From Medakamo hakoo (lineage: Eukaryota; Chlorophyta; Trebouxiophyceae; Coccomyxaceae): a DNA stretch of 64,000 nt. Location of the stretch: assembly GCA_026636295.1 (NCBI GenBank), contig CP089460.1, positions 186,001 to 250,000 of the forward strand, written 5' to 3'. Made by a program: the position numbers and the translations under genes. The notes beneath the pieces are model-generated. The model was not told where the DNA came from. It worked only from the letters and a program-made list of their open reading frames with translations, and made no database searches. Below, in pieces: positions 1 through 64,000 of this stretch (within the stretch, counting starts at the first letter, position 1; every line of letters starts with the position of its first letter).

Positions 1-77
1 GCGTGTGCATGGTGTGCGTGTGTGTGCAAACACGGAGAGAACTGTTTTTTTTGTTTCACGACCCCGGAACGCACCCC

Positions 78-422
78 TCACTCTTCGCCGACCCGGGCCC
101 GCTTGGACGGCGCGCCGTCGTCGGCCGGCCGGCCGGCTCCATTCTCCTCCAGCGGCGGCGCGAGCGCGCGCACGTTGCCGCCGGGCATGACGAGACTCAA
201 CACCTGCCACGCGGCTAGCGGACCGCCGGCTACGCTTGAAGCGGCGGCAGCGAGGTCGGACGGCTGCGGAGCGAGGCGGGCTGCAGCGGCGGCCAGGGCG
301 GACGGGGAGGGAGGTGGGAGCGGGCGGCCGGCCCCGGTCATCCAGCGGGCTGGTTCTGGGGCCGGAGGCGGTGACGCGAGCGGACCCTGGACAGCCGGGC
401 AAGGGACAGGCCGGCCAGCCAT
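78..422 (-). CDS. Possible short ORF, unrecognised
   Basis: An open frame on the minus strand of about 114 codons starts at an ATG at 422 and ends with a TGA at 78. It is Ala/Pro-rich, but its last residues (SKRARVGEE) look like a plausible basic C-terminus. It would be divergent from RAD1, 165 bp away. It could be the last exon of a larger gene or simply a GC-driven open frame. I recognise no family. Positions 1-77 hold only GT-rich sequence and a T-run. Confidence 0.2.
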   Translation of the reverse strand: MAGRPVPCPAVQGPLASPPPAPEPARWMTGAGRPLPPPSPSALAAAAARLAPQPSDLAAAASSVAGGPLAAWQVLSLVMPGGNVRALAPPLEENGAGRPADDGAPSKRARVGEE

Positions 423-586
423 GGGTGTGTGGCGGGGTGGCGGGGCGTCCGAGGCGATGGCTTGTGCGTGTGGGTCTGGCGGAGGGCGCGGTGCGGAAGA
501 GAGAATGGAGGAGTGGAGGTCTGGTGAGCTGGCCCGCCTCACTTCACTGTTTGCGCCGCGCGGCTCGACGGAAACGCGCGCTCCCG

Positions 587-1888
587 ATGGAGCCGCACCC
601 CACCGCCACGCTGCGCCTGCCCGACGCTCGCTTGTTGGCTGCCCTGCTCCGCGCAATCAAAGACCCGGCCGACCGCCAGCAGGTACGTCTAGGTCACTCG
701 CGCCCGCCGGTCACGCCTCGAGTGAGGGGCGGGCGTTTTTTGTGTCTCCTCAAACCCATGCGTTTCTGCTCCCACCCCACCCCATCCCCGCCTCGCCCAC
801 AGCTCTGCGCCCTCGTCATTGCGGACGACGGCCTCACCCTCCGCTGGGAAGACGATTCCAAGGCTCTGCAAGCCTCAATTTCCTTGCCTCCGGCCCTCTT
901 CTCCCAATTCGACGTGCCGTGGGCCCGCCGGACGAGTGGCGTGCGCCTCCACCACCTCACCGACGCGCTGGCTGTCTTCACGTCCGGCGGGCCGTCTTCC
1001 GCCGCGTCCGCGCACGCGCCACCACCCGCCGAGCTCGTCCTGCGGTCTCCAGGAGCCGATGGCGCCGCCGCGCTGGAGCTGGCGTCCGTCGAGGGCGCGG
1101 GCGGCGCGGCGACGGCCGCGCTCCTCGACGCGGTCGACGCGCCGCCCGCGGCCGGGGATTTGGGGAGCGAAGGCGGCTGGGCCCGGCCCGCGGCGTCGTT
1201 GGTCGCGCCTGCCGCCTTGCTGCGCGAAGCGGTCGATGATTTAGAGTGGGGTGCGGCGGCGGGCAAAAACCTGGCCCGGCTGACGCTGTCGGCGGCGGCC
1301 GCGGCGGCGCCCGGCGGCGGTGGCGCCGCCGCCGCACCAGGCCCGCGCGCCGTCCTCTCCGCCGGCCCGGGCCCCGGCGGCGAAGCCGTGGAGGTGGACC
1401 TGCCCGTCTCCTGCCTGGCGGCTTTCGAGGTCAGCGACGAGCGCGGCGCTGTGAGCCACGCCTACCGCTACCGCCTCTTGCGGGCGGCGTTGGCCGCGGG
1501 CGCAGCGCGCGGGGGCGGCGGTGGCGGCGGCGGCGGCGGCCTGTCCGCGCGCGCCGCGCCGCACGCCCACCCCGGCGACGCCGCGTCTTTCGCCGCTTCC
1601 CTCATCGGCGGCGGCGGGGTTGGTGGCGCCGGCGCGTCCGGCGGCGCCGGCGCCACGACGAAGCTGGCCGTGGACGGGCGGGGCGTGCTGCGCGCGACGC
1701 ACCTCGTCCCCGTCGAGGCCGGTGGCGGCGGCGGTGGCGGCGGCGGCGGCGGAGCCGGCCCGCCGACGGCCGTCGTCCAGTTTGTGGTGCTGCCGGCGGT
1801 GGACGAAGCCGCGGATGACGGTGGCGGCAGTGGGGAGGGCGACGTGTACCGCGGGCCGACGTCCGGGGCGGCGGCGGCCTTGGCATGA
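587..1888 (+). CDS. RAD1: Checkpoint clamp protein RAD1 (9-1-1 complex)
   Basis: RAD1 is the PCNA-like subunit of the nuclear RAD9-RAD1-HUS1 clamp, which is loaded at DNA damage and activates the checkpoint kinase ATR. Exons are 587-682 and 803-1888, giving 393 residues. The 120-nt intron starts GTACGT and ends CACAG; its length is a multiple of three, so the frame also reads through it. Early residues match the family: LLRAIKDPADRQQ, then CALVIADDGLTLRWEDDSKA, QASISLPPALFSQF and a DALAVF segment. Later blocks (SLVAPAALLREAVDDLEW, then TKLAVDGRGVLRATHLV and VVQFVVLP) fit the second clamp domain. The family is usually about 280 residues; the excess is Gly/Ala tracts at 1310-1345, 1510-1545 and 1720-1755. 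The ATG at 587 was chosen because the family begins there; the in-frame extension upstream is low-complexity. Confidence 0.8.
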   Translation: MEPHPTATLRLPDARLLAALLRAIKDPADRQQVRLGHSRPPVTPRVRGGRFLCLLKPMRFCSHPTPSPPRPQLCALVIADDGLTLRWEDDSKALQASISLPPALFSQFDVPWARRTSGVRLHHLTDALAVFTSGGPSSAASAHAPPPAELVLRSPGADGAAALELASVEGAGGAATAALLDAVDAPPAAGDLGSEGGWARPAASLVAPAALLREAVDDLEWGAAAGKNLARLTLSAAAAAAPGGGGAAAAPGPRAVLSAGPGPGGEAVEVDLPVSCLAAFEVSDERGAVSHAYRYRLLRAALAAGAARGGGGGGGGGGLSARAAPHAHPGDAASFAASLIGGGGVGGAGASGGAGATTKLAVDGRGVLRATHLVPVEAGGGGGGGGGGGAGPPTAVVQFVVLPAVDEAADDGGGSGEGDVYRGPTSGAAAALA

Positions 1889-2015
1889 AAAAGGGAGAGA
1901 GAGGGGCGGGCAGGGCCACTGTGTGTAGGTGAGAAGGAGAGACAGACAGACAGAAAAGCACCTCCGTGTTCGTTCGTTTCCACACACGCACACCCAGCTG
2001 CTTGCTACGTCCCCT

Positions 2016-2963
2016 CTAGCCCCGCGTGAAAGCGGGCGACACGGCCGGCGGCGCCTCCGGGTCGGACGCGGCGCTCCGACCACCACCGCCCCCACCCCCC
2101 CACACGCCGCCCTCGCACGACCCCGCCGCCGCCGTCCGCGCTTCCTGGCACGCCGCGCACGCCGGGCAGCACAGCCAGGCTGCGACGTCGGCGAGCAGGG
2201 TCAGGGCCGCCCCCGCGCGGCTGGACGGCCGCCCGCCGATGCCGTGGCGGCGCCGGGCGGCGGCCCGCCGCGCGGCGGCCAAGCCCAGGCCGGCCGCAGT
2301 CAGGCCGGCCACAACCCACCAGGTCGCCAGTTCGGCGGCGCGGCCACGGGCGCAGGCGGCGGCCAAGCCGGCCGGGATGCCGGGGGCGTGGACGTCCAGC
2401 TGCGTGTGTGGTGGTGGGGTTGCGGAGGGGGCGGGGGGTGTGAGAGGCGAGGCGAGGCGCGGGTCGGGAGGGTTGACCGAAAAAAACGGATGAAAAAAAA
2501 AACGCACGGGGTAACAAACCGCTTCGATGCGCAGGACCAGCGGCAGTCGGATCAGCCACGTGCAGACCGTCAGCAGGCCGAGCGTCAGGCCGGGGCGGGT
2601 CGCCCACCAGGCATGGCGCGGGCCGAGAAAACGGTCGGTCGTCCGGCTGGGGGTGGATGGCGGGGGGGGGGGGGGGGGGAGGGGGGGGGGGATGTCGAGG
2701 GAGTCGAGGGAGCGAGGAGGGGAGCGCGAAAAATTCGAGAGAGACGGCCGCACCTCTCCGAAAACGCCCATCCACACTCACCCGTGCAACACAGCCATGC
2801 CACAGGGCATGCACGCGACGACACCACACACGCCACACTCGGCCGGCGCGCAGGGATCCCGGCCGCAACAGGCGAGGAGCGGGGCGTCCCAATTGCGGAC
2901 GGGCGACGAGGACGGCGCTGCTTCTCCGCCCATGGTTGTGGGGAGCAGAGGCTCGGAGGCCAT
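2016..2963 (-). CDS. PLAC8 / Cys-rich family membrane protein
   Basis: Exons (minus) are 2963-2782, 2646-2508 and 2399-2016, giving 234 residues; splice phases agree at both junctions (donors GTGAGT and GTGCGT). The N-terminal part has the family signature: a Trp followed by two Cys clusters (WDAPLLACCGRDPCAPAECG, then CGVVACMPCGMAVLHG). A hydrophobic segment follows (LTLGLLTVCTWLI). Near the C-terminus the typical second cluster appears (WLCCPACAACQEAR). Known PLAC8 proteins are small plasma- or endomembrane proteins linked to cell size, metal resistance or calcium; which role applies here cannot be told. The middle exon adds a second possible membrane segment (TWWVVAGLTAAGLGLAAA). The first intron holds a G-run of about 30 nt. 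The gene is convergent with RAD1. Confidence 0.72.
2662..2690. repeat. G homopolymer tract in PLAC8 intron 1
   Basis: An 18-nt G-run, one A, then ten more Gs. On the gene strand it forms a C-run that serves as the polypyrimidine stretch before the acceptor. Confidence 0.9.
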
Positions 2964-3144
2964 TGTTGCGCGAGGCTCGCGAGGGACGAAGGGCGTCGCG
3001 AAGGCCAGGCGCGATGGGGAGCGCGCGAAGAGTCGAATGGAATGTGTCGCCGCAGTGTGTCCGACTCAGAGTTTTTTTTTTTGGCACTCCCTCCCCCCTC
3101 CCTCTCCCTCTACGCACCCCACGCACGGAGTGTCTCCCCCTTCT

Positions 3145-6107
3145 TCAAGCCAAGTAGTTGTACACGTTGGGGTCGTCCTCATCGCGCGCCAGGTACTCCC
3201 GGTCGATGAGGCTCTCCAGCCGCTTCTTCAGGTCGGCCGGGCGCAGGGGGAAGGCCAGCTGGGCGCCCAGCTCCCCGACCAGCAGCCGGTGGGACAGGGA
3301 GCGGCGGGCTTTCATGATGCGGACGACGGCCGCGTCGACCGCGTGCGCGCGGTCCTGGGCGACGGCCGCGCTCGTCGCCGCCGCTTCCGCCGGCGTCTCG
3401 CGCAGCTGGATGGCGTTGATGCGCAGGCGGAACAGGGAGGCGGTGAAGCCGGTGTTGAAGGCGAAGGTGTCGCCGTCGCACACGTCCCGGCCCTTGGGCG
3501 TTTTGAGCAGGGGGCGCACCCGGCCGCACGCCAGCGACTGGAGCGTGCGGCGCAGTTCGGCGTCGGGCAGGCCGGACGCGTCGGCCAGGGCCGCCAGCCC
3601 CGCGCCGCCGGCCCCGCCGCCGACCTCGCCCTCGTTGAACAGGAGCAGGACGGCGGCTTGGTGGGCGGACACAGCCAGCTCGCGCGGGCCGGAGGGGAAC
3701 CGCGCGCGCAGGAGGGCCGTGCCCAGCGCGTGCTGCCAGGCCAGCTTGCGGCCGCCGTGCTTGGCCAGGTAAAACGCCTCGAACGCGGCCGGGCCCGCGG
3801 CCAGGGCGGGCGGCAGGCGCAGGTCGACGGGCGGGTCGTACGACGGCCAGTAGCCCGCGGTGAGGACGGAGACGGACAGGTCCAGGCCGGGCGGCGTGCC
3901 CGCGGCCGCGCCGGCCGGCGACGCCCGGAACGCGGCGCCCGTCTCCCGGCTCAGGTCCATGTCCGAGAACATGCCCTCCAGCTTGGCCGTGAACCCGGGC
4001 CCGCACTCGGCCTTCAGGCGGGCCAGGACGAGGCGCTCGGCTTCCGGCGACGCGGACCGGCCCAGCAGCAGGCGCTTGGCCAAGTCCTTTTTGTAAAACG
4101 CTTCAAACACGTCCTTGCCCTGCAGGTGGCGGAAGAGGAGGAGCGCGGCGTCCAGGCGGCCCTCGGTCGTGGTGGCGGACGGCGAGCCAGCGCCGGCGGC
4201 GGCGGCGACGCCGCCGGCCGGGGGCGGGGGACCGCCGCCGCCGTCGGCCGCGCGCGCGTTGGCGGACCCCGCGCCGCGCAGCTCCGCGTCCATGTATTTG
4301 GCCAGCAGCTCCGCGGGCCGGGCGCCGCGCCCGTTGAGCACGGCTTCCAGCGCGTCCTTTGCCGCGGCCGCGAATTCGGGGCGGGAGGCAAAGGCGGCCG
4401 CGACGGCGCCGTCGGCGGCCGCCTTCAGGGCGAGGAGGCCGGGGACGAGGCCGGCCGCGGCGGCGGCCGTGGCGGCGGCCGGGTCGGCGCCCTCGCCGCC
4501 GCCGCCGCCGCTCCCAGACGTCCGCGTGCCCGCCGCCGCGCCGGACGACGGCCGCGCGCTCCCGCCCTCCGCCGGACCAAGCGCGGCGTCCATGACGGAC
4601 CCGCCGCGCGCCCGGACCCAGCCTTTGAAGGTGGCCCGCAGCGCGTCGAGGCCGCCCACGCGCGCCGCGGCCGCGTGCAGCCGCCCGAGGTCAGCCAGCG
4701 TGGCCGCCCCGCCGTCGGCCAGCGGCCCAAAGCCGCGTTCGAGCAGGGTGGGCAGGTGCGCGGCCAGCAGCCTTGTCTCCACGATGCGGACGAGCGGGCG
4801 GCGGGTGCGCGGGGCCAGGCAGGCGGCCGTGCGGCCGGCCTCCTCGGCCAGGCGGCCTTCCGCGTGGCGGAGGTACTCGGCCGGTCCGGCCTCCCCGATG
4901 CGCGCGTCGCCCTCCGCCGCGTACGCCGCGTCGGCCCGGGCCAGCAGCGGCGCTTCCAGCGCCGACGGGTACAGGCCCAGGGCCAGGAAAGCGGACGCGC
5001 CGGCGCGCAGCAGGGGCCGGTCGACGGACCCCCCCGCCCGCTCGGCGTCGACCAGGCCGAGCGCCCCGTCCGCCGCCCGGTCGCGGACGGCCGGGTGGGC
5101 CGCCAAGTGGCGGCGGAACGCGGCCAGGCCGACGTCGTACAGGACGGGCCGGCCCGCGACGGAGCCCGGCAAGCGGGCGGGGGCGGGCGCGCCGCCGTGT
5201 CCGGCGCCGACGCCGACCAGCACGGGCGCGGGCGCGGCCGCGGCGCGGTCGAGCGCTGTGAACACGCGGCGCAGCATGAGCGTGGCGGCGCAGTGGTCGG
5301 CCCACGCGTCGGCGAAGGCCCGCAACGCCGCGACGCCGTCGGTCGGGGCGGTGGCGTCCAGGGAGGCCAGCTGGGCCGCGATGTGGGCGTCGACGACGGC
5401 CTGATGCACGCGGGTGAGAGAGAGGGTGGTGGTGGTGGGGCGGTCGGGCGAGGGGGGCGCGAGCGCGCGGGGAGCGCGCCAAGACAGAACTCCTCCCCCG
5501 CCCTCCCCCTCCCACCATCCCCTCACCTCCAGGTTGTCGTACAGGCGGTCGGCCATGCCGTGCAGGACCATGGCTTCCACGTCCTGTGGGTGGTGTGTTG
5601 AGGGCGAGGGCGTCAGAGAAGTCCGGGACACAGGCCATGGCCATTGAAACCGCGGTCGCAAAAAAACAACGCCGCCCGCACCACCCCCCACCTGCAACAA
5701 ACTCACCCGGTACAGGTCTTCCAGGGAGCAGGCCACAGGCTGCTTGCCGTGGATGGCGCGGACGGCGGAAGAGAGGCGGGCCCAGGTGTCGGCTTCAAAG
5801 GTCGGGGGGAGGGCCGGCTTGGCTGTGGGGTGTGTATGTGTGCGTGTGTTTTGTTTTGCGACGGAGGCGTGAGTGCGTGCTCGGTCCCCTCGGCAGTTGG
5901 GGGCGGGTGCGCGCCAGCCCCTCGCACACGAGGCTGGGAAGCGTGCGCGCGTGCGGGCAGCGGGTGCCGGCGTGCGGCGGACGACGAAGCCAGAGAGACG
6001 ACGCTCGGTCGATCTCTCGCGCTCGCGCCTGCGTCACCTTTGAACGGCTTGATGACCAGCTTCTTGGCCGGCGGGGGGCCGCCCGGTGGGCGGGCCATGG
6101 TGGACAT
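3145..6107 (-). CDS. CUL4: Cullin 4, scaffold of a CRL4 ubiquitin ligase
   Basis: Cullin 4 holds RBX1 and the DDB1 adaptor to build nuclear CRL4 ubiquitin ligases. Exons (minus) are 6107-6038, 5822-5707, 5583-5527 and 5400-3145, giving 832 residues; all phases agree. The N-terminus carries the CUL4 block KKLVIKPFKAKPALPPTFE followed by TWARLSSAVRAIHGKQPVA and EDLYR. The body matches the cullin homology region (KDVFEAFYKKDLAKRLLLG). The C-terminus has the neddylation site: Lys about residue 778 in VRIMKARRSLSH, then LKKRLESLIDREYLARD and the ending YNYLA. Low-complexity Gly/Ala/Pro insertions around 4190-4600 interrupt the middle. The first intron (5823-6037) is the longest. The gene is divergent from the membrane protein at 6306, 198 bp away. 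Confidence 0.9.
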
Positions 6108-6305
6108 GTGCGCGGTGTGTGTGCGGTGTGTGTGCGTGCGTTGAGGCGCGGAGCGCCGCTGGGGGCGCTGTGGGAAAGCGGGTCTGAGAGAGACTCCCCC
6201 CACCACGCTCCTCGCTGCTTCACTGTGTCGTCGACGGAGAACGCCGTGACGCGGCGCGCGAAGCGAGTGCGCGCGCCGTCAGGGAAGGAAGCCGAGGCAA
6301 AACCC

Positions 6306-7436
6306 ATGCCCTGGCCCGCTGCCAGCGACGTGGCCCTGCCCATGGAGGCGCCACTCCCTCGCAAGTACGATGGCGGTGACAGAGGCGGGGAAAGAAGCGG
6401 GGAGGGGGCCGCCACGCCCTGTCGAACGTGCGCTGCGGCGCGCGGCACATGCGGTCCCAACCAGTTGCAACACACACCGCTCCCCCCCTGCCCGTCCATC
6501 CCGCTGCTCCCACCCAGGTCCTTCCCGCCGCCACCCCACGGCTCCCTGACCTCCTGCTCCCTGGGCCCGCCCGCCCTCCTGTTCCTCTACCGCCTGGCCG
6601 CCGTGGTCCTGTCCCTTTTAATCACAATTCCGACGCTGGTTCCGAGGTTGCGGGACTCGCCAGCGGCGAGCGAAGCCTACCGCTACTCGGCCGACGTCCG
6701 CACCTCCGCCCTTTTTTACAGCACGTGGAGCCTGTACTTGACCGTCTTGTACTTCTCAGCCGCGGCGGTGGCGTCAGGAGAACGCGTGGGATGGCGGGTG
6801 GCGGAGTGGCGGCGGCGGAGGAAGGCAGGGCGGAGCGGGGGCGGTGGTGGGCCGTCGCCCGACGCCGCGGCGGCCGCGCGCGCCGACGCCGGCCCCGCGT
6901 CCGCCGTCGCGATCGCCCTGCTCCACGCCGCCGCGCCCGCCGCTGCCTTCGTCTGCTTTTCGACGTTTTTTGTCGTGCTGCCAGCCGCCGCCGCAACGGG
7001 GTCCCAAGAAGCGGTGTGGGCGGTCGTCGGCACACTCGCAACGCCGCTCGGCCTGGCGGCCGCGGGCGGAGGCCTGGCCGCCCTCACGGCAGACCTGGCC
7101 CTCTCCCGCGTCCTGTTCCCACGCCCGCGGTACCTGCTACTGACAACGGCATGGCCGGCCACATTCCTGGCGATCGGTGCCGCCGTCGCGGCTGTTCACC
7201 ATAAACAGAGCGGCGGCGGGCCGGCGCCAGTGGGCGACCCGTCCGCCTCGTCCGCGGCACCGCCCTCGCCTGCGCCCTCCTTGGATGCGGACTGGGGCAG
7301 CGCCGCGGCAAAGCAACTCTCCTACACACTGATCGCACACCTCGTCGCAGCGGTGGGCCTAGGGTGCGTGGCGTGGGTGCGGGAGGGCGTGTGCGCGGCC
7401 GGCGCGGCCGTCGCAAAACGCGTCAAGGGGTCGTGA
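6306..7436 (+). CDS. Predicted six-helix membrane protein (Rolling stone/AT5G62960-like, tentative)
   Basis: Exons are 6306-6364 and 6518-7436, giving 325 residues; the donor GTACGA and phase-2 junction fit. Six hydrophobic segments are visible: ALLFLYRLAAVVLSLLITI, then WSLYLTVLYFSAAAVA, a long AVAIALLHAAAPAAAFVC block, a GTLATPLGLAAAGGGLAAL block, TAWPATFLAIGAAVAAV and LIAHLVAAVGLGCVAW. The segment FYSTWSLYLTVLYF, an aromatic-Trp helix start, recalls the Rolling stone-like family of plants and animals, whose function is poorly known. That link is a weak impression. A TGTAA lies about 10 nt after the stop, which is the green-algal polyadenylation motif but unusually close. Confidence 0.55.
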   Translation: MPWPAASDVALPMEAPLPRKYDGGDRGGERSGEGAATPCRTCAAARGTCGPNQLQHTPLPPCPSIPLLPPRSFPPPPHGSLTSCSLGPPALLFLYRLAAVVLSLLITIPTLVPRLRDSPAASEAYRYSADVRTSALFYSTWSLYLTVLYFSAAAVASGERVGWRVAEWRRRRKAGRSGGGGGPSPDAAAAARADAGPASAVAIALLHAAAPAAAFVCFSTFFVVLPAAAATGSQEAVWAVVGTLATPLGLAAAGGGLAALTADLALSRVLFPRPRYLLLTTAWPATFLAIGAAVAAVHHKQSGGGPAPVGDPSASSAAPPSPAPSLDADWGSAAAKQLSYTLIAHLVAAVGLGCVAWVREGVCAAGAAVAKRVKGS

Positions 7437-7496
7437 GTTTTTTTTTGTAAAAAAAAGTCCCCTTTTCAACAGCACCGCCCTCTCTCTCTTTCACTT

Positions 7497-10052
7497 CTAC
7501 GCCCCTCGCATGGGGAAGCCGCCAGGCGCGTAGCCTTCGGGACGCAAGCCTGGGCCCGGTGCTGGAGCGGCCGCGGGCACGGGCGCGCCGCCGGCCCAGG
7601 GCGCCCGCGTCGGGTGGTCGAGGCCGACGGGGCCTGCGTCGTTTCCGCCTCCCGGCACAAACCGGCCCGCGGGCGGTGGGACGTCGGGCGAGGACTCGAC
7701 TAAAGCTCTTTGGACCTCATCCAATCGCCCTGCAAAGATGCGGGGGCCGATGGCGTCGCGCAAAGCCGCGATGGCGCGGCCAGCGGCTGCGCGGACGAGC
7801 GGACGGTCGGCCGCGCAAGGGCCCAGGCACTCGAGCAGCGGCGGCAGGAGCGCCTCCAGGTGTGGTTTCACCGCGCGCGGACCCGCCGCGATTAACACAG
7901 CAACGACAGTGTTCGCGGCCGTCTCTCTCAAAGACCAGCAGGACGTGTAGTGCCGGGCGGACGCGGCGGACGCCAAGGCGGGGAGGAGGGCGAGCGCGGC
8001 CGCGGTCGTTTTGCCTCCGCCTCCACCCTCTGCCAGCGCGCCCACCAGCCGTGCCCCGCCGTCCGCGGCTTCCCACGCTTCGCGCGCCCGTTTATACGAG
8101 TAGTCCATGCACCCGCACGAAAAATCGATGCCGCCGGTGTCCCGGCGCGGGCGGAGCAGGCCGGCGCCCGCGCCGCCTTTAAACAGGTCGGGCGGCGCGC
8201 CGGGCGGCGCGCCAGGCGGGAGGGGTGGGGCCAGGCCACGGGGTGGGGGGTGGGCGGGCCCGCCGTCGGGCTGGTCGGAGGTGCGGGCTAATGCCGCTAA
8301 CGCCAGGGCGGCGACGGCGCCTAAGTAAGTGGACGGGCCGCCGGCGGCGACGACGGCAGGGTGGCCGGGCGCGGGCGGGTCGGCCTTTTTCCCAGCTGCA
8401 GACACGGCCGGCAGGCCGCCCTCCGGCAGGCCGATGCCCGCGCCGTCGAAAGCGACACTGCCACTGACCAGCGCCGCCCCTGCCCCGCCACGCACGGACG
8501 GCACGTTGTCGTCCAGGGCGCCCGCCCACGCGGCCCACGCCTCGCGCGCCCGGGCGGGGGCGACAGCCTCGGGAAACGCGGCCGCGACTTGCGCCAGGGC
8601 CCGCCCGGCCGCGTCGCGCACCGGCCACGCATCGTCCTTGGATGCGGACAGTAAGGCCTTGACCAACGCGCCAGCGTGCGGGCGGACGGCGGAGGCACGC
8701 ACCTTGGCCGCCAGCTCGCCCATGCAGGTCGCCGCGCCTTCCCGCACCTGGTGGTTGTTCGTGCGCGCGCTCTTCACGTAGTGCGCGACGACGGCGGGGG
8801 CGTGGTCCGCGACGGCGGCCGCGCCCTTGCCGGCCGTGACCAGCCCCCACGTCGCTTGCGAGTACGCCGCCACGCCTTCCGCGGCGTCGTAGCGGTTCAG
8901 GGCCAGGGCGGGCAGCAGCGCCGCGAGCGCTGCCGCCCGCGTTTCCGACGGCGGCGGCGGGCACGCGCGCAGCAGCGCCCGCGCCGCCACGCAAGCGGCC
9001 AGGCGGACTTGGGACCAGTTTTCGGCCAGGCCTTCGTCGCCCAGGCGGGCGGCGGCGGACCGGACGAACGACGACGCGGCGGCATCCCCATCCGCGGCGG
9101 GGGCGAGCAGCGCGGCCAGGCCGCCCAGCGCGCCGTACGCGGCCTCGCGCACGAACCGATTCGGGTGGAGGACGGCGCGGTTGATGAGGGCCACGACAGC
9201 GCCGTCCGGACGCGCCGCGGGCCCAAAGGCCGGCCCGCACCCGTCCATGATCGACAGCAGCGCGCGCACGGCCGTCTCCAAGCACCGCCACCCTTCCGTG
9301 CCGTGCCGCATCTCGCCCGCGCCCGGGGGTTGTGGGGCGTACGACGATGCAAGCGTCGCCCGAATGGCGGCGGCCGGGTCGGTGGCGGACGCGTCCAGCG
9401 GGCGGACGGACGGCGGCAGCGCGCCCGTTGTGGGTGGCAGGGCGGCCGCGCTCTCGCCGCCCCCTCCCTCCCCGCCGCCAGCGTCCCGGTCCCAGTCCCG
9501 GGCGATGAGGCGGAAGATGGTCGGGGAGGCCGCCTCCCAGACGGCCATGCCGCCTCCCCCGGCCGCCGCTGCCGCGCCTAAGAAGTCGCAGGCGGCCAAC
9601 CGGACGCGCGGCTCCTCGTCGTCCAGGGCTGCGACGGCGCGGGTCAAAGCGGGCGGGTTGACGGGCGCGTCGCCGCCACGGGCCTGGAGCACAGCTCTTG
9701 ATGCGGCCAGGCTGCCCAGGCGTTCGTGCCAGGCGGTGGAGGTGGAGGTGGACGCGGCGGCGGCCTCGATGGCGTCCAGGACGGGAGGGAGGGCGCACGG
9801 GTCTGGAGACGGGTGGGGAGTGGGAACAGGGGAGGAGTTCGAGTCAGATTGGGGCGGCGTGCGGGACTCACCAGCTCAGGCACGGCACTCCCTGGTCCTC
9901 CGAGGCTGCTCACCGATCGCTGCTAGAGCTGCTGGCAATGCTCGCGCCGCGCGTTCGCGGTCGAGTGGGGTGGGGGCGCCCAGTTGTGCGGCCAGAGCGA
10001 GAGCGCATTGGCCTTCCTGCGTGGGTGACGCCGCGCCCTCAGCAGCCGGCAT
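7497..10052 (-). CDS. HEAT/ARM-repeat protein of unknown function
   Basis: Exons (minus) are 10052-9914 and 9802-7497, giving 814 residues; the donor is GTGAGC and the phase-1 junction completes an Asp codon. The whole length is a helical-repeat solenoid with repeated units of the type NNHQVREGAATCMGELAAKV, DDAWPVRDAAGRALAQVAAA and SLRETAANTVVAVLIAAGPR. Such scaffolds bind other proteins. The segment FSCGCMDYSYKRAREAW is a distinctive non-repeat block about two thirds along. The tail (GYAPGGFPMRGA) is Gly/Pro-rich and probably disordered. No catalytic motif is seen. Importin-like, cofactor-D-like and other HEAT families were considered without a decisive match. Confidence 0.65.
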
Positions 10053-10455
10053 TGCGGCTGACTTGTTGTGAGGTTCCGCGTGTTCTGCGCGTCACGCCCA
10101 CGGAGCTTGAGGCGTGGCGTGTGCGTGACCGGGACCGAAAAGAAGAGTGCGGGAGAAAGCACAGAGCGAGCGCGCCTCTGTTTTCGCTTTCCGCTCGCGC
10201 GGCGCGCCGCCCGCGCTCACACACTCGCATTGTCTCAGAAGAGCGTCGCTCCCGCACGTTCTTCGAACGCAACCACCCCCCAAAGTTCTCGGTCCCAGAG
10301 CCTAGCTCAGGAGACCGCCTGACCCAGGTCACAAGCGCAAGCGTTTAGGCCCCGCGTACGCTCCGCACCGAAGCTTCTGCCTCGCGCAACACCGCGCCGC
10401 GCTGCGCACGACTTGCTCGGCGCCGAAGAAACTCTCCGCCCCAAAACAAGCAACC
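10053..10455. promoter_or_regulatory. Shared upstream region of the HEAT protein and RPA1
   Basis: 403 bp between two divergent start codons, with no convincing gene. It holds a GC-box-like stretch around 10195-10215 and a short inverted repeat with a TTCGAA core (10257-10269). No TATA box is seen on either strand. Confidence 0.4.
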
Positions 10456-13400
10456 ATGCAGCCCCAACCCGCCCTGCACGCCGGCGACGTGCACGAGATC
10501 ATCGTCAGCGGCAACATCGCCATGAATCCGGTGCTGCAGTGCATCGGTGCGTCGGCTTTCTTGTGGAGGAGAGAGACCGAATGCGCGTTTGCAAAAAACG
10601 AAGCCGCCGCCCGCCGCCCACCCCGCCTCAACTCCCGCTCCTCACGCCCTCTGGCGGTCGTGCGCGTGCATGGTGTGCACGTCGGGCGTGCCGATGGCCA
10701 GACGCGCGCCATCCCCGCGCCGGCGCGTCGGCTTCGGTCGTCGTGTGACAAAAAAATGCATGCGCCCACACGCAACCAAACGCCTGCGCCCGCCCGCGCA
10801 CCCGGCTACACGCACCGGGCCAGGGCACGCCCCTGATGCACCGCGCCCGCGGGCGAGCGAGGGTGCAGGGTGTTTGCGCAGGGCACGCGGAACCGCACCG
10901 CGTTTTTTTTGTCTCCGCGTTCCACGCGCGCGCGCCTGCGCCTCTCACGCGCATCCCACGCTCCCCCACCCCCTCCCCACACACGCGGTCCAGGCATCAA
11001 GACCGTCGGCGGCGCGGAGCGCTTCCGCCTGGGCCTGTCCGACGGCTCGCTCTGGTGTTCCGCCATGCTGGCCACCCAGCTCAACCACCTGGTCAAGGAC
11101 GGCCACGTCGCGGCCGGCTCCTTCGTCCGCCTGGACGACTACCTGGTCAACACCCTCCAAGGCAAGAAGCTGGTCATCGTTCTGGGCATGGCCCCCGTCG
11201 GGTCCGGCCCGACGGTCGGGTCGCCCCAGTCCATCGACAAGCTGCTGGCTGAGGGCGCGCTGGGCGGGCCGCCCGGCGCGACGGCGACCGTGTCCGCCGC
11301 GGACGGCGGCAAAGGCTCGCCGAAAGGCGGCGCCGACCCGGCCGCGGGCCGCGCGCCGTTTGGCGGCGGCGGCCCCGCGTACGGCGCCCCACCCCCGCCG
11401 CCCGGCGGTGGGGCGTACGGCGCCCCGCCCGGCGCGGGGGCGTACGGCGTGCCGCCGCCGCACGCGTACGGCGGCGGCGGCGGCGGGACCGGCCCCATCG
11501 CCCGCGCGCCCGAGTCCGGGACGATCCTTCCCATCGCGTCGCTCAACGCCTACCAAAACCGGTGGACGATCCGGGGGCGGGTGACCGTCAAGTCGGACGT
11601 CCGCCACTACTCCAACGCGCGCGGGGAGGGCAAGCTGTTCTCGTTCGACCTGTTGGACGAGCACGGCGGCGAGATCCGGTGCGTGGGCTTTGGCGAGGCC
11701 GTCGACCGCTGGTTTGACGTCGTCCAGGTCGGCGGCGTGTACACCCTGTCCAAGGGCTCCCTCAAGCAGAAGCGGCCGGGGCCGTACAACCAGACGGGCC
11801 ACGACCTGGAGATCACCCTGGACCGGGAGACCGTCATCCGGCCCGTCGACGACGAGCCGGCCATCCCGCGCATGCACTACTCCCTGCGCAAGGTCGGCGC
11901 GCTGGCGGACGCGGCGCCCAAGACGACGGTCGACGTCGCGGCGGTCGTCGAGTCCGTCGGCCCCATCACCTCCATCGCCCGCCGGGACGGGTCGGAGGCG
12001 CGCAAGCGCAACGTCACGCTCGTCGACGACTCGGGCTTCTCCATCGAGCTGACGCTGTGGGGCGGCGCGGCCGACGGCGTGGGCGCCCAACTGGAGGCGG
12101 CGGTCGCGGCCGCGGCCGCGGCCGGCGCCCCCGCCCGCCCCGTCCTCGTCGCCAAGTCCCTGTCCGTTGGCGACTACGGCGGCCGCACGCTGTCGACGAT
12201 CGGCGGGTCGGCCCTGGCCGTCGACCCGCCGGACGTGCCGGAAGCGGGGCGCCTGGCCGCCTGGTGGACGGGTGGCGGCGGGGCGGCGGCGGCCGGCTCG
12301 GCCCAGCCGCTGACGGGCGGCGCCGGCGGCGGTGGCGCCGGCCCGGGCGGCGGCGGCCCGTCCCGCGACCGCCGCGTCCCGCTGGCGGCCCTGGCCGGCG
12401 AGGCGGCCGGCGGCCGCGTCGCCTGGCTGACCGTGGCCGGCCACGTCAACTTTGTGCGCCAGGACGCGCCCTACTACCCGGCCTGCCCGGGCGCGTTCAA
12501 CGGCAAGGCGTGCAACAAGAAGATGGTGGAGGACGCGGCCGCGGCGGGCGGGTACTCGTGCGCGCGGTGCGGCCACGCGGGCGCGCCGGCCTGGCGCTAC
12601 CTCCTGTCCTTCTCCCTGGTCGACCACACGGGCACGGCCTGGGTGACGGCGTTCAACGAGGAGGCCCAGGCCCTGCTGGGCGGCGTGAGCGCGGAGGAGC
12701 TGCACGGCGCCGCGGGCACCGACGCGCACGCCGCGCCGTTTGGCGGCCTCATCCACAGCGACCGCCTGCTGAAAGTGAAAGCCTTTGAAGAGGTGTACAA
12801 CGACACGCCGCGCGTCAAGCAGTCCCTGGTCCGCCTGCTGCCCCTGGACTACGGGGCCGAGGCCAAGGTCCTGCTGGACTGGATCGGGCGGGTGGAGGCG
12901 GGCAAGGAGCCGGGCGACCCGGCGCCGGCGGGCGCGGGCGGCGGCGGCGCGCCGCCCGCCTTCGGCGCGGGCGGCTTCGGCGCCGGCGCGGCCGCGGGCC
13001 CAGGCTTTGGCGGCGGCTGGGACGCGGCCGCTGGCGGCGGAGGCGGCGCGTCCGGCAACTGCTTCAAGGTGAGGCTGTGGGGGCGGACACAAGAGGGAGG
13101 GGCGGGACCGAAAAAAATAAACGCGGCGGGGAGCACACGCGCCCCACGGTGCGCGAAAGTTTTTCTCACGCCTCCCCACCCCTCTCACCCACCAACCACA
13201 CCAAACAACAGTGCGGCCAACCCGGCCACTGGTCCAAAGACTGCCCCAGCGTTGGGGCGGGCGGGCCACAAGGCATGGGCGCGGGCGCGCCAGCCGGCGG
13301 GTTCGGCGGCGGCGGCCCAGCTGGCGGCGGACCGCGCTCGGGCGCCTGCCTGACGTGCGGGCAGGAAGGGCACTGGGCCCGGGACTGCCCGTCCAAACGC

Positions 13401-13766
13401 GGCGGCGGTGGCATGGGTGGTGGTGGCTACAACGCGGGCGCGCTAGGCGGCGGCGGCGGCGGCGGCCGTGGTGGGACGTGCCACAAGGTCCGTTGCATTT
13501 TCTTGGGGGGTGGGGGTGGGGGTGGGGTGGGGTTGGCCCAGACGCGAGCACGCGCGCGCGCGCGCGCCCGCACCCACTCCGCGGAGTCCCCCTCCTCCCG
13601 CTCACATCCCCGCCCCTTCCCCCTCCTTCCTCCCCTCCCCTCACCTGAACACCAGTGCGGCCAACCCGGCCACTGGGCGCGCGACTGCCCGGGCGGCGGC
13701 GGCGGCGGCGCGGGCGGATACGCCGCGTACGGCGGCGGCGGCGGCGGCGGGTTTGGCGGCTATTAA
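10456..13766 (+). CDS. RPA1: Replication protein A 70-kDa subunit with three zinc knuckles
   Basis: RPA1 is the large subunit of the trimeric nuclear single-strand DNA-binding complex used in replication, repair and recombination. Exons are 10456-10546, 10994-13068, 13212-13487 and 13656-13766, giving 850 residues. An N-terminal OB fold (MQPQPALHAGDVHEIIVSG to NTLQGKKLVIVLG) is followed by a Gly/Pro linker. DBD-A starts at about residue 209 (IASLNAYQNRWTIRGRVTVK), then DBD-B. DBD-C carries a zinc ribbon at about 523-560 (YPACPGAFNGKACNKK, then YSCARCG). The C-terminal 130 residues hold three CX2CX4HX4C knuckles (CFKCGQPGHWSKDC, CLTCGQEGHWARDC, CHKCGQPGHWARDC) separated by Gly tracts. Plant RPA1C/E-type subunits also carry C-terminal knuckles. 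Introns 2 and 3 cut knuckles 1 and 3 at the same place. Confidence 0.92.
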
Positions 13767-13879
13767 GCCACCCGCAAAATCAAAGCCCCTTGCGTTCGAC
13801 GAATGAACACCTAAAGACCCCCCCTGTGCGTGTGTGGTGTATGTGCATGTGTGAGAGAGACTTGGCGTGCGTCCTTTTT

Positions 13880-13910
<31 letters not shown>

Positions 13911-14069
13911 GCAATGGACAAAACCAACGAACGAAACAAGCTTGAAAAACGAAAAAAGAGAGCGGGGCGGCGGATGTGGGCGGGACGGGATGAGAGAGAG
14001 AGAGCGCGGCAATGAATGAAAAAACGACACACACAAAAACACTTGCCTTCCCCCCCACATGAACCTGCC
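13767..14069. other. Convergent intergenic region, RPA1/VIP1
   Basis: 303 bp between two stop codons. It contains a (GA)n microsatellite and A-rich stretches, and nothing gene-like. Confidence 0.6.
13882..13910. repeat. (GA)n microsatellite
   Basis: About 14 uninterrupted GA units in the 3' flank of RPA1. Confidence 0.95.
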
Positions 14070-17000
14070 TCACCCTTTCGGTTGCGTGCGCACGGCGGGC
14101 GGCGGCGCGGGCGGGCCGGGCGACGGCATGGGCGAAGCCAGCGGCGACAGCGCAAAGGCCGGGCCGCCCGCGGCCTTGGCCGAGGGTGTGCCCCCGCCAC
14201 CACCACCGCCACCGACCGCCGCGGCCGCGTCGCCGCTGCCCGCGCTCGCGGCCCGGGACGCCGGCCCGCCCGCCCCGCCCCCACCGCTGCTGCCCGCGGA
14301 CGCCAGCGCGGCCGTCCCGCCGCCGCCGCCGCCCGTCCCGCCCGCCCCAAAACCGTACCCGCCGTGCACGCCGGTCGAGGCCATCGACAGGAACGGGGTG
14401 GGGCCGCCGCCGCCACCGCCGCCCGCCCCGCCGCCGCCGCGCCCGCCGCCGCCCCTGTCACTCCGGGGCGTGGCCGGCGTGGACAGTGGGACAAGCACCT
14501 TTTCCAGGTCTTCCAGCGTGACAAAGGGCGCCGGCGCGGAGGGAGGCGCGTCTCCCGGCCCGCCACGTGGCGCCTCCGGCGGCGGCAGGACGCCGCCGTC
14601 GCCCGCCGACCCGGCCGCGACGCCGCCCTCCCCGCCGCCGCGTTCCAGGTGCATGCGCGCCTGGACGGGGAGCGTGTGCGCGGCCCGGGCCCGCCCGCCC
14701 ACGGACCGCGGGTCGGACGACGCGCCGGGCGAGAACAGGAGTTCCACCCGAAAGCGGTCGGGCGACGACACGGGCGCGGCCCGCCGCTCGTACATGCGGA
14801 TGACCACGTGCGTCATGTAGTCCAGTTCGGGCGTGTCGCGCAGGCGGGCCGCGGCGTCGGGCGAGACCAGGGAGCCCGGCTGGTGGTGGTTGGGCGCGGG
14901 CGTGGGCGGGCGGTCGTCGCCGCCGCTGTCGCCGCCGCCGCCGGGCACGCACACCACGCCGCCGCCGGCGCCCACGCCCCACGCGCCCGCCATGTGGCCG
15001 TACCGCAGCACGTTGACCAGGGCGTGCACGTGCGATTCGGACGTGAAGTAGATGCGCGTGCGCACGTGGCGCAGCGGCGAATTGATGTCCTGCGCGTACG
15101 TCGGGCACAGGCGGTGGAGCGTCCCGCCGTCGTCGCCCTCTTCCTCCTCGTCGCCGCCGCCGCCGCCGCCGCCCTCTCCGGGTCCGCCGTCCTGGCCGGG
15201 CGTGCCAGCGCTGGCGGCGGGCGTGGTGACGGCGGCGCTCGTGCCGCCGGGCGAGGAGGGCGGCCGCGGAGGGCGGCCGGGCGTGCCGGCGCCGTCTTTC
15301 GCGCTGCCCAGGGCGGACAGGGGCGCCGGCCCGGCGCCGCCGCCGCCCCCGCCCAGCAGCCCGCCGCCCCCGCCGGCCCCGCCCCCGCCGCCCGCCAGCG
15401 CGCCCGCCGTGTCCACGTACGAGTCAAAGGGCGACGCCGGCTCCGACCCGTCGTCCAGCCCCGCCGTCTCCACCGACTCCGCCCGCACGTTGGCCAGGTC
15501 GCACAGCAGCTTGGCCAGCAGGGACGACGCGATCGTCGCGCCGATGCGCAGCTTTTGCGGGGGGGACGTGCCGTACTCGTTGGGGATGACGCAGTCCGCC
15601 AGCTGCTTGGCCGTCTCGTACACGGGCGTCAGGACGGCGCCCGGCACCAGGTCGGCGTTGTGGATGGTGTCGTACTTGGCGGAGTCGTAGATGTCGGGCA
15701 CCTTGGAAATGTCAAACTCGCCCTTGCGCGGGTTGTGCACGGCCTTGAGCAGCTTGCGCCACCGGTCGAAGAGGAGGAGGAGGCGCTCCCCCCCGCACGG
15801 CTGGCCGGGCGTGGGCGCCCACTCCCGGCACCCCTGGGTCAGGGCCGAGTACGCGGCGCCGCGCCCGGACGCGCGGCCGAACGCGCCCGCGGGGCCGTGC
15901 GCGCCGCCGGGGCCGCCGCCGCCCGACCCGCCCGTCCGCAGCGACGCGGCGGCCGCGTCGACGGACGCGCGGCGCCACCGGTCCGCGGCGGCGCCGCCAC
16001 CGGCGCCGGTTGACGACGCCGGGCGGGCGTCGGCGGACGTGGAGGCGGCGGACGCGGCGCCCCCACCACCCCCGGCGGGCCCGCCGCCGCCCGCCGACAC
16101 GGGCGCCGGCGGCGCGCGCTCGTCCAGGCACATCTGGCGCAGGTGCTCCACCAGCGTGGTCAGGCGGGACACCAGGACTTGGAGCAGGGCCAGCGGGTCG
16201 GCGGGCATGGGGTGGATGGGGTTGTCCGGCCGGCGGGGCGGCAGCGGGCCGGGCGACGCGCGCCCCGCGTCCGACCCGGCCGCGGACGACGACCCACCAC
16301 CCCCGCCGTCCGTGTTGCCGCGGGAGACGGACTCGATGGCCAGGGCTGCCACCGCCGACGGCAGCGAGCCGGACGGGGCCGGGGACGGCGGCGCGGAGGA
16401 GGGAGGCGCGGCGCCGCCGCCCCCACTCCCGGCGGCACCGCCGCCCCCGCCCCCACCGCCGCCGCCGCCGCCGCCCACCAGCAGCGGCGGCGCGCACGCC
16501 GACTTTTTGGCGCCCGCGTCGTACGTCATCCTCTCGTACAGCTCCGCCTTGGCCGCCCGGATGTCCTCGGACGCGCCCTTGCCGAACGCGTCCAGCATGG
16601 ACGCGTCCTTCTTCACCAGCGACACCAGGATCGGCGTCAGGGACGACCCCTCCAAGTCGAGCAGGCCCTGCGTGAACGCGGCCGCGGATGTCTGGACGCG
16701 GCCCTCGTCGGACGAGTAGATTTTCAGGTCGTGGCGGTAGGTGGAGTGCAGGCGCAGCAGGCCGCCGCCGGCCGGGCCGTAGCGGGGGTACATGGCCGTG
16801 CGGAAGAGGGAACCCAGGCTTTCGGCCTGGGCCCGGCCGGCGTGGGTGAGGACGCCGCCGTGCTTGAGGATGAGGAGCGCCTCGACGGGCGTGGCGCGCG
16901 GCGGTGGCGGCGGGCCGGCCGACGGCACGCCGCCGGGCGGGGGCGGGCTGGGCTCGGCCCAGCGCAGCGGCTTGAGTTGGGCTTTGCGGTTGACGCCCGC

Positions 17001-19264
17001 AAAGTGGCCGCCCTGCTCCAGGACCGTGCGCACCAGGCGCAGCTTCTCGCGCAGTTCTTCGGCGTCCGCGTCCAGGGGCAGGGGGCTGCCCCCGCCGCCG
17101 TCGGCGCCGCCCTCGCCGCCGCCACCGCCCGCCTGCGCGGCCGCCACCGCCCGCTTCCGGTCTTCCTCCATCTCCGCCAGCACAGTGCGCGTCGCGTCCA
17201 GCAAGTCCTGCAGTTCAGCCGGCGACTTCAGCTTGGCTTGCTTGCCCTTGGCGTCCAGGTGGCGGACGAGCAGGGCCAGAAGGGCGGGGTGGGACACGCG
17301 CACCTTCATCTTTTGTTTGGGCGTGCGGTCGCCGTGGCGGACGACGGCCAGCACGCACCGCAGCTCTTCATCCCCCGGCCCGCCGGGCACGCCGCCGCGG
17401 CCGGCCAGGTCGTCGCACGACGCGCCGTCGCCCACGCCGCGCTCCAGCGGCTTGGTGCCCGCGAGCACGGAGGGAGCCGCGCGCGGGCCGAGCGGGGACA
17501 GCGGGTCGGCGCCGGGGCCGCCGCCGCCGCCGGTGGAGCTCCCGCCGCCCGCACTCCCCGCCCGGCCGGCCGGCGCCGACGGCGGCGGCAGCGCAGTCAG
17601 GCGGTGCGGCGCGACGGCGGACAGGATGAGGGAGCGCAGGATCCCCGCCGCGTCGTCGTAGTACTTGAACGAGTTTTTCACCATGGAAAAACCGTTGACG
17701 TCGCACACGAAGGACCGCCCGCGTTCCGCGGACCGCAGCAGGTCGAAGCCGCACACTTTCTGGCCAAAGGCCAGGCACACCGCCCGGGCGACCTCCTTTT
17801 CTTGGGGGGACAGCAGGACGGGGAAGCGCAGCTCCTTGCCGTCCGAGGACCGCACCACCTTGCCGTCCACGACCGGCGACTTGCGCGCTTCGGCGTGCGC
17901 GTAGCGCGGGCCGACCGTGTAGACTTTGACGTCCGTCCCGCCCGTCGTCAGGAATTCTTCGACGATGTAGGAGCCGTCCCGGCGCAGGGTGCCCGGGTGG
18001 TTGGGGTCGTAGTCGCCCGACTTGTTTTCGACCTGTGTGGGAGGGGGGGTGGGGTGGGGGTGGGGTGGGGGGAGGGGAGGGGGAGGGGGAGGGGGGTGTG
18101 AGATGGGTGCGGGGGGGGGGGGGAGGGGGTAGTTTAACCTGTGGGGGTCACCTCTCACCTTCCGGAACAGCCGTTTCACGCCGCCGCCCATGGAGTGCGG
18201 GTAGTAGATGTAGATGTTGTGGTCGTCCGCATTGGACGGCTTCTCCACAAAGGGCTTGTAAATGCGCGGGCCGCCCTCGATCTCGACGTAGTCCTCGGTC
18301 TCGACAAAGCCGGGCGGGTCGGACCCGGGCGGGAGGCCGTCGCGGTCGACGACGAGGTGCGTCGGCACGGGGATGCCGGCCGCTTGCAGGCGCGCGTACA
18401 CTTGGCGGCGGTCTAAGAGGGCGTCCTGCATGTGGACGTCGTTGATCAGGTACGGGCGGCGCAGGGCGGCGTACTGCTGGGCCTGCCGGGCACACGAAAA
18501 AAACGGGGTGGAAACGAGAGGGTTAGCGGTGTGGAGAGCGAGGGGGCCGCAGCGCCGATGTTGCCGCCCTCCTCCCACCCCTGTCTCACCTTTTTCAGGG
18601 GGAAACCCAGCGAGTGCCAGGACAGCAAGCAGTCGACAACAGGCCACGCGTCGGGCGGCTGCTGCAAAATGACGTCGTCCCCAAAGATGGACACCTCAAA
18701 CTCTCCGTAGGCCTCCAACCGCGCGACGATCTCCGCCACGGGTTTGGACCGGGCTTTTTTGTCCATGGCGGCGACGCCGACGCGGATGCGAGGGAGGCCG
18801 GCCTGGCCGGCCGTGCCCATGCGGGGTTCCTGTGTTCAGGGATGGGTGGTGGATGGAGGGCGTGTGAGAGCGTGGTGGGATGGGAAGGGGGGAGGGTGGT
18901 CGCGGGTCGGTTTGCTCGCGTGTCGGCACCGGCTCTCCTCTCTCACCGACTGCACGCGCTTCATGGCGGACCCTCCATCCCCACCGCCGCCCGCCCCCCG
19001 GCCGGGCGGGGTGCCGGGCGGCACGCTGGACGCGGGCGGGGCGGTGGAGGGGCCTGGCGTGGCGGCCGCGGACGAAGTTTGCTGCGGCGGGGCATCGCCC
19101 GTCGGCCAAAAGCCACCGCCTGACCCGTCGCCGTGCGTGGATTGGAGCCCGCCGCCCGCTTTCTGAACGTCCAGGATGTTGCTCGAACGACTCCGAATGG
19201 CTGGTGAGGCCGTGGCCGTCGCCGCCGCCGGCTCCAGCGGTTTTTCATCGGCTTTGTCGGCCAT
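14070..19264 (-). CDS. VIP1: VIP1/PPIP5K inositol pyrophosphate kinase-phosphatase
   Basis: This cytosolic bifunctional enzyme phosphorylates inositol hexakis- and heptakisphosphate at position 1, and its second domain can reverse the reaction; it links phosphate and energy status to signalling. Exons (minus) are 19264-18947, 18829-18590, 18482-18159 and 18032-14070, giving 1614 residues; every junction is phase 0 and each donor is GTGAGA. The kinase part shows RIRVGVAAMDKKARSKP, YLINDVHMQDALLDRR, RIYKPFVEKPSNADDHN, IYYPHSMGGG, TDVKVYTVGPRYAHAEARKS and FVCDVNGFSMVKNS. The histidine-acid-phosphatase-like domain begins near residue 529 with VVRHGDRTPKQKMKV and continues to RIYFTSESHVHALVNVLRYG. 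Long Gly/Ala/Ser insertions (14100-14460, 15120-15410, 15870-16100, 16380-16500) lengthen it. The ATG at 19264 is in good context (AAAGAAATGG). Confidence 0.93.
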
Positions 19265-19387
19265 TTCTTTCTTGTCTGCGGCCGCGTTTAGCAGAACAAA
19301 TAAACGGTTCTGCTGCACCCGCGGGTGTGAGCAAAAGGTCCTCTCACTGACCTCATCTGCCTTCGCGCCTCCAAATAAAGGCTCTCA

Positions 19388-20042
19388 ATGTTCCGCGCCC
19401 TCCTCAACTTCTTCTGCCGGCCTGCAAAGCCTCGCACACTCAGCGGCGAGGCGGCCGAGGTGGAGACGCCGCCGCACCAGCCGTCTTCCTCCTCGCCGCT
19501 GCGCGACGGCGCCGTCGTCGCGGAATGCGTGCGCGCGGCGGCGGCGTCGGCCGCGCCCGCGTCCCACCCGGTCGTCGTCCCCTCGTCCTCGTCGCCTGCC
19601 AAGTTGCCACTGGGCCAGCACTCGGCCAAAGTGCGTTTGTGAGGGAGGGGAGAGGGGTGGACGGTGATGTGAGCGGGGGGAGGTAGAGAGAGAGAGCGTC
19701 GCGCCCGACGAGGTTTTCCAACGCTCTCTCACCGCCTCTCAACCTCACTAACCTCAACAGCGCTCCGTCTCCGCCACGCCCGCCTCCGCCGCCGCCCGTG
19801 AACCCACCCTCCTGTTCGTGGCACAAACAGACGCCGGCGGCCCTTCAACGTCCACCCCACCCATCGTGGGCGTCGCCCGCCCGCTCGCCGCCTGCGCTGA
19901 AGACGCGGCCGTCACGCGCCACCACACGCCCTTTGAACAGCGGGTGGAGCGGGCGATGGAAGCGGAAGCCGCGTTCCGTGACGGCTTGCGGGCGGCGCGC
20001 TTGCAGGAGCAGCAGGCAGGTGGTGGTGGGGAGAGCGGGTGA
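19388..20042 (+). CDS. Small Ser/Ala-rich protein, unknown
   Basis: Exons are 19388-19630 and 19761-20042, giving 174 residues, with donor GTGCGT and a phase-0 junction. The start is hydrophobic-aromatic (MFRALLNFFCRP). The middle is Ser/Ala/Pro-rich, and the last third (FEQRVERAMEAEAAFRDGLR, then AARLQEQQ) looks like a charged amphipathic helix. I recognise no family. It is divergent from VIP1 with only 123 bp between start codons, so they probably share a promoter. An AATAAA lies 11 nt after the stop. Confidence 0.5.
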
Positions 20043-20053
20043 ACACACCGAGC

Positions 20054-20059
20054 AATAAA
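20054..20059 (+). promoter_or_regulatory. Possible polyadenylation signal AATAAA
   Basis: AATAAA just past the stop at 20042, in the 41-bp gap before the convergent methyltransferase. Green algae more often use TGTAA, so its use is uncertain. Confidence 0.3.
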
Positions 20060-20083
20060 GGGCGCGGGAACAGTTTTTTTTTG

Positions 20084-21521
20084 TCACGCCTCGACGTCCA
20101 GCCCCCCGCCACGCCTCCTCCCCGCCCCTTTCCCCGCCCAGCCGGCCGGCGCCTGGACGCGAATGAACACGAAGCGTTCATACTCACCAGGACGCCCAGC
20201 CACACCATCTCCCGCCTCCCGCGCCGCAGCCAGGGCCTCGGGCGCGTCGGCGACGACGACCTCGCCCCCGCGCGCCCGCACCCCCTCGACAAACGCGGCC
20301 AGCGTTTCCCCGCCATCCCGCACGGGCCCGGCCAGCAGGGCCACGCCGCCCCCCGGCAAAGACGGGTCCAGCCGCGCGCACAGCTCTTCCGCCAGTTCCG
20401 CCGCCCCCTCGGGCTCGTACAGGCAGTCGGCGGCGATGACGATGCCGTAGCGCGCGTGTCGCGCCAGGTCCGGCGGGCAGGGCGCGGCCGAGGGCGGCGG
20501 GAAGGGCGCGGCGGTCTGTTTTGGGGCGGGCGGCGGTGGGTGGGAGCAGGCAGCACACAGCGGGGCGTCCGGGCTGGTCAGAGACCCCGTGCAAGCCTGG
20601 GACGAGGGAGGGGGCGCGTCGGCGTCGCCCTCCCCGTCGCCGCCCGCCAGCGCTGGCGGCGCCGCCCACACCAGGCGCCGCACCCGCACCTTGCCCGCCT
20701 CCCAGCAGCCGCGTCGTCCCCCCCTTCCTTCGTCCGCGCCCCAGCCGCTCGCATTCGCCGCCAGCGTCTTCCTCAACGTCGTCAGCGCGGCCGGGTCGCC
20801 GTCCGTCACGTCGACGGACGACAGGGACGGCGCCAGGGCGGGCAAGAGCATGGAGACCAGGCCGACGCCCGCGCCCAGTTCCAGGACGTGCGCGCCGCCC
20901 CACGCCGGCGGCGGGTGGACGGCGGCTGGGAGGGAGGTGTCCGGGTCCGCCAGCGCCCGGCCCATGGCGGTGGCCGACGCCCACAGCCGGGCGCCGATGC
21001 CGTCGGCGAGGGAGCCCTGCGCGACGGAGACAGAGAGGGTGGAGCCGCCGCCGCCGGTGCTGCCGCCTCCTGTCGGGAAGGTGAGCGTCCGCACGCACGC
21101 AGGAGCGGCGGACTCGCCGCCGCAGGCCGCGATGACGGCGGCGACGAGGCAGGCGACGGCGTCGTCCAGTTCATCCTCAGCGCTCCCAGGCACGCGGGCG
21201 GCGGGCGAGGCTAAGAAAGCCGCGGCCGCGGCCGGCGCCCCGGCCTCCGCCGCCTCCGCCGCGTAACCCGGCCGTTCGCGCACCAGGGCCGCTAGGTCTG
21301 CCAGAGCTATCAGGCGGCGTGGGCGGGGCAGGGACGCGTTGCGGAGGGTGGAGACGAGCGACGGGACGCGTTCCGAGGCGATGAGCTGTTTTTTTTTTTT
21401 GATGGGAGGCGAGAGGTTGAGCGACGACGGCTAGCATTGGGCGCCGCCGCAAAAAAAAGGGACGCTCTGAGCTCACCATGTCCAGGAAATCCTCTTCAAG
21501 GCTGGCGTCCGGGCCAGTCAT
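20084..21521 (-). CDS. Methyltransf_16-type protein lysine methyltransferase
   Basis: A class I S-adenosylmethionine-dependent methyltransferase of the METTL21/FAM86/calmodulin-lysine type. Exons (minus) are 21521-21477 and 21385-20084, giving 448 residues. The 15-residue first exon MTGPDASLEEDFLDM joins LIASERVPSLVSTLRN in phase 0 (donor GTGAGC, 91-nt intron). Family signs are LWASATAMGRALAD, the SAM-binding motif HVLELGAGVGLVSMLL, the acidic VDVTDGDP that follows, and the late motif IVIAADCLYEPE. The C-terminal strand EYERFVFIRVQ closes the fold. A Cys/Pro-rich insertion (20510-20610) lies between motifs. FAM86 modifies elongation factor 2 and other members modify chaperones; the substrate here is not predictable. 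Confidence 0.75.
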
Positions 21522-21529
21522 GACTGGCC
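21512..21529. repeat. Perfect 18-bp palindrome over the methyltransferase start codon
   Basis: GGCCAGTCATGACTGGCC reads the same on both strands, and its central ATG (minus strand, 21521-21519) is the predicted start codon. Confidence 0.85.
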
Positions 21530-21933
21530 GTAGATGCGCTGGGCCGGGAGGGGGCAAAAGCCGCTGTTGAGCGCGCAGGAGAGCCGCGCACGTTTTGCGC
21601 TTGGCGGCGGCGGCGGGCCAAAACACGAGTCTGGGGATCGAGATGCAAACAACACGCCCGCTCCGCCGTCGTCGGTCAAACGTCCCCGCACACAACAGCT
21701 TCAAACCAACGAAGAGGGACACTCCATCACCCTGCGCGTTTTACAAAAAAGAAGACGCTCGCCACCCCTCCTCCTCTCACCCCCACCATTCCATTCACAC
21801 TCGGCGCGGGGGGTCGTGAGGTCGCGCGCGCCGGACAGGGGGCGCCACACACACAACAGACGGACGGACGGACACGGACGGTTGTCCGTCCACCACCAGA
21901 GAAGACAAGGGTCCGGCCTGCCTCCCTCACCGC
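21522..21933. other. Intergenic region upstream of the methyltransferase
   Basis: 412 bp between two minus-strand genes. Apart from the palindrome overlapping its edge I see only CT-rich and A-rich stretches and no gene. Confidence 0.5.
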
Positions 21934-22764
21934 TCAGTCGTCGTACACACGGCACTCGTCCGCGTCCGGGTTGGAGTCGCAAAAGTTTTCCAGGACCTTG
22001 TCCGCGGCGACCGAGCGCGCGGCCAGCTCCGCCTCGCTCAGCTGGAAGACGGCCGACGCGGCGGCGGCGGCGCCAGACGCCACCTTGTCCCAGGCGGCCT
22101 TGATGTCGGCTTTGGAGCCGCCGGCTTTCTCGAGCTTCTCCGCGGCGTCCAGGGCGGCGCGGACGTCGGCGACAGTCTGTGTTGGGTTGATGTGTGTGGG
22201 GAGGGTGGGGGAGGGGGCAGGTTGAGAGCGGGGGGGGGGGGGGGCGTGACCCTCCCGAGGGCTGGCACCCTCCAGACTGGCTCTGCGCGCCGCCGGCCGG
22301 CGGCAGGGGCGCCTCCACTCCAAACCACGCCGCTGTCAGCCAAGGTCGGGCCTGGGCCTACCCGCGGAGAGGGCAAGCAGAGCCAGGCGACGCCGTCTCC
22401 GGCCGCGCGCGCGGGCGACGGAAAGGGGATAGCGAACGCATGGCAGGAGCGACGCTGGCCAAGTGCGCCGCGCGCCGCGCGCTCAGCCAGGCGCGAAGTC
22501 CGCCACTCTGACAGCTGATCTTGCGGCTTGCTGGATGGATCGGAGTCTTCTCGCCGCGCCCGCGGCAGGAGAAGGGGCATGGAACAGAGGCGTCCGACCT
22601 CCAGGAGGGCGGGGCAGGGGAGGAAGGTGGACAGGGGAATGCGTCGGCAACGGCGCAAAACAAACAAAACGCACCGGCGCCTTGGTGGCCGCGCGGACGG
22701 CGACCGCGCCACGGCGGGCGACTGGGCGAGCGGCGGCGGGGCGGGCGGACAGGGCGCGCTGCAT
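21934..22764 (-). CDS. CP12: Chloroplast CP12, Calvin-cycle regulator (lacking the N-terminal Cys pair)
   Basis: CP12 is a small disordered stromal protein that locks glyceraldehyde-3-phosphate dehydrogenase and phosphoribulokinase into an inactive complex in the dark through redox disulfides. Exons (minus) are 22764-22675 and 22176-21934, giving 110 residues. Exon 1 encodes a typical transit peptide (MQRALSARPAAARPVARRGA, then VAVRAATKAP). The mature part starts TVADVRAALDAAEKLEKAGG and keeps the AWDKV core. It ends with the diagnostic C-terminal pair CDSNPDADECRVYDD. The two cysteines normally found before the AWD core are absent. The intron is long (498 nt) and I found no further exon in it. 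The gene is divergent from the ribosomal protein, 172 bp apart. Confidence 0.85.
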
Positions 22765-22936
22765 GGCTAAAGGTGGGTGTGCGGGCTGGGCTGGGGGCGT
22801 GCGAGAAAGCGGCAGAAAGACGACACTGTGAGACGCACTGGTCTGCCGGCAGAGAGGCGCGTGGGCTCACTCTCGAGAATTTTTTTTTCCTGGGGTCCAG
22901 TGTATTGCGGCCGCAGCGAAGAAAAAAACGGCAACG

Positions 22937-23941
22937 ATGGGCAAGACCTCTCCTCGGTGCGCTGATAGCCTTGCAGCTTACGCCGGGCACGGCGGCGTCG
23001 TGGTTTGCAGCTCGACACGGTGCCGGCGCGGGGCCTCACGCAGCCGCGTGTGCTCTTCGATTGCCCCGACTTCTGCGCCGCCGCGTGTAGCGGACGCATC
23101 TCTGCCGCCGCCGGGCCTCCTCCGCTCCCGCCCGCCTGCGCACAATGACCACGAATGCGTTGAGCTTCCAAAAAGTGGTCGTGCTGCGGCGTTGGTGGCC
23201 CTCCCGTGCAGCCGGCTTTCGCCGTTTCCTCGCAGATCAGCCGCGGCCGCTGCTCGCTCACGCCCTCCTCCCCTCCTCTCTTCCCTCCACTCCACAGCCT
23301 GCACGTGCAGGGCTCCGTCCTCGGCTACCGCCGGTAAGTTTCAGGCGACCTAGTTGAACTGGCGCAGAAATTTGGGGGGTTGGGGCGGGGATTGACGGCG
23401 CGGCGCGGCGTCGTCTGCTTGCGGCGGCCGAATCTCGGCCACCCTTCCGTCGCGGCCGTCCCCGCACTGGCTGCGAGGCCCCAGCCCTCGCGCCTTCCAC
23501 TGCGGACGGAGTAGAGTGACGCATGCTCGCCATCCGTGGCAGTCCGGCGAGAGTTGGAGCTCCCGCGCCCCGGCCGCGACCCACACCCCCTGTCCACACT
23601 CGTGCGCGCCCCCACTCACGACCACCCCGCCCCACCACCCCCTCCCCCCAACCACCCACTCACAACACAGCGGCAAGCGCACGCAGTACAACCACACCGC
23701 CCTCGTCAAGATCGACGGCGTCGCGTCCGCCCCCGAGACCGACTTCTACCTGGGCAAGCGCCTGGCGTACGTGTACAAGGCCAAGACGCTGAAGCAGGGC
23801 TCCCGCTTCCGCGTGGTGTGGGGCCGCGTCACGCGCGCGCACGGCAACGCGGGCACCGTCCGCGCCAAATTCCGCAAGCCGCTGCCGCCGTCGGCCCTGG
23901 GCCAGGGCGTGCGCGTCATGCTGTACCCGTCCCGCGTCTGA
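22937..23941 (+). CDS. RPL35A: Large-subunit ribosomal protein eL33 (L35A)
   Basis: A core protein of the cytosolic 60S ribosomal subunit. Exons are 22937-22956 (20 nt), 23298-23333 (36 nt) and 23671-23941, giving 108 residues, the normal family length. The tiny first exons spell [20 protein letters not shown]; each junction splits an Arg codon, which fixes the boundaries. The third exon gives [33 protein letters not shown], the hallmark [18 protein letters not shown] and the ending [10 protein letters not shown]. Both introns are about 340 nt, long for this window; no C/D or H/ACA snoRNA was recognised in them. Confidence 0.93.
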
Positions 23942-24300
23942 AGCGCGTGTGCGCGGGCGGGCGGGCGGCAGGCCGGCTTTTCTTTCGGGGGCGGCGGGGG
24001 GTGCGGGGGAGAGAGAGCGCGCGTCGGGGATGTGGGGGGAGCGTCTGTTGTGCCAACCTGTTTTTCTCTGCCCTTTAGCCGGGGCTGATCAAAATGGGAG
24101 AGAGAGAGGGAGACGTGCACAGCGGGTTTGCATACGAATTCTCGGCGGGGCGGCGGGGGAGGGAATCTACCCGTCCCGCGGCGCGCCCCGCCCACTCTGT
24201 GTTTTGACAACCCCACCGCCCCCCCCGCCCCCCAGCTCTCCCACGGCTTGCAACGGGAGGGGCCATCACGCGCGCACCACGCGCCGCACCGCCCCCGCCT
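23942..24300. other. Convergent intergenic region, eL33/cytochrome c
   Basis: 359 bp of GC-rich sequence between two stop codons with C-runs near the right end. No gene, RNA or clear terminator was recognised. Confidence 0.5.
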
Positions 24301-25500
24301 TCAGGACGTCGCGCTCTTCAGGTAGGCGATCAGGTCGGTGCGGTCCTGTTGAGAGTGGGTGGGCGGGGCGATGAGAGAGTGAAACGAATGGAGGAGGGGA
24401 GGGGGGCCCGCGCCCGGCCTCCCTCGCCCCTCCAGGCCCTCTGCACGCCCCTCCCCGCCGCCCCGCTCCCCGCCCCTCACCTGCGGCTTCTTCAGGCCGG
24501 CGAACACCATCTTGGTGCCCGGGATGAACCTGTGGAGTGCGAAAGGGAGGGGGGGGGGGGGGGGGCGGAGGGCGACGTGAGCGCGTGTCGTGCGCATGAG
24601 GAGAGAGGGGGAGCCCGCCACCACCACCCCACCCCACCCACGCACAACGCACTTTTTGGGGTTGAGCAGGTAGTCGTACAGCTGGGCCTCATCCCACGTG
24701 ACCGCCTTCTCCTTGTTGGCCTTGGAGTACGCAAACCCGTCGGTCGTGCCGGACACGCGGCCAAAGAGGCCGCCCAGGTTGGGGCCCTGCTTGTGGCCGC
24801 CGCCCTTTTCCGCGACGTGGCACTGCGCGCACTTGGTCTTGAAGATCTTCTCGCCGCGGGCGACGTCTGTGGTGTCGGGTTGGGGCGTGTTGTGGGGGAG
24901 GGAGGGGGGAGGGCGTGGGCGTGCGTGCGTGCGTGGATGATGGAGGGCAGGGGGGCGGTGGTGTGCGCCCTTTGCTCTCCTCGCCCGCCCCCGCCACGGC
25001 CGCCGCGGGGCCGATTCCGCCCCTCGCCCCGAGAAACACGGGGCCTCCGGCCGAGGCGTCCAGCGCTCAACTGCGCCCAATCTCGTAGGGTACACCCTGA
25101 CGCGCCTGTGTGTGGGCGCGGAACGCCCGCGCGATCGTCCAGGCGGGCGTGGGCCGGGCGAAAAGGCGGGGAGCCGGAGACAGCGCGCGAGCGCGACACG
25201 GCCCGAACACTCGCACAGGGAGCGCCGTCGGCTGCGTCCGACCCACGGCGGGGCACGCGCCCAGCCCAGCCAGAGGCCGGGCGCCTCCTGCGCTCACAGG
25301 CGTGGCAAGATCGCGAAAGGCCTCCGGATCAGGGCTCCCACGGGCCGTCGCACACGCGGCCCCGGCGCCGAGGATTGAACGCACGCCGCGCGGTGTTGTG
25401 GCCCCCGCCCGTCCGCCCACCGCTGACTCCATTCCTGCCCTCCTGCGCTCCCCTTAACGACCTACGTACCGCCAGCCGGCGCCTCGCCGAAAGTGGCCAT
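24301..25500 (-). CDS. CYC: Mitochondrial cytochrome c
   Basis: A soluble heme protein of the intermembrane space that carries electrons from complex III to complex IV. Exons (minus) are 25500-25470, 24866-24653, 24529-24481 and 24345-24301, giving 112 residues, the usual plant length. The start [19 protein letters not shown] is split by a 603-nt first intron with donor GTACGT. The heme attachment motif is CAQCH. It is followed by [12 protein letters not shown], the Met-ligand region [19 protein letters not shown] and the end [14 protein letters not shown]. All phases agree. The second intron holds a G-run of about 17 nt. The gene is divergent from pyruvate kinase, 152 bp apart. Confidence 0.95.
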
Positions 25501-25580
25501 GGTTGGTTGTGTTGTGAGTGTTTTTCCCGACGAAAAAAGGAGAAGCAAGGTATGGGAGGCGCGCCCCTCCGCACTTGTCA

Positions 25581-25589
25581 TATAATAAA
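25581..25589 (+). promoter_or_regulatory. Possible TATA box of pyruvate kinase
   Basis: TATAATAAA lies 72 nt before the pyruvate kinase ATG, in the short divergent gap with cytochrome c. It is the only AT-rich element there. Confidence 0.35.
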
Positions 25590-25652
25590 GACGCAACAAA
25601 CAAGCAAAGCCACGGCCGCCCCGCCACAGAAAGCCGTGCGCAGATAAAAAAA

Positions 25653-28291
25653 ATGTCCGGCATGGGCCTGGGCCTGGTCAAGGCTCACTTCCTGAAGAAT
25701 GACGACCTGAGCTCCCTGCTGATCCCGGACGCCGAGTCCGCCCTGACGGCGACGAAAGGTAAAGAGAGCGAAAAGGGGGGTTGCCGCGCATGAGTTTCCC
25801 AGCCGCCGGGCCGCTGCTGGCTGGGAAAGCCTCTCCACCCGCGGCCGCCTTGCAGGCGTGTGCCTCGAACATGTGCAGACCCTTCTTGAAGGATGGAAGG
25901 GCAAGCCAGGGGCCCAAGCCTGCGCATTCCTCGCTGCTGCAGCGCGCACGCTCGACGAACGGCCGAGGGCGCCGCGCGCTCGCTCCCCAGCCATTGCCTC
26001 CCCCCTCACGACGCCCTGCGCACCCCGCCAAAAACACCAGTCGTCATCACCATCGGGCCGGCCTGCCAGGATGTCGACTCCCTCTGTGCTCTGCTCAATG
26101 CGGGCGCCACGTGCGCGCGCTGCGATCTGACGGTGAGGGAGAACCTTTTTTTTTTGTCCACGCCGCGTGCTGCCCCGAGCGGCGCGGCCGCCCTGGGCGG
26201 CGGCACCCCCCACCCCCCCGCCTCCACGCCCTCACGCCCACACCTCAACACACTCTCTCAACAAACACGCCACACACACAGTGGGGCCCCATCGAATACC
26301 ACCGCCGGTCGCTGGCCAACCTGGCCGCCGCCCAAGCCCGCACGCGCAAGCTGTGCGCCGTCATGCTGGACACGACGGGGCGGGAAATCACGGTCGACCG
26401 CGGCGCGGCCGTCTCCCCCGACCCGGCGGGCTGGCCCGTCCACGCTGCCGCGCCCGTGGAGGTGAGGGCGGGCGACGCGGTCACCCTGGTCTGCGGCCCG
26501 GCCGCGGCGTCCTCCGTCCCCGCCACCCCCACGGCGGGCGGGCCGATCGAACTCGCCGTCTCGTACGGCGGCCTGCCCGCCATGGTGCAGGTCGGCGACA
26601 CCGTCTTCGTCGGCCGCTACCTGGCGACGGGGGCCGAGGAAACGTCGCTGTACCTGACCGTGCAGTCCGTGTCCGGCGACCGCGTCGTCGGCAGCGCCGG
26701 CAATGGCGCGACGCTGGAGGGGCTGCTCACCATTTTCCACACCGAGCGCTCGCCCGACGGCGTGGCCAACCTGCAAAACGACTTGCCCGTCCTGTGCGCC
26801 GACGACATAGCGGCCCTGGCGGCGCTGGCGTCCGACTTCGAGGTCGACTACGTCTCCCTGTCCTTCACCCGGTCCGCGGCCGACGTGCGGTCCGCCCGCG
26901 AGTGGATGGACACCGTGCCGGGCCTGGCGTCCACCCGCATCCTTGCCAAGCTGGAGACGCGCCAGGCCCTGTTCGCCTTTGAGGAAATCGCGGCGGCCGC
27001 GGACGGCGTCATCCTGTCCCGCGGCAACCTGGGCCTGGACGTCCTGCCCGAGAAGATGGCGCTGGTGCAGAAGGCCGTCATCGCGGCCTGCAACCGCGTG
27101 GGCAAGCCCGCGCTCATGACTCGCGTGGTTGACACCATGGTGACGGCGCCCCGGCCCACGCGGGCGGAAGCGACGGACGTGGCCAATGCGGTGCTGGACG
27201 GCGTGGACGCCATCCTGCTGGGCGCGGAAACCCTGCGCGGGCGGCAGCCGGCGGCGACGGTGGCGACGGTCCTGGCCATCGCGCGCCAGGCCGAGCTGGT
27301 GTTCGACGCCAACGCCCACTTTGAGAAGCTGATGCGGGAGGCGGTGGCGGCGGAGGATGACGCGGCCGCCCGGGCCGCCGCGTCCTGCTCGTCGTCCGCG
27401 CTGGACAGGGCCGGCAGCGTCGACGACGTCCACCTCCTGGCGTCCCAGGCGCGCGGCAGCGGTGGGTTGGGCGGCACGCCCGGCCGGGCGCCCGCCAACG
27501 GCGCGCCTCCCGCCGGCCCGGCGCCCGCCTCCCTGGCGGGCGCGTTCTCGTCCATGTCCCTGGGCCGGTCCATGGTCAGCGGGGGCGGCGCCGCCGGCGG
27601 GCCGCCCGTCCTCTCCAAGCTGGAGTCCATGGCCTCGTCGGCCGTGCGCGCGGCCGAAAAGGTCGGCGCCGCCCTCATCGTCGTCTACACCCAGTCCGGC
27701 TCCGCCGCGTCCCTCGTCTCCAAGTACCGGCCGCCCGTCCCCATCGTCGCCCTCGTCATCCCGCGCCTCGCGTCCGACGGCATGTCCTGGCGGCTGGAGG
27801 GGCGGGCCGTCGCGCGTCAGGCCCTGGTGCAGCGCGGCCTGCTGCCCGTCCTCGCCGCGCCCGCGCCGTCCGGGGAGGCCCTGCTCGAAGAGGCCGTGGC
27901 CATGGCGGCCGCGCACAAGCTGGTGGGGCCGGGCGACCACGTCGTCATCCTGCAAATGGTGCGCGGCGCGTTCGCCATCAAAATCGTCACCCTGGACGAG
28001 ACGGGGAGGTCCATCGCCCACATCCGCCCCCGCTCCCTGGTGGACCTGGTCCGCCACACGGCGGGCGGCATGGGCGGGTGCGGCTCCGAAGACGGGGCGA
28101 ACGGGCTGGTGGGCGACGTGACCATCGGCGCGGACGGGTGCGGGTACGCGGGCGCGGCCGCCGGGTCCGGCCACCACCCGCACCTGGCCGGCGCGGCGCC
28201 TGTGAATGCCGACGCGGGCGTGCAGGCGGGCGGGCCGCTGGTGGCGTGCGCGTCTGATGTGCGGTCCGCCGCTAAGAAAGCCGGGCTGTGA
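25653..28291 (+). CDS. PYK: Pyruvate kinase, plant cytosolic type
   Basis: Converts phosphoenolpyruvate and ADP to pyruvate and ATP at the end of glycolysis. Exons are 25653-25758, 26041-26132 and 26282-28291, giving 735 residues. After a 40-residue lead come VVITIGPACQDVDSL and CARCDLTWGPIEYHRRSLAN, the plant cytosolic form of the active-site region, then LCAVMLDTTGREI. The barrel continues with VDYVSLSFTRSAADV, ILAKLETRQALFAFEEI, SRGNLGLDVLPEKM, KPALMTRVVDTMV and PTRAEATDVANAVLDG followed by ILLGAETLRG. The C-terminal domain (AALIVVYTQSGSAASLVSKY, then VPIVALVIPRL) and GPGDHVVILQMV close the protein. It is longer than the usual 510 residues because of an Ala/Gly linker (27360-27600) and a C-terminal extension after about 28060. 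No transit peptide is obvious. Confidence 0.9.
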
Positions 28292-28437
28292 AGGAAGAGA
28301 GAGAGAGGGCGGGGGTGAGTTGACGGATACAAGACGCGTGGCAAGCCCTTTTTTTCACCCGCGCGCGGGGGGTGGATGGGATGGATGCAATGGAGGAGAG
28401 AGACGGGAGAGGAGGTGCGCGCGCTTTCCTGCAAACA

Positions 28438-28443
28438 AATAAA
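28438..28443 (+). promoter_or_regulatory. Possible polyadenylation signal AATAAA
   Basis: AATAAA 147 nt past the pyruvate kinase stop, just before the convergent gene's stop codon. Confidence 0.25.
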
Positions 28444-28463
28444 AATGCTTTCCCCCCCTTTTT

Positions 28464-30762
28464 TTACCCGTACAGTCCGACCGGCTCTTCAGGTCCGTCG
28501 TCAAACAGCCACTCATCGTCGTCGTTGACGTCGCCTGGGGCGCCCACCCCACCACCACCGCCGCCACTCACGCCCAGGCACGGCGCTTCGGCCGGCACCG
28601 GCTCGCCCGCCCACGCCTCGGCCCACGCCACCACGGTGGCCGCGTCGACGGTCGGGTGGGGCACGCCCGCCCAGGCGGCGAGCGCGGGCGGGGAAGAGGA
28701 GGTGGCGGACTGCCCGTCTGCCTGCGCCTCCTCGTCCGCCCGGGCGGCGTCGTCCGCGGCCGCGGCCGCCAGGACGGCCGCGGACTCGCCGCCGCGGGCC
28801 GCGGCCGCCAGCAGGAGGGCTAACGCCGCGGCCGCCGTGCCCGCCGAGTCAGCCGCCGCTTCCGGGCCAGACGGCAAGCCCGCCGCCGCCGCCGCGGCCG
28901 CCAGCGCCGAACCCGGCGCCGCCCTGGCCGCCACCGCCGCGACCGCGCGCGCCGCGAGCGGCGCGGCGTCCAGCAGGCCGGCCGCCGCCGCCGGCAGCAG
29001 GGCGCACGCCGGCAGGGACGCCCGCGCAGAGGACAGGGCGGCGGCCGTCGCAGCCTTGACCAGTGCACGCACCGTCGCGGCCGGGACGTCGCCGCCGCCG
29101 CCCGTGCTGCCCGCACGCGCGCGCGACCGGGCGCGGACGCCGGGGCGGGTCACAAAGAGCGCCGCGCCGACGAGCGCGGCGCGCGGGAAGCGGGAGGCTT
29201 GGAGCGCTGCCTCACCTCCACCAGGCCGGCCCAGCACGCCCAGGCCGGACTCGGCCGCGTCCAGGACCACGGCCCCGCCGCCGGGAGCGAGGCCGTGGGC
29301 CGCCCACGGCGGCGCGGCGCGCAGGGCGGCCGCCCACGGGCCGGCGACGGACGCGGGCGACCCGGCGCCCGGCGCCCAGTCGACGGACACAAAGGCCAGC
29401 GCGTCGCCTGGCCCGCTCGACCCGGACACGCCCGCCAGCGGAGGGAGGAGGGACGTGGAGGGGGGCGGCGGCAGCGGCGGAGACCCGGGCGGGGCGAGCA
29501 CGAGCGCGGCGAGCGCGGCCAGGCCGCCGCCGCGGCCGGCGCCGGTGCGGGCGGGGCGCCGCGGCGCCCGCCGCCCGCTGCCTCCCTCTCCGTCGCTGTC
29601 GGCGCCGGCACCGTCCTCATCATCGCTGCTGGCGTTGCCGCCCTCTCCCACGCCGTCCCCGCCCGCGACGCCCCAGGCGAGGAGACAGCAGGGCTGTGGG
29701 GGTGGCGGGCGTGGCGTGGCAGCACCGCCGCCCTCACCGCCGCGCCGCCGCCACTCGCACAGGACGTCCGCAAAGCGGGCGGCCTGAGGTGGCGGGGGTG
29801 GAGAAGGCGCACCCGCGGCTACCCAGGCCGGCGGTGCGTCGCCACGCTCCCCGCCGCCCCCGCCCCCCACCACAAACCGCGCGGGCGGGCCGCCGGGCAG
29901 CCCGAGCTCGAGCGCCAGGCCCGCCGGCGCACTGAGGCTGAAAGCGCCCAGCGCCGCCCGAGCCAAACCAGCAACACTGTCCACGCCCACGTCGGGTGCC
30001 AGGCCCGCACTCACGACGGTGCCGGCCGCTCCGGGAGCGGGTTTCGGCCGGGCGGCCGCACGCGCCGCGCCGACTTTGCCACCACCGCCCACCGGCGACA
30101 CGGCGTACGCCCGCCACGCCGACTCTCCCGGCCCGCTCGTGGCGACATCCAAGTGCCGAGGCTCAAAGCCGGCGGAACCCGAGGTGAAGGCGGGTCGATA
30201 CGCGGTCGAGACGGACTTGGTCGGTGACAATGGATGGATGGATGGATGGATGGATAGATGGAGGGAGAGGGTGAGTGTTTTTGGTTCTTTTAGCATCGGT
30301 TGCGGGCGCTTTCGCCCGATCAACTCCCACGCACACGCACGTGTAAGCGGTCATCCAGGGGCACGCCCGTGTCCGAGACTGTTTGGTGGCGTGCGTGGGC
30401 GGGAGGTGTGAGAGAGAACGACGGGGCGCCAACCGTCCCCTCCCCCTCCCCCACCAAAAAAAAACAGCTACGCAACTCGTCAGGCGCCAGCCGGCGTCGC
30501 CGTCCTGCCTGTCCAGGCCTACCCGCACGCACGCACTACCGGGTGGATCGACCCGGCCATCGCTGTTCAGTGGGGCCGTGGCGGACGCGGCCCGGCGCAA
30601 GGCCGCGAACAGAAAGGACTGGAGGCAGCGCAGGCCAGGGGCCGCGGCGGGCGGGGAGGGCAGTGGTCGAGGTGGTGGTGGAGCGGGCGCCGCGGCCTCG
30701 GCTCCGCCCTCGGCGGGCGGCGCGGGTGCTGGGTGCCGTGCTGGCTCGTCCGAGGCGGGCAT
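28464..30762 (-). CDS. Ala/Gly/Pro-rich protein, unknown
   Basis: The best model has exons (minus) 30762-30537, 30378-30341 and 30215-28464, giving 671 residues. Both first donors are GTGCGT and the phases 1 and 0 agree, which supports the 38-nt middle exon (ISDTGVPLDDRLH). Non-repetitive blocks that could be conserved are GLRCLQSFLFAALRRAASA, SVSTAYRPAFTSGSAGFEPR, ARFADVLCEWRR, ALAFVSVDWAPGAGSP and the acidic tail DDDEWLFDDGPEEPVGLYG. The rest is alanine-rich and may form helices. No domain was recognised. It lies between pyruvate kinase and an isocitrate dehydrogenase subunit, but that gives no firm clue. Confidence 0.5.
30231..30263. repeat. (TGGA)n microsatellite in intron 2 of the unknown gene
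   Basis: About seven TGGA/TAGA units next to the acceptor of the intron 30216-30340. Confidence 0.85.
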
Positions 30763-30886
30763 GGGTGGGGGCGCACGCGAGCGCAAGGACGGACGTGAAA
30801 CAGGGACTGACAGGGAAATCTTCTCTTTTCCATTCACCTTCACCCCCTCCATCCTCCGACCACCCTCTCTCGCACCCACGCGGCCA

Positions 30887-32730
30887 TTAAAGCCTTTCTT
30901 TGACCGCCTTCAAGAAGGACGCCGTGTTCCCCCTCCCGCCCAGGTCGGGCGTTTTGGCCGACAGCGGCGCGTCGGCCAGGGCGCCCAGCACGGCGGACTC
31001 CAGGCGGTCCGAGAAGGCAGGCAGGTTGAGGTGGCGCAACAGCATGACGGTGGACAGCAGGCCCGCCGTCGGGTTGGCGACGCCCTTGCCCGCGATGTCG
31101 GCCGCGACGTGGCGCGCGCCCTGTTCGAAGACGGCGCAGTGGACGCCGACGTTGGCGCCCGGGACGACGCCGACGCCGCCGGTGATGCCGGCCACGATGT
31201 TGGCGAGGAGGTTGCCTGATGGAGGGGTGGGAGGAGGGGTGGGGAGAGTGGCGGGGCGTGAGAGAGAGAGAGGGAAGGGACGGGTTCCTGTCCATCCCAC
31301 ACAGACCACAACGCACCGTACAGATTGGGGGTGACGACGACGTCAAACTGTGCGATGCGGGAGGGCAGGAGAGGGCAGGAGAAGGGGAAAAGTGAGGCGG
31401 CTGTGTTCTTCCCCTCCTGTGCTCTCCGCTCCACCCCGCCATCCCCATCCACCACAACACTAAACGCAAAAACAAAAACAAAACGCGCCTGCCCGGGGTT
31501 GGACACCATCTGCATGCACGCGTTGTCCACGATCACCTCTTCCGCCTCAATGCCCCGGTCCTTCCACTTCTCGGCCACTGCGCGGAACTGCGACAGGAAC
31601 ATGCCGTCGCCCAGCTTTTGGATGTTGGCCTTGTGGATGGCGCTCACTTTCTTGCGGCCGTTGGCAAAGGCAAAGCCGAACGCGTACTCGCACGTGCGCA
31701 GCGATTTCTCGGCGGTGATGACTTTGATGGACTCCACGATGTCTGGCGAAGAGACTTCGTGTTCCAGCTGTTTTTTTTTGGGGGGGGGGCGTGTTTTTTT
31801 TTTTTTTGAGAGCGCGGAGCGGGAGGTCGGCATGTCGGACACAGCAGCCCCCCCTCCCCTGTGGCCTCCCACGAAAAAAAAAAACACACTCACCCCACTG
31901 TATTCGCCCTCCGTGTTTTCACGGATGACCACAATGTCCAGCCCCGACCAGCGCGAAGGGACGCCGGGCGCGTTGAAGCCGTGCACCAGGTTCACGTGCA
32001 AGTCCAGCGCTTTCCGCAGCGCGACGTTCAGCGACTGCGTGGACGTGTTGGTGCGCGACAGCGGCGTGAACAGCGTGCCCTTGAAACAGGCGCCGTTGCG
32101 GCGGATGGACGCCAGGACGGCCGGGTCGAGCTCCGCGACGGGCTCGCCCGACCGGGTGGAGCCGGAGACGTCCGGGAAACGGTCCCACACGATGGGCGCG
32201 CCCAGCTCGTCGACCACTTCTTCGACGGCGGCCGCGACCTCGGGGCCGATGCCGTCGCCCGGGATCAGCGTGACGTGGCGGTCGCCTGCCGAGCCGACGT
32301 CGGGGACGTAGGTCATGAGGGAGCGGGCGGACGCGGAGGTCGTGGCGGCCTGTTGTGTCGGACAGCGGGGGTGAGCGGAGAGGGATGGATGGAGCGGGCC
32401 GACCGGTGGTTGAGGGTTGCGCCGCGCGGCCGATGCGCAGTGGGGGTGCAAGCCGGCGCGGACGGGGATGGCTGGCAGCCGTGCCCAGGCTTCCGCGCCA
32501 CGTCTTGGGGTGGCCTGGTCTTCTGAGCTCTCGGCCGAAAAGGCGGCTCAAGGCAGAAAGGCGCCCGCCGCCGGAGTTGAGTCGCGCGCCAGCGCGGGGT
32601 AGGGCGGCCTGAGGGCGCGCAGCCAAAACTCTTCGCCTTCTCTGCCTGCACACGCGACGAAAAACGCCGCTTGCACACTCACCGTGATGCTACGCTGCGA
32701 CCGCAGCAGGCCCACGGCAGCGCGAAGCAT
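30887..32730 (-). CDS. IDH1: NAD-isocitrate dehydrogenase, regulatory subunit
   Basis: A subunit of the mitochondrial TCA-cycle enzyme that oxidises isocitrate to 2-oxoglutarate. Exons (minus) are 32730-32683, 32349-31894, 31767-31489, 31347-31317 and 31215-30887, giving 380 residues. A targeting peptide (MLRAAVGLLRSQRSIT) precedes VTLIPGDGIGPEVAAAVEE, then [55 protein letters not shown] and VVVTPNLYG. The metal-binding Asp residues of catalytic subunits are replaced: the block reads GNLLANIVAGITGGVGVVPG, the regulatory form. Intron 3 begins GCGCGT and is best read as a GC-AG intron, because any GT donor nearby breaks the frame. The gene is divergent from BCCIP, 194 bp apart. Confidence 0.9.
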
Positions 32731-32924
32731 GGCTGCAGACGAACGGGAGGAAGAAAGGGGCGCGGACGACTGTGCTGCACACCCCCAAAACGAGCGCCGC
32801 CCCTCCCGCGCGTCGGTTTGCGCAACTGAGGCAGCGAAAAACAAAACGCACCTCGGCTAGCACACCAACACCATCACACTCGCTTTTCGGCGCGTCCTCG
32901 TGAACAGCGGAAGCAAAAAAAAAC

Positions 32925-34216
32925 ATGACGACCGCACCACCCACGAAAAAACCACGCCCTGCTCCACCGGGCACGTCTAAAGGCAAGGCGGCTGTCACGC
33001 CGGCTAAGGCAGACGCGCCGTCCGACGACGACACAGACGCGACGACGGCTACAAGCACCGACTCCGACGAGCAGCCCTCCTCATCTGATGGCCCGACCGC
33101 GTCCTCCTCTTCCTCTGACGATGAGGACATGTCCGCCTCGTCCGGCGATGAAGGCAAGGACGCCAAAGGAGAGGAGGAAAAGATCACGGTGCGTTATTGT
33201 GTTTTCCTTGTTGGTTTCCACGCATGCCGCCTTTCAACCCGCCGCCTGCGTGGCTGCCTCGCTCTCTCCATCGCATGGGCCCTCATTCGCCCGCGCCCAA
33301 CCTCCACGCCCACCCACAACAACAGGTCGACTTTGAGTTCCACGACCCGGCGCCCATCGACTACCTGGGCGTGCGCACGCTCCTGCTCTCCCTCCTTGAC
33401 GGCGGCACGTTCGACGTCTCCGGCCTCGCGGCGGCGGTCGTCGCGCAGACGCGCGTCGGCACGGTCGTGAAGACGGAGGCGGGTGGGGACCCCATCGCGC
33501 TCATCACGGCGTTCAACACCGATCGCACACCTCGTGGGACGAGTGGTGGCAGTGGCGCGGGCGGGAGCGGGCGTGGCGGCGGCGGCGCGGCGGGCGCGCC
33601 GGGCGCGCCGCCCACCGCCCAGCCCGCCTTCCCCCCCGTCCCGGCCCTCGCCCAGCTGCGGGACTACCTGGCGTCGGCCGCGCCGTCGCCCACCGCCAAA
33701 GCGGCCCTGCTGACGGCGTGGACCGGCCCAGGCACCGGCGTCGTCCTGGCCGAACGCCTGGCGAATGTCCCGCCTCAAATCGCGCCGCCCCTCCACCAGG
33801 CGCTCGCGCTGGAAGTGAAGTGGGCGACGACGGACGAGCCGACGGACGCGGGGAAGGAGTCGTTTAAATTTGAACGCCTCCTCCTTGTGTCGCGCGGGTT
33901 CGTGGAGGTGGGCGGCGGAGACGGCGAGAAAAGCGGAAACGGCGGAGAGCTGGTGGCTGCGGGCGGCAAAAAACCCGGCACGGCCGCCACCACTCCCTCC
34001 CTTGTCTGGGCCCGGCCCGAGGACGAGCATTTCGTCGCCCACGCCGACTGGGCATGGTGGTTCCGTGTTCCCGCCCGCGCGGCCCGGCCCAGTGATGGTT
34101 TGGCTCCTGTGCGAGTCGTGGCCTGTGTGCCCGTGCCCGCAGGGTGGCACGGCGCCAGGCAGGCGCTGGACGCGGCGGTGGGGAACCCTGCGGCGGGGGA
34201 CGATGGAGAAGGGTGA
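32925..34216 (+). CDS. BCCIP: BCCIP/Bcp1-family protein
   Basis: In yeast Bcp1 is a nuclear chaperone and export factor for ribosomal protein uL14 and Mss4; in animals BCCIP binds BRCA2 and p21 and acts in ribosome biogenesis and genome stability. Exons are 32925-33188 and 33326-34216, giving 384 residues (donor GTGCGT, phase 0). The first exon is a Lys/Pro-rich and then Ser/Asp/Glu-rich acidic tail. The fold starts at VDFEFHDPAPIDYLGVRTLL and continues with GTFDVSGLAAAVVAQTRVGT and VVKTE. LAERLANVPPQIAPPLHQAL, VKWATTDEPTDAGKESFKF, ERLLLVSRGF and DEHFVAHADWAWWF are strong family blocks. The stop at 34214 overlaps a GTGAGT, so a further 3' exon cannot be excluded. Confidence 0.85.
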
Positions 34217-34531
34217 GTGAATGGGCGTGGTGTTGCTGTCGAGCTCCCCTGTTATCTTGGCGCCCGCGGCCCGGTCTGTCTGTTCCGCGGCCCGAAAAAA
34301 AGGATGGAGAGAGGCGAAAGGTTGAGCAAAGCCACGGGCGGCCGTTTTGTCTGCGCGCTGCTGCCCTTCACACTTTGGTTGCCGCGCCTCGCCCGCGTCG
34401 ACGCCCTGTCCCCTTTTCGCTCGCCGCACCCGCCCAGGCCACGAGAGCACTCTTGAGCTTGCGCGACTGAGGACGTCGGGCCGGCCGCGCATTGCTTTGT
34501 GCCCCCTTTTCGCCCCAAACCAGGGACCCTA
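34217..34531. other. Intergenic region, BCCIP to isocitrate dehydrogenase
   Basis: 315 bp between two plus-strand genes. It is GC-rich with one A-run (34296-34302); nothing gene-like was seen. Part of it may be the 5' leader of the next gene. Confidence 0.4.
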
Positions 34532-36115
34532 ATGCGCGCCGCGGCCGCCCTCGCGCTCGGCGCGCTCGGCCGTCGCTCGACGGCCGCGTCCCGGTCCGCG
34601 CCCGCCGCCGCGTCCACGACCGCCGCCCGTGGCTTCGCGTCTTCTTCTGATGAGGAGCCGGCGACCGGGCCTTTCACGGCCACGCTCTTCCCGGGCGATG
34701 GTGCGTTTGCGCCCTCGTCCTTGCGATTCTGCGCGCGGCCGCGCGCTCGCGCACGAAGACGGGCAGACCCCCCCTCTCCCCCCCTCACCCTCCATGCATC
34801 CACCCACAGGCATCGGCCCCGAAATCGCCGAGTCCATGAAGTCCATCTTCGCCGCGGCGGGCGTCCCCGTCTCCTGGGACGAACAGCACGTCGGCAAAAC
34901 CGTGGACCCGGCCACCAACTCCATGGTGTCGCGCACCAACCTGGATTCCGTGCTCACCCACCGCATCGGCCTCAAGGGGCCCATGGCCACGCCGATCGGC
35001 AAGGGCCACCGCTCCCTCAACCTGACGCTCCGCAAGGAGCTGCAGCTGTACGCCAATGTGCGCCCCTGCTTTTCCATCCCCGGGTACAAGACGCGCTACG
35101 ACAACGTCAACCTGGTGACCATCCGCGAGAACACAGAGGGCGAGTACAGTGGGGTGCGTTGTGTTCTGTGTGTGAGGTGTTGGGTGTCCGTGTGTTTTGT
35201 CTTACACTGCGCCGGCCGGTGGGGAGGGCGGTCGAGGGCTTGCCTAGGTGCGCCTGGCTTGTGCGCGACGTCCTGCCTCCCGCGCTCTAAAAAGCTCACA
35301 CAAATGCGCCCCCCCAAACGCATCAACAGTTGGAACATGAGGTCGTGCCCGGCGTCGTCGAATCCTTAAAAGTCATCACCCGCGCCGCGTCCACGCGCGT
35401 CGCCCAATACGCGTTCAAGTACGCGCGCGACAATGGGCGGGAGCGGGTGACGGCCGTGCACAAGGCGAACATTCAGAAGCTGGGCGACGGTGCGTTGGTG
35501 GCGTGGCTTGTTTTCCCCATCCATCCATCCATCCATCCATCCATCCATCCATCCATCCATCCATCCATCCAACCCGCTCTCGCTGGTTTGCATCCACTTT
35601 TTATTTCTCCCTCACGCGTTCCCCCTCCCTCCGCTCCCTCCGTTCCAGGCCTGTTCATCAAGTGCTGCCGCGAAGTCGCGGAGGCCTACCCGGACATCGC
35701 GTACGACGAGATGATCGTTGACAACGCGTGCATGCAGCTCGTCTCCAACCCCGCGCCCTTTGACGTCCTGGTCATGCCCAACCTGTACGGCGACATCATT
35801 TCGGACTTGTGCGCGGGGCTGATCGGTGGGTTGGGCCTCACGCCCTCCGGCAACATCGGCGAGGGCGGCCTGGCGCTCATGGAAGCCGTCCACGGCACGG
35901 CGCCGGACATTGCGGGCCAGGACAAGGCCAACCCGACGGCCCTGCTGCTGTCCGGCGTCATGATGTTGCGCCACCTGGGCCGCGCCGCGCCCGCCCAGGC
36001 CATCCAGGACGCGGTGCTGGGCGTCATCGCGGAGGGCAAGTGGCGGACGCGGGACCTGGGCGGGAGTGCGTCCACGTCGGACTTTACAAAGGCCGTGATC
36101 GACAAGCTCAAGTGA
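34532..36115 (+). CDS. IDH5: NAD-isocitrate dehydrogenase, catalytic subunit
   Basis: The catalytic partner of the regulatory subunit encoded at 30.9-32.7 kb. Exons are 34532-34700, 34810-35153, 35330-35489 and 35649-36115, giving 379 residues; all three donors are GTGCGT. The mitochondrial presequence is Arg/Ala/Ser-rich ([20 protein letters not shown]). Core motifs are [19 protein letters not shown], the isocitrate-binding [54 protein letters not shown], the metal-binding [20 protein letters not shown] and the NAD-binding [20 protein letters not shown]. All catalytic residues expected of this class appear present. Intron 3 holds a (CCAT)n repeat. The symbol follows Arabidopsis naming. Confidence 0.94.
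35517..35571. repeat. (CCAT)n microsatellite in intron 3 of the catalytic IDH gene
   Basis: About 13 perfect tetranucleotide units within the 159-nt intron; the read frame makes repetitive SIHP-type peptides that are not real. Confidence 0.95.
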
Positions 36116-36320
36116 AGGGAGGGGAATGAAGGTGTGGGTGGGGGATGCAGTGCTTTTGAGCATGGTGTGGGCGTGGGGAATGGGGGGAGTTGGGGCTGCG
36201 TGCGTGCGTGGGTCCCCGGTGCCCAGGAGCGTGTGTGCGTGTGTGGGAAAAAGAGAGGAAAAAAAAAACACCCGTCGTTTTGTCGGCTTCTCACAAACAC
36301 ACCCACACGCGGAACGACGT

Positions 36321-36356
<36 letters not shown>

Positions 36357-36603
36357 ACGGCCTCCGATTCTCCCACGCGCTCCTTTTTCTGCTCGCACAC
36401 ACGCGCACGCACCCCGCTCATCAAAAGGAAAAAAAGAGACACAAGCAAAAAAGGCGCTTCCCATCCAGCAGCGCTCGACCGGGGGCCGGTTTCCTATCCC
36501 ATCCACCCTGTCCCATCAAAACAGACTGGAAAAGCACCTCCGGTCGAACAGCCGCCCATCCCGTCGCCCACCCGGCGCGTCCAACACACCCCTCTTTCCC
36601 TCC
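36116..36603. other. Convergent intergenic region, IDH/VDAC
   Basis: 488 bp between two stop codons. It includes a 35-nt G-run, A-runs at 36259-36268 and 36429-36435, and GT-rich sequence. No gene was recognised. Confidence 0.5.
36321..36355. repeat. 35-nt G homopolymer
   Basis: The longest uninterrupted homopolymer of the window. Confidence 0.95.
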
Positions 36604-37924
36604 TCAGTTGGCCAGGGCCAGGTTCACGCCCACCTTGGGCGGCGCGTCCAGGTTGGTCGCGTCAAACTGGGAGGACAGGGCAATGCGCGACAGCGGGGTG
36701 AGCTCCTGTTCGTACAACAGGGACGTGATGCCGGACGAGTCCAGGCGGACCTTGGCCAGGGCGCCGTTGTCCAGGATCTTGCCGTAGCCCAGGGCGAACG
36801 CCGTGTCGGCCGACCCGTCCAGGGAGCGCGTGACTTCGGCGCCGGCGACCGTGCGGCCGTCCAGGTTGTGGGCGTACCCCAGCTTCAGGGACCGGCCCAT
36901 GTCCGTCAGCAGCGCGGACGCCTGGTAGTCCGGGCGGGTCAGGGCCGTGCCCAGCGACCAGGCCGACAGGGCCTTGCCGCCGTTTTCGGCGGTGAAGCCG
37001 CCGCCCAGGGTGACGTCGCCGACCGCGGTCGTGGCCGACGCTTCCACCTTGGGCGAGCCCGTCAGGCCGATGCCGGCCTTGGCGTTGAAGCCCGGGCGCA
37101 CGTAGTCCAGGCCCAGCTTGGCGGTGTTGACGTCCGGCAGGGTGCCGGACAGGGACAGGGCCAGGCCGGGCGCGACGTCGGCGACGGTGGCGGTGGTGAC
37201 GACCTTGCCGCCCGCGCCGATGGACGCGGCCAGGCCGTACCGTTTGTTCTTCCACGCGGCCTTCAGCGCGTTCTCCACGCGGTCTTCTTTCTTGGTGGTG
37301 GTGGCGGTGAAGGTCTGTGGTGGGTGGTGGGGTTGGTGGGGTGGGAGGGAGTGGGCGCGTGAGTGGGGGGAGAGAGGGAGGGGGCGTGAGGGTGGTGGTG
37401 GAGATGGGGGAACGGGCGGGGGGTGCTGTGTCGCCGAACGATCGACCGTGCGTTGGCTCTTCTCTCCCGTGAACGGGCGACCACGGAGGCAAAACCCTCC
37501 CCACCCACGGCCAATGGGTGCGCTGGCGTCCACAAATGGCTCCTACAGCCGCACGCGCATCGCCCCCGGCGTGCAAGGTGGTGCACGCAAGCCCGAAAAA
37601 CGAAAAAAACGGCAAAGCGCGCCGAAAAGTTTTGATGGGGCGCGTGCGCCCGTCTCCTCTCTCCGCCCACGAACGAAACAAAACCAACGCACCACGCCGT
37701 CCGCGGTGCGCGTCTCCAGGGACGCGACCTGGTTGTACTGGAACTGGCCGGTGCGGCCGCCGTACAGCAGCTCTGTTGTTGGGTTGGTCGGTGCGTGAGA
37801 GAGAGTCGCTGCGTTTTTTTTTCTTCTTCTCCCTCTCGCATCGCCAAAAAAAAACGCAGTCTGATCGCTTACCGCGCGTGGGCCGGTTGAGGTCACCAAA
37901 GGCCGGAATAGCGGCGGCGGCCAT
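36604..37924 (-). CDS. VDAC: Mitochondrial porin (VDAC)
   Basis: The voltage-dependent anion channel is the main metabolite pore of the mitochondrial outer membrane. Exons (minus) are 37924-37873, 37772-37693 and 37314-36604, giving 280 residues, the usual length. The N-terminus MAAAAIPAFGDLNRPTR matches the start of plant/fungal porins in position. ELLYGGRTGQFQYNQVASLE begins the strands. TFTATTTKKEDRVENALKAA and the alternating hydrophobic strands to the end (AKVRLDSSGITSLLYEQELT; PPKVGVNLALAN) fit the 19-strand barrel. GLNA is represented by KLGYAHNLDGRTVAG. Donors are GTAAGC and GTGCGT. The gene is divergent from the small mitochondrial protein at 38194. Confidence 0.88.
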
Positions 37925-38193
37925 GTCGATTTTTTGAGTGTAGGTAGTAAGGGGGATGGAGGGGGTGGACGTGTTTTTCTGAGTGAGGCAACGTGTGCTT
38001 TGCCGCTGGTCGGTCACTCCTCTCACTTTTCTTTTTCTCCCGTTTTGCAGCCGACACCAACAGGCGTGCTGCCGCTCAGCCTGGCCTCCTCTGTTCACCG
38101 ATCATTGCTCTCCTAGTAGCTCAGACACGCCAGCCCCCAGCGAGCTTAGGCACAGGACCAGAACTGCATCCCTCCGCCCGCACGACTCGTCCA

Positions 38194-38739
38194 ATGTTGC
38201 CACCACCTCTCGCTCGCCTGGCCGCGGCGCTGGCCGCCCGGTCGACGTCCGCGTTGGCAACAACGACCGGCCACAGCAGCCAGTCGTCCGCCCTGCAGGC
38301 CGGGCGCCGCGGCCTGGCCTCCAACGCCGCAGGTAAGAGAAAAAAAGGGAGTGGAGGAGCGCGGCCGGCGCGGGCCCTGTGTTCTCAACCTGGAGTGCTG
38401 TCTCTCATTTCCATCCGTCCATCCCCCCGTCCCCTCACCGTCCCAAACACAGAAAAGCGCCGGGACGTCCCGGCCGAGTCAGGCGACGACGACGACGGCC
38501 CCTGGCCGGAACAGCCGGCCGGCCCACCACCGGATCCGCCGTCCGCGGCCGCCACCCTCGGCGCAATGGGCGCTGGGGCGTTGGGCGCTGCAGCCGTCGC
38601 GGCCGCGGGCGTGCTCGTGGTTTTTCAGATGGCGGGCGCGGTCGCCAAGGGAGCGGGGCGGAGTGTGGTCGCGGACGAGAGTGAGGGCGGCGGCAAGGCC
38701 GCCGCCTCAAGGCGGCGGGGTGGGGAGGGCGAGGAGTGA
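38194..38739 (+). CDS. Small single-span, probably mitochondrial, protein
   Basis: Exons are 38194-38332 and 38453-38739, giving 141 residues (donor GTAAGA, phase-1 junction). The first 45 residues look like a mitochondrial presequence: MLPPPLARLAAALAARSTSA, with Arg/Ser/Ala and a GRRGLAS site. An acidic-Pro stretch follows (SGDDDDGPWPEQPAG). One hydrophobic helix follows (GALGAAAVAAAGVLVVFQMA), with a Lys/Arg/Glu tail. No family is recognised. It is head-to-head with VDAC, 269 bp apart, suggesting joint expression. Confidence 0.55.
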   Translation: MLPPPLARLAAALAARSTSALATTTGHSSQSSALQAGRRGLASNAAGKRKKGSGGARPARALCSQPGVLSLISIRPSPRPLTVPNTEKRRDVPAESGDDDDGPWPEQPAGPPPDPPSAAATLGAMGAGALGAAAVAAAGVLVVFQMAGAVAKGAGRSVVADESEGGGKAAASRRRGGEGEE

Positions 38740-38952
38740 GTCGTGACAGCCGTCACGGCGGCGAGAGGAGGTGTGAAAAAATAATGAAAACGAGGGTTTG
38801 GGGTTGGTCACCGTCAGAGGCACAAATTGCCCGCCCGCCGTCCGCGCACGCTCCGCCCACGCCACACAACGACCTCCCCTCCTCACAACCGGGAAGGCGA
38901 CTGTTTCAAGCTCACAGCCAGCGCAAAAAGGTAAGGAAAAAGACCGGGAGCG

Positions 38953-39870
38953 ATGCCGGGCGCGCCCGAAGCAACGACGGCGACGCCCGCCCACCCTGCA
39001 GCTTCCGATGACACGGGCGGTGCCGCGCCCGCCGCGGCGGCCTGCGCGGGCGGCACGGCCGTCGGCTGCGCGCCCGACGCCATCTTCAAGCAAGCCTACA
39101 ACGTGTACGACCGCATCGTCCAGGTCGGGCTGCTGGGCCACTCCACGCTGGCGGGCGCGGCCGTGGCGGCGCTCCAGGGGTTGCAGCGCCGCAAGGACGG
39201 ACGCGGCCCGCTGGCCGTCCTGGACGCGGGCTGCGGCGACGCCGGGGCGTTGGCCGCTGCTTTGGCCGCTGCCGGCGGGTCGGCCCTCGTCTCCGCCTAC
39301 GACGGCCTGGACGCGTCCGCGCCGGCTTTGGCAGCGGCGCTGCCCACCGTGCAGGCAGCGCTGGGCCCGTCCGCGACCGTCCGCACGGCCGTGGGCGACC
39401 TGCTCGCGCACGTGACTGGCGGGCCCGGCGTCGCGTCCGTGCGTGCGATGCCCCCTCCCGCGCACGGCTACGACGCCATCCTGTCCACGCTGGCCCTGCA
39501 CCACCTGGATTCGGCGGGAAAGACGGCGTGGGTGGGCGCGGCCGCGGCGCTGCTCGCGCCCGGCGGCGTGCTGGTGATCGGCGACGTCTTCCTGGACGGC
39601 GCCGGCGACTCCGTCCCCGCGTGGCGGTCCCGGTCCTGCGCCCGCATCAAGGACGAGTGGCCGGCCGCCTCGGGCTTGCCGCCGGCCGAGTGCGAGGGCC
39701 TGGCCTCGCACGTCGGCGCGTGCGACGTCCCCGAAACCCTGGCTTTTTACGAGCGCGCCGCGGCGGCCGCTGGGTTGGAGTGCGCCCTCGTCGCGGAGAC
39801 GGACCCGGCCGCGTGCGGTGGGGCGGCCATCCCGTGCAAGACGGTCGTGCTGAGAGCTGCGCGGGCGTGA
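38953..39870 (+). CDS. Class I SAM-dependent methyltransferase
   Basis: A single exon of 305 residues. After an Ala-rich lead comes DAIFKQAYNVYDRIVQVGLL, then the SAM-binding motif AVLDAGCGDAGALAAALAAA. The acidic end of strand 2 is SAYDGLD. Motif II is YDAILSTLALHHLDSAGKTA, followed by LLAPGGVLVIGDVFLDG (motif III). The substrate is unknown; the fold resembles small-molecule methyltransferases of the Methyltransf_11/25 kind. The tail contains several cysteines. It lies on the same strand as the WD40 gene, 148 bp downstream of its stop. Confidence 0.7.
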   Translation: MPGAPEATTATPAHPAASDDTGGAAPAAAACAGGTAVGCAPDAIFKQAYNVYDRIVQVGLLGHSTLAGAAVAALQGLQRRKDGRGPLAVLDAGCGDAGALAAALAAAGGSALVSAYDGLDASAPALAAALPTVQAALGPSATVRTAVGDLLAHVTGGPGVASVRAMPPPAHGYDAILSTLALHHLDSAGKTAWVGAAAALLAPGGVLVIGDVFLDGAGDSVPAWRSRSCARIKDEWPAASGLPPAECEGLASHVGACDVPETLAFYERAAAAAGLECALVAETDPAACGGAAIPCKTVVLRAARA

Positions 39871-40018
39871 GGTGGGGTTGCATGATTTGCGGGCGGGCGG
39901 GGTGTTGTCCTCTTTTACAGTCCTCCCCCCTCGCGCGCGTGCCCGTCTGCCTTCCAGTCACACTGCCACCATCCCCGCCCCTCCTCTTCAAAAACGCCCG
40001 CCCTCTCTTTTCCGCCTC

Positions 40019-42580
40019 ATGCGCGCGCCTGCGCCCCCGTCTCCCTCTCGCCCCGGCCGCCCAGGCGCCGCCTCGCCGACGCCGGGCGCCCGCCCGCTGG
40101 GCGTGGCGGCGACCGCGACGGCCGCGCCGGTTGCGGCCACACCCGCGCCGCCTGTGCAGCCCTCCCGCCCTCCCCCCGCCACGCCGCCGCCGCTGGAGCC
40201 ACCGGCGCCCGTCGCCGCGGCCGACGACGAAAGAGAGGTGACCCTGACCCTGACCGCATTCGACCCGACGGCGGCCGGCCCGGCGGCCGTCCACTTCGTC
40301 CCTCCTGGCGGCGGCGGCGGCCCGGGCGGGTGGGCGAGTGGCGCCCCCCCCTCTGCCTTGCTCTCCCGTGCGGCCGCGGCTTGGGCGCCGTCGGCGCCCG
40401 CGCCGCACAAGCCCGGCTCCACCGGCAGCACTGGCGGTGGCGCGTTCGGGCCTCGGGGCAGGGGCGTTCAAGCGGGCGGGCGCGGGTCCGGCGGCGGCAC
40501 GGCTGACGCGTGCGTCCAGCGGCCCGGACCGGCGCGCGCCGAGGCGGGCGTGGACGGCGGCCCCCCCGCCACCGCCGCGACCGTCCCGCCGCCCGCCTCC
40601 CCTCCCTGGGCGGGCCTGGCGGCCGCGGCGGCTGCCCTGGCCCGCGCTGCCGCGGCCTCCACCCCTGCCCTGGCCGGCCCGGCGGCCGACGCGGCGGGGT
40701 GGGAGGACCCCTCGGACGCGGCCCGCCCTGCGTCTGCCTCCTTCCTCCCGCTGTGGAGCCTGGCCCCGCCCGCGTCCCTGGCGCCGGCGGCGGCCGGCGG
40801 CAGCCGGGCTGCTGCGGGCACCACGACCCGGCCGCGGCCGCATCCGCCCGCGCCCGCCCTGTCCGTCTCCGCGCTGGAGTGGTGGAGCCCGCCTCTGCCC
40901 GCCCCGCCGTCCCCGCCCCTCCTCGCCGTCGGCTACTGCAGCGCGGCGTCCGGCCCAGCCCACGCGCCCGGTGGGGGGTGGGCCCTGTTTGATCCCGTGC
41001 GCGCGGCGGGCGGGCCGGCGGCCTGCCCGCCCCTGGCGTCGGCGCGGACGGCCGCGGGCGTGTGCGCGCTCTGCATCTCGCCCGCCGCCGCCACCGCCGC
41101 CGCCCTCCGCCTGGCCACGGGCCACGCCGACGGGTCGGTGTCCCTGTGGCAGGTGGGCGAGGGCGGTGACGCGGCCTGCATTGCCCGGTCCTCCCCAGTG
41201 GCGGGCGGCCAGCACGCGGGCGCGGTGTCGGCCGTGCGGTGGCTGGCAGACAGTGGCGGCGGCGGCGGCGGCGGCGGTGGGAGCGCGGCGTCGACCACCA
41301 CCACGCCTTTGCCGGTCCTGGCCTCCACCGCGGCGGACGGCCTGGTCTGCCTGTGGACGCTGGAAGCGGGGGGTGGGAGCGAGGGCCCCGCCACGCTGGT
41401 GGCGCGCCCCTTTGCCCTGCTGCCGCCGACGCCAGACGGCGGCGGGCTGACCGACCCGCTCGCGGCGGCGTCGGAAGGCAGCGGCGCCGCCGGTCCCACG
41501 CAACAACCCAGTCCCGGCCGCGTCGGCGGGACGGGCCTGGACCTGGCGGCTGGGCCGGGTGGGCCGCACCTCCTCGTCTCCGACGACGGCGGCGGCGCGC
41601 GGGTGCTGGGCCTCGGGTCGGGCCCGGGCGCGCGCACGTGGCTGCGGCCGGCCGTCGGCGGCGGCGGCGGCTCGCCCTGCACCTCAACCACGCCCCTGTC
41701 CGCGGCTAAATGGTGCCCGCTGAGTGGCGGGGCGTCTGCGTCTTCATCGTTGCCCGCCGCCCTGACGGCGGGCTTCGACGGCCGGCTGCGCCTGTGGGCG
41801 CCGCCCGCGCTCACCGGCGGTGGTGGTGGGCCGACCGCAAGCGCGACGTCCCCCACTCCTTCGCCCGCGGCCGTCTTCGACTTGGGCGCGCCAATCACGG
41901 ACGCGGCCTGGCTGTGCGGGGCGCCCGGGCCTGGCGTGGGCGGTGGCAGCACGGCCGGCGGCCCTCCACCGCCGCCTCCGCTGTCGTTCGTCGCGACTCT
42001 GGCCGACGGCCGCCTGGCCGGGTGGGAGCTGACGCGCCGGCCGGGAGGCCCCCTCGCCCTCCAGCGCGTCGTCCGGGCGGGGGTCCGCCCCACGCGCGTG
42101 GCCGCGTCTCCGCCTGGCAGGGCGTGGGGCAGCGCGGCGTCGTCAAGCTGGGCGCCTGGCGCGGCCCTGCTGGTGGCCGTCGGCGACGACAGGGGGCGGG
42201 TGAGCGTGCTCAAGCCGTCGCCCAACTTGCGCGGTCCGCTGGTCGGTGGCGCGGCGCGCGGCGCGGACGGCGGCGGCGGGGGTGGTGGGTCGGCGGCCAA
42301 GGCCGTGCCGTTTGCCGTGGCGGGCCGGGCGGGTGCTCATGCCAACAGTCGGGCGGCCGCGGCGGCGGCCCTGCTCGCCGCCGTGGCCGTCCCGCCTGAA
42401 GAGGGCGAGGGCGGCGCGGCCACGGCCGCCGCCGAAGCCGCGGCCGAAGAAGACGGCGGTGCGACGACCGCCCCTCCGCCGCCGCCGCTGTCTCCGCCTG
42501 CCGCGGCTGTCGCATCATCCGCTTCCCGGCTGACCGGCGTGCTGGCCGACCTGCGCGCGGGAGGGTCCGGCGAAGAATGA
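40019..42580 (+). CDS. WD40-repeat protein (dynein intermediate-chain-like, tentative)
   Basis: A single exon of 853 residues starting at the ATG at 40019. The first 300 residues are Pro/Ala/Gly-rich. Then beta-propeller-like units follow: ALRLATGHADGSVSLWQVGE, AGAVSAVRWLAD with VLASTAADGLVCLWTLEAGG, LSAAKWCPLSGG with LTAGFDGRLRLWAP, and PLSFVATLADGRLAGWELTR. The order of SVSALEWW, LLAVGYCSAA, GGWALFDP and then a low-copy repeat recalls dynein intermediate chains (LAVGY followed by a GxxxxW block). That is only an impression, and no light-chain-binding motif was seen. The start could lie further upstream, but 39871-40018 carries no earlier ATG in frame. Confidence 0.6.
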   Translation: MRAPAPPSPSRPGRPGAASPTPGARPLGVAATATAAPVAATPAPPVQPSRPPPATPPPLEPPAPVAAADDEREVTLTLTAFDPTAAGPAAVHFVPPGGGGGPGGWASGAPPSALLSRAAAAWAPSAPAPHKPGSTGSTGGGAFGPRGRGVQAGGRGSGGGTADACVQRPGPARAEAGVDGGPPATAATVPPPASPPWAGLAAAAAALARAAAASTPALAGPAADAAGWEDPSDAARPASASFLPLWSLAPPASLAPAAAGGSRAAAGTTTRPRPHPPAPALSVSALEWWSPPLPAPPSPPLLAVGYCSAASGPAHAPGGGWALFDPVRAAGGPAACPPLASARTAAGVCALCISPAAATAAALRLATGHADGSVSLWQVGEGGDAACIARSSPVAGGQHAGAVSAVRWLADSGGGGGGGGGSAASTTTTPLPVLASTAADGLVCLWTLEAGGGSEGPATLVARPFALLPPTPDGGGLTDPLAAASEGSGAAGPTQQPSPGRVGGTGLDLAAGPGGPHLLVSDDGGGARVLGLGSGPGARTWLRPAVGGGGGSPCTSTTPLSAAKWCPLSGGASASSSLPAALTAGFDGRLRLWAPPALTGGGGGPTASATSPTPSPAAVFDLGAPITDAAWLCGAPGPGVGGGSTAGGPPPPPPLSFVATLADGRLAGWELTRRPGGPLALQRVVRAGVRPTRVAASPPGRAWGSAASSSWAPGAALLVAVGDDRGRVSVLKPSPNLRGPLVGGAARGADGGGGGGGSAAKAVPFAVAGRAGAHANSRAAAAAALLAAVAVPPEEGEGGAATAAAEAAAEEDGGATTAPPPPPLSPPAAAVASSASRLTGVLADLRAGGSGEE

Positions 42581-42702
42581 GGGCGGGATGGAAACGGGGT
42601 TGGCAAAATGGCGGGTCAGCAAAAAGAAAAAAAAGGCGTGACACACCACGGGAGGGGGATCACCTCCTCACACGGCCCCCCCCACCCCACCCCTCCCCCC
42701 CT

Positions 42703-42714
42703 CCCCATATGGGG
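42703..42714. repeat. 12-bp palindrome CCCCATATGGGG
   Basis: A perfect inverted repeat in a C-rich convergent gap between the WD40 gene and the secreted protein gene. Function unknown. Confidence 0.5.
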
Positions 42715-42784
42715 ACCCCCCGCCCGCCCACTCTCTATCTTTCAACACGGCTAACGTAAAGGCAACTAAAAAAGCCCCCCAGTC

Positions 42785-43590
42785 TCACTTGGCCCCCGCC
42801 GCCCTCAACCGCCGCCCCTGCTGGAAGGCGCCAAACGCGGGCCCAAACGCGTTGCCGCCCATCATGGCGTTGACGGCGGCCGCGGCCGGGTTGGAACCCG
42901 GGTTCAACGCGTTCAACGCGGCGACGGGGTCGGTGACCGCTCCCGTGTCGCCTGAGCTGCTGGTGGACATGGACACCGTCGACGAGCCGTCGGGCGAGGA
43001 CGCAACGAAGGACGTGCCGCCGCCCGAAGAAAAGGCGGCGCCGCGGCCGGGGAGGAGCGCGCCGACGGCGTTGCCCGGCAGCGGCGACGAGCCGCCGACC
43101 AGGATGACGGGCGCGGAGGCGCGGAGGTTAACGACGGACGGTGGGGCGTACGACCCGCCGGACGCCCCGTCAAACGCGCCAGAGACGAGCACGGACGCAG
43201 GCGGCGCGACGACGACGCCGCTGGTGCCGCCGCCGCCCGCTGGCGCGATGGCGGTGCCGGCGATGATGTCAGTGGTCGGCGCGACAGTGCTTGTCGTGCC
43301 GGCGCCGGCGAACGTGGCGTCGGCCGCGACGGTGGCGCCTGTGTGGGTGGATGGGGGGGGGGGGGGCGGTGAGGTAATGAGTGCCGCGATTCCAGCTGTG
43401 CACCGCCGCGCCCACCCCCAGCTTCTCGCCGGTTGTTTTTCTGACCCCTCTGCCGACCACCCCCTTTGCACCTATTTTCACTCACTTCCCTACACGCCCC
43501 CCACCCACCCCTCTCTCTCTCTCTCTCACCTGCTTGCCAGGCCGCCGCAAACAGCGAGGCGACGACCGCGTTGGTGATGAGGCGCGGCAT
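42785..43590 (-). CDS. Secreted Gly/Ala/Thr/Val-rich protein
   Basis: Exons (minus) are 43590-43530 and 43338-42785, giving 204 residues; the donor GTGAGA follows a (TC)n run and the junction is phase 1. Exon 1 is almost exactly a signal peptide (MPRLITNAVVASLFAAAWQA). The mature chain is low in charge and rich in Gly, Ala, Thr, Val and Ser (ATVAADATFAGAGTTSTVAP; VVNLRASAPVILVGG; DGSSTVSMSTSSSGDTGA). It ends with an Ala/Asn/Phe/Met segment and a basic tail GRRLRAAGAK. No cysteines are seen in the mature part. No family match was recognised; an extracellular-matrix or cell-surface role is inferred only from composition and neighbours. An AT-rich run (43769-43791) lies 180 bp upstream. Confidence 0.6.
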
Positions 43591-44071
43591 GTCTGTCCCC
43601 CCGACTTTTGCTGGGATAGGGGGCGCGAGAGAGACACCAGGGGCCCGGTCGGCCTGTGACTGGGATGGCGCACGCGCTCGGGGGCCGGGGTGGAAGAGGG
43701 GTTGCGCGGAGCCTGGGTGTGAGGCAGGTGGAAAATGAAGAACTGAGGTGTGAACATCGGGCGAGCGCTTATTATTATTATTTTTTTTTCGCGCGTCGGC
43801 GCCTGGGGGAAGGGGGGCCCGCCTGGCCTCCCTCTCTCCAGGGGCCCCTCCCCCCTGCCATCCCAGAGCCCCCCACGACGCACACGGTTCCTCCCTCTCC
43901 AACTCTCTCTCTCCTTCTCGCACGACGCACCTTCCGGGCTGACAAAGGCCACTTTACAAAAAAAACACTATAAAAGCCGGCCGCTGCGTCGCCGCCCCCT
44001 CCTCACACGTCCGTTTCCTTCTCCCATCCACCGGGACTCCCCCCCCCCTTCCCGCCCCTCCTATCAAAACG
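43591..44071. promoter_or_regulatory. Shared upstream region of two secreted-protein genes
   Basis: 481 bp between divergent start codons, unusually AT-rich in places: a TTATTATTATTATT block at 43770-43783 and a TATA box toward the right gene. No gene is seen. Confidence 0.5.
43969..43976 (+). promoter_or_regulatory. TATA box of the silk-like gene
   Basis: TATAAAAG, 96 nt before the ATG at 44072, in a window otherwise poor in TATA elements. Confidence 0.65.
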
Positions 44072-44779
44072 ATGGCCCGCCCTGCCTCCTCCCCCTCCAA
44101 ACGCCGGTCCCTACCGCTTTCCTCCCTTATCGCCGCGGCTTTACTGGCCACCGCGGGCCTAGGCCCCACGCCCGCTTTAGCCGGCGGCGGCAGTTCCGCG
44201 TCGTCTGCCGCGGCCGAAGCAAAACAACAGTCCTGGCAGCCGTGGCAATGGCAAGGCAACGGCGGTTGCGGCCCGTGGAATGGGTGGTGCGGCAATGGCG
44301 GTGGCTGGCGTGGCCCCGGCGGGTGGTGGGGCAACGGCGGCGGCTGGAACAACGGGTGGGCGCAAAGCTGGCAGCCGCCACCGCCGCCCGCGCAAGCGAG
44401 CGCGGGCGCGTCTTCCTCCGGGGCTGGAAGCGGTGGCGGTGGTGCGGCCTCCAGCGCCGCGGCCGCCGCGGCCTCTTCTGCCGCACAAGAAGCGGCCAGT
44501 GCAGCTAGCGCTGCAGCGACGGCTGTCGGGACGGGAAACCAGGCGGCAGCGGCGGCGGCGGCCTCCGCCGCCGCTGGCCGCGCCTCGGCTGCCGCGGCCG
44601 CCGCGGCCTCGGCCGGAGCTGGCAGCGCGGCCGCAGCTGCTTCGGCCGCTGCTGGGTCGGCTACAGCGGCGGCGAGCGCTGCCAGTTCTGGTGATGCCGC
44701 GGCGGCCTCTGCATCGGCGTCCGCGGCGCAGGGGCACGCATCCCAGGCGGCTGCAGCAGCCGCGTCGGCGAGCGGGTGA
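44072..44779 (+). CDS. Secreted silk-like Trp/Gly/Ala-rich protein 1
   Basis: An intron-less gene for 235 residues. A long signal peptide (KRRSLPLSSLIAAALLATAG, ending near PALA/GG) is followed by a short Ser/Ala region. The Trp/Gly block is next: SWQPWQWQGNGG, CGPWNGWCGNGGGW and GGWWGNGGGWNNGWAQSW. Two cysteines sit inside this block. A Pro run (PPPPPAQ) separates it from about 120 residues of almost pure Ala/Ser/Gly with helix-forming alanine stretches. This is the composition of silk-like or structural matrix proteins; no homology to any silk is claimed. It shares the block GGWNNGW with the gene at 54126. The preceding TATA box suggests strong or regulated expression. Confidence 0.75.
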   Translation: MARPASSPSKRRSLPLSSLIAAALLATAGLGPTPALAGGGSSASSAAAEAKQQSWQPWQWQGNGGCGPWNGWCGNGGGWRGPGGWWGNGGGWNNGWAQSWQPPPPPAQASAGASSSGAGSGGGGAASSAAAAAASSAAQEAASAASAAATAVGTGNQAAAAAAASAAAGRASAAAAAAASAGAGSAAAAASAAAGSATAAASAASSGDAAAASASASAAQGHASQAAAAAASASG

Positions 44780-45303
44780 ACACGGACAGAAACTTTTAAG
44801 AGAGCATCCCTGCGTTTTTTTTTTTTTGCGTTTTCCTGTCGCCCGCCCTGAGGTGTGCATGCCCTGCATTCTAGAGTGACATTGCGTGTTTGTGTGTGTA
44901 AGATCGAGACGACCCCATTTTTTTGCGTTGTTGCATGGTGTTTTTTTTTTCTTGGAGCGTGAGACAAGGCAAAAGGCGGCAGACTGTCGCTCCCTCACTT
45001 GCCAAAACCCGGCAGAACCTGGCGCGCTGGCGGAGCGCCCTCATTTTTCTTCACCCTACCCTCCCGCGCGCCGCAGACCATGGTGCGTGCCCGGTGGCAG
45101 CCCCGAAAGTGAAGGGACAGGAGAGAGTCAGCGGTGTCCCCGCCCGTGGCGGGCCCATTCGCCGCGCTATGGTGGGCGGCAGCGCATGCCGACTCTTGCC
45201 GCCCGCGCTCACGCCGCCGCGCCCACCCAACGCACCGTCCACCCTCGTCGTTGACGTCTGTCACACGCGGTCTCATGACGCGAGGGCCAAAAAGCTCACA
45301 AAA
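44780..45303. other. Intergenic region between two secreted-protein genes
   Basis: 524 bp on the plus-strand side of the silk-like gene. It has T-runs at 44815-44826 and 44941-44950. No convincing gene, RNA or TATA box was found. Confidence 0.5.
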
Positions 45304-46825
45304 ATGCATCCATCGACACAAACACAGGCTGCTCTGCGCGCCGCGCTCGTCGCGCTCTGCGCGCTCGCAGCGACCGCTCGGGCCGACAACCCGTTCAAAG
45401 GCCTGCCGCCCCTCGAAAAGAAGCCCGGCGTCCGCCTCCTCAACGCGTCCCAGGTGGACGCGCTCGTGACGAAACCCGTGCCCGTACCGGTGCCGCGCAA
45501 CCAGACGGCCGTCGAGAAAAAAGCGGCCCTGTTTCGGGAGGTAAGTGTTGCGCTTCCTTCCGCTCAACCCTTGGCTCCCCTCTCTCTCTCTCGCTCCCTC
45601 TCTCTCTTCGCCCTCACGCCCACACCCACGCCCAACAGCTCGTCCACCTACCTGACGGCGGCCGACCCAAACCTTACTTTGCCTTGAACGATGAGGAAGC
45701 CATCCTGGTCAACACGCTGTGCGACCAAGTGCGTTTTTCGAGACGGAGTTCTTTGTCTTCTTTCAACCAGGCGCACCCACCCACACGCTCTCACGCCCCC
45801 TGTTCCCCTCGCCCTTGCCCCAACAGGTCCTCCCCGTCAACATCTCCCGGTCCGACCTGTCCCCCGCCGGCCGGGCGTACGTCAAGCAAATGCAGCGGCT
45901 GAACGGCGACGGCTACAACAAGACCGTCGGCACGTCGCTGTCTCTCCAGTCGAAATGCATCATCAATTCGACGACGGGGCACGTGGACTGCGCCTTCGAC
46001 TTGGGCACGTTCCCACCGCAGTTTTTCGGGTTGTGGAGTGCGGCGCACCCGAAAGCCAATGTCACGGTGACGGGGTGCAGGTGAGGGCGGATGGAGGGAG
46101 TGGGGGAGGGCGGTGGGGTCGGCGCGAGGGCGCCCAAGGCAGGCAGGGTTGGAGAGGCCTGGCCTGGCCGCGCACACGAATGCCCGCCGCGCTCGCTTTG
46201 AAAGAGACGCATGCATGGCGGTGAGAGAGTGGGTGGAGGGTGAGACGCCGCCGGACGGCCGGACGGCCTCCCCTCCACACACTGCATTCTGTCCATCTCA
46301 ACCCTGCTCTCACCCGTCCCGCCCCCTCCACCACACACATGCGGCACACACCACTACAGCGTCACCTTTGACGGCTCCACCTTCACCTCGCCCGACTGCT
46401 TCCAGGGCAGCGCACCCAAAAAAGCCAAGTTTTCCCTGACGTCGGCCTGGCCCGAAACCGCCGTCCGCGACATCCACGCCGACATCCATTTCATCGACAA
46501 CGGCCTCCGCCCACCCCTCCCCGTCACTTTGCGCTACACGCACTGCCAGGCCGCGTACAACGACTACTATCCGACCGACTGGATTGGGTTCACGCCCAAA
46601 AACCAGGAGCTGGTGAATGATTACCGCATCCTCGGGCTGTTGCCGCGGCTGGGCGAGTTTGGTGAGACGGGGACGATCCATGAGCACGGCCGCGAGACGC
46701 CCGCGCTGAAAGCCTTGTTCCTGCACTTGACCAGCAGTCTGCAGGCGAAGCGCAATGCGACGCTGGCGGCGAAAGGGGAGGAAGGGTATAGCGGGAGGAG
46801 GCTCTTGAGGGCGCCTCTGAAGTGA
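45304..46825 (+). CDS. Secreted, sequon-rich orphan protein
   Basis: Exons are 45304-45540, 45639-45728, 45827-46080 and 46360-46825, giving 348 residues; donors are GTAAGT, GTGCGT and GTGAGG and all phases agree. A signal peptide (TQAALRAALVALCALAATAR, cleaved before ADNPF) starts it. Unlike its neighbours the chain has normal complexity: YFALNDEEAILVNTLCDQ, LGTFPPQFFGLWSAAHP, ADIHFIDNGLRPPLPVTLRY and THCQAAYNDYYPTDWIGFTP. Seven N-glycosylation sequons are seen (NASQ, NQTA, NISR, NKTV, NSTT, NVTV, NATL), and several cysteines could form disulfides. It ends in GRRLLRAPLK. I recognise no family; an extracellular lectin-like or adhesive role is possible but unsupported. Confidence 0.6.
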
Positions 46826-47106
46826 GAGAGAGGGGGTGGGGGGTGGGATGGGAGAGGGGGGGGTTGGCCGCTTGTTTCGCACTGTAAAACACAGAATTCT
46901 CATTTTTTTCACGGATGGCGCGTACCCGAGCCAGCGCGCACGGGTGGTGTCGTGCGCGCTGGTCGGGCCGGCGCGTGGGAAAGAAAGAATTACAGGTTGG
47001 AAGAATGGTGCCGCGCCCTCCCCGTCCCGTCGCTTCAACCCGCCCACCCACTCCCCGCCAGAAAAGAAAACGCACTCGCCCTACAGGAAAAGCAACTTCG
47101 CGTCTT

Positions 47107-48700
47107 TTAGCCTTTGAAAAACTCGCGGCCGTCCAGGCCCTTTGGCACGATCCCCTGCTCCTTCGTCCCCCACCACGTCATCTCAAAGAATTCGCGGGAC
47201 CACTCCTCGAAAAACCAGTCCTGGGATTGTGCGCACTGCTGGACGCACGGGAGCGTCAGCGGCGAGTCCGCCAGGGCTTTGTCCGACGCGAAGAACCCTC
47301 GCCCGGCCAGCACGTCCCGGTAGTACCCGTTGTTGAACGCCGGGTCACCCAGGCGGGACTGCGGGATGGCCTGGCCGGAGATGCCCATGGTGTGGCCTCC
47401 AGACAGGATGCACAGCGTGCGCGGCGTGAAGCCAAACGCCGCCCAGTCGGATAGCAACCCCTGAATCCCCAAATCTTTGCCCACGTCGCCGTGCGTGCCG
47501 ATGCCCAGGGCGACGTCGCCTTGCGTGGCGTCGATGCGGCCGTAGCCCACGTTCACCAACGGGCCGTCGTTGGCGGCGACCGCGCACGCGGCCGCGATCG
47601 CGATGCAGTCGGCGAGCGAAAACAGGTTTGGGTACTTGAGGTCCAGGATTTGTTTGCCGGACCAGATGAAGGCAAAGGCCTGGTTCAAGCCGGCGTTGTA
47701 AGGGGCGTCGTACTCGAAGCGGATGGAGGCGTTGCAGCCGCCGCTGTGTTTGTTTTTTTTGGTTGTGAGAGGGGATGGACGGATGGTGTGAGAGTGGTGG
47801 TGGGGTGAGACCGACCAGAGAAAAAAACGACTCGCCGCCCGTAAAAAAAACAAAAGATGAGGAACTCACATGGCGTGCGTGGAGTTGGCGTACCGGTTGT
47901 AGGTGCCACAGTCGTGGAAGCTGTGCGTGCGTTGGTGGAGATGGACAAGCGTGAGTCGGGAAGCCCGCCAACCCACGCGCTCGTCTCCTGACGGAAAAAA
48001 AAATACAAAACGCACGATTGCCGGAGCGTCAGGCCGTCCGTGATTCTGGTCCGCAGCACGCTAAACACTTTGTACGCCGTCGCCAGTTTTTCATCCATGA
48101 ACGCCAGTCTGATCTTGTTGGCTAAGTCAGTCTTGGCAGCGGAGACGGTGCCGTCAAATCCCTCTTTCAAAATCTCATCCAGGACGGCAAAGAAAAATTT
48201 CGGGTCTTTTTTGTCGTCGGACGGCCCTTTGCCCATGACGCCGCTGAGCATGCGGCGCGCGCCACCGCCCGTTCCCGACGCCGCGGCTTCTTCGTCAGCC
48301 GCGATGGCGGCGCTCAAGCGGGCCGTCGTCCGGTCGATGAGTTCGGCCGCGCCCGCAAACCGCGGCGCGTGGTCGGCCAGCGGCGACGCGGTGTGGCCGG
48401 GGACGTAAAAGGGCGAGCCGGCCAGTGGGGAGGGGGAGGCGGCGGTGGCCAAGGATGCTGGGCTGGCGGCGTACGGGTCTGCCAGCAGGGCGCGGCCGTG
48501 GCCTACAAGAGAGAGAGTGGACGAACGGAAATGAGAGTGGGCGAGTTCATGGGGGGCCGCGCGGCTGCTCCCGTCCCCCGCCCATTCACCAACGCACCAA
48601 ACGGGCAGGCCGCGCCCACGCCCCGCAGGGCGCAGGCGCCCACGCTGACCAGGGCCAGGGCGGTGACGGCGGCTCCCGCGCGGCGAGGGCGGCGGGGCAT
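47107..48700 (-). CDS. Secreted heme peroxidase 1 (class I-like fold)
   Basis: Exons (minus) are 48700-48598, 48502-48016, 47920-47870 and 47743-47107, giving 425 residues. The signal peptide (GAAVTALALVSVGACALRGV) ends before ACPFG, and the first intron is phase 1 right after it. A 150-residue N-terminal region with ARRMLSGVMG precedes the peroxidase fold. The distal Arg and His are in LRQSFHDCG (His about 199), then GGCNASIRFEYD. The substrate/heme block is ADCIAIAAACAVA and the proximal His about 331 is in LSGGHTMG. The late motif FNNGYYRDVLAG and ending MTWWG complete it. These are plant-peroxidase-superfamily motifs in the ascorbate/cytochrome-c-peroxidase arrangement, but here with a secretion signal. 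Such enzymes could cross-link aromatic residues of wall proteins; that is inference. Confidence 0.8.
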
Positions 48701-49418
48701 GGTTGTTGTTTGCCTGTAAGAATGGACGGAGGGGCGAGGAGAGGTGGGTGAGTGAATGGATGGACGAGGGGGCGCGTCGCCGTCGCACCGTCCGAGAATG
48801 CGGCAGTGTGCGGCCGTTGGGAGAGGCTTTCACAGCAACCCACGCATGCGTTTGGGCGTGACATGACATCTCAACGGCGACTAGGGGTGCGATCTCAGGT
48901 TTGAAAGGCTTCGACCCTTCGAAGCGGGCTGTTGGCGCTGCACGGGCCCATCGCCTGCGAGGCGAGGCGCGGCGGGCGCACCTGACGCGTGGTGCGCCGA
49001 GACAAGGGAACGCCGAACTCACCACTCCTTGCACGTGTGCGCGATTTATTGAGCGCTCTTGAGCAGTGCCACAGATGTACGTGTTATGTGTAGAGAAGGG
49101 CGCACGGTGTGTCGTGGAGCGGCCCTTTCTCCCTCGTTTTTGTCTTGCTTGTGTGAAGAGCGGCATGCGAACTCCTCACTCTGCAAAATCGAAATAAAGC
49201 GCAGCCGTGGGCACGCCAGCCGTGGCCGCCTTTTGCCTTCGTGGAAGCAGCTTACACGAGCAGCTGTCTGCGCGCGTCTTCTGTTCGCCACCGCCGAAGC
49301 GCAGGGCGCGCGACTGGGTTTCGCTTTTCTCTTGTCTGACGCGCGGCGGGCGCAATCTAGCCGCGGCACGTCGCCGCCGTTTCTTGCACCGCACACACCC
49401 CGCGTGCCCGCAGCCAAA
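48701..49418. promoter_or_regulatory. Upstream region between divergent peroxidase genes
   Basis: 718 bp without a convincing gene. It holds a 7-bp-stem hairpin (48908-48925, GCTTCGA/TCGAAGC) and AATAAA-like sequences near 49190. It is not a tRNA: no cloverleaf or T-loop fits. Confidence 0.45.
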
Positions 49419-50690
49419 ATGCCCTTCCGCCGCTCGTCGCTCCAAGCCCTGTCTTTCTTAGCCTTGGCCTGGACGGGCGGCTGCGGCGCCTGCCCGTTTT
49501 TAGCGGCGAAAAACGGAAACGCCGACACGCCGCCGCTGGCCTCGTCCGCCACGACCACCACCACCGCGCGCCGCCACCTCCTCGCCTCGGCCTACCCGTC
49601 CCCGTCCGAAGCCTTCACCGGCTTTTTACCGGGGACGCTGGGCGCGTCCATGGCCGCCATCGCCAAGACCCTGGCACCCCAGACGTCCAAACCTTTGGCC
49701 GAGCGGTACCTGCACGCCGTGGCGGGCTGGAAAAACGTCACAGCAGCCGACGGCGACGACGACACGCCCCCCCAAATCTCCCGCCTGGAAGCCGCGATTT
49801 TAGCGGTGGAGGAGTCGCTCAAAGCCGGAAAGGGTACAGCAGCCCACGACGCGTGGGACGGGTCCCTGCCGGACGCCAAGCTGGCCTTTGCGGAAGAACT
49901 CTTCACGCTGTTGATGTACCCCATCCCGCCCTCGCTCTTCGTGCGGCTGGCCTTCCACGACTGCGGCTCCTGGAACAAGGGGGCCGCGGCCATCGACAAC
50001 GGCGGTGCTGGCGGCGCGGGCCCCAAACAGGGCGGCTGCAACGGGTCCGTCCGCTTTGAGTTGGGCCGCCCCTCCAACTACGGCCTGGGCCTTACCTGGC
50101 CCGTCATAAATTTCGGGTGGAAGGTTTTGGAACACAAGTTTCCGGGCACCTTTTCGCGCGCCGACGCGGTTGCCATCGCGGGTGCGGGTGCCGTCCGCGC
50201 CAGCTTTGGGCCTGTAATTCACGTGGGCTACGGCCGGGTCGACGCGTACGGGCCCGACCCCGACTCCGGGCCCGCCGCCAACCCACAGGCGGGCAAAGAC
50301 TACTCTCCCGCCGACCTCCAGGCATCCTGGCTGGGCGCCTGGGGCCTGTCGCCGTCCTCCCTGTGCGCCCTGCTAGGCGCCCACACGTTCGGCATCTCGT
50401 CCGTCTCAGTCCCGCTGGGCGCGTTCGCGCCGACGGGCCCCATCCTCTTCACCAACACTTACTACCGGCGGGTCGTCGACGGCACGGCCCACTTCCCGCT
50501 GGACAACTCCCTGGGCCTCCTACCCGCGACGGCGGCCTGTGTGAGGGAGTACGCTGCTGACCAGGACGCGTTCTTTGGTGGGTTTGCGCGGGAGTACCGG
50601 GCGATGAGCTGGTGGGGGACGGGCGAGGGGTTGGTCGTGCGCGGGATCGTGGGCGGCGCGCCGGACGACGTCTGGAGGGAGCCTGTGTGA
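49419..50690 (+). CDS. Secreted heme peroxidase 2 (class I-like fold)
   Basis: Intron-less, 423 residues. The signal peptide (SLQALSFLALAWTGGCG) is followed by ACPF, as in the other two peroxidases, and by ARRHLLASAYP. The distal site is VRLAFHDCGSW with His about 180, followed by KQGGCNGSVRFELG. RADAVAIAGAGAV and VGYGRVDA follow. The proximal His is about 322 in LLGAHTFGIS, then FTNTYYRRVVDG and DAFFGGFAREYRAMSWWG. Arg and His of the distal pocket and the proximal His are intact, so it should be active. It ends with a short tail (VRGIVGGAPDDVWREPV). In-frame codons upstream to 49059 exist but contain no signal-like start; the ATG at 49419 gives the signal peptide. Confidence 0.82.
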   Translation: MPFRRSSLQALSFLALAWTGGCGACPFLAAKNGNADTPPLASSATTTTTARRHLLASAYPSPSEAFTGFLPGTLGASMAAIAKTLAPQTSKPLAERYLHAVAGWKNVTAADGDDDTPPQISRLEAAILAVEESLKAGKGTAAHDAWDGSLPDAKLAFAEELFTLLMYPIPPSLFVRLAFHDCGSWNKGAAAIDNGGAGGAGPKQGGCNGSVRFELGRPSNYGLGLTWPVINFGWKVLEHKFPGTFSRADAVAIAGAGAVRASFGPVIHVGYGRVDAYGPDPDSGPAANPQAGKDYSPADLQASWLGAWGLSPSSLCALLGAHTFGISSVSVPLGAFAPTGPILFTNTYYRRVVDGTAHFPLDNSLGLLPATAACVREYAADQDAFFGGFAREYRAMSWWGTGEGLVVRGIVGGAPDDVWREPV

Positions 50691-51315
50691 CGGCGGGAGG
50701 GTGGATGGGTGGGGTGGGGGGCTGGCATTGTTCTTTTTTTAGGTAGTGGACAGAGGTCGGGTATTCTTTGTTGCCAGGATAAAAAAACACCATTCTTTGT
50801 TCTTCATTGCGAAAGAGGGCGGAGCGGAGTAGGCGGGAGAGGATGGGATGGAGAGAGGCGTTGCGCGAACCGCGGCGCAGACGCGCGTTCCTAGTTCGAG
50901 GACTCCGAGAAAAACTCTGTGGCACGGGCACGCAGTCCACCGCACTCTTTCTTTCTCTCACGGCTACACTGTGCTTAAAACTACAACAAAGAGGCGAAAG
51001 GTCCGTGCGTGTGTGGGCGAGTGCGTCTGGGGGGAGGGGGCGCGCGACGACCACAATTCGCGCCGCCTGTCTCAAGTTTTGCTAGATGCGTTTGCAGCGC
51101 ACCGCGCCGCCCTGGCTGGGCGGTGCCGCGACGCCTGCCTCCTGTCCTAGAAGCTCAAGAGAGTGCGAACGTGAACCAAGGCGACAAGCCCCGCACACGG
51201 GTCTCGGAAGGCCGTGCACGGCGCTCGTTTCGGCGCCACGCTCGGCCCCGTTGGCCGTCGACCAGCGCGACTCACCCACCACCATCCGCCTTCCTTTCGT
51301 CCACCAGCAGACTTC
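50691..51315. other. Intergenic region between peroxidases 2 and 3
   Basis: 625 bp between two plus-strand genes. It has a T-run (50732-50740) and an A-run (50781-50787). No gene, RNA or TATA box was recognised. Confidence 0.5.
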
Positions 51316-52698
51316 ATGCGTCCCGCGGCGGCCACCGCCCTGCTGCTCGCCGCCTTGGCCGGTCCCGCCTCGGCGGCGTGTCCATTCAGCCGCAGCAGCG
51401 CCAGCAGCGCGGGCGGCTGCCCGTTTGGCGGGCCGTCCACCTCCGCCTCCACCCCCACCTCCCTCGACCCAGCCCGCGCCTCGCTCGCCCTCGCCGCCGC
51501 CGACTACCTGGCGGCGTCGTCGCCCGGCGACGTCACGCTCCCGCCTATTGTGAGGCAGCTGATGGCGGCGAGGGCAAAGGCGGAGAGTGAAGCGCCGGCG
51601 CCTGCCACCACCTCCACACCGGCCGCCTCCCACCGCCGGTCGCTGCGCCAGGTCCCGCCCGACTGGCGCCCGGCCGTCGGCGACTACGTCCCCCACACCG
51701 CGCTGGGCGCGGCCAAAGCGGCCCTGGAAACCGTGCTGCCCCAAACCCAAAAGGCGAAGTGGGACCGGTACTTGAGCGCGTGGAAGGCGGGCAACCACAG
51801 CCTGGGCGCGGTAGAGCCCGGGTCGGGCTGGGCTGTGCGCTCGGACGCGCGCCGCGTGCCGGCCATCAAAGCCGAGCGCGAAGCCGACGCCGTGAATAAA
51901 ACGTCTGCCATTGACGAGAGGCTGAACAAGGCGGAGCAAGTGTACGCGTCGCTGATCATCCCCAACATCTACGGCCTGCTGACGCGGCTGGCCTTCCACG
52001 ACTGCGGCCCGTACAACCCCGGGCTGGAGGCGGTCACGGCCAACGCGAGTGCGTCCCCGCCCGGCCGCACGGGCGGCTGCAACGGGTCTGTGCGCTACGA
52101 ATTTCAGCAGTCCAACAACCTGGACCTGTTCCTGGCGTGGCCGTGGGTGGACGCCGGCAAGAAAGCGCTGGACAAGCTGTACCCGGGCGTATTTTCGTAC
52201 GCGGACTGCATTGCCATCGCGGCGTCCGTGGCGGTGGCGAAGGCGACGGGTCCTGTCATGCACGTGGGGTATGGCCGCCCCGACGCCAACGGCCCGGACC
52301 CGCGCACAGGCGTCACGCACAACCCGGCGGCGGACCGGGAGCTGGCCGGGCGGGCGGGCGTGGAGGCCATGCTGTCCTCGTGGGCCGCGTACGGCCATTC
52401 GGCTGAAACGCTGACGACGCTGCTGGGCGCTCACACGTTTGGCGTGTCCTCGCAGCACGCGCCCATCGGGCTGCTCACGCCGCAGTCCATCATTTTCTCC
52501 AGTCGCTACTACGAGCGGGTGCGGGACGGCGCCGGCTACTTCCCCTCAGACGACGCCCTGCGTTACTCGCCGGTCACCTCAGCCCTCGTCGACGCGTACG
52601 CGGGAGATGAAGCCCTGTTCTTTGAGGCGTTCAGGAGGGAGTTTACGGCCATGACGTGGTGGGGCGTGGCGGCGGACCGGCAAGGGGTGGTGGGTTGA
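51316..52698 (+). CDS. Secreted heme peroxidase 3 (class I-like fold)
   Basis: Intron-less, 460 residues. The signal peptide is short and clear (MRPAAATALLLAALAGPASA) and is followed by ACPFSRSS and a second CPFGG. The motif HRRSLRQVPPDWRP marks the end of a Ser/Thr/Ala region. The distal site is LTRLAFHDCGPYNPG (His about 228), then RTGGCNGSVRYEF. ADCIAIAASVAVA, VGYGRPDANGPDP and the proximal His about 373 in LLGAHTFGVS follow. FSSRYYERVRDGAGYFPSDD and EALFFEAFRREFTAMTWWG close the fold. The middle region (residues 115-210) has sequons NHS and NKT. It is closest to peroxidase 1 in ADCIAIAA and MTWWG, and to peroxidase 2 in lacking introns. Confidence 0.83.
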   Translation: MRPAAATALLLAALAGPASAACPFSRSSASSAGGCPFGGPSTSASTPTSLDPARASLALAAADYLAASSPGDVTLPPIVRQLMAARAKAESEAPAPATTSTPAASHRRSLRQVPPDWRPAVGDYVPHTALGAAKAALETVLPQTQKAKWDRYLSAWKAGNHSLGAVEPGSGWAVRSDARRVPAIKAEREADAVNKTSAIDERLNKAEQVYASLIIPNIYGLLTRLAFHDCGPYNPGLEAVTANASASPPGRTGGCNGSVRYEFQQSNNLDLFLAWPWVDAGKKALDKLYPGVFSYADCIAIAASVAVAKATGPVMHVGYGRPDANGPDPRTGVTHNPAADRELAGRAGVEAMLSSWAAYGHSAETLTTLLGAHTFGVSSQHAPIGLLTPQSIIFSSRYYERVRDGAGYFPSDDALRYSPVTSALVDAYAGDEALFFEAFRREFTAMTWWGVAADRQGVVG

Positions 52699-52916
52699 GA
52701 GGCGTGTTTTTGTTGGGAGGCGACGAAAAAAAAAAAAATTCGCAGGCAAAAAAACGAGTCAGTCATTCGGGTGTGTTTACACTCTATTTGTTCACACGCG
52801 CTTGGCGTCAGGACACCAGGCGGTCAATGCTTAATTCACGGCTTGGGCGGTGGGATGGGTGCCGTGTCGGGGGTAAACGACCGGTCTCCACCTCTCCCGC
52901 CTTTCGCACCCCACAC

Positions 52917-53649
52917 TCACACCGTCTTCTGGGCGGACGACGTGGCCGCCGCGGACGCTTCCCCGGACGTGTCCTGGGCGGGAGGGGGAGGGGGAGGCTG
53001 GGGTGCGGCCGGCTGCTGCACAGCGACGACGCCACCGCCGCCACCGCCGCCGCTGGTCGTCGCCGCGCCGACGGCCGCGCCGCCACTGCCACCTCCCGGG
53101 TTGGAGAAAAAGACCGTCCCGCCATTGCCCGTGCTGAAGGAAGAGACGCCCGCGCCGCCGGGGGCAGCAAACGCGGGCGCGGCAAAGCCGCTGCCGGCGC
53201 CGACGGCGATGCCGCCGGCCGACGCAAAGCCCGGGCCCGCCATCGCGGGGAAGGCGGCAAAGCCGGGGAAGCCGCCGCCGCCGCCGCCGCCGCCGAACAC
53301 GACCTGGTTGTTGCCATTGGAAGAAGAGGAGACGGCAGCCACACCGGATCCCGACCCGTCAGCAGGATAGGACGTGAAGACGACGCCACCGTTTTGGGCG
53401 GCGGCCAGGCCTGGAGGTGAGGGGGGGGGGGGGGATAAAAGGGGTGGGGTGGGGTTGGGGGGGGATGGTGGTGGCAGGTGAGGGAGGGTGGCGGCGCGGC
53501 CGGGGGGGCTCTGGCTTTTTTTTCGCTCGCGGAGGCACGCCCGGGGCTTTTGCCCTGCCCAGTCCGCGGACTTAACCATCAACTGCGAATGTCACACTCT
53601 CCACAAACGCACCTGCCATGCCCAGGACTAAGAAAGGGATGCGGACCAT
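52917..53649 (-). CDS. Secreted Gly/Ala/Val-rich protein
   Basis: Exons (minus) are 53649-53613 and 53410-52917, giving 176 residues (donor GTGCGT, phase-1 junction). The short first exon plus the first residues of exon 2 form the signal peptide (MVRIPFLVLGMAGLAAAQ). The mature chain is Gly-rich with scattered Phe and Val ([55 protein letters not shown]), then a Pro run and TSSAQKTV. It has no cysteine. Repeated VVF/GTVFF units hint at beta-rich self-association. No family match. A TATA box lies about 155 nt upstream on its strand. Confidence 0.6.
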
Positions 53650-53803
53650 TGGCGTTTTCAAAGGTGCACACAGGCGGGAGGAAAGGCGGTTGCGTTTGGG
53701 AGAGGAGTGGCGAGAGAGGTGCCGAGTGCCCGGGCGGAGGAGGGCGCGGATGACGGGAGGCAGAGAACAGAGGTCTGAAGACAGGTCTCGGAGGAGCGCA
53801 GGG

Positions 53804-53811
53804 TTTTTATA
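53804..53811 (-). promoter_or_regulatory. TATA box of the secreted Gly-rich gene
   Basis: TATAAAAA on the minus strand, about 155 nt before the ATG at 53649. Confidence 0.55.
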
Positions 53812-53974
53812 GTTTGCGTGTTTTCGCGGCCGGCGTAGGCCAGAAAAACAGCCGGCGAGAAGCTGGGGGTGGGTGTGGTGCGGCGGTGCACAGGTGGCAG
53901 CGCGGCAGCGCGCGCGCGCGCGCGACCTGCGCTCACCTTCCGTGCCCGCGCGGGTCCCTTTTCCCTCGCGCGCG

Positions 53975-53981
53975 TATAAAT
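53975..53981 (+). promoter_or_regulatory. TATA box of silk-like gene 2
   Basis: TATAAAT, 151 nt before the ATG at 54126. Confidence 0.55.
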
Positions 53982-54125
53982 TCTCGCGTCGCGTCCGGAC
54001 CACTGCCTCACAATCCAATTCTCTTTTGTGCCTGCAAAAGCCCTCCCTCCGCCCTCTGCCAGCGCGCGCGCCGCGCGGCACCCCGCACCCACCCTCCACC
54101 CACAACACAACACACACAACCAACC

Positions 54126-54762
54126 ATGCGCTCTGGCCTCACCGCCCTCTGCCTGGGCGTCGCCCTCGTGTCCGGCGGCGCTTTACCCGGCGCGTCCGCG
54201 GCCGTCGTCACTACAAACGGCGCGGGTGTTGCCACTGCCTTAGAAGCGCCCATCGGCGGATCGGGCGGGCCGCCGACCAAGTTCACCCGTGCGTTGTTGT
54301 GCGTGTGTTTTTAAAGGCCCGCGCGCGCGCGCGCGCACCTTCCTTCCTTCCCCTCTTGCCCCTCACACGCCCTCCCTCCCTCTCCTCTCCTGCCATTCCA
54401 CAGAAAACCGCAAGCTGATGAACTGGGGCTACCGGCCGTGGTGGGGAGGCGGCTGGGGTGGGTGGAACAACGGGTGGAACAATGGGTGGGGCGGCGGTGG
54501 GTGGGGCCAGCCCTCTGCATCGAGCGCGGCCGCGTCCGCCTCCAACTCGGGCAACGGCTACGGCGGTCCCTGGGGCGGCGGTGGCGGCGGTGCGAGCGCC
54601 GCCAGCTCTTCCGCCAGCTCCGGCGGCGGTGGCTGGGGAGGCGGCAGCTCGGCCGCCGCGGCGGCTGCGTCGGCGGGCGGCGCGAGCGCGAGTGCGGCGG
54701 CCGCGAGCGCGGGCGGCGGCGGGGCGTCGTCGGCCGCCGCCGCTGCCTCTGCCGGCAAGTGA
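54126..54762 (+). CDS. Secreted silk-like Trp/Gly/Ala-rich protein 2
   Basis: Exons are 54126-54288 and 54404-54762, giving 173 residues (donor GTGCGT, phase-1 junction completing a Gln codon). The signal peptide is clear (LTALCLGVALVSGGALPGAS, cleaved near ASA/AVV). After KFTQNRKLMNWGYRP comes the Trp/Gly block: PWWGGGWGGWNNGWNNGW, then GGGGWGQP. The rest is Ser/Ala/Gly (SSASSGGGGWGGGSSAAAAA) and ends AASAGK. It has the same order as the 44072 gene: signal, Trp/Gly block with GGWNNGW, then poly-Ala/Ser, so the two are probably paralogs despite one having an intron. Confidence 0.72.
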
Positions 54763-54881
54763 GGCATGTGTGCGTGTACTGAAAGAGAGCGAGAGCGAGG
54801 GAGCGAATGCATGACTTAACGGCGGGCGGGAGAGGGAGAGGGAGAGCATTAAGAGAGAGCGTGGGAGGAGCCTGAGGGCGT

Positions 54882-54901
54882 GGGGGGGGGGGGGGGGGGG
54901 G
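54882..54901. repeat. 20-nt G homopolymer
   Basis: Uninterrupted G-run just past the 3' end of silk-like gene 2 and before the convergent SET gene's stop. Confidence 0.9.
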
Positions 54902-54915
54902 TGCATTTTTTGTCA

Positions 54916-56820
54916 CTACCTGCTTTGCTGCACGCCTCCCGTCACGCGGCGCACAGCCGCCGCCACAGCCTCCCGCCCCCCGCCCCCGGCCGCCAGCCCC
55001 CCCGCCACCGCGTCCCAAAGAACCATCGACTGGTACGCGCCGGCGGTCAGGCACGCCAGCCTCGCCCGCCGCCACGCCGCCCGCCCCGCGCCGGGCGGCG
55101 CCGCCACGGTCGACGGGACGGGCTGCGTCCCTGCGGCGTCCGCCAGGCCCGCGTCCGCCAGGGCGGGGGCCAGGGGCGCGTACCGCCGCCCCAGCGCCGT
55201 CCACACGGCCGACGGCTCGCACACCCCGCTCGTGCAGCACCCGTCCGCGTCCTCCGCGCCCTCCGCGGCCCTGCCCAGCTCTTTCAGCGCGGGCAGCAGC
55301 GGCGGCGCGCCACGGCGGACCGCGAGCGCAAGGAGTTCGGCCGCGCGCGCGGCGACCGCGGCCCGGGCGGCGCCCGCGTCCCCGCCGGCCACCGCCGTGA
55401 GGGCCGCGACCGCGCGCCCGTCCGCCCGCCCGCCCGCCCACAGCCGCAGCCGGCCCGCTTCCGCGCGGACGTCCGGGTCGGGCGACGCCAGGCCGGCCCG
55501 TTCCGCCGGGCTGGCGGCAGCGGCCGCGGCGGCCGCGGCGGCCTCCACCCCGCCGCCGCCGCCGCCGCCGCCGCCCATCCACGCCACGGCGTCGGCCACG
55601 CCCTCCCACAGCGCCACGGACTCGGACGGGTTGCGCGGCGGGATGAAGCCGTAGCTCGCCAGGAAGTCGGCGTTGGGCCGCCCCGCCCCGTAGTCGAAGA
55701 GGACCTCTTCGCCCGGCGCCAGGTCGTGTGCCGCGGTCACGGCCAGCCGCCACCCGGCCGTCCCGCCGCCCGTGCCGCCGTGCCCCGGCGCGAGCTCCCA
55801 CTCCGCCGAGTGCGTGGGCGCTGACCGGCCCGCCAGCAGCAGTTCGGCTTCCCCGCCGGCGTGGTTGACCATGTCGAAGAGCGGGACGAGGCCGCGCACG
55901 ATCGTGGCGGCGGGCGGCGGCGCGTGGCCGTCGCCCGCCCCTCCACCCCCTCCACCCCCACCCCCACCAGCGACGGGCAGCCCGGCCGTCCGGCTCTGCA
56001 CCACGCTCCTCGCCCAGCTCCACGCCGCCGCGTCGGTGCCGGGGGGTGCCAGGCCTGCGGCTTGCACGGCTTCCCATTCGGACTGCAGCGCTGCCGGCCC
56101 AGCCGCGAGGGCGGCGCGCGCGGCGGGGCAGGGCAGGAGGGCGGACGCCGCGACCAAGAGCGGGCCGGCGGTCGCGGAAAAGGCGCAGCCGACGTCCGAG
56201 GGAAGCACGCGCAGCCAGGGCGCCCAGGGAGAGGCCTGGCCGGCGGCGGCTTCCCTAAGCAGTCGCAGCGCCAGCCGCGCCGCCCAGCCCAGGCCGCCGC
56301 GCCCGCCGCCGGCGGCGGCGTGCCCGCCGCCCTCTAGGGCGCCCTCGTCCAGTAGCGCCAATTTCAGCGGGACCGTCAGCACCGGCGTGCCCGCGGCCAC
56401 GTCCGTGGCAGCGAGGACGCCGCGCTCAGCGGGCGTGGCGTACATGCCGGCCGTGGGGCGGGGGCCGTCCAGGCCGGTCACGCCTGTGTGGTGTGTGTGT
56501 AGGGAAGGGGGTCGTGCAGCCGTGCCGCGCGCTGAGCTGGCCGGGGGCCCTGGCCACACGCCCACGCCACCCACGCCCCGCCGCTCCGCCAATGCGCATT
56601 GGGCACCAGTCACTTATTGCCGCTCACCATTGGCCGTCAGCCACCCTAAAAAATCCTGGAGCGCGTCCTCATCGTCCAACTCGGCGGTGGCGGCGCCGCC
56701 GAGCGGCGGGCGCGACGCGTCAATTGGCACCAACCGCGCAAGCGGGCGCGGCGTCCTCGCCCGGCGCGACACGCTGTTCGGCGCGCAGGAGGGGTGTGCC
56801 CGCCCCCGCGCGACGCGCAT
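54916..56820 (-). CDS. SET-domain protein methyltransferase (LSMT/SETD3 family)
   Basis: Exons (minus) are 56820-56628 and 56483-54916, giving 586 residues (donor GTGAGC, phase-1 junction). The N-terminus (RARTPRPLARLVPIDASRPP) could be a transit peptide, as in plastid LSMT enzymes. It is followed by DEDALQDFLGWLTANG. The split SET domain shows AERGVLAATDVAAGTPVLTV with VPLKLALL. Then come APWLRVLPSDVG, LVPLFDMVNHAG, the SAM-pocket Asn-His, and the catalytic Tyr region EEVLFDYGAGRPNADFLASY with GFIPPRNPSE. The C-terminal half is the helical substrate-binding domain. Plant members methylate Rubisco large subunit or fructose-bisphosphate aldolase; animal SETD3 methylates actin. The substrate here is unknown. 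Confidence 0.75.
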
Positions 56821-57005
56821 TGTGGCGTGGGAGTGCGGTGCGAGGATTGAGAAACGCGGGAATGGAAAAAAACACGCTCGTCCGCGTCTTCACACACGAG
56901 GGGCGCGATGAAGGCGGACCATGGCCACGCATTTTGTGCACTGTACCCACCCTTCATCCTCACTCATGCACTCTCTCTCTCCCCATCTTTCCCTCTCCCA
57001 AACAG

Positions 57006-57328
57006 GTCACGACCGAGGACGCCTTCCACTCCCACATCGGGTCCGTTGACGTCGTCGTCGCCGACTTCATGGCCCGCTGCTGCCGCAAATGCCTGTACAT
57101 CAAACCCAAACTAAATTCCCCGCTGTCCCGCTCGCGTTCATCAACGTCAACGCCGTCCCGTCCGCGGTCGTGTCCGGGGCGGGCGTGACGAAAATGCCGA
57201 CGATCGTGGTGTACGTGAAAGGCGAGGTGGTCGGGTCGTGCGTGGCGGGGGGAAAGCGCGCGTCGTCCGCCGTGCTGAAGGTGGAGGCAGATGGTTCAAG
57301 GATGCGGTCGAAGACACGTCCCCTCTAG
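57006..57328 (+). pseudogene. WCRKC-type thioredoxin, broken C-terminal part
   Basis: The sequence after an acceptor at 57005 reads VTTEDAFHSHIGSVDVVVAD and FMARCCRKCLYIKPKLN, clearly the plastid WCRKC thioredoxin family, where the usual Trp of the redox motif is Cys. About a dozen residues of the fold are then missing. The continuation AFINVNAVPSAVVSGAGVTK with MPTIVVYVKGEVVGS is in another reading frame. It resumes about 20 nt later and stops at 57328. No upstream exon with a transit peptide is visible. A real intron could only explain this if very short, so I read it as a decayed copy of a host gene. It shares 97-99 nt with the fragment at 60620. Confidence 0.65.
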
Positions 57329-57492
57329 TAATGAAATGGGTTCTTCCTGTGTCAGAGGGCGACGCCCTTTCCCGAGGGGAGAGCGGCGCCACACGCTGCT
57401 CGTCGCAAAAAAAATGGTGTGTTGTTGTGCGGGGACTGACTTGTGTGCGCGCCCAAAAGCAGAGGGGGGTGCGCGGGGCCGCGTTGTCGCAT

Positions 57493-58635
57493 TCAGCCCC
57501 ACACAGCCAGCACGGCCGCCAGAGCCAGGCCGACGACCAGGCTGGCCCCAAACAGGGCGTGCGCGGCCACCCGGAGGGCCCTGGTCGGCGGCGGGCCGCC
57601 CGCCGGCCCGGCCTGCGCGGGGGCGCCGCCCGGGCCACAGGCCAGCAAGTCGGCCAGGCCCACGTGCAGCAGCAGCCCCGCCGCGACCGCGTCCGCCGCG
57701 CCCGTGACGGCCAGCCAGGCGCGGCCGCCGTGGCCATCGCTCCAGCGGGTTGCCAGGCCGGCGACAGCGCCGGCCGGGGCGGAAAGGGCCATGACGGCGG
57801 CCGCCGCAGCCACGCCGCGCCGGCCGAGGCTGGAGTCGGCCAGGCACGCCCCGACGGCCGCGCCTTCCAGCAGCTGGTGCACGGCGAACGCGGCCAGCAG
57901 GGGCAGGGCGTCGCACCCGGTGCGGGAGCTGCCCAGCGCGAAGCCGACGACCAGGGAGTGCAGGCCGATGCCGACCTCCAGGACGGTGATGGCCGCGGCG
58001 TGGAAGGTCGGGGGCGAGGAGTCGTGGCTGCCGTGGCCGTGCGACCGCAGGCTGGCAACGGTGAGGGGCGGGGCGGCGGCGGGGGCGGCCGCCAGCGCTG
58101 CCGCCCCGGCTTCTGCGGCGGCGGCGGCGTCAGGCACGTGCGCGCTGTCGGGGCGGTCACCTGCGTCCGGGTGGGGAGGGGGCGCCTTCGCCTTCGCCCC
58201 GCCGGGGTGCGCGGCGGCTGCCCGCCACACGCCAGGCTGAGGCCCCGCCGCGCCCGCCCGTCCCATCACCTCGACTAGTACGCCCTCCAACAGCGAGGAC
58301 GCGGCCGCGGCCGCCGCAACGATCAGGAACGCCCAGGGATAGTCGCCGCCCACCAAACCGGCGCAGCCCAGGGCGGCCGCCGCCTCGGGCAGGCAGTGCA
58401 GGAGGGCGATACCCAGGACGGTGCCCGCGCCCAGCGCGCGGAGGGCCGAACAGATCGCGGAAGAGTGCGGGGCCGACCGCCTGCGCCTGTGCAGCACGTA
58501 GGGGATTGCCAGCCCAGCCAGACTCGCCAGCAGCAGCACGGGCGGCCCGATCCCGCTGACCGCCGCGGACGCGGTGGCAGACATCAAGCACACTCCATCA
58601 TCGGCGTGGTCGCAGTGAGCGCCGGCGTCCACCAT
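57493..58635 (-). CDS. ZIP-family metal transporter
   Basis: A single exon of 380 residues. It starts with a metal-binding-like head (MVDAGAHCDHADDGVC). Helices follow: GPPVLLLASLAGLAIPYVLH, ALGAGTVLGIALLHCLPEAA and YPWAFLIVAAAAAASSLLEG. The variable loop between helices 3 and 4 contains HGHGSHD, a typical His-rich zinc-binding stretch. Helix 4 carries the signature ITVLEVGIGLHSLVVGFALG and helix 5 AVHQLLEGAAVGACL, with the His/Glu metal site. Three more helices end the protein. ZIP proteins import zinc or iron into the cytosol. It is head-to-head with the COG0523 GTPase gene, 143 bp apart. Confidence 0.85.
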   Translation of the reverse strand: MVDAGAHCDHADDGVCLMSATASAAVSGIGPPVLLLASLAGLAIPYVLHRRRRSAPHSSAICSALRALGAGTVLGIALLHCLPEAAAALGCAGLVGGDYPWAFLIVAAAAAASSLLEGVLVEVMGRAGAAGPQPGVWRAAAAHPGGAKAKAPPPHPDAGDRPDSAHVPDAAAAAEAGAAALAAAPAAAPPLTVASLRSHGHGSHDSSPPTFHAAAITVLEVGIGLHSLVVGFALGSSRTGCDALPLLAAFAVHQLLEGAAVGACLADSSLGRRGVAAAAAVMALSAPAGAVAGLATRWSDGHGGRAWLAVTGAADAVAAGLLLHVGLADLLACGPGGAPAQAGPAGGPPPTRALRVAAHALFGASLVVGLALAAVLAVWG

Positions 58636-58778
58636 CTTCGGTTGTGGGGCGGGAAGGCGGGCAGGAGAAAACAAAAACAAAAAAAGGTGTGTTGAGCGCA
58701 CGCGCTTCGTGTAACCGCGCATTCAACCTTTTTTTCATCCGTCCGCCCTGCACCCCATCCCACCCCCCCAAAACAGCC

Positions 58779-60070
58779 ATGGCGCCCGGCACCCGGTCCA
58801 CCCACGACCCCCGCATCCCCGTTACCATCCTGACCGGCTTCTTGGGAGCCGGCAAGACGACCCTGCTGAACCGGGTCCTGCGCGAGGCGCACGGCGCGCG
58901 GCTGGCCGTGATCGAGAATGAGTTTGGGGAGGTCGGGGTCGACGACGCCCTCGTCGCGGCCCGCATGGACACGGACGAGGCCGAGTTGGTGGAAGTGCTG
59001 AACGGGTGCGAGGGGGGGAGGGGGGGGGAGGGAAGGGGGAGAGTGGGTGTTGGCCAACCGGCGTGTGTTGGGCCTCACGCCGTGAGAGGACCGGTACATG
59101 CGCATCCCACAAGCGCTTTATGCAATTGCGCTTTGCTGACACCTACACGGATGGAGAAAAAAAAGATTTTTTTTTTCCATCTCTCTTCTTCGCACACTCA
59201 CCGAACTTGCACTCACAACAACACAGCTGCATCTGCTGCACCGTCCGCGGTGACCTAGTCCGCGCCCTGCACAAGCTTTTGGACCGGGTGCGGGCGGGCG
59301 GCCCCCCGCTGGACGGCGTCATCATCGAAACGACTGGCCTGGCGGACCCAGCGCCTGTCGCGCAGTCCGTCCTGGTCGACGCCCGGTGCTCGGACGAAAT
59401 GGTGCTGGATGCCATCGTGACGCTGGTGGACGCCAAGCACGTGGTGGCCCACCTGGACGACACCGGCCGCACCCAGGGCGCGGAGAACGAGGCGGCCGAA
59501 CAGATTGCTTTCGCCGACCGCTTGATCCTCAACAAGCTCGACCTGGTGCAGCCGGCCGAGCTGGAGACCGTGCGGGCCCGCGTGCGCGCCATCAACGGCC
59601 ACGCCCCCCTCCTGGAGGCGGTGCGGGCGGACGTGCCCATCTCCCAGCTGCTGGGCGTGCGCGCGTTTGACCCGGCCCGCATCCTGGCGTCGGAGCCCGG
59701 CTTCCTGGACGTCGAGGACGTGATGGCCGCGGCGCCGGACCACATCCACGACGCGACCGTCACCTCGGTCGGCATTGAGGCCGAGGGCAGCGCGGACGAG
59801 GGCCGCCTCAACGCCTGGCTGTCCCGCTTGCTGCAGGAAAAGGGTGCCGACCTGTTCCGGTCCAAGGGCGTGCTGGCCATCAAGGGGTCTGACGCGCGCT
59901 ACGTCTTCCAAGGGGTTCACATGCTGCTCCAGATCGGGTCGTCGGGCGAGACTGAGGGCGCGGGTGGCTGGGCGCCGGGCGAGCGGCGGGTCAACCGTCT
60001 GGTTTTCATCGGGCGCAACCTGGACCGGGAGGCGCTGACTGCCTCGTTCAAGGCGTGCCTGGTCGCTTGA
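58779..60070 (+). CDS. ZNG1: COG0523/ZNG1-type GTPase metallochaperone
   Basis: Exons are 58779-59005 and 59227-60070, giving 356 residues; the donor is GTGCGA. The intron splits the Gly just before the zinc motif: VEVLNG joins CICCTVRGDL (the CXCC motif). The P-loop is ILTGFLGAGKTTLLNR, followed by VIENEFGEVGVDD. Switch II is VIIETTGLADPAPVAQ and the guanine motif LNKLDLVQ. The C-terminal CobW domain is seen in LFRSKGVLAIKGSDARYVFQ and RVNRLVFIGRNLD. In animals and yeast ZNG1 delivers zinc to methionine aminopeptidase 1; related COG0523 proteins serve metal homeostasis. The N-terminal Cys motif of animal ZNG1 is not visible. Its divergent neighbour is a ZIP transporter. Confidence 0.88.
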
Positions 60071-60619
60071 ACCGGGAGGGTGGAACGCAAAGAAAAAACA
60101 AGCATTTTGTTGAATCATTTTTACAGGCGTGCGTGCGCACGAGGGAGCGAAGCGTTGAGAGTGCGGGCGATTGGGCGATCGGGCGTGGAAACGAGACGGA
60201 GCTTCCTTCTCAAGGACGGACTGGGAGGGGACCGAGGGGGAGAGAGACGGTGGGACGCTACCACTTTTCTTTCCCCAACCTTTTCATGAGAGAAGCCCCC
60301 ACCGCGCGCTTGCGTACCAAAAGAATTCTTTTAAATCATAATTCTTTTTGTAATATTTTCTTTTCTCTTCTGAGAAGGAAAGCAGGGGCGCGCACTCGTC
60401 CCCTATCCATTGTCTGTGTGACCCACACCTTCAGGGTCGTCGATGTACGTGTGGGCAGCTCGGCAGCCAGCGCTTCGTTCGTCACAGGGGGCAGCGTGCG
60501 CCGTGTGCAGCAGCTCGGACCCAGGACCCCGGCGATGCCGCCCTGGGCAAGGGCGAGCCGGACGAAAACTTTGTGCGTTGCAAAACTTTTAGTTTTGCTG
60601 CGGCTTTTTTTTCCACCAT

Positions 60620-60716
60620 CATGCACTCTCTCTCTCCATCTTTCCGTCTCCCAAAAAGGTCACGACCGAGGACGCCTTCCACTCCCACATCGGGTCCGCT
60701 GACGTCGTCGTCGCCG
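60620..60716 (+). pseudogene. Thioredoxin intron-exon fragment, near-identical to 56965-57063
   Basis: About 97 nt match the intron end and exon start of the thioredoxin at 56965-57063 with three substitutions and a two-base gap. The match ends abruptly just after GADVVVAG-type coding. The intron end here reads AAAAAG instead of AAACAG. Upstream, an exon-like stretch DAALGKGEPDENF ends at a GTGCGT donor in the right phase to join VTTEDAFHSHIGS, so this copy seems to keep an N-terminal exon that the other copy lacks. Confidence 0.6.
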
Positions 60717-60983
60717 GGCGCGGAAGCGGATGGCGTGCGGGGCCTGGTCGCGTCGCTCGGATGTTTATCATTGTAAACATTTCAGATAAAGTCGGTCCCT
60801 GCTGAGACCTTTTCTGGACGCGGGCGGCACGCGGCGTGCCCGGGGAAGACGTTGAGGAGGACCGACTAGGGGACGATGACGACGCGTGAAATGTTTTCGA
60901 AGTGTTTGGTGGTGTCGAAGTGTTCTTGACACACCCTCCCTCTCTCCAACCCCGCCCGAACGGGGCGGGATGGGGAGACACCC

Positions 60984-60984
<1 letters not shown>

Positions 60985-61035
<51 letters not shown>

Positions 61036-61062
61036 CGCACACACACACACGCACACACACAC
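60985..61062. repeat. (AC)n microsatellite
   Basis: About 22 pure AC units, then interrupted AC/GC units. It lies 46 nt beyond the V-ATPase stop codon. Confidence 0.95.
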
Positions 61063-61107
61063 TCACCCACCCCCACGCTCCCCTCACCCCCCACAACACT
61101 CCCACCC

Positions 61108-63872
61108 TCACTCGACCACAAACGGCACAAAGGCGTGCCCCCCACCCGCGAAGAACTTGGAGTTGAACTCCACCCAGTGCAGGCGCAGGGCGTGGAGGAA
61201 GGCGGAGAGCGTCTCCATGACCATCAGGACGCCCAGCGTCGCGCACGCAAACACCCAGAAGGCGACGAAGAGGGCGGCGGGCGAGCCGGACCGGATGCCG
61301 GCCAGCAGGACGCGGTCGTAGAACACGGCGGACAGCTGGGAGTGGGCCAGGGATAGGGCCCAGAGGCGGAGGTAGGACGCGGTGTTGGAGACGGCGCCCA
61401 GCACGAATTCAATCGTGTGGATGGCCTGGTGGACGACGACCTCGGAGAAATCGAATTCGCCGCCGTGGCCGTGGCCGTCATCGTGGCCGCCGGCGGGAGG
61501 GGGAGGGTGGGACGAGGAGGCGGGCGCGCCACCGCCGCCGACCAGGCGCCGGCGCTCGCCCCCCCGCCCGCGCCCCCCTCCACCGCCCGCCTCATCGTCG
61601 TCCTCGCAGTCCGACCCGGGCGGGGTGAGCGCGCCGTACGGCGCCAGGGCCGCCGCGCCCGCCGCCGCCTCCGCCCGCCGCTTCAGGATGAGCGGTTTCG
61701 GGACGAGCATCCAGGGCACGGCGACGAAGGCGGCCAGGACGAGGAGCGCCTGGAGGCCGCCCTGCCCGCGGAACATGCGGTTCTCCTCGCACCGCCCGCC
61801 GCACGTCAGGCCGCCGTCGCCGGGCGCCAGGAACATGTAGATGAGCGTGTGGTACAGGTCGGCCGTCGACCCGGACGCCCACTTGACGACGATCAGCAGG
61901 CACAAGTACCCAAACAGCGCGTTCAGGAAGATGAGCTGGGGCCAAAACTCGGTGAGCGTGGACAGCCGGTCGCGGCGCGCCCGCTGGTTGAGCAGGCTCA
62001 GCCCGATGCCCGCGTTCATTTGGGTGACGCCCAGCAGGATGGACATCTTCATCTTGACGGAGTTCAGGAAGGACAGCTCCGTGCGGGAGCCGTGCCACGC
62101 CGGGTCGACGCCAAAGGGGTACGGCCGGCCGCCGTGGGTGGGGGCCAGCCCGGCGGCAAAGGCGGCGGGGCAGGACGCCGGGTCGGCCCGGATGCGGGCG
62201 GGGGAGGTCAGGCCCGGGTTGCCCGGGCAGGCCCACCGCCCGCCGCCGAACAGTGACATGGGGATGGAAAAGGCTTCATTGTAGATCAGCCCCGTGAACA
62301 GCGAAAAGACCGCCATCAACAGGATGCAGTACCGGCCGCCGAAGGCCATGGCGCCCATGTCGCCGCCCGGCGGCTGGCCGCCCGGGGACCGCGCCACCGC
62401 GGCCTCGCCCGCGATCATGGCGCCCGCGGCCAGGAGCATCAGCGCCGCGTGGCCGACGTCCCCAAACATGACGGCGAACAGGAAGGGGAAGGTGATGACC
62501 GTGAGGACGGCCGGGTTGACTTCACGGTACGACGCAGTGGCGTACGCGTCGACGATGGATTGGAAGGGCGCCAGGATTTTAGTGGGCGCAAAGTGCGTGG
62601 GCGGCGACTCGTAGGTCAGGAGGGGTTGCAGGACGGGCGTCGCGCCGGCGGCAGCGCCGGCGGCGGCGGCGCGGGCAGCCGCCGCCGCCGCCGCCCGCGC
62701 CCGGACGGGGACCCAGGCTTCCCCCACCAGCACTTGGCGTGTCACGTCGACGGAGAAACGGTTGAGCGTCGCGTACACGGCCGCTTCCGCGCGGACGCGC
62801 GCGGCCCAGGCGGGCAAGCCAGAGGCTAAAGTCGACACCAACGCCCGGCGCTGGGCGTCGCCGGCCGACGCGGCCGCATCCAGGTCGCGCAAGCGGCCGC
62901 CGACTTCAGAAGCCAGAGCGGCGGCCCGGGCGGGCGAGTCCGGGTAAGGGTAGCGCCGCGCGCCGTGCGCGTCGGCGGCTTTCGTCACTTTTGCTTTCGC
63001 GCGGTCGCCGGCGACGAAAACAACAAAGACGTGTTTTTCTTCAAGCGCGCACGTGCCCGGGTCCAGGACGCGGCCGACGGCAACATCACGGTAGACGCAG
63101 TTGCCACGTGTCGCCCGGAAGAGCAGGCGTTCGAACGCAGCGGCGCGGGAGGCCGGGACGGTGCCTGCGACGCAGGTTAAGCGGGCGGCCGCAGACGTGG
63201 CGGACGCGCCGTCGCCGCCGCCCAGGCCGCCTCCGCCACCCAGCAGCGGCGCGTCCGGGCCCGCCGGGTCCAGGAGGGAGGAAGAGGAGGCCTGGCCCCA
63301 CTCGTCTCCGACGCCGCCACCACCGCTCGCGGCACCTGCCACCGCACGGCGGTGGGCGTCGTCGAAGAAACGGGACGCCGTCTCCAACACCAACGACAGC
63401 TCGCCCAGCTCAGCCCGGGCGCGGTCGACACGCTCCGCCGCCCCCGCCGCGTCGACGAGTTGGGCCTCTAAATCCGCTAGGCGGGCTTCCAGCGCGTCGA
63501 GCGGGGTGTCACCCGCTGCGGCGGGCGTGCCGACAGTCGACGGGATGGAGGGGACGCCCGACGCGGGGAGGGCGCCCGCTTTGACAGCCGCCGCTTCGAA
63601 GACGCGCAGGCGGCGGGCCATTTCGTCGCACCGCTTGACCTGTTGTGAGGGTGTGGGGAGTGCTGAGCGTGCGTTTCTTTTGCTTTCCCAGGCGCGTTTC
63701 GGCGAGGGGTTGAAAACCGATCGGGTCAACGAAAAAAATCAAAACGACTTACGTGCGACGCAAAGGTGCGTTGGAACGCCGGCCGGTCCGCGTTCAGGTC
63801 CTTGAACTGGACGGTGCCCAGCCGACCCAGGGCGGCGACGGTGGCGTGCGCGGCTTCGGCCGGGATGAGGAG
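61108..63872 (-). CDS. VHA-a: V-type proton ATPase subunit a, 5' end outside window
   Basis: The large membrane subunit of the V-ATPase holds the proton half-channels in vacuolar and endosomal membranes. Exons in view (minus) are 63872-63753 and 63639-61108, giving the last 883 residues; the first exon lies beyond 64000. The early part is LLIPAEAAHATVAALGRLGT and FKDLNADRPAFQRTF, joined in phase 0 to VKRCDEMARRLRVFEAAAVK. A coiled-coil head region (LDALEARLADLEAQLVDAAG) follows. The membrane half shows FLFAVMFGDVGHAALMLLAA, LTGLIYNEAFSIPMSLFGGG, ILLGVTQMNAGIGLSLLNQR and the essential-Arg helix VSNTASYLRLWALSLAHSQL. A His-rich loop (PPAGGHDDGHGHGG) sits before it. It ends WVEFNSKFFAGGGHAFVPF. 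Confidence 0.93.
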
Positions 63873-64000
63873 CTGTGTGTTGAGTGGAGGGAGGCAGGGG
63901 CGTGAGAACGAATGGGCGCGCTCGAGTGTTTTCGGTGTCGCGCGGGCGTGCGGACGCTCCAGCGCGCTCTGTGTCTCCTCCCACCGGGCGTGTAAGGCCA
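63873..64000 (-). other. Part of a V-ATPase a intron
   Basis: On the minus strand this ends in a CT-rich tract and CAACACACAG before the exon at 63872. The family needs about 15-20 further N-terminal residues, so the first exon is probably just outside the window. Confidence 0.6.

Follow-up and report, generated by a model that had tools for sequence, protein, structure and literature searches.

Tyrosine coupling is known from extensin walls. In green algae, protein cross-links are reported to strengthen a cell wall (PMC6912462) and glycine-rich wall polypeptides are reported to be widespread (Voigt 1994, cited in PMC11839794). Barnacle cement, an animal adhesive found by proteomics, contains Gly/Ala/Ser silk-like proteins together with peroxidases and lysyl oxidases, and is not described as a single locus in the excerpted account (PMC5099703). 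Class III peroxidases are stated to be exclusive to streptophytes and absent from chlorophytes (PMC8517187), and peroxidases with signal peptides outside classes II and III are described for Bigelowiella (APx-CcP), an animal clade and fungal hybrid B (PMC4232752).

Here we describe a locus in the ultrasmall chlorophyte Medakamo hakoo, an alga with thick cell walls and a genome of 72.7% GC (PMC9871001), in which genes for low-complexity, silk-like chains flank genes for predicted secreted heme peroxidases. Barnacle cement likewise combines silk-like chains and secreted oxidases, in one material. The chains share their glycine richness with the glycine-rich/Hyp-containing wall polypeptides of green algae but, unlike the isodityrosine-linked zygote wall of Chlamydomonas, in which the links use Tyr, they are nearly devoid of this residue. 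We propose, with a probability of about one half, that these genes form an extracellular cluster, for a cell wall or sheath, which supplies silk-like chains and secreted peroxidases oxidising aromatic donors there. As the nuclear genome of M. hakoo is 15.6 Mb, the list of wall parts is short and testable.

A run of genes for predicted secreted proteins

For the window, the whole 64,000-nucleotide stretch that was analysed, the original prediction comprised eight adjacent genes for secreted proteins among housekeeping genes: three heme peroxidases with intact active sites, four Gly/Ala/Ser-rich chains, two of these with Trp blocks, and a sequon-rich orphan. The run is real, and each of the components is borne out. 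Spliced models were built for all eight genes, with nine introns, every one GT-AG. A signal peptide is predicted in 8/8 by an in-house heuristic that requires a hydrophobic core, a positive n-region and small residues at -3/-1 and that passes 22 of 424 background ORFs (ATG-initiated, ≥60 aa, from the window flanks and loci L009-L016). Two divergent pairs of low-complexity genes, A1/B1 and A2/B2, lie on either side of a core formed by one glycoprotein gene, ORPH, and the peroxidase genes PX1-PX3. The housekeeping character of the flanks stands in part: six of the eight flanking ORFs scanned belong to Pfam families (methyltransferase, porin, isocitrate dehydrogenase, ZIP transporter, CobW and V-ATPase), but the ORFs that directly adjoin the run on its two sides (40538-42472 and 55024-56484) have no Pfam match at E ≤ 1e-3. 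An Rfam scan of 42000-56000 returned just two microRNA matches, both sub-threshold and taken as chance.

ORPH (45304-46825, plus strand; exons 45304-45540, 45639-45728, 45827-46080 and 46360-46825) encodes a predicted secreted protein of 348 aa with seven N-glycosylation sequons. Exons 1 and 4 and the relatives P0001 and P0002 gave no Pfam match over the cut-off (best E 0.26 and 0.36), the ORPH profile A3 no PDB match up to E 5, and the IMG/VR and GTDB genomes no relatives. An AlphaFold2 model of the last domain, made via P0002, was not usable (mean pLDDT 33, five sequences). An ORPH relative (P0004) and a PX2 relative (P0006) both report a JGI contig of 10,027 bases, and from this identical size ORPH and PX2-like genes probably lie on one contig in a metagenomic relative.

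Silk-like composition of the low-complexity chains

The four chains are all predicted to be secreted. A1 (43590-42785, minus strand; exons 43590-43530 and 43338-42785; 204 aa) is Ala/Gly/Ser/Val-rich and A2 (53649-52917, minus strand; exons 53649-53613 and 53410-52917; 176 aa) is Gly/Ala/Ser-rich, while B1 (44072-44779, plus strand; 235 aa) and B2 (54126-54762, plus strand; exons 54126-54288 and 54404-54762; 173 aa) each consist of a Trp/Gly/Asn block followed by an Ala/Ser/Gly-rich tail. Gly, Ala and Ser together account for 49% of A1, 55% of A2, 70% of B1 and 65% of B2. There are 11 Trp in B1 and 10 in B2 (21 in total), and only four Tyr in all four chains (1 in A1, 1 in A2, 0 in B1 and 2 in B2), with 1-3 Lys per chain. 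Because Tyr and Lys are this scarce, the tyrosine coupling of extensin walls cannot be the main link of these chains.

The composition of silks, with Gly, Ala and Ser dominant and Ala/Ser stretches, is found in B1 and B2 and in part in A1 and A2; the long arrays of near-identical modules of silks are absent, and there are short imperfect repeats only. Reading of the sequences also sets them apart from extensins/HRGPs, as they have 0-2 Tyr per chain and no Ser-Pro repeats. The only proline runs are single ones, in A2 and B1.

The likeness of B1 to B2 only slightly exceeds what their block composition gives (24 and 45 of 1,000 shuffles score as high) and that of A1 to A2 does not exceed composition (194/300 shuffles as high). 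A recognisable duplication giving A1/B1 and A2/B2 was accordingly dropped, A1-A2 falling within the shuffles and B1-B2 being marginal when blocks are kept. The coding word WNNGW occurs three times genome-wide, always within B1 or B2; a less strict DNA pattern for Trp-Gly did not discriminate (291/305 matches versus 226/243 in the reversed control). Residues 1-110 of B1, the only one of the four chains searched in this set, found relatives in 0 of 4,001 candidates at E ≤ 0.1, and B2 and A2, searched against their own genome, each match themselves only at E ≤ 1e-3.

Promoter signals of the low-complexity genes

The window has three occurrences of TATAWAW where 0.09 would be expected, in each case upstream of a low-complexity gene: TATAAAA at 43969..43975 (plus strand), 103 bp upstream of the B1 start codon; TATAAAA at 53805..53811 (minus strand), 162 bp upstream of that of A2; and TATAAAT at 53975..53981 (plus strand), 151 bp upstream of that of B2. 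None lies at the promoters of the peroxidases, ORPH or A1. An element of about 70 bp is present in two copies with 84% identity, inverted relative to each other, one within intron 1 of A1 (43381..43448, plus strand) and one between the divergent A2 and B2 TATA boxes (53838..53907, minus strand). These are its only two genomic sites at E ≤ 0.01, one at each low-complexity pair and none at the peroxidase genes or ORPH; a search with the core gave two matches with three mismatches. Since the TATA boxes and the 70-bp element are common to both pairs, the low-complexity genes look co-regulated.

That TATA boxes mark secreted genes as a class throughout the genome was not supported: a survey of 20 further regions, with 24 of the 172 sites in total, gave a signal-peptide-like ORF among the listed ATGs at 2 of the 24. 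The script of this survey flags B1 and B2 and misses A2, because the first exon of A2 is shorter than 40 codons.

Predicted secreted peroxidases with a pro-region

PX1 (48700-47107, minus strand; exons 48700-48598, 48502-48016, 47920-47870 and 47743-47107; 425 aa), PX2 (49419-50690, plus strand, intronless; 423 aa) and PX3 (51316-52698, plus strand, intronless; 460 aa) are predicted secreted heme peroxidases. PX2 (E 1.1e-24) and PX3 (E 3.6e-29) match PF00141, and the PX1 frame scored above cut-off in a PF00141 search of the genome; with scores above the curated cut-off and the distal Arg/His and proximal His/Asp in place, all three belong to this superfamily. The distal Arg, Phe and His and the proximal His and Asp are invariant across PX1-PX3 and the aligned relatives, and the distal Asn is present in PX1-PX3 and in 10 of the 11 rows of alignment A4, which was made without PX1 (Ser in P0010). 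By the usual active-site roles of these residues, the heme sites are intact and PX1-PX3 look active. An N-glycosylation sequon occupies a single aligned position in all 10 A4 rows that reach it. An NCBIfam scan of four peroxidases gave no match, and an AlphaFold2 model of PX3 was not usable (mean pLDDT 43, 11 sequences).

In a phylogenetic tree, PX1-PX3 group with nine metagenomic relatives (support 82/92); next to the cluster peroxidases and PX4 come the APX-like genes L011 and L010 of M. hakoo. Because the PX2 clade and the PX3 clade both contain metagenomic relatives of their own, the duplication that separates them is old and has been kept; among the nine relatives, none is closer to PX1. 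The IMG/VR and GTDB genomes yielded no relatives of the peroxidases, and phages none of PX3. Two more predicted secreted heme peroxidases, PX4 and PX5, are encoded elsewhere in the genome, with no silk-like neighbour recognised within about 10 kb.

The best PDB matches of the A4 profile, which represents PX2, PX3 and relatives but not PX1, are ascorbate peroxidases (class I; 5l86, 67.5 bits), with class III at 56.5 bits; for PX3 alone the two classes are nearly tied (43.7 versus 42.5 bits), and the tree held no class III rows. Ascorbate peroxidases share the heme residues of the cluster enzymes, but the latter are predicted to be secreted and have a pro-region. In addition, two hallmarks of class I ascorbate peroxidases are missing from the A4 profile alignment, which has a gap at Arg172 (APX numbering), the residue for ascorbate, and Leu/Phe at Trp179, the residue beside the heme. 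With the class III plant peroxidases, including the extensin peroxidases, the cluster enzymes have in common the signal peptide (by the heuristic), the distal Phe, FHDC, the second Cys in GGCN and a presumed role in the wall. Class III enzymes have four conserved disulfides and thus eight Cys; PX3 (5 Cys) and PX2 (6 Cys) have too few for these, whereas PX1 has 9. The Bigelowiella, animal and fungal hybrid B peroxidases, compared by description only, have signal peptides as do PX1-PX3 but belong to other lineages, and the excerpted account of secreted class-I-like and hybrid peroxidases contains no CPF-to-RRxL pro-region (PMC4232752).

PX1-PX3 and their relatives are built in one order, a signal peptide followed by CPF, a variable pro-region, RRxL and the enzyme, with CPF and RRML in PX1, CPF and RRHL in PX2, and two CPF and RRSL in PX3. 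RRxL is found in 11 of 12 pro-regions (P0012 lacks it), compared with 0.54 expected from shuffles. In a secretory pro-region we take this type of motif to be a substrate motif of site-1 protease. The M. hakoo genome encodes this protease (E 3e-192 to the human enzyme, with MBTPS1 domains), and maturation of the peroxidases in the Golgi is therefore likely.

Proposed function and alternatives

In the extracellular cluster that we propose, all eight products would pass through the ER, and site-1 protease would remove the peroxidase pro-region at RRxL in the Golgi. The silk-like chains would be expressed in concert from TATA promoters and would self-assemble in the wall through their Ala/Ser/Gly stretches and Trp-Gly blocks. 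There, the peroxidases with H2O2 may oxidise aromatic donors, whether the Trp of B1 and B2, the Tyr of ORPH or phenolic compounds of the wall, and this oxidation would make the wall layer insoluble. The original prediction went further, with peroxidases hardening the low-complexity chains as their substrates within a one-locus unit. This prediction is supported in part: the block of predicted secreted genes, the active-looking peroxidases and the published absence of class III enzymes from chlorophytes (PMC8517187) are in line with it, and the TATA boxes, the 70-bp element and the probable ORPH/PX2-like contig lend support to a unit. The cross-linking step is weakened by the near-absence of Tyr, promoter signals that are shared by neither the peroxidases nor ORPH, and the location of PX4 and PX5 elsewhere.

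These same three observations speak for an alternative in which the substrates of the peroxidases are extracellular H2O2 or small phenols (for detoxification, defence or the polymerisation of a wall polymer other than protein), the silk-like genes being a wall set of their own that just happens to be adjacent. This separation, which also accords with the metagenomic relatives found for the peroxidases and ORPH and not for B1, is a real if tentative possibility; against it count the uninterrupted series of eight genes for predicted secreted proteins, in which the silk-like pairs enclose the peroxidase core, the ORPH-PX2 linkage probably kept in a relative and the 21 Trp of B1 and B2, which could be oxidised. 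Chance together with tandem duplication, in which one secreted peroxidase was tripled beside ordinary secreted genes, would suit the few families present (peroxidase, orphan and two low-complexity kinds) and the position of PX1-PX3 in the tree as duplicates within one family, but we consider it unlikely given the old and retained PX2/PX3 duplication and the 70-bp element and TATA boxes that connect genes 10 kb apart. That the low-complexity ORFs are mere open frames of GC-rich DNA, as the base composition (PMC9871001) and the openness of other frames might imply, is highly improbable in view of the TATA boxes 103-162 bp upstream of B1, B2 and A2, a predicted signal peptide right after the start in all four, GT-AG introns in A1, A2 and B2, and the mixed Ala codons of B1 (33/29/16/10, with no single-codon run >4).

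The extracellular cluster could, in its strongest form, be a self-contained module in which Trp-linked silk-like chains are hardened by a chlorophyte-specific class of secreted pro-peroxidases that evolved from class I enzymes separately from the class III of plants and that site-1 protease activates. Trp (TGG) in place of Tyr (TAY) fits a genome of 73% GC. We regard this extension as doubtful. The presence in a chlorophyte of five heme peroxidases with predicted secretion, of which three share a locus with silk-like genes, would mean that an enzyme-set extracellular matrix arose separately in a second green lineage.

Organization of a cluster of genes for predicted secreted proteins

The cluster occupies window positions 42785..54762, on contig C9 of a searched genome of 15,638,232 bases in 16 contigs. 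It runs A1(−) B1(+) ORPH(+) PX1(−) PX2(+) PX3(+) A2(−) B2(+), where A1, A2, B1 and B2 are low-complexity, silk-like chains, ORPH is a sequon-rich orphan glycoprotein and PX1–3 are heme peroxidases; this order, with the strands, places a divergent low-complexity pair at each end and the glycoprotein and peroxidases in between. Gene models were built by reading 12 kb, with splice sites fixed, and contain nine introns, all GT-AG (9/9). Medakamo hakoo, a trebouxiophyte about 1 μm in size, has thick cell walls and a GC content of 72.7% (PMC9871001); wall-altered mutants of it have been described (PMC12868012). The words 'peroxidase' and 'extracellular' are absent from the main text of the genome paper (PMC9871001), as they are, together with 'secret-', from that of the mutant paper (PMC12868012).

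All eight proteins passed a signal-peptide heuristic that scores the hydrophobic core, n-region charge and small-residue cleavage site at N termini, compared with 22 of 424 background ATG ORFs of at least 60 amino acids from the window flanks and other M. hakoo loci (L009–L016), bearing out the original prediction of a signal peptide on every member. Within A4, an alignment of 11 peroxidase sequences leaving out PX1, a sequon is found at one aligned place in all ten rows that reach it (the metagenomic relative P0013 is truncated there), and PX1 has sequons at other places only; the shared sequon supports a secretory rather than a plastid route for the peroxidases. The surroundings had been read as intracellular housekeeping genes, which holds for the six of eight scanned flank ORFs with a Pfam identity (methyltransferase, porin and isocitrate dehydrogenase on the left; ZIP transporter, CobW and V-ATPase on the right) and does not extend to the two immediate neighbours of the cluster, neither of which has a Pfam match at E ≤ 1e-3.

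A peroxidase group with mixed class features

A genome search with PF00141 returned 12 matches at 11 places (two nearby matches on contig C5 being counted as one gene), 3 of them inside the cluster. For PX2, the best 60 PDB matches listed are ascorbate and cytochrome c peroxidases; PX3 alone scores almost equally against class I (43.7 bits) and against class III (42.5 bits), and the A4 profile prefers class I (67.5 versus 56.5 bits). The profile differs from ascorbate peroxidase (APX) in two columns: the ascorbate arginine aligns to a gap and the proximal tryptophan is Leu or Phe. The FHDC cysteine and the GGCN-motif cysteine are invariant in A4, occur also in PX1 and form a pair resembling the class III disulfide; PX3 has five cysteines, thus excluding the full class III set. 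Class III peroxidases are described as exclusive to streptophytes (PMC8517187), with reports in streptophyte algae (PMC11156808). Bigelowiella, some animals and fungi are known to have secreted peroxidases that belong to neither class II nor class III (PMC4232752).

In a tree of 19 rows, PX1–3 and all nine metagenomic relatives (P0005–P0013) form one group with support of 82/92, which lies outside the strongly supported forks. PX4, a predicted secreted heme peroxidase outside the cluster (L012 ~4080-5470; C7:1062115), joins next (100/98), followed by the APX-like gene of L011 (86/79) and then that of L010. A second such enzyme, PX5 (L014 ~4400-6400, minus strand; C4:372924), groups with the APX rows, but its branch is very long, and joins of that kind draw a warning from the program. 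Of the nine metagenomic relatives, three belong with PX2 (up to 79% identity) and six with PX3 (up to 85%), so the PX2/PX3 split predates the divergence of those species; none of the nine belongs specifically with PX1. The motif M[TS]WWG stands near the peroxidase-domain end in the C termini of PX1–3, P0005–P0013 and PX4, where its Trp pair could possibly have a surface electron-transfer or structural role. In P0011 and P0012 the peroxidase domain seems to be read through an intron at a position where PX2 has none, which suggests intron loss in the PX2 lineage.

A pro-region with a candidate site-1 protease motif

All 12 peroxidases tested share one layout, in which CPF stands at the predicted mature start and a variable stretch separates it from the enzyme. 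The variable stretch contains RR.L in 11 of the 12 (P0012 is without it), compared with 2–8% of shuffled versions of each stretch, or 0.54 expected in all 12. RRxL is the cutting motif of plant site-1 protease in RALF precursors. Cleavage of the RALF22/23 precursors by S1P has been reported (PMC7660594), and M. hakoo encodes a site-1 protease homologue (L027:361-2331, minus strand; C3:1119316) that has the GTSVASP active-site motif and MBTPS1 domains and matches the human enzyme at E 3e-192. PX4 carries ACPF and RRAL; PX5, which is outside the 12 and whose introns are not spanned by the model, carries GCPF and later RRLL. No silk-like neighbour of either was recognised. ORPH itself ends in RRLL, with a similar end kept in its metagenomic relative P0004 and absent from P0001–P0003.

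Composition and possible cross-linking of the silk-like chains

Gly, Ala and Ser together make up 49% of A1, 55% of A2, 70% of B1 and 65% of B2. Trp is concentrated in B1 (11) and B2 (10; A1, 1; A2, 0), and Lys is scarce (A1, 1; A2, 1; B1, 2; B2, 3). B1 and B2 have a common layout and contain all three genomic occurrences of the WNNGW DNA word; their likeness in residue order is marginal, with 24 and 45 of 1000 in-place block shuffles scoring as high. A1 and A2 are no more alike than their composition accounts for (194/300 shuffles as high). Searched against their own genome at E ≤ 1e-3, B2 and A2 match only themselves.

Class III peroxidases set extensin walls through Tyr motifs (PMC8160292), and isodityrosine reinforces Chlamydomonas zygote walls (PMC6912462). 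The silk-like chains hold four Tyr in all (A1, 1; A2, 1; B1, 0; B2, 2), so Tyr chemistry cannot be the main link in them, which weakens the proposal that the peroxidases cross-link these chains. The candidate targets that remain are Trp coupling in B1 and B2, the nine Tyr of ORPH, or phenolic wall compounds. Silk-like chains and peroxidases occur in one material in barnacle cement (PMC5099703). A search of the open-access literature, judged mainly from titles and abstract openings, found no comparable green-algal locus, in agreement with the original prediction. Glycine-rich wall polypeptides of green algae were reportedly characterized biochemically by Voigt in 1994.

Conservation of the core

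Metagenomic relatives were found for ORPH (four, 69–85% identity over 43–54% of the query) and for the peroxidases (nine). The JGI contigs of P0004 and of the PX2-like P0006 (79%) have the identical length of 10,027 bases and are probably one and the same; the ORPH–PX2 neighbourhood in M. hakoo mirrors this pairing. None of the 4001 candidates compared with B1 residues 1–110 qualified as a relative at E ≤ 0.1. The expectation that the genes stay together in relatives thus has one supporting case for the core and none for the silk-like part.

Putative promoter signals and a shared element

The 64-kb window has three copies of the TATA-box word TATAWAW, against an expectation of 0.09. Each lies on the correct strand, 103–162 bp ahead of the start codon of B1, A2 or B2; A1, ORPH and PX1–3 have none. 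The Poisson chance of three sites in the cluster span, uncorrected for their having first been noticed by eye, is 3.5e-4. Genome-wide (15.6 Mb) there are 172 sites, barely above the 140 of a reversed control, so most are probably due to chance. Rare as the word is across the genome, all of the silk-like genes except A1 carry it.

An element of about 70 bp lies in intron 1 of A1 (43381-43448) and, inverted, between the divergent A2 and B2 TATA boxes (53838-53907); these two places, 10 kb apart, are its only genomic matches at E ≤ 0.01. Its 22-base core is identical in both copies and elsewhere has two matches with 3 mismatches, compared with four in a reversed control. We take it to be a putative control element of the low-complexity genes.
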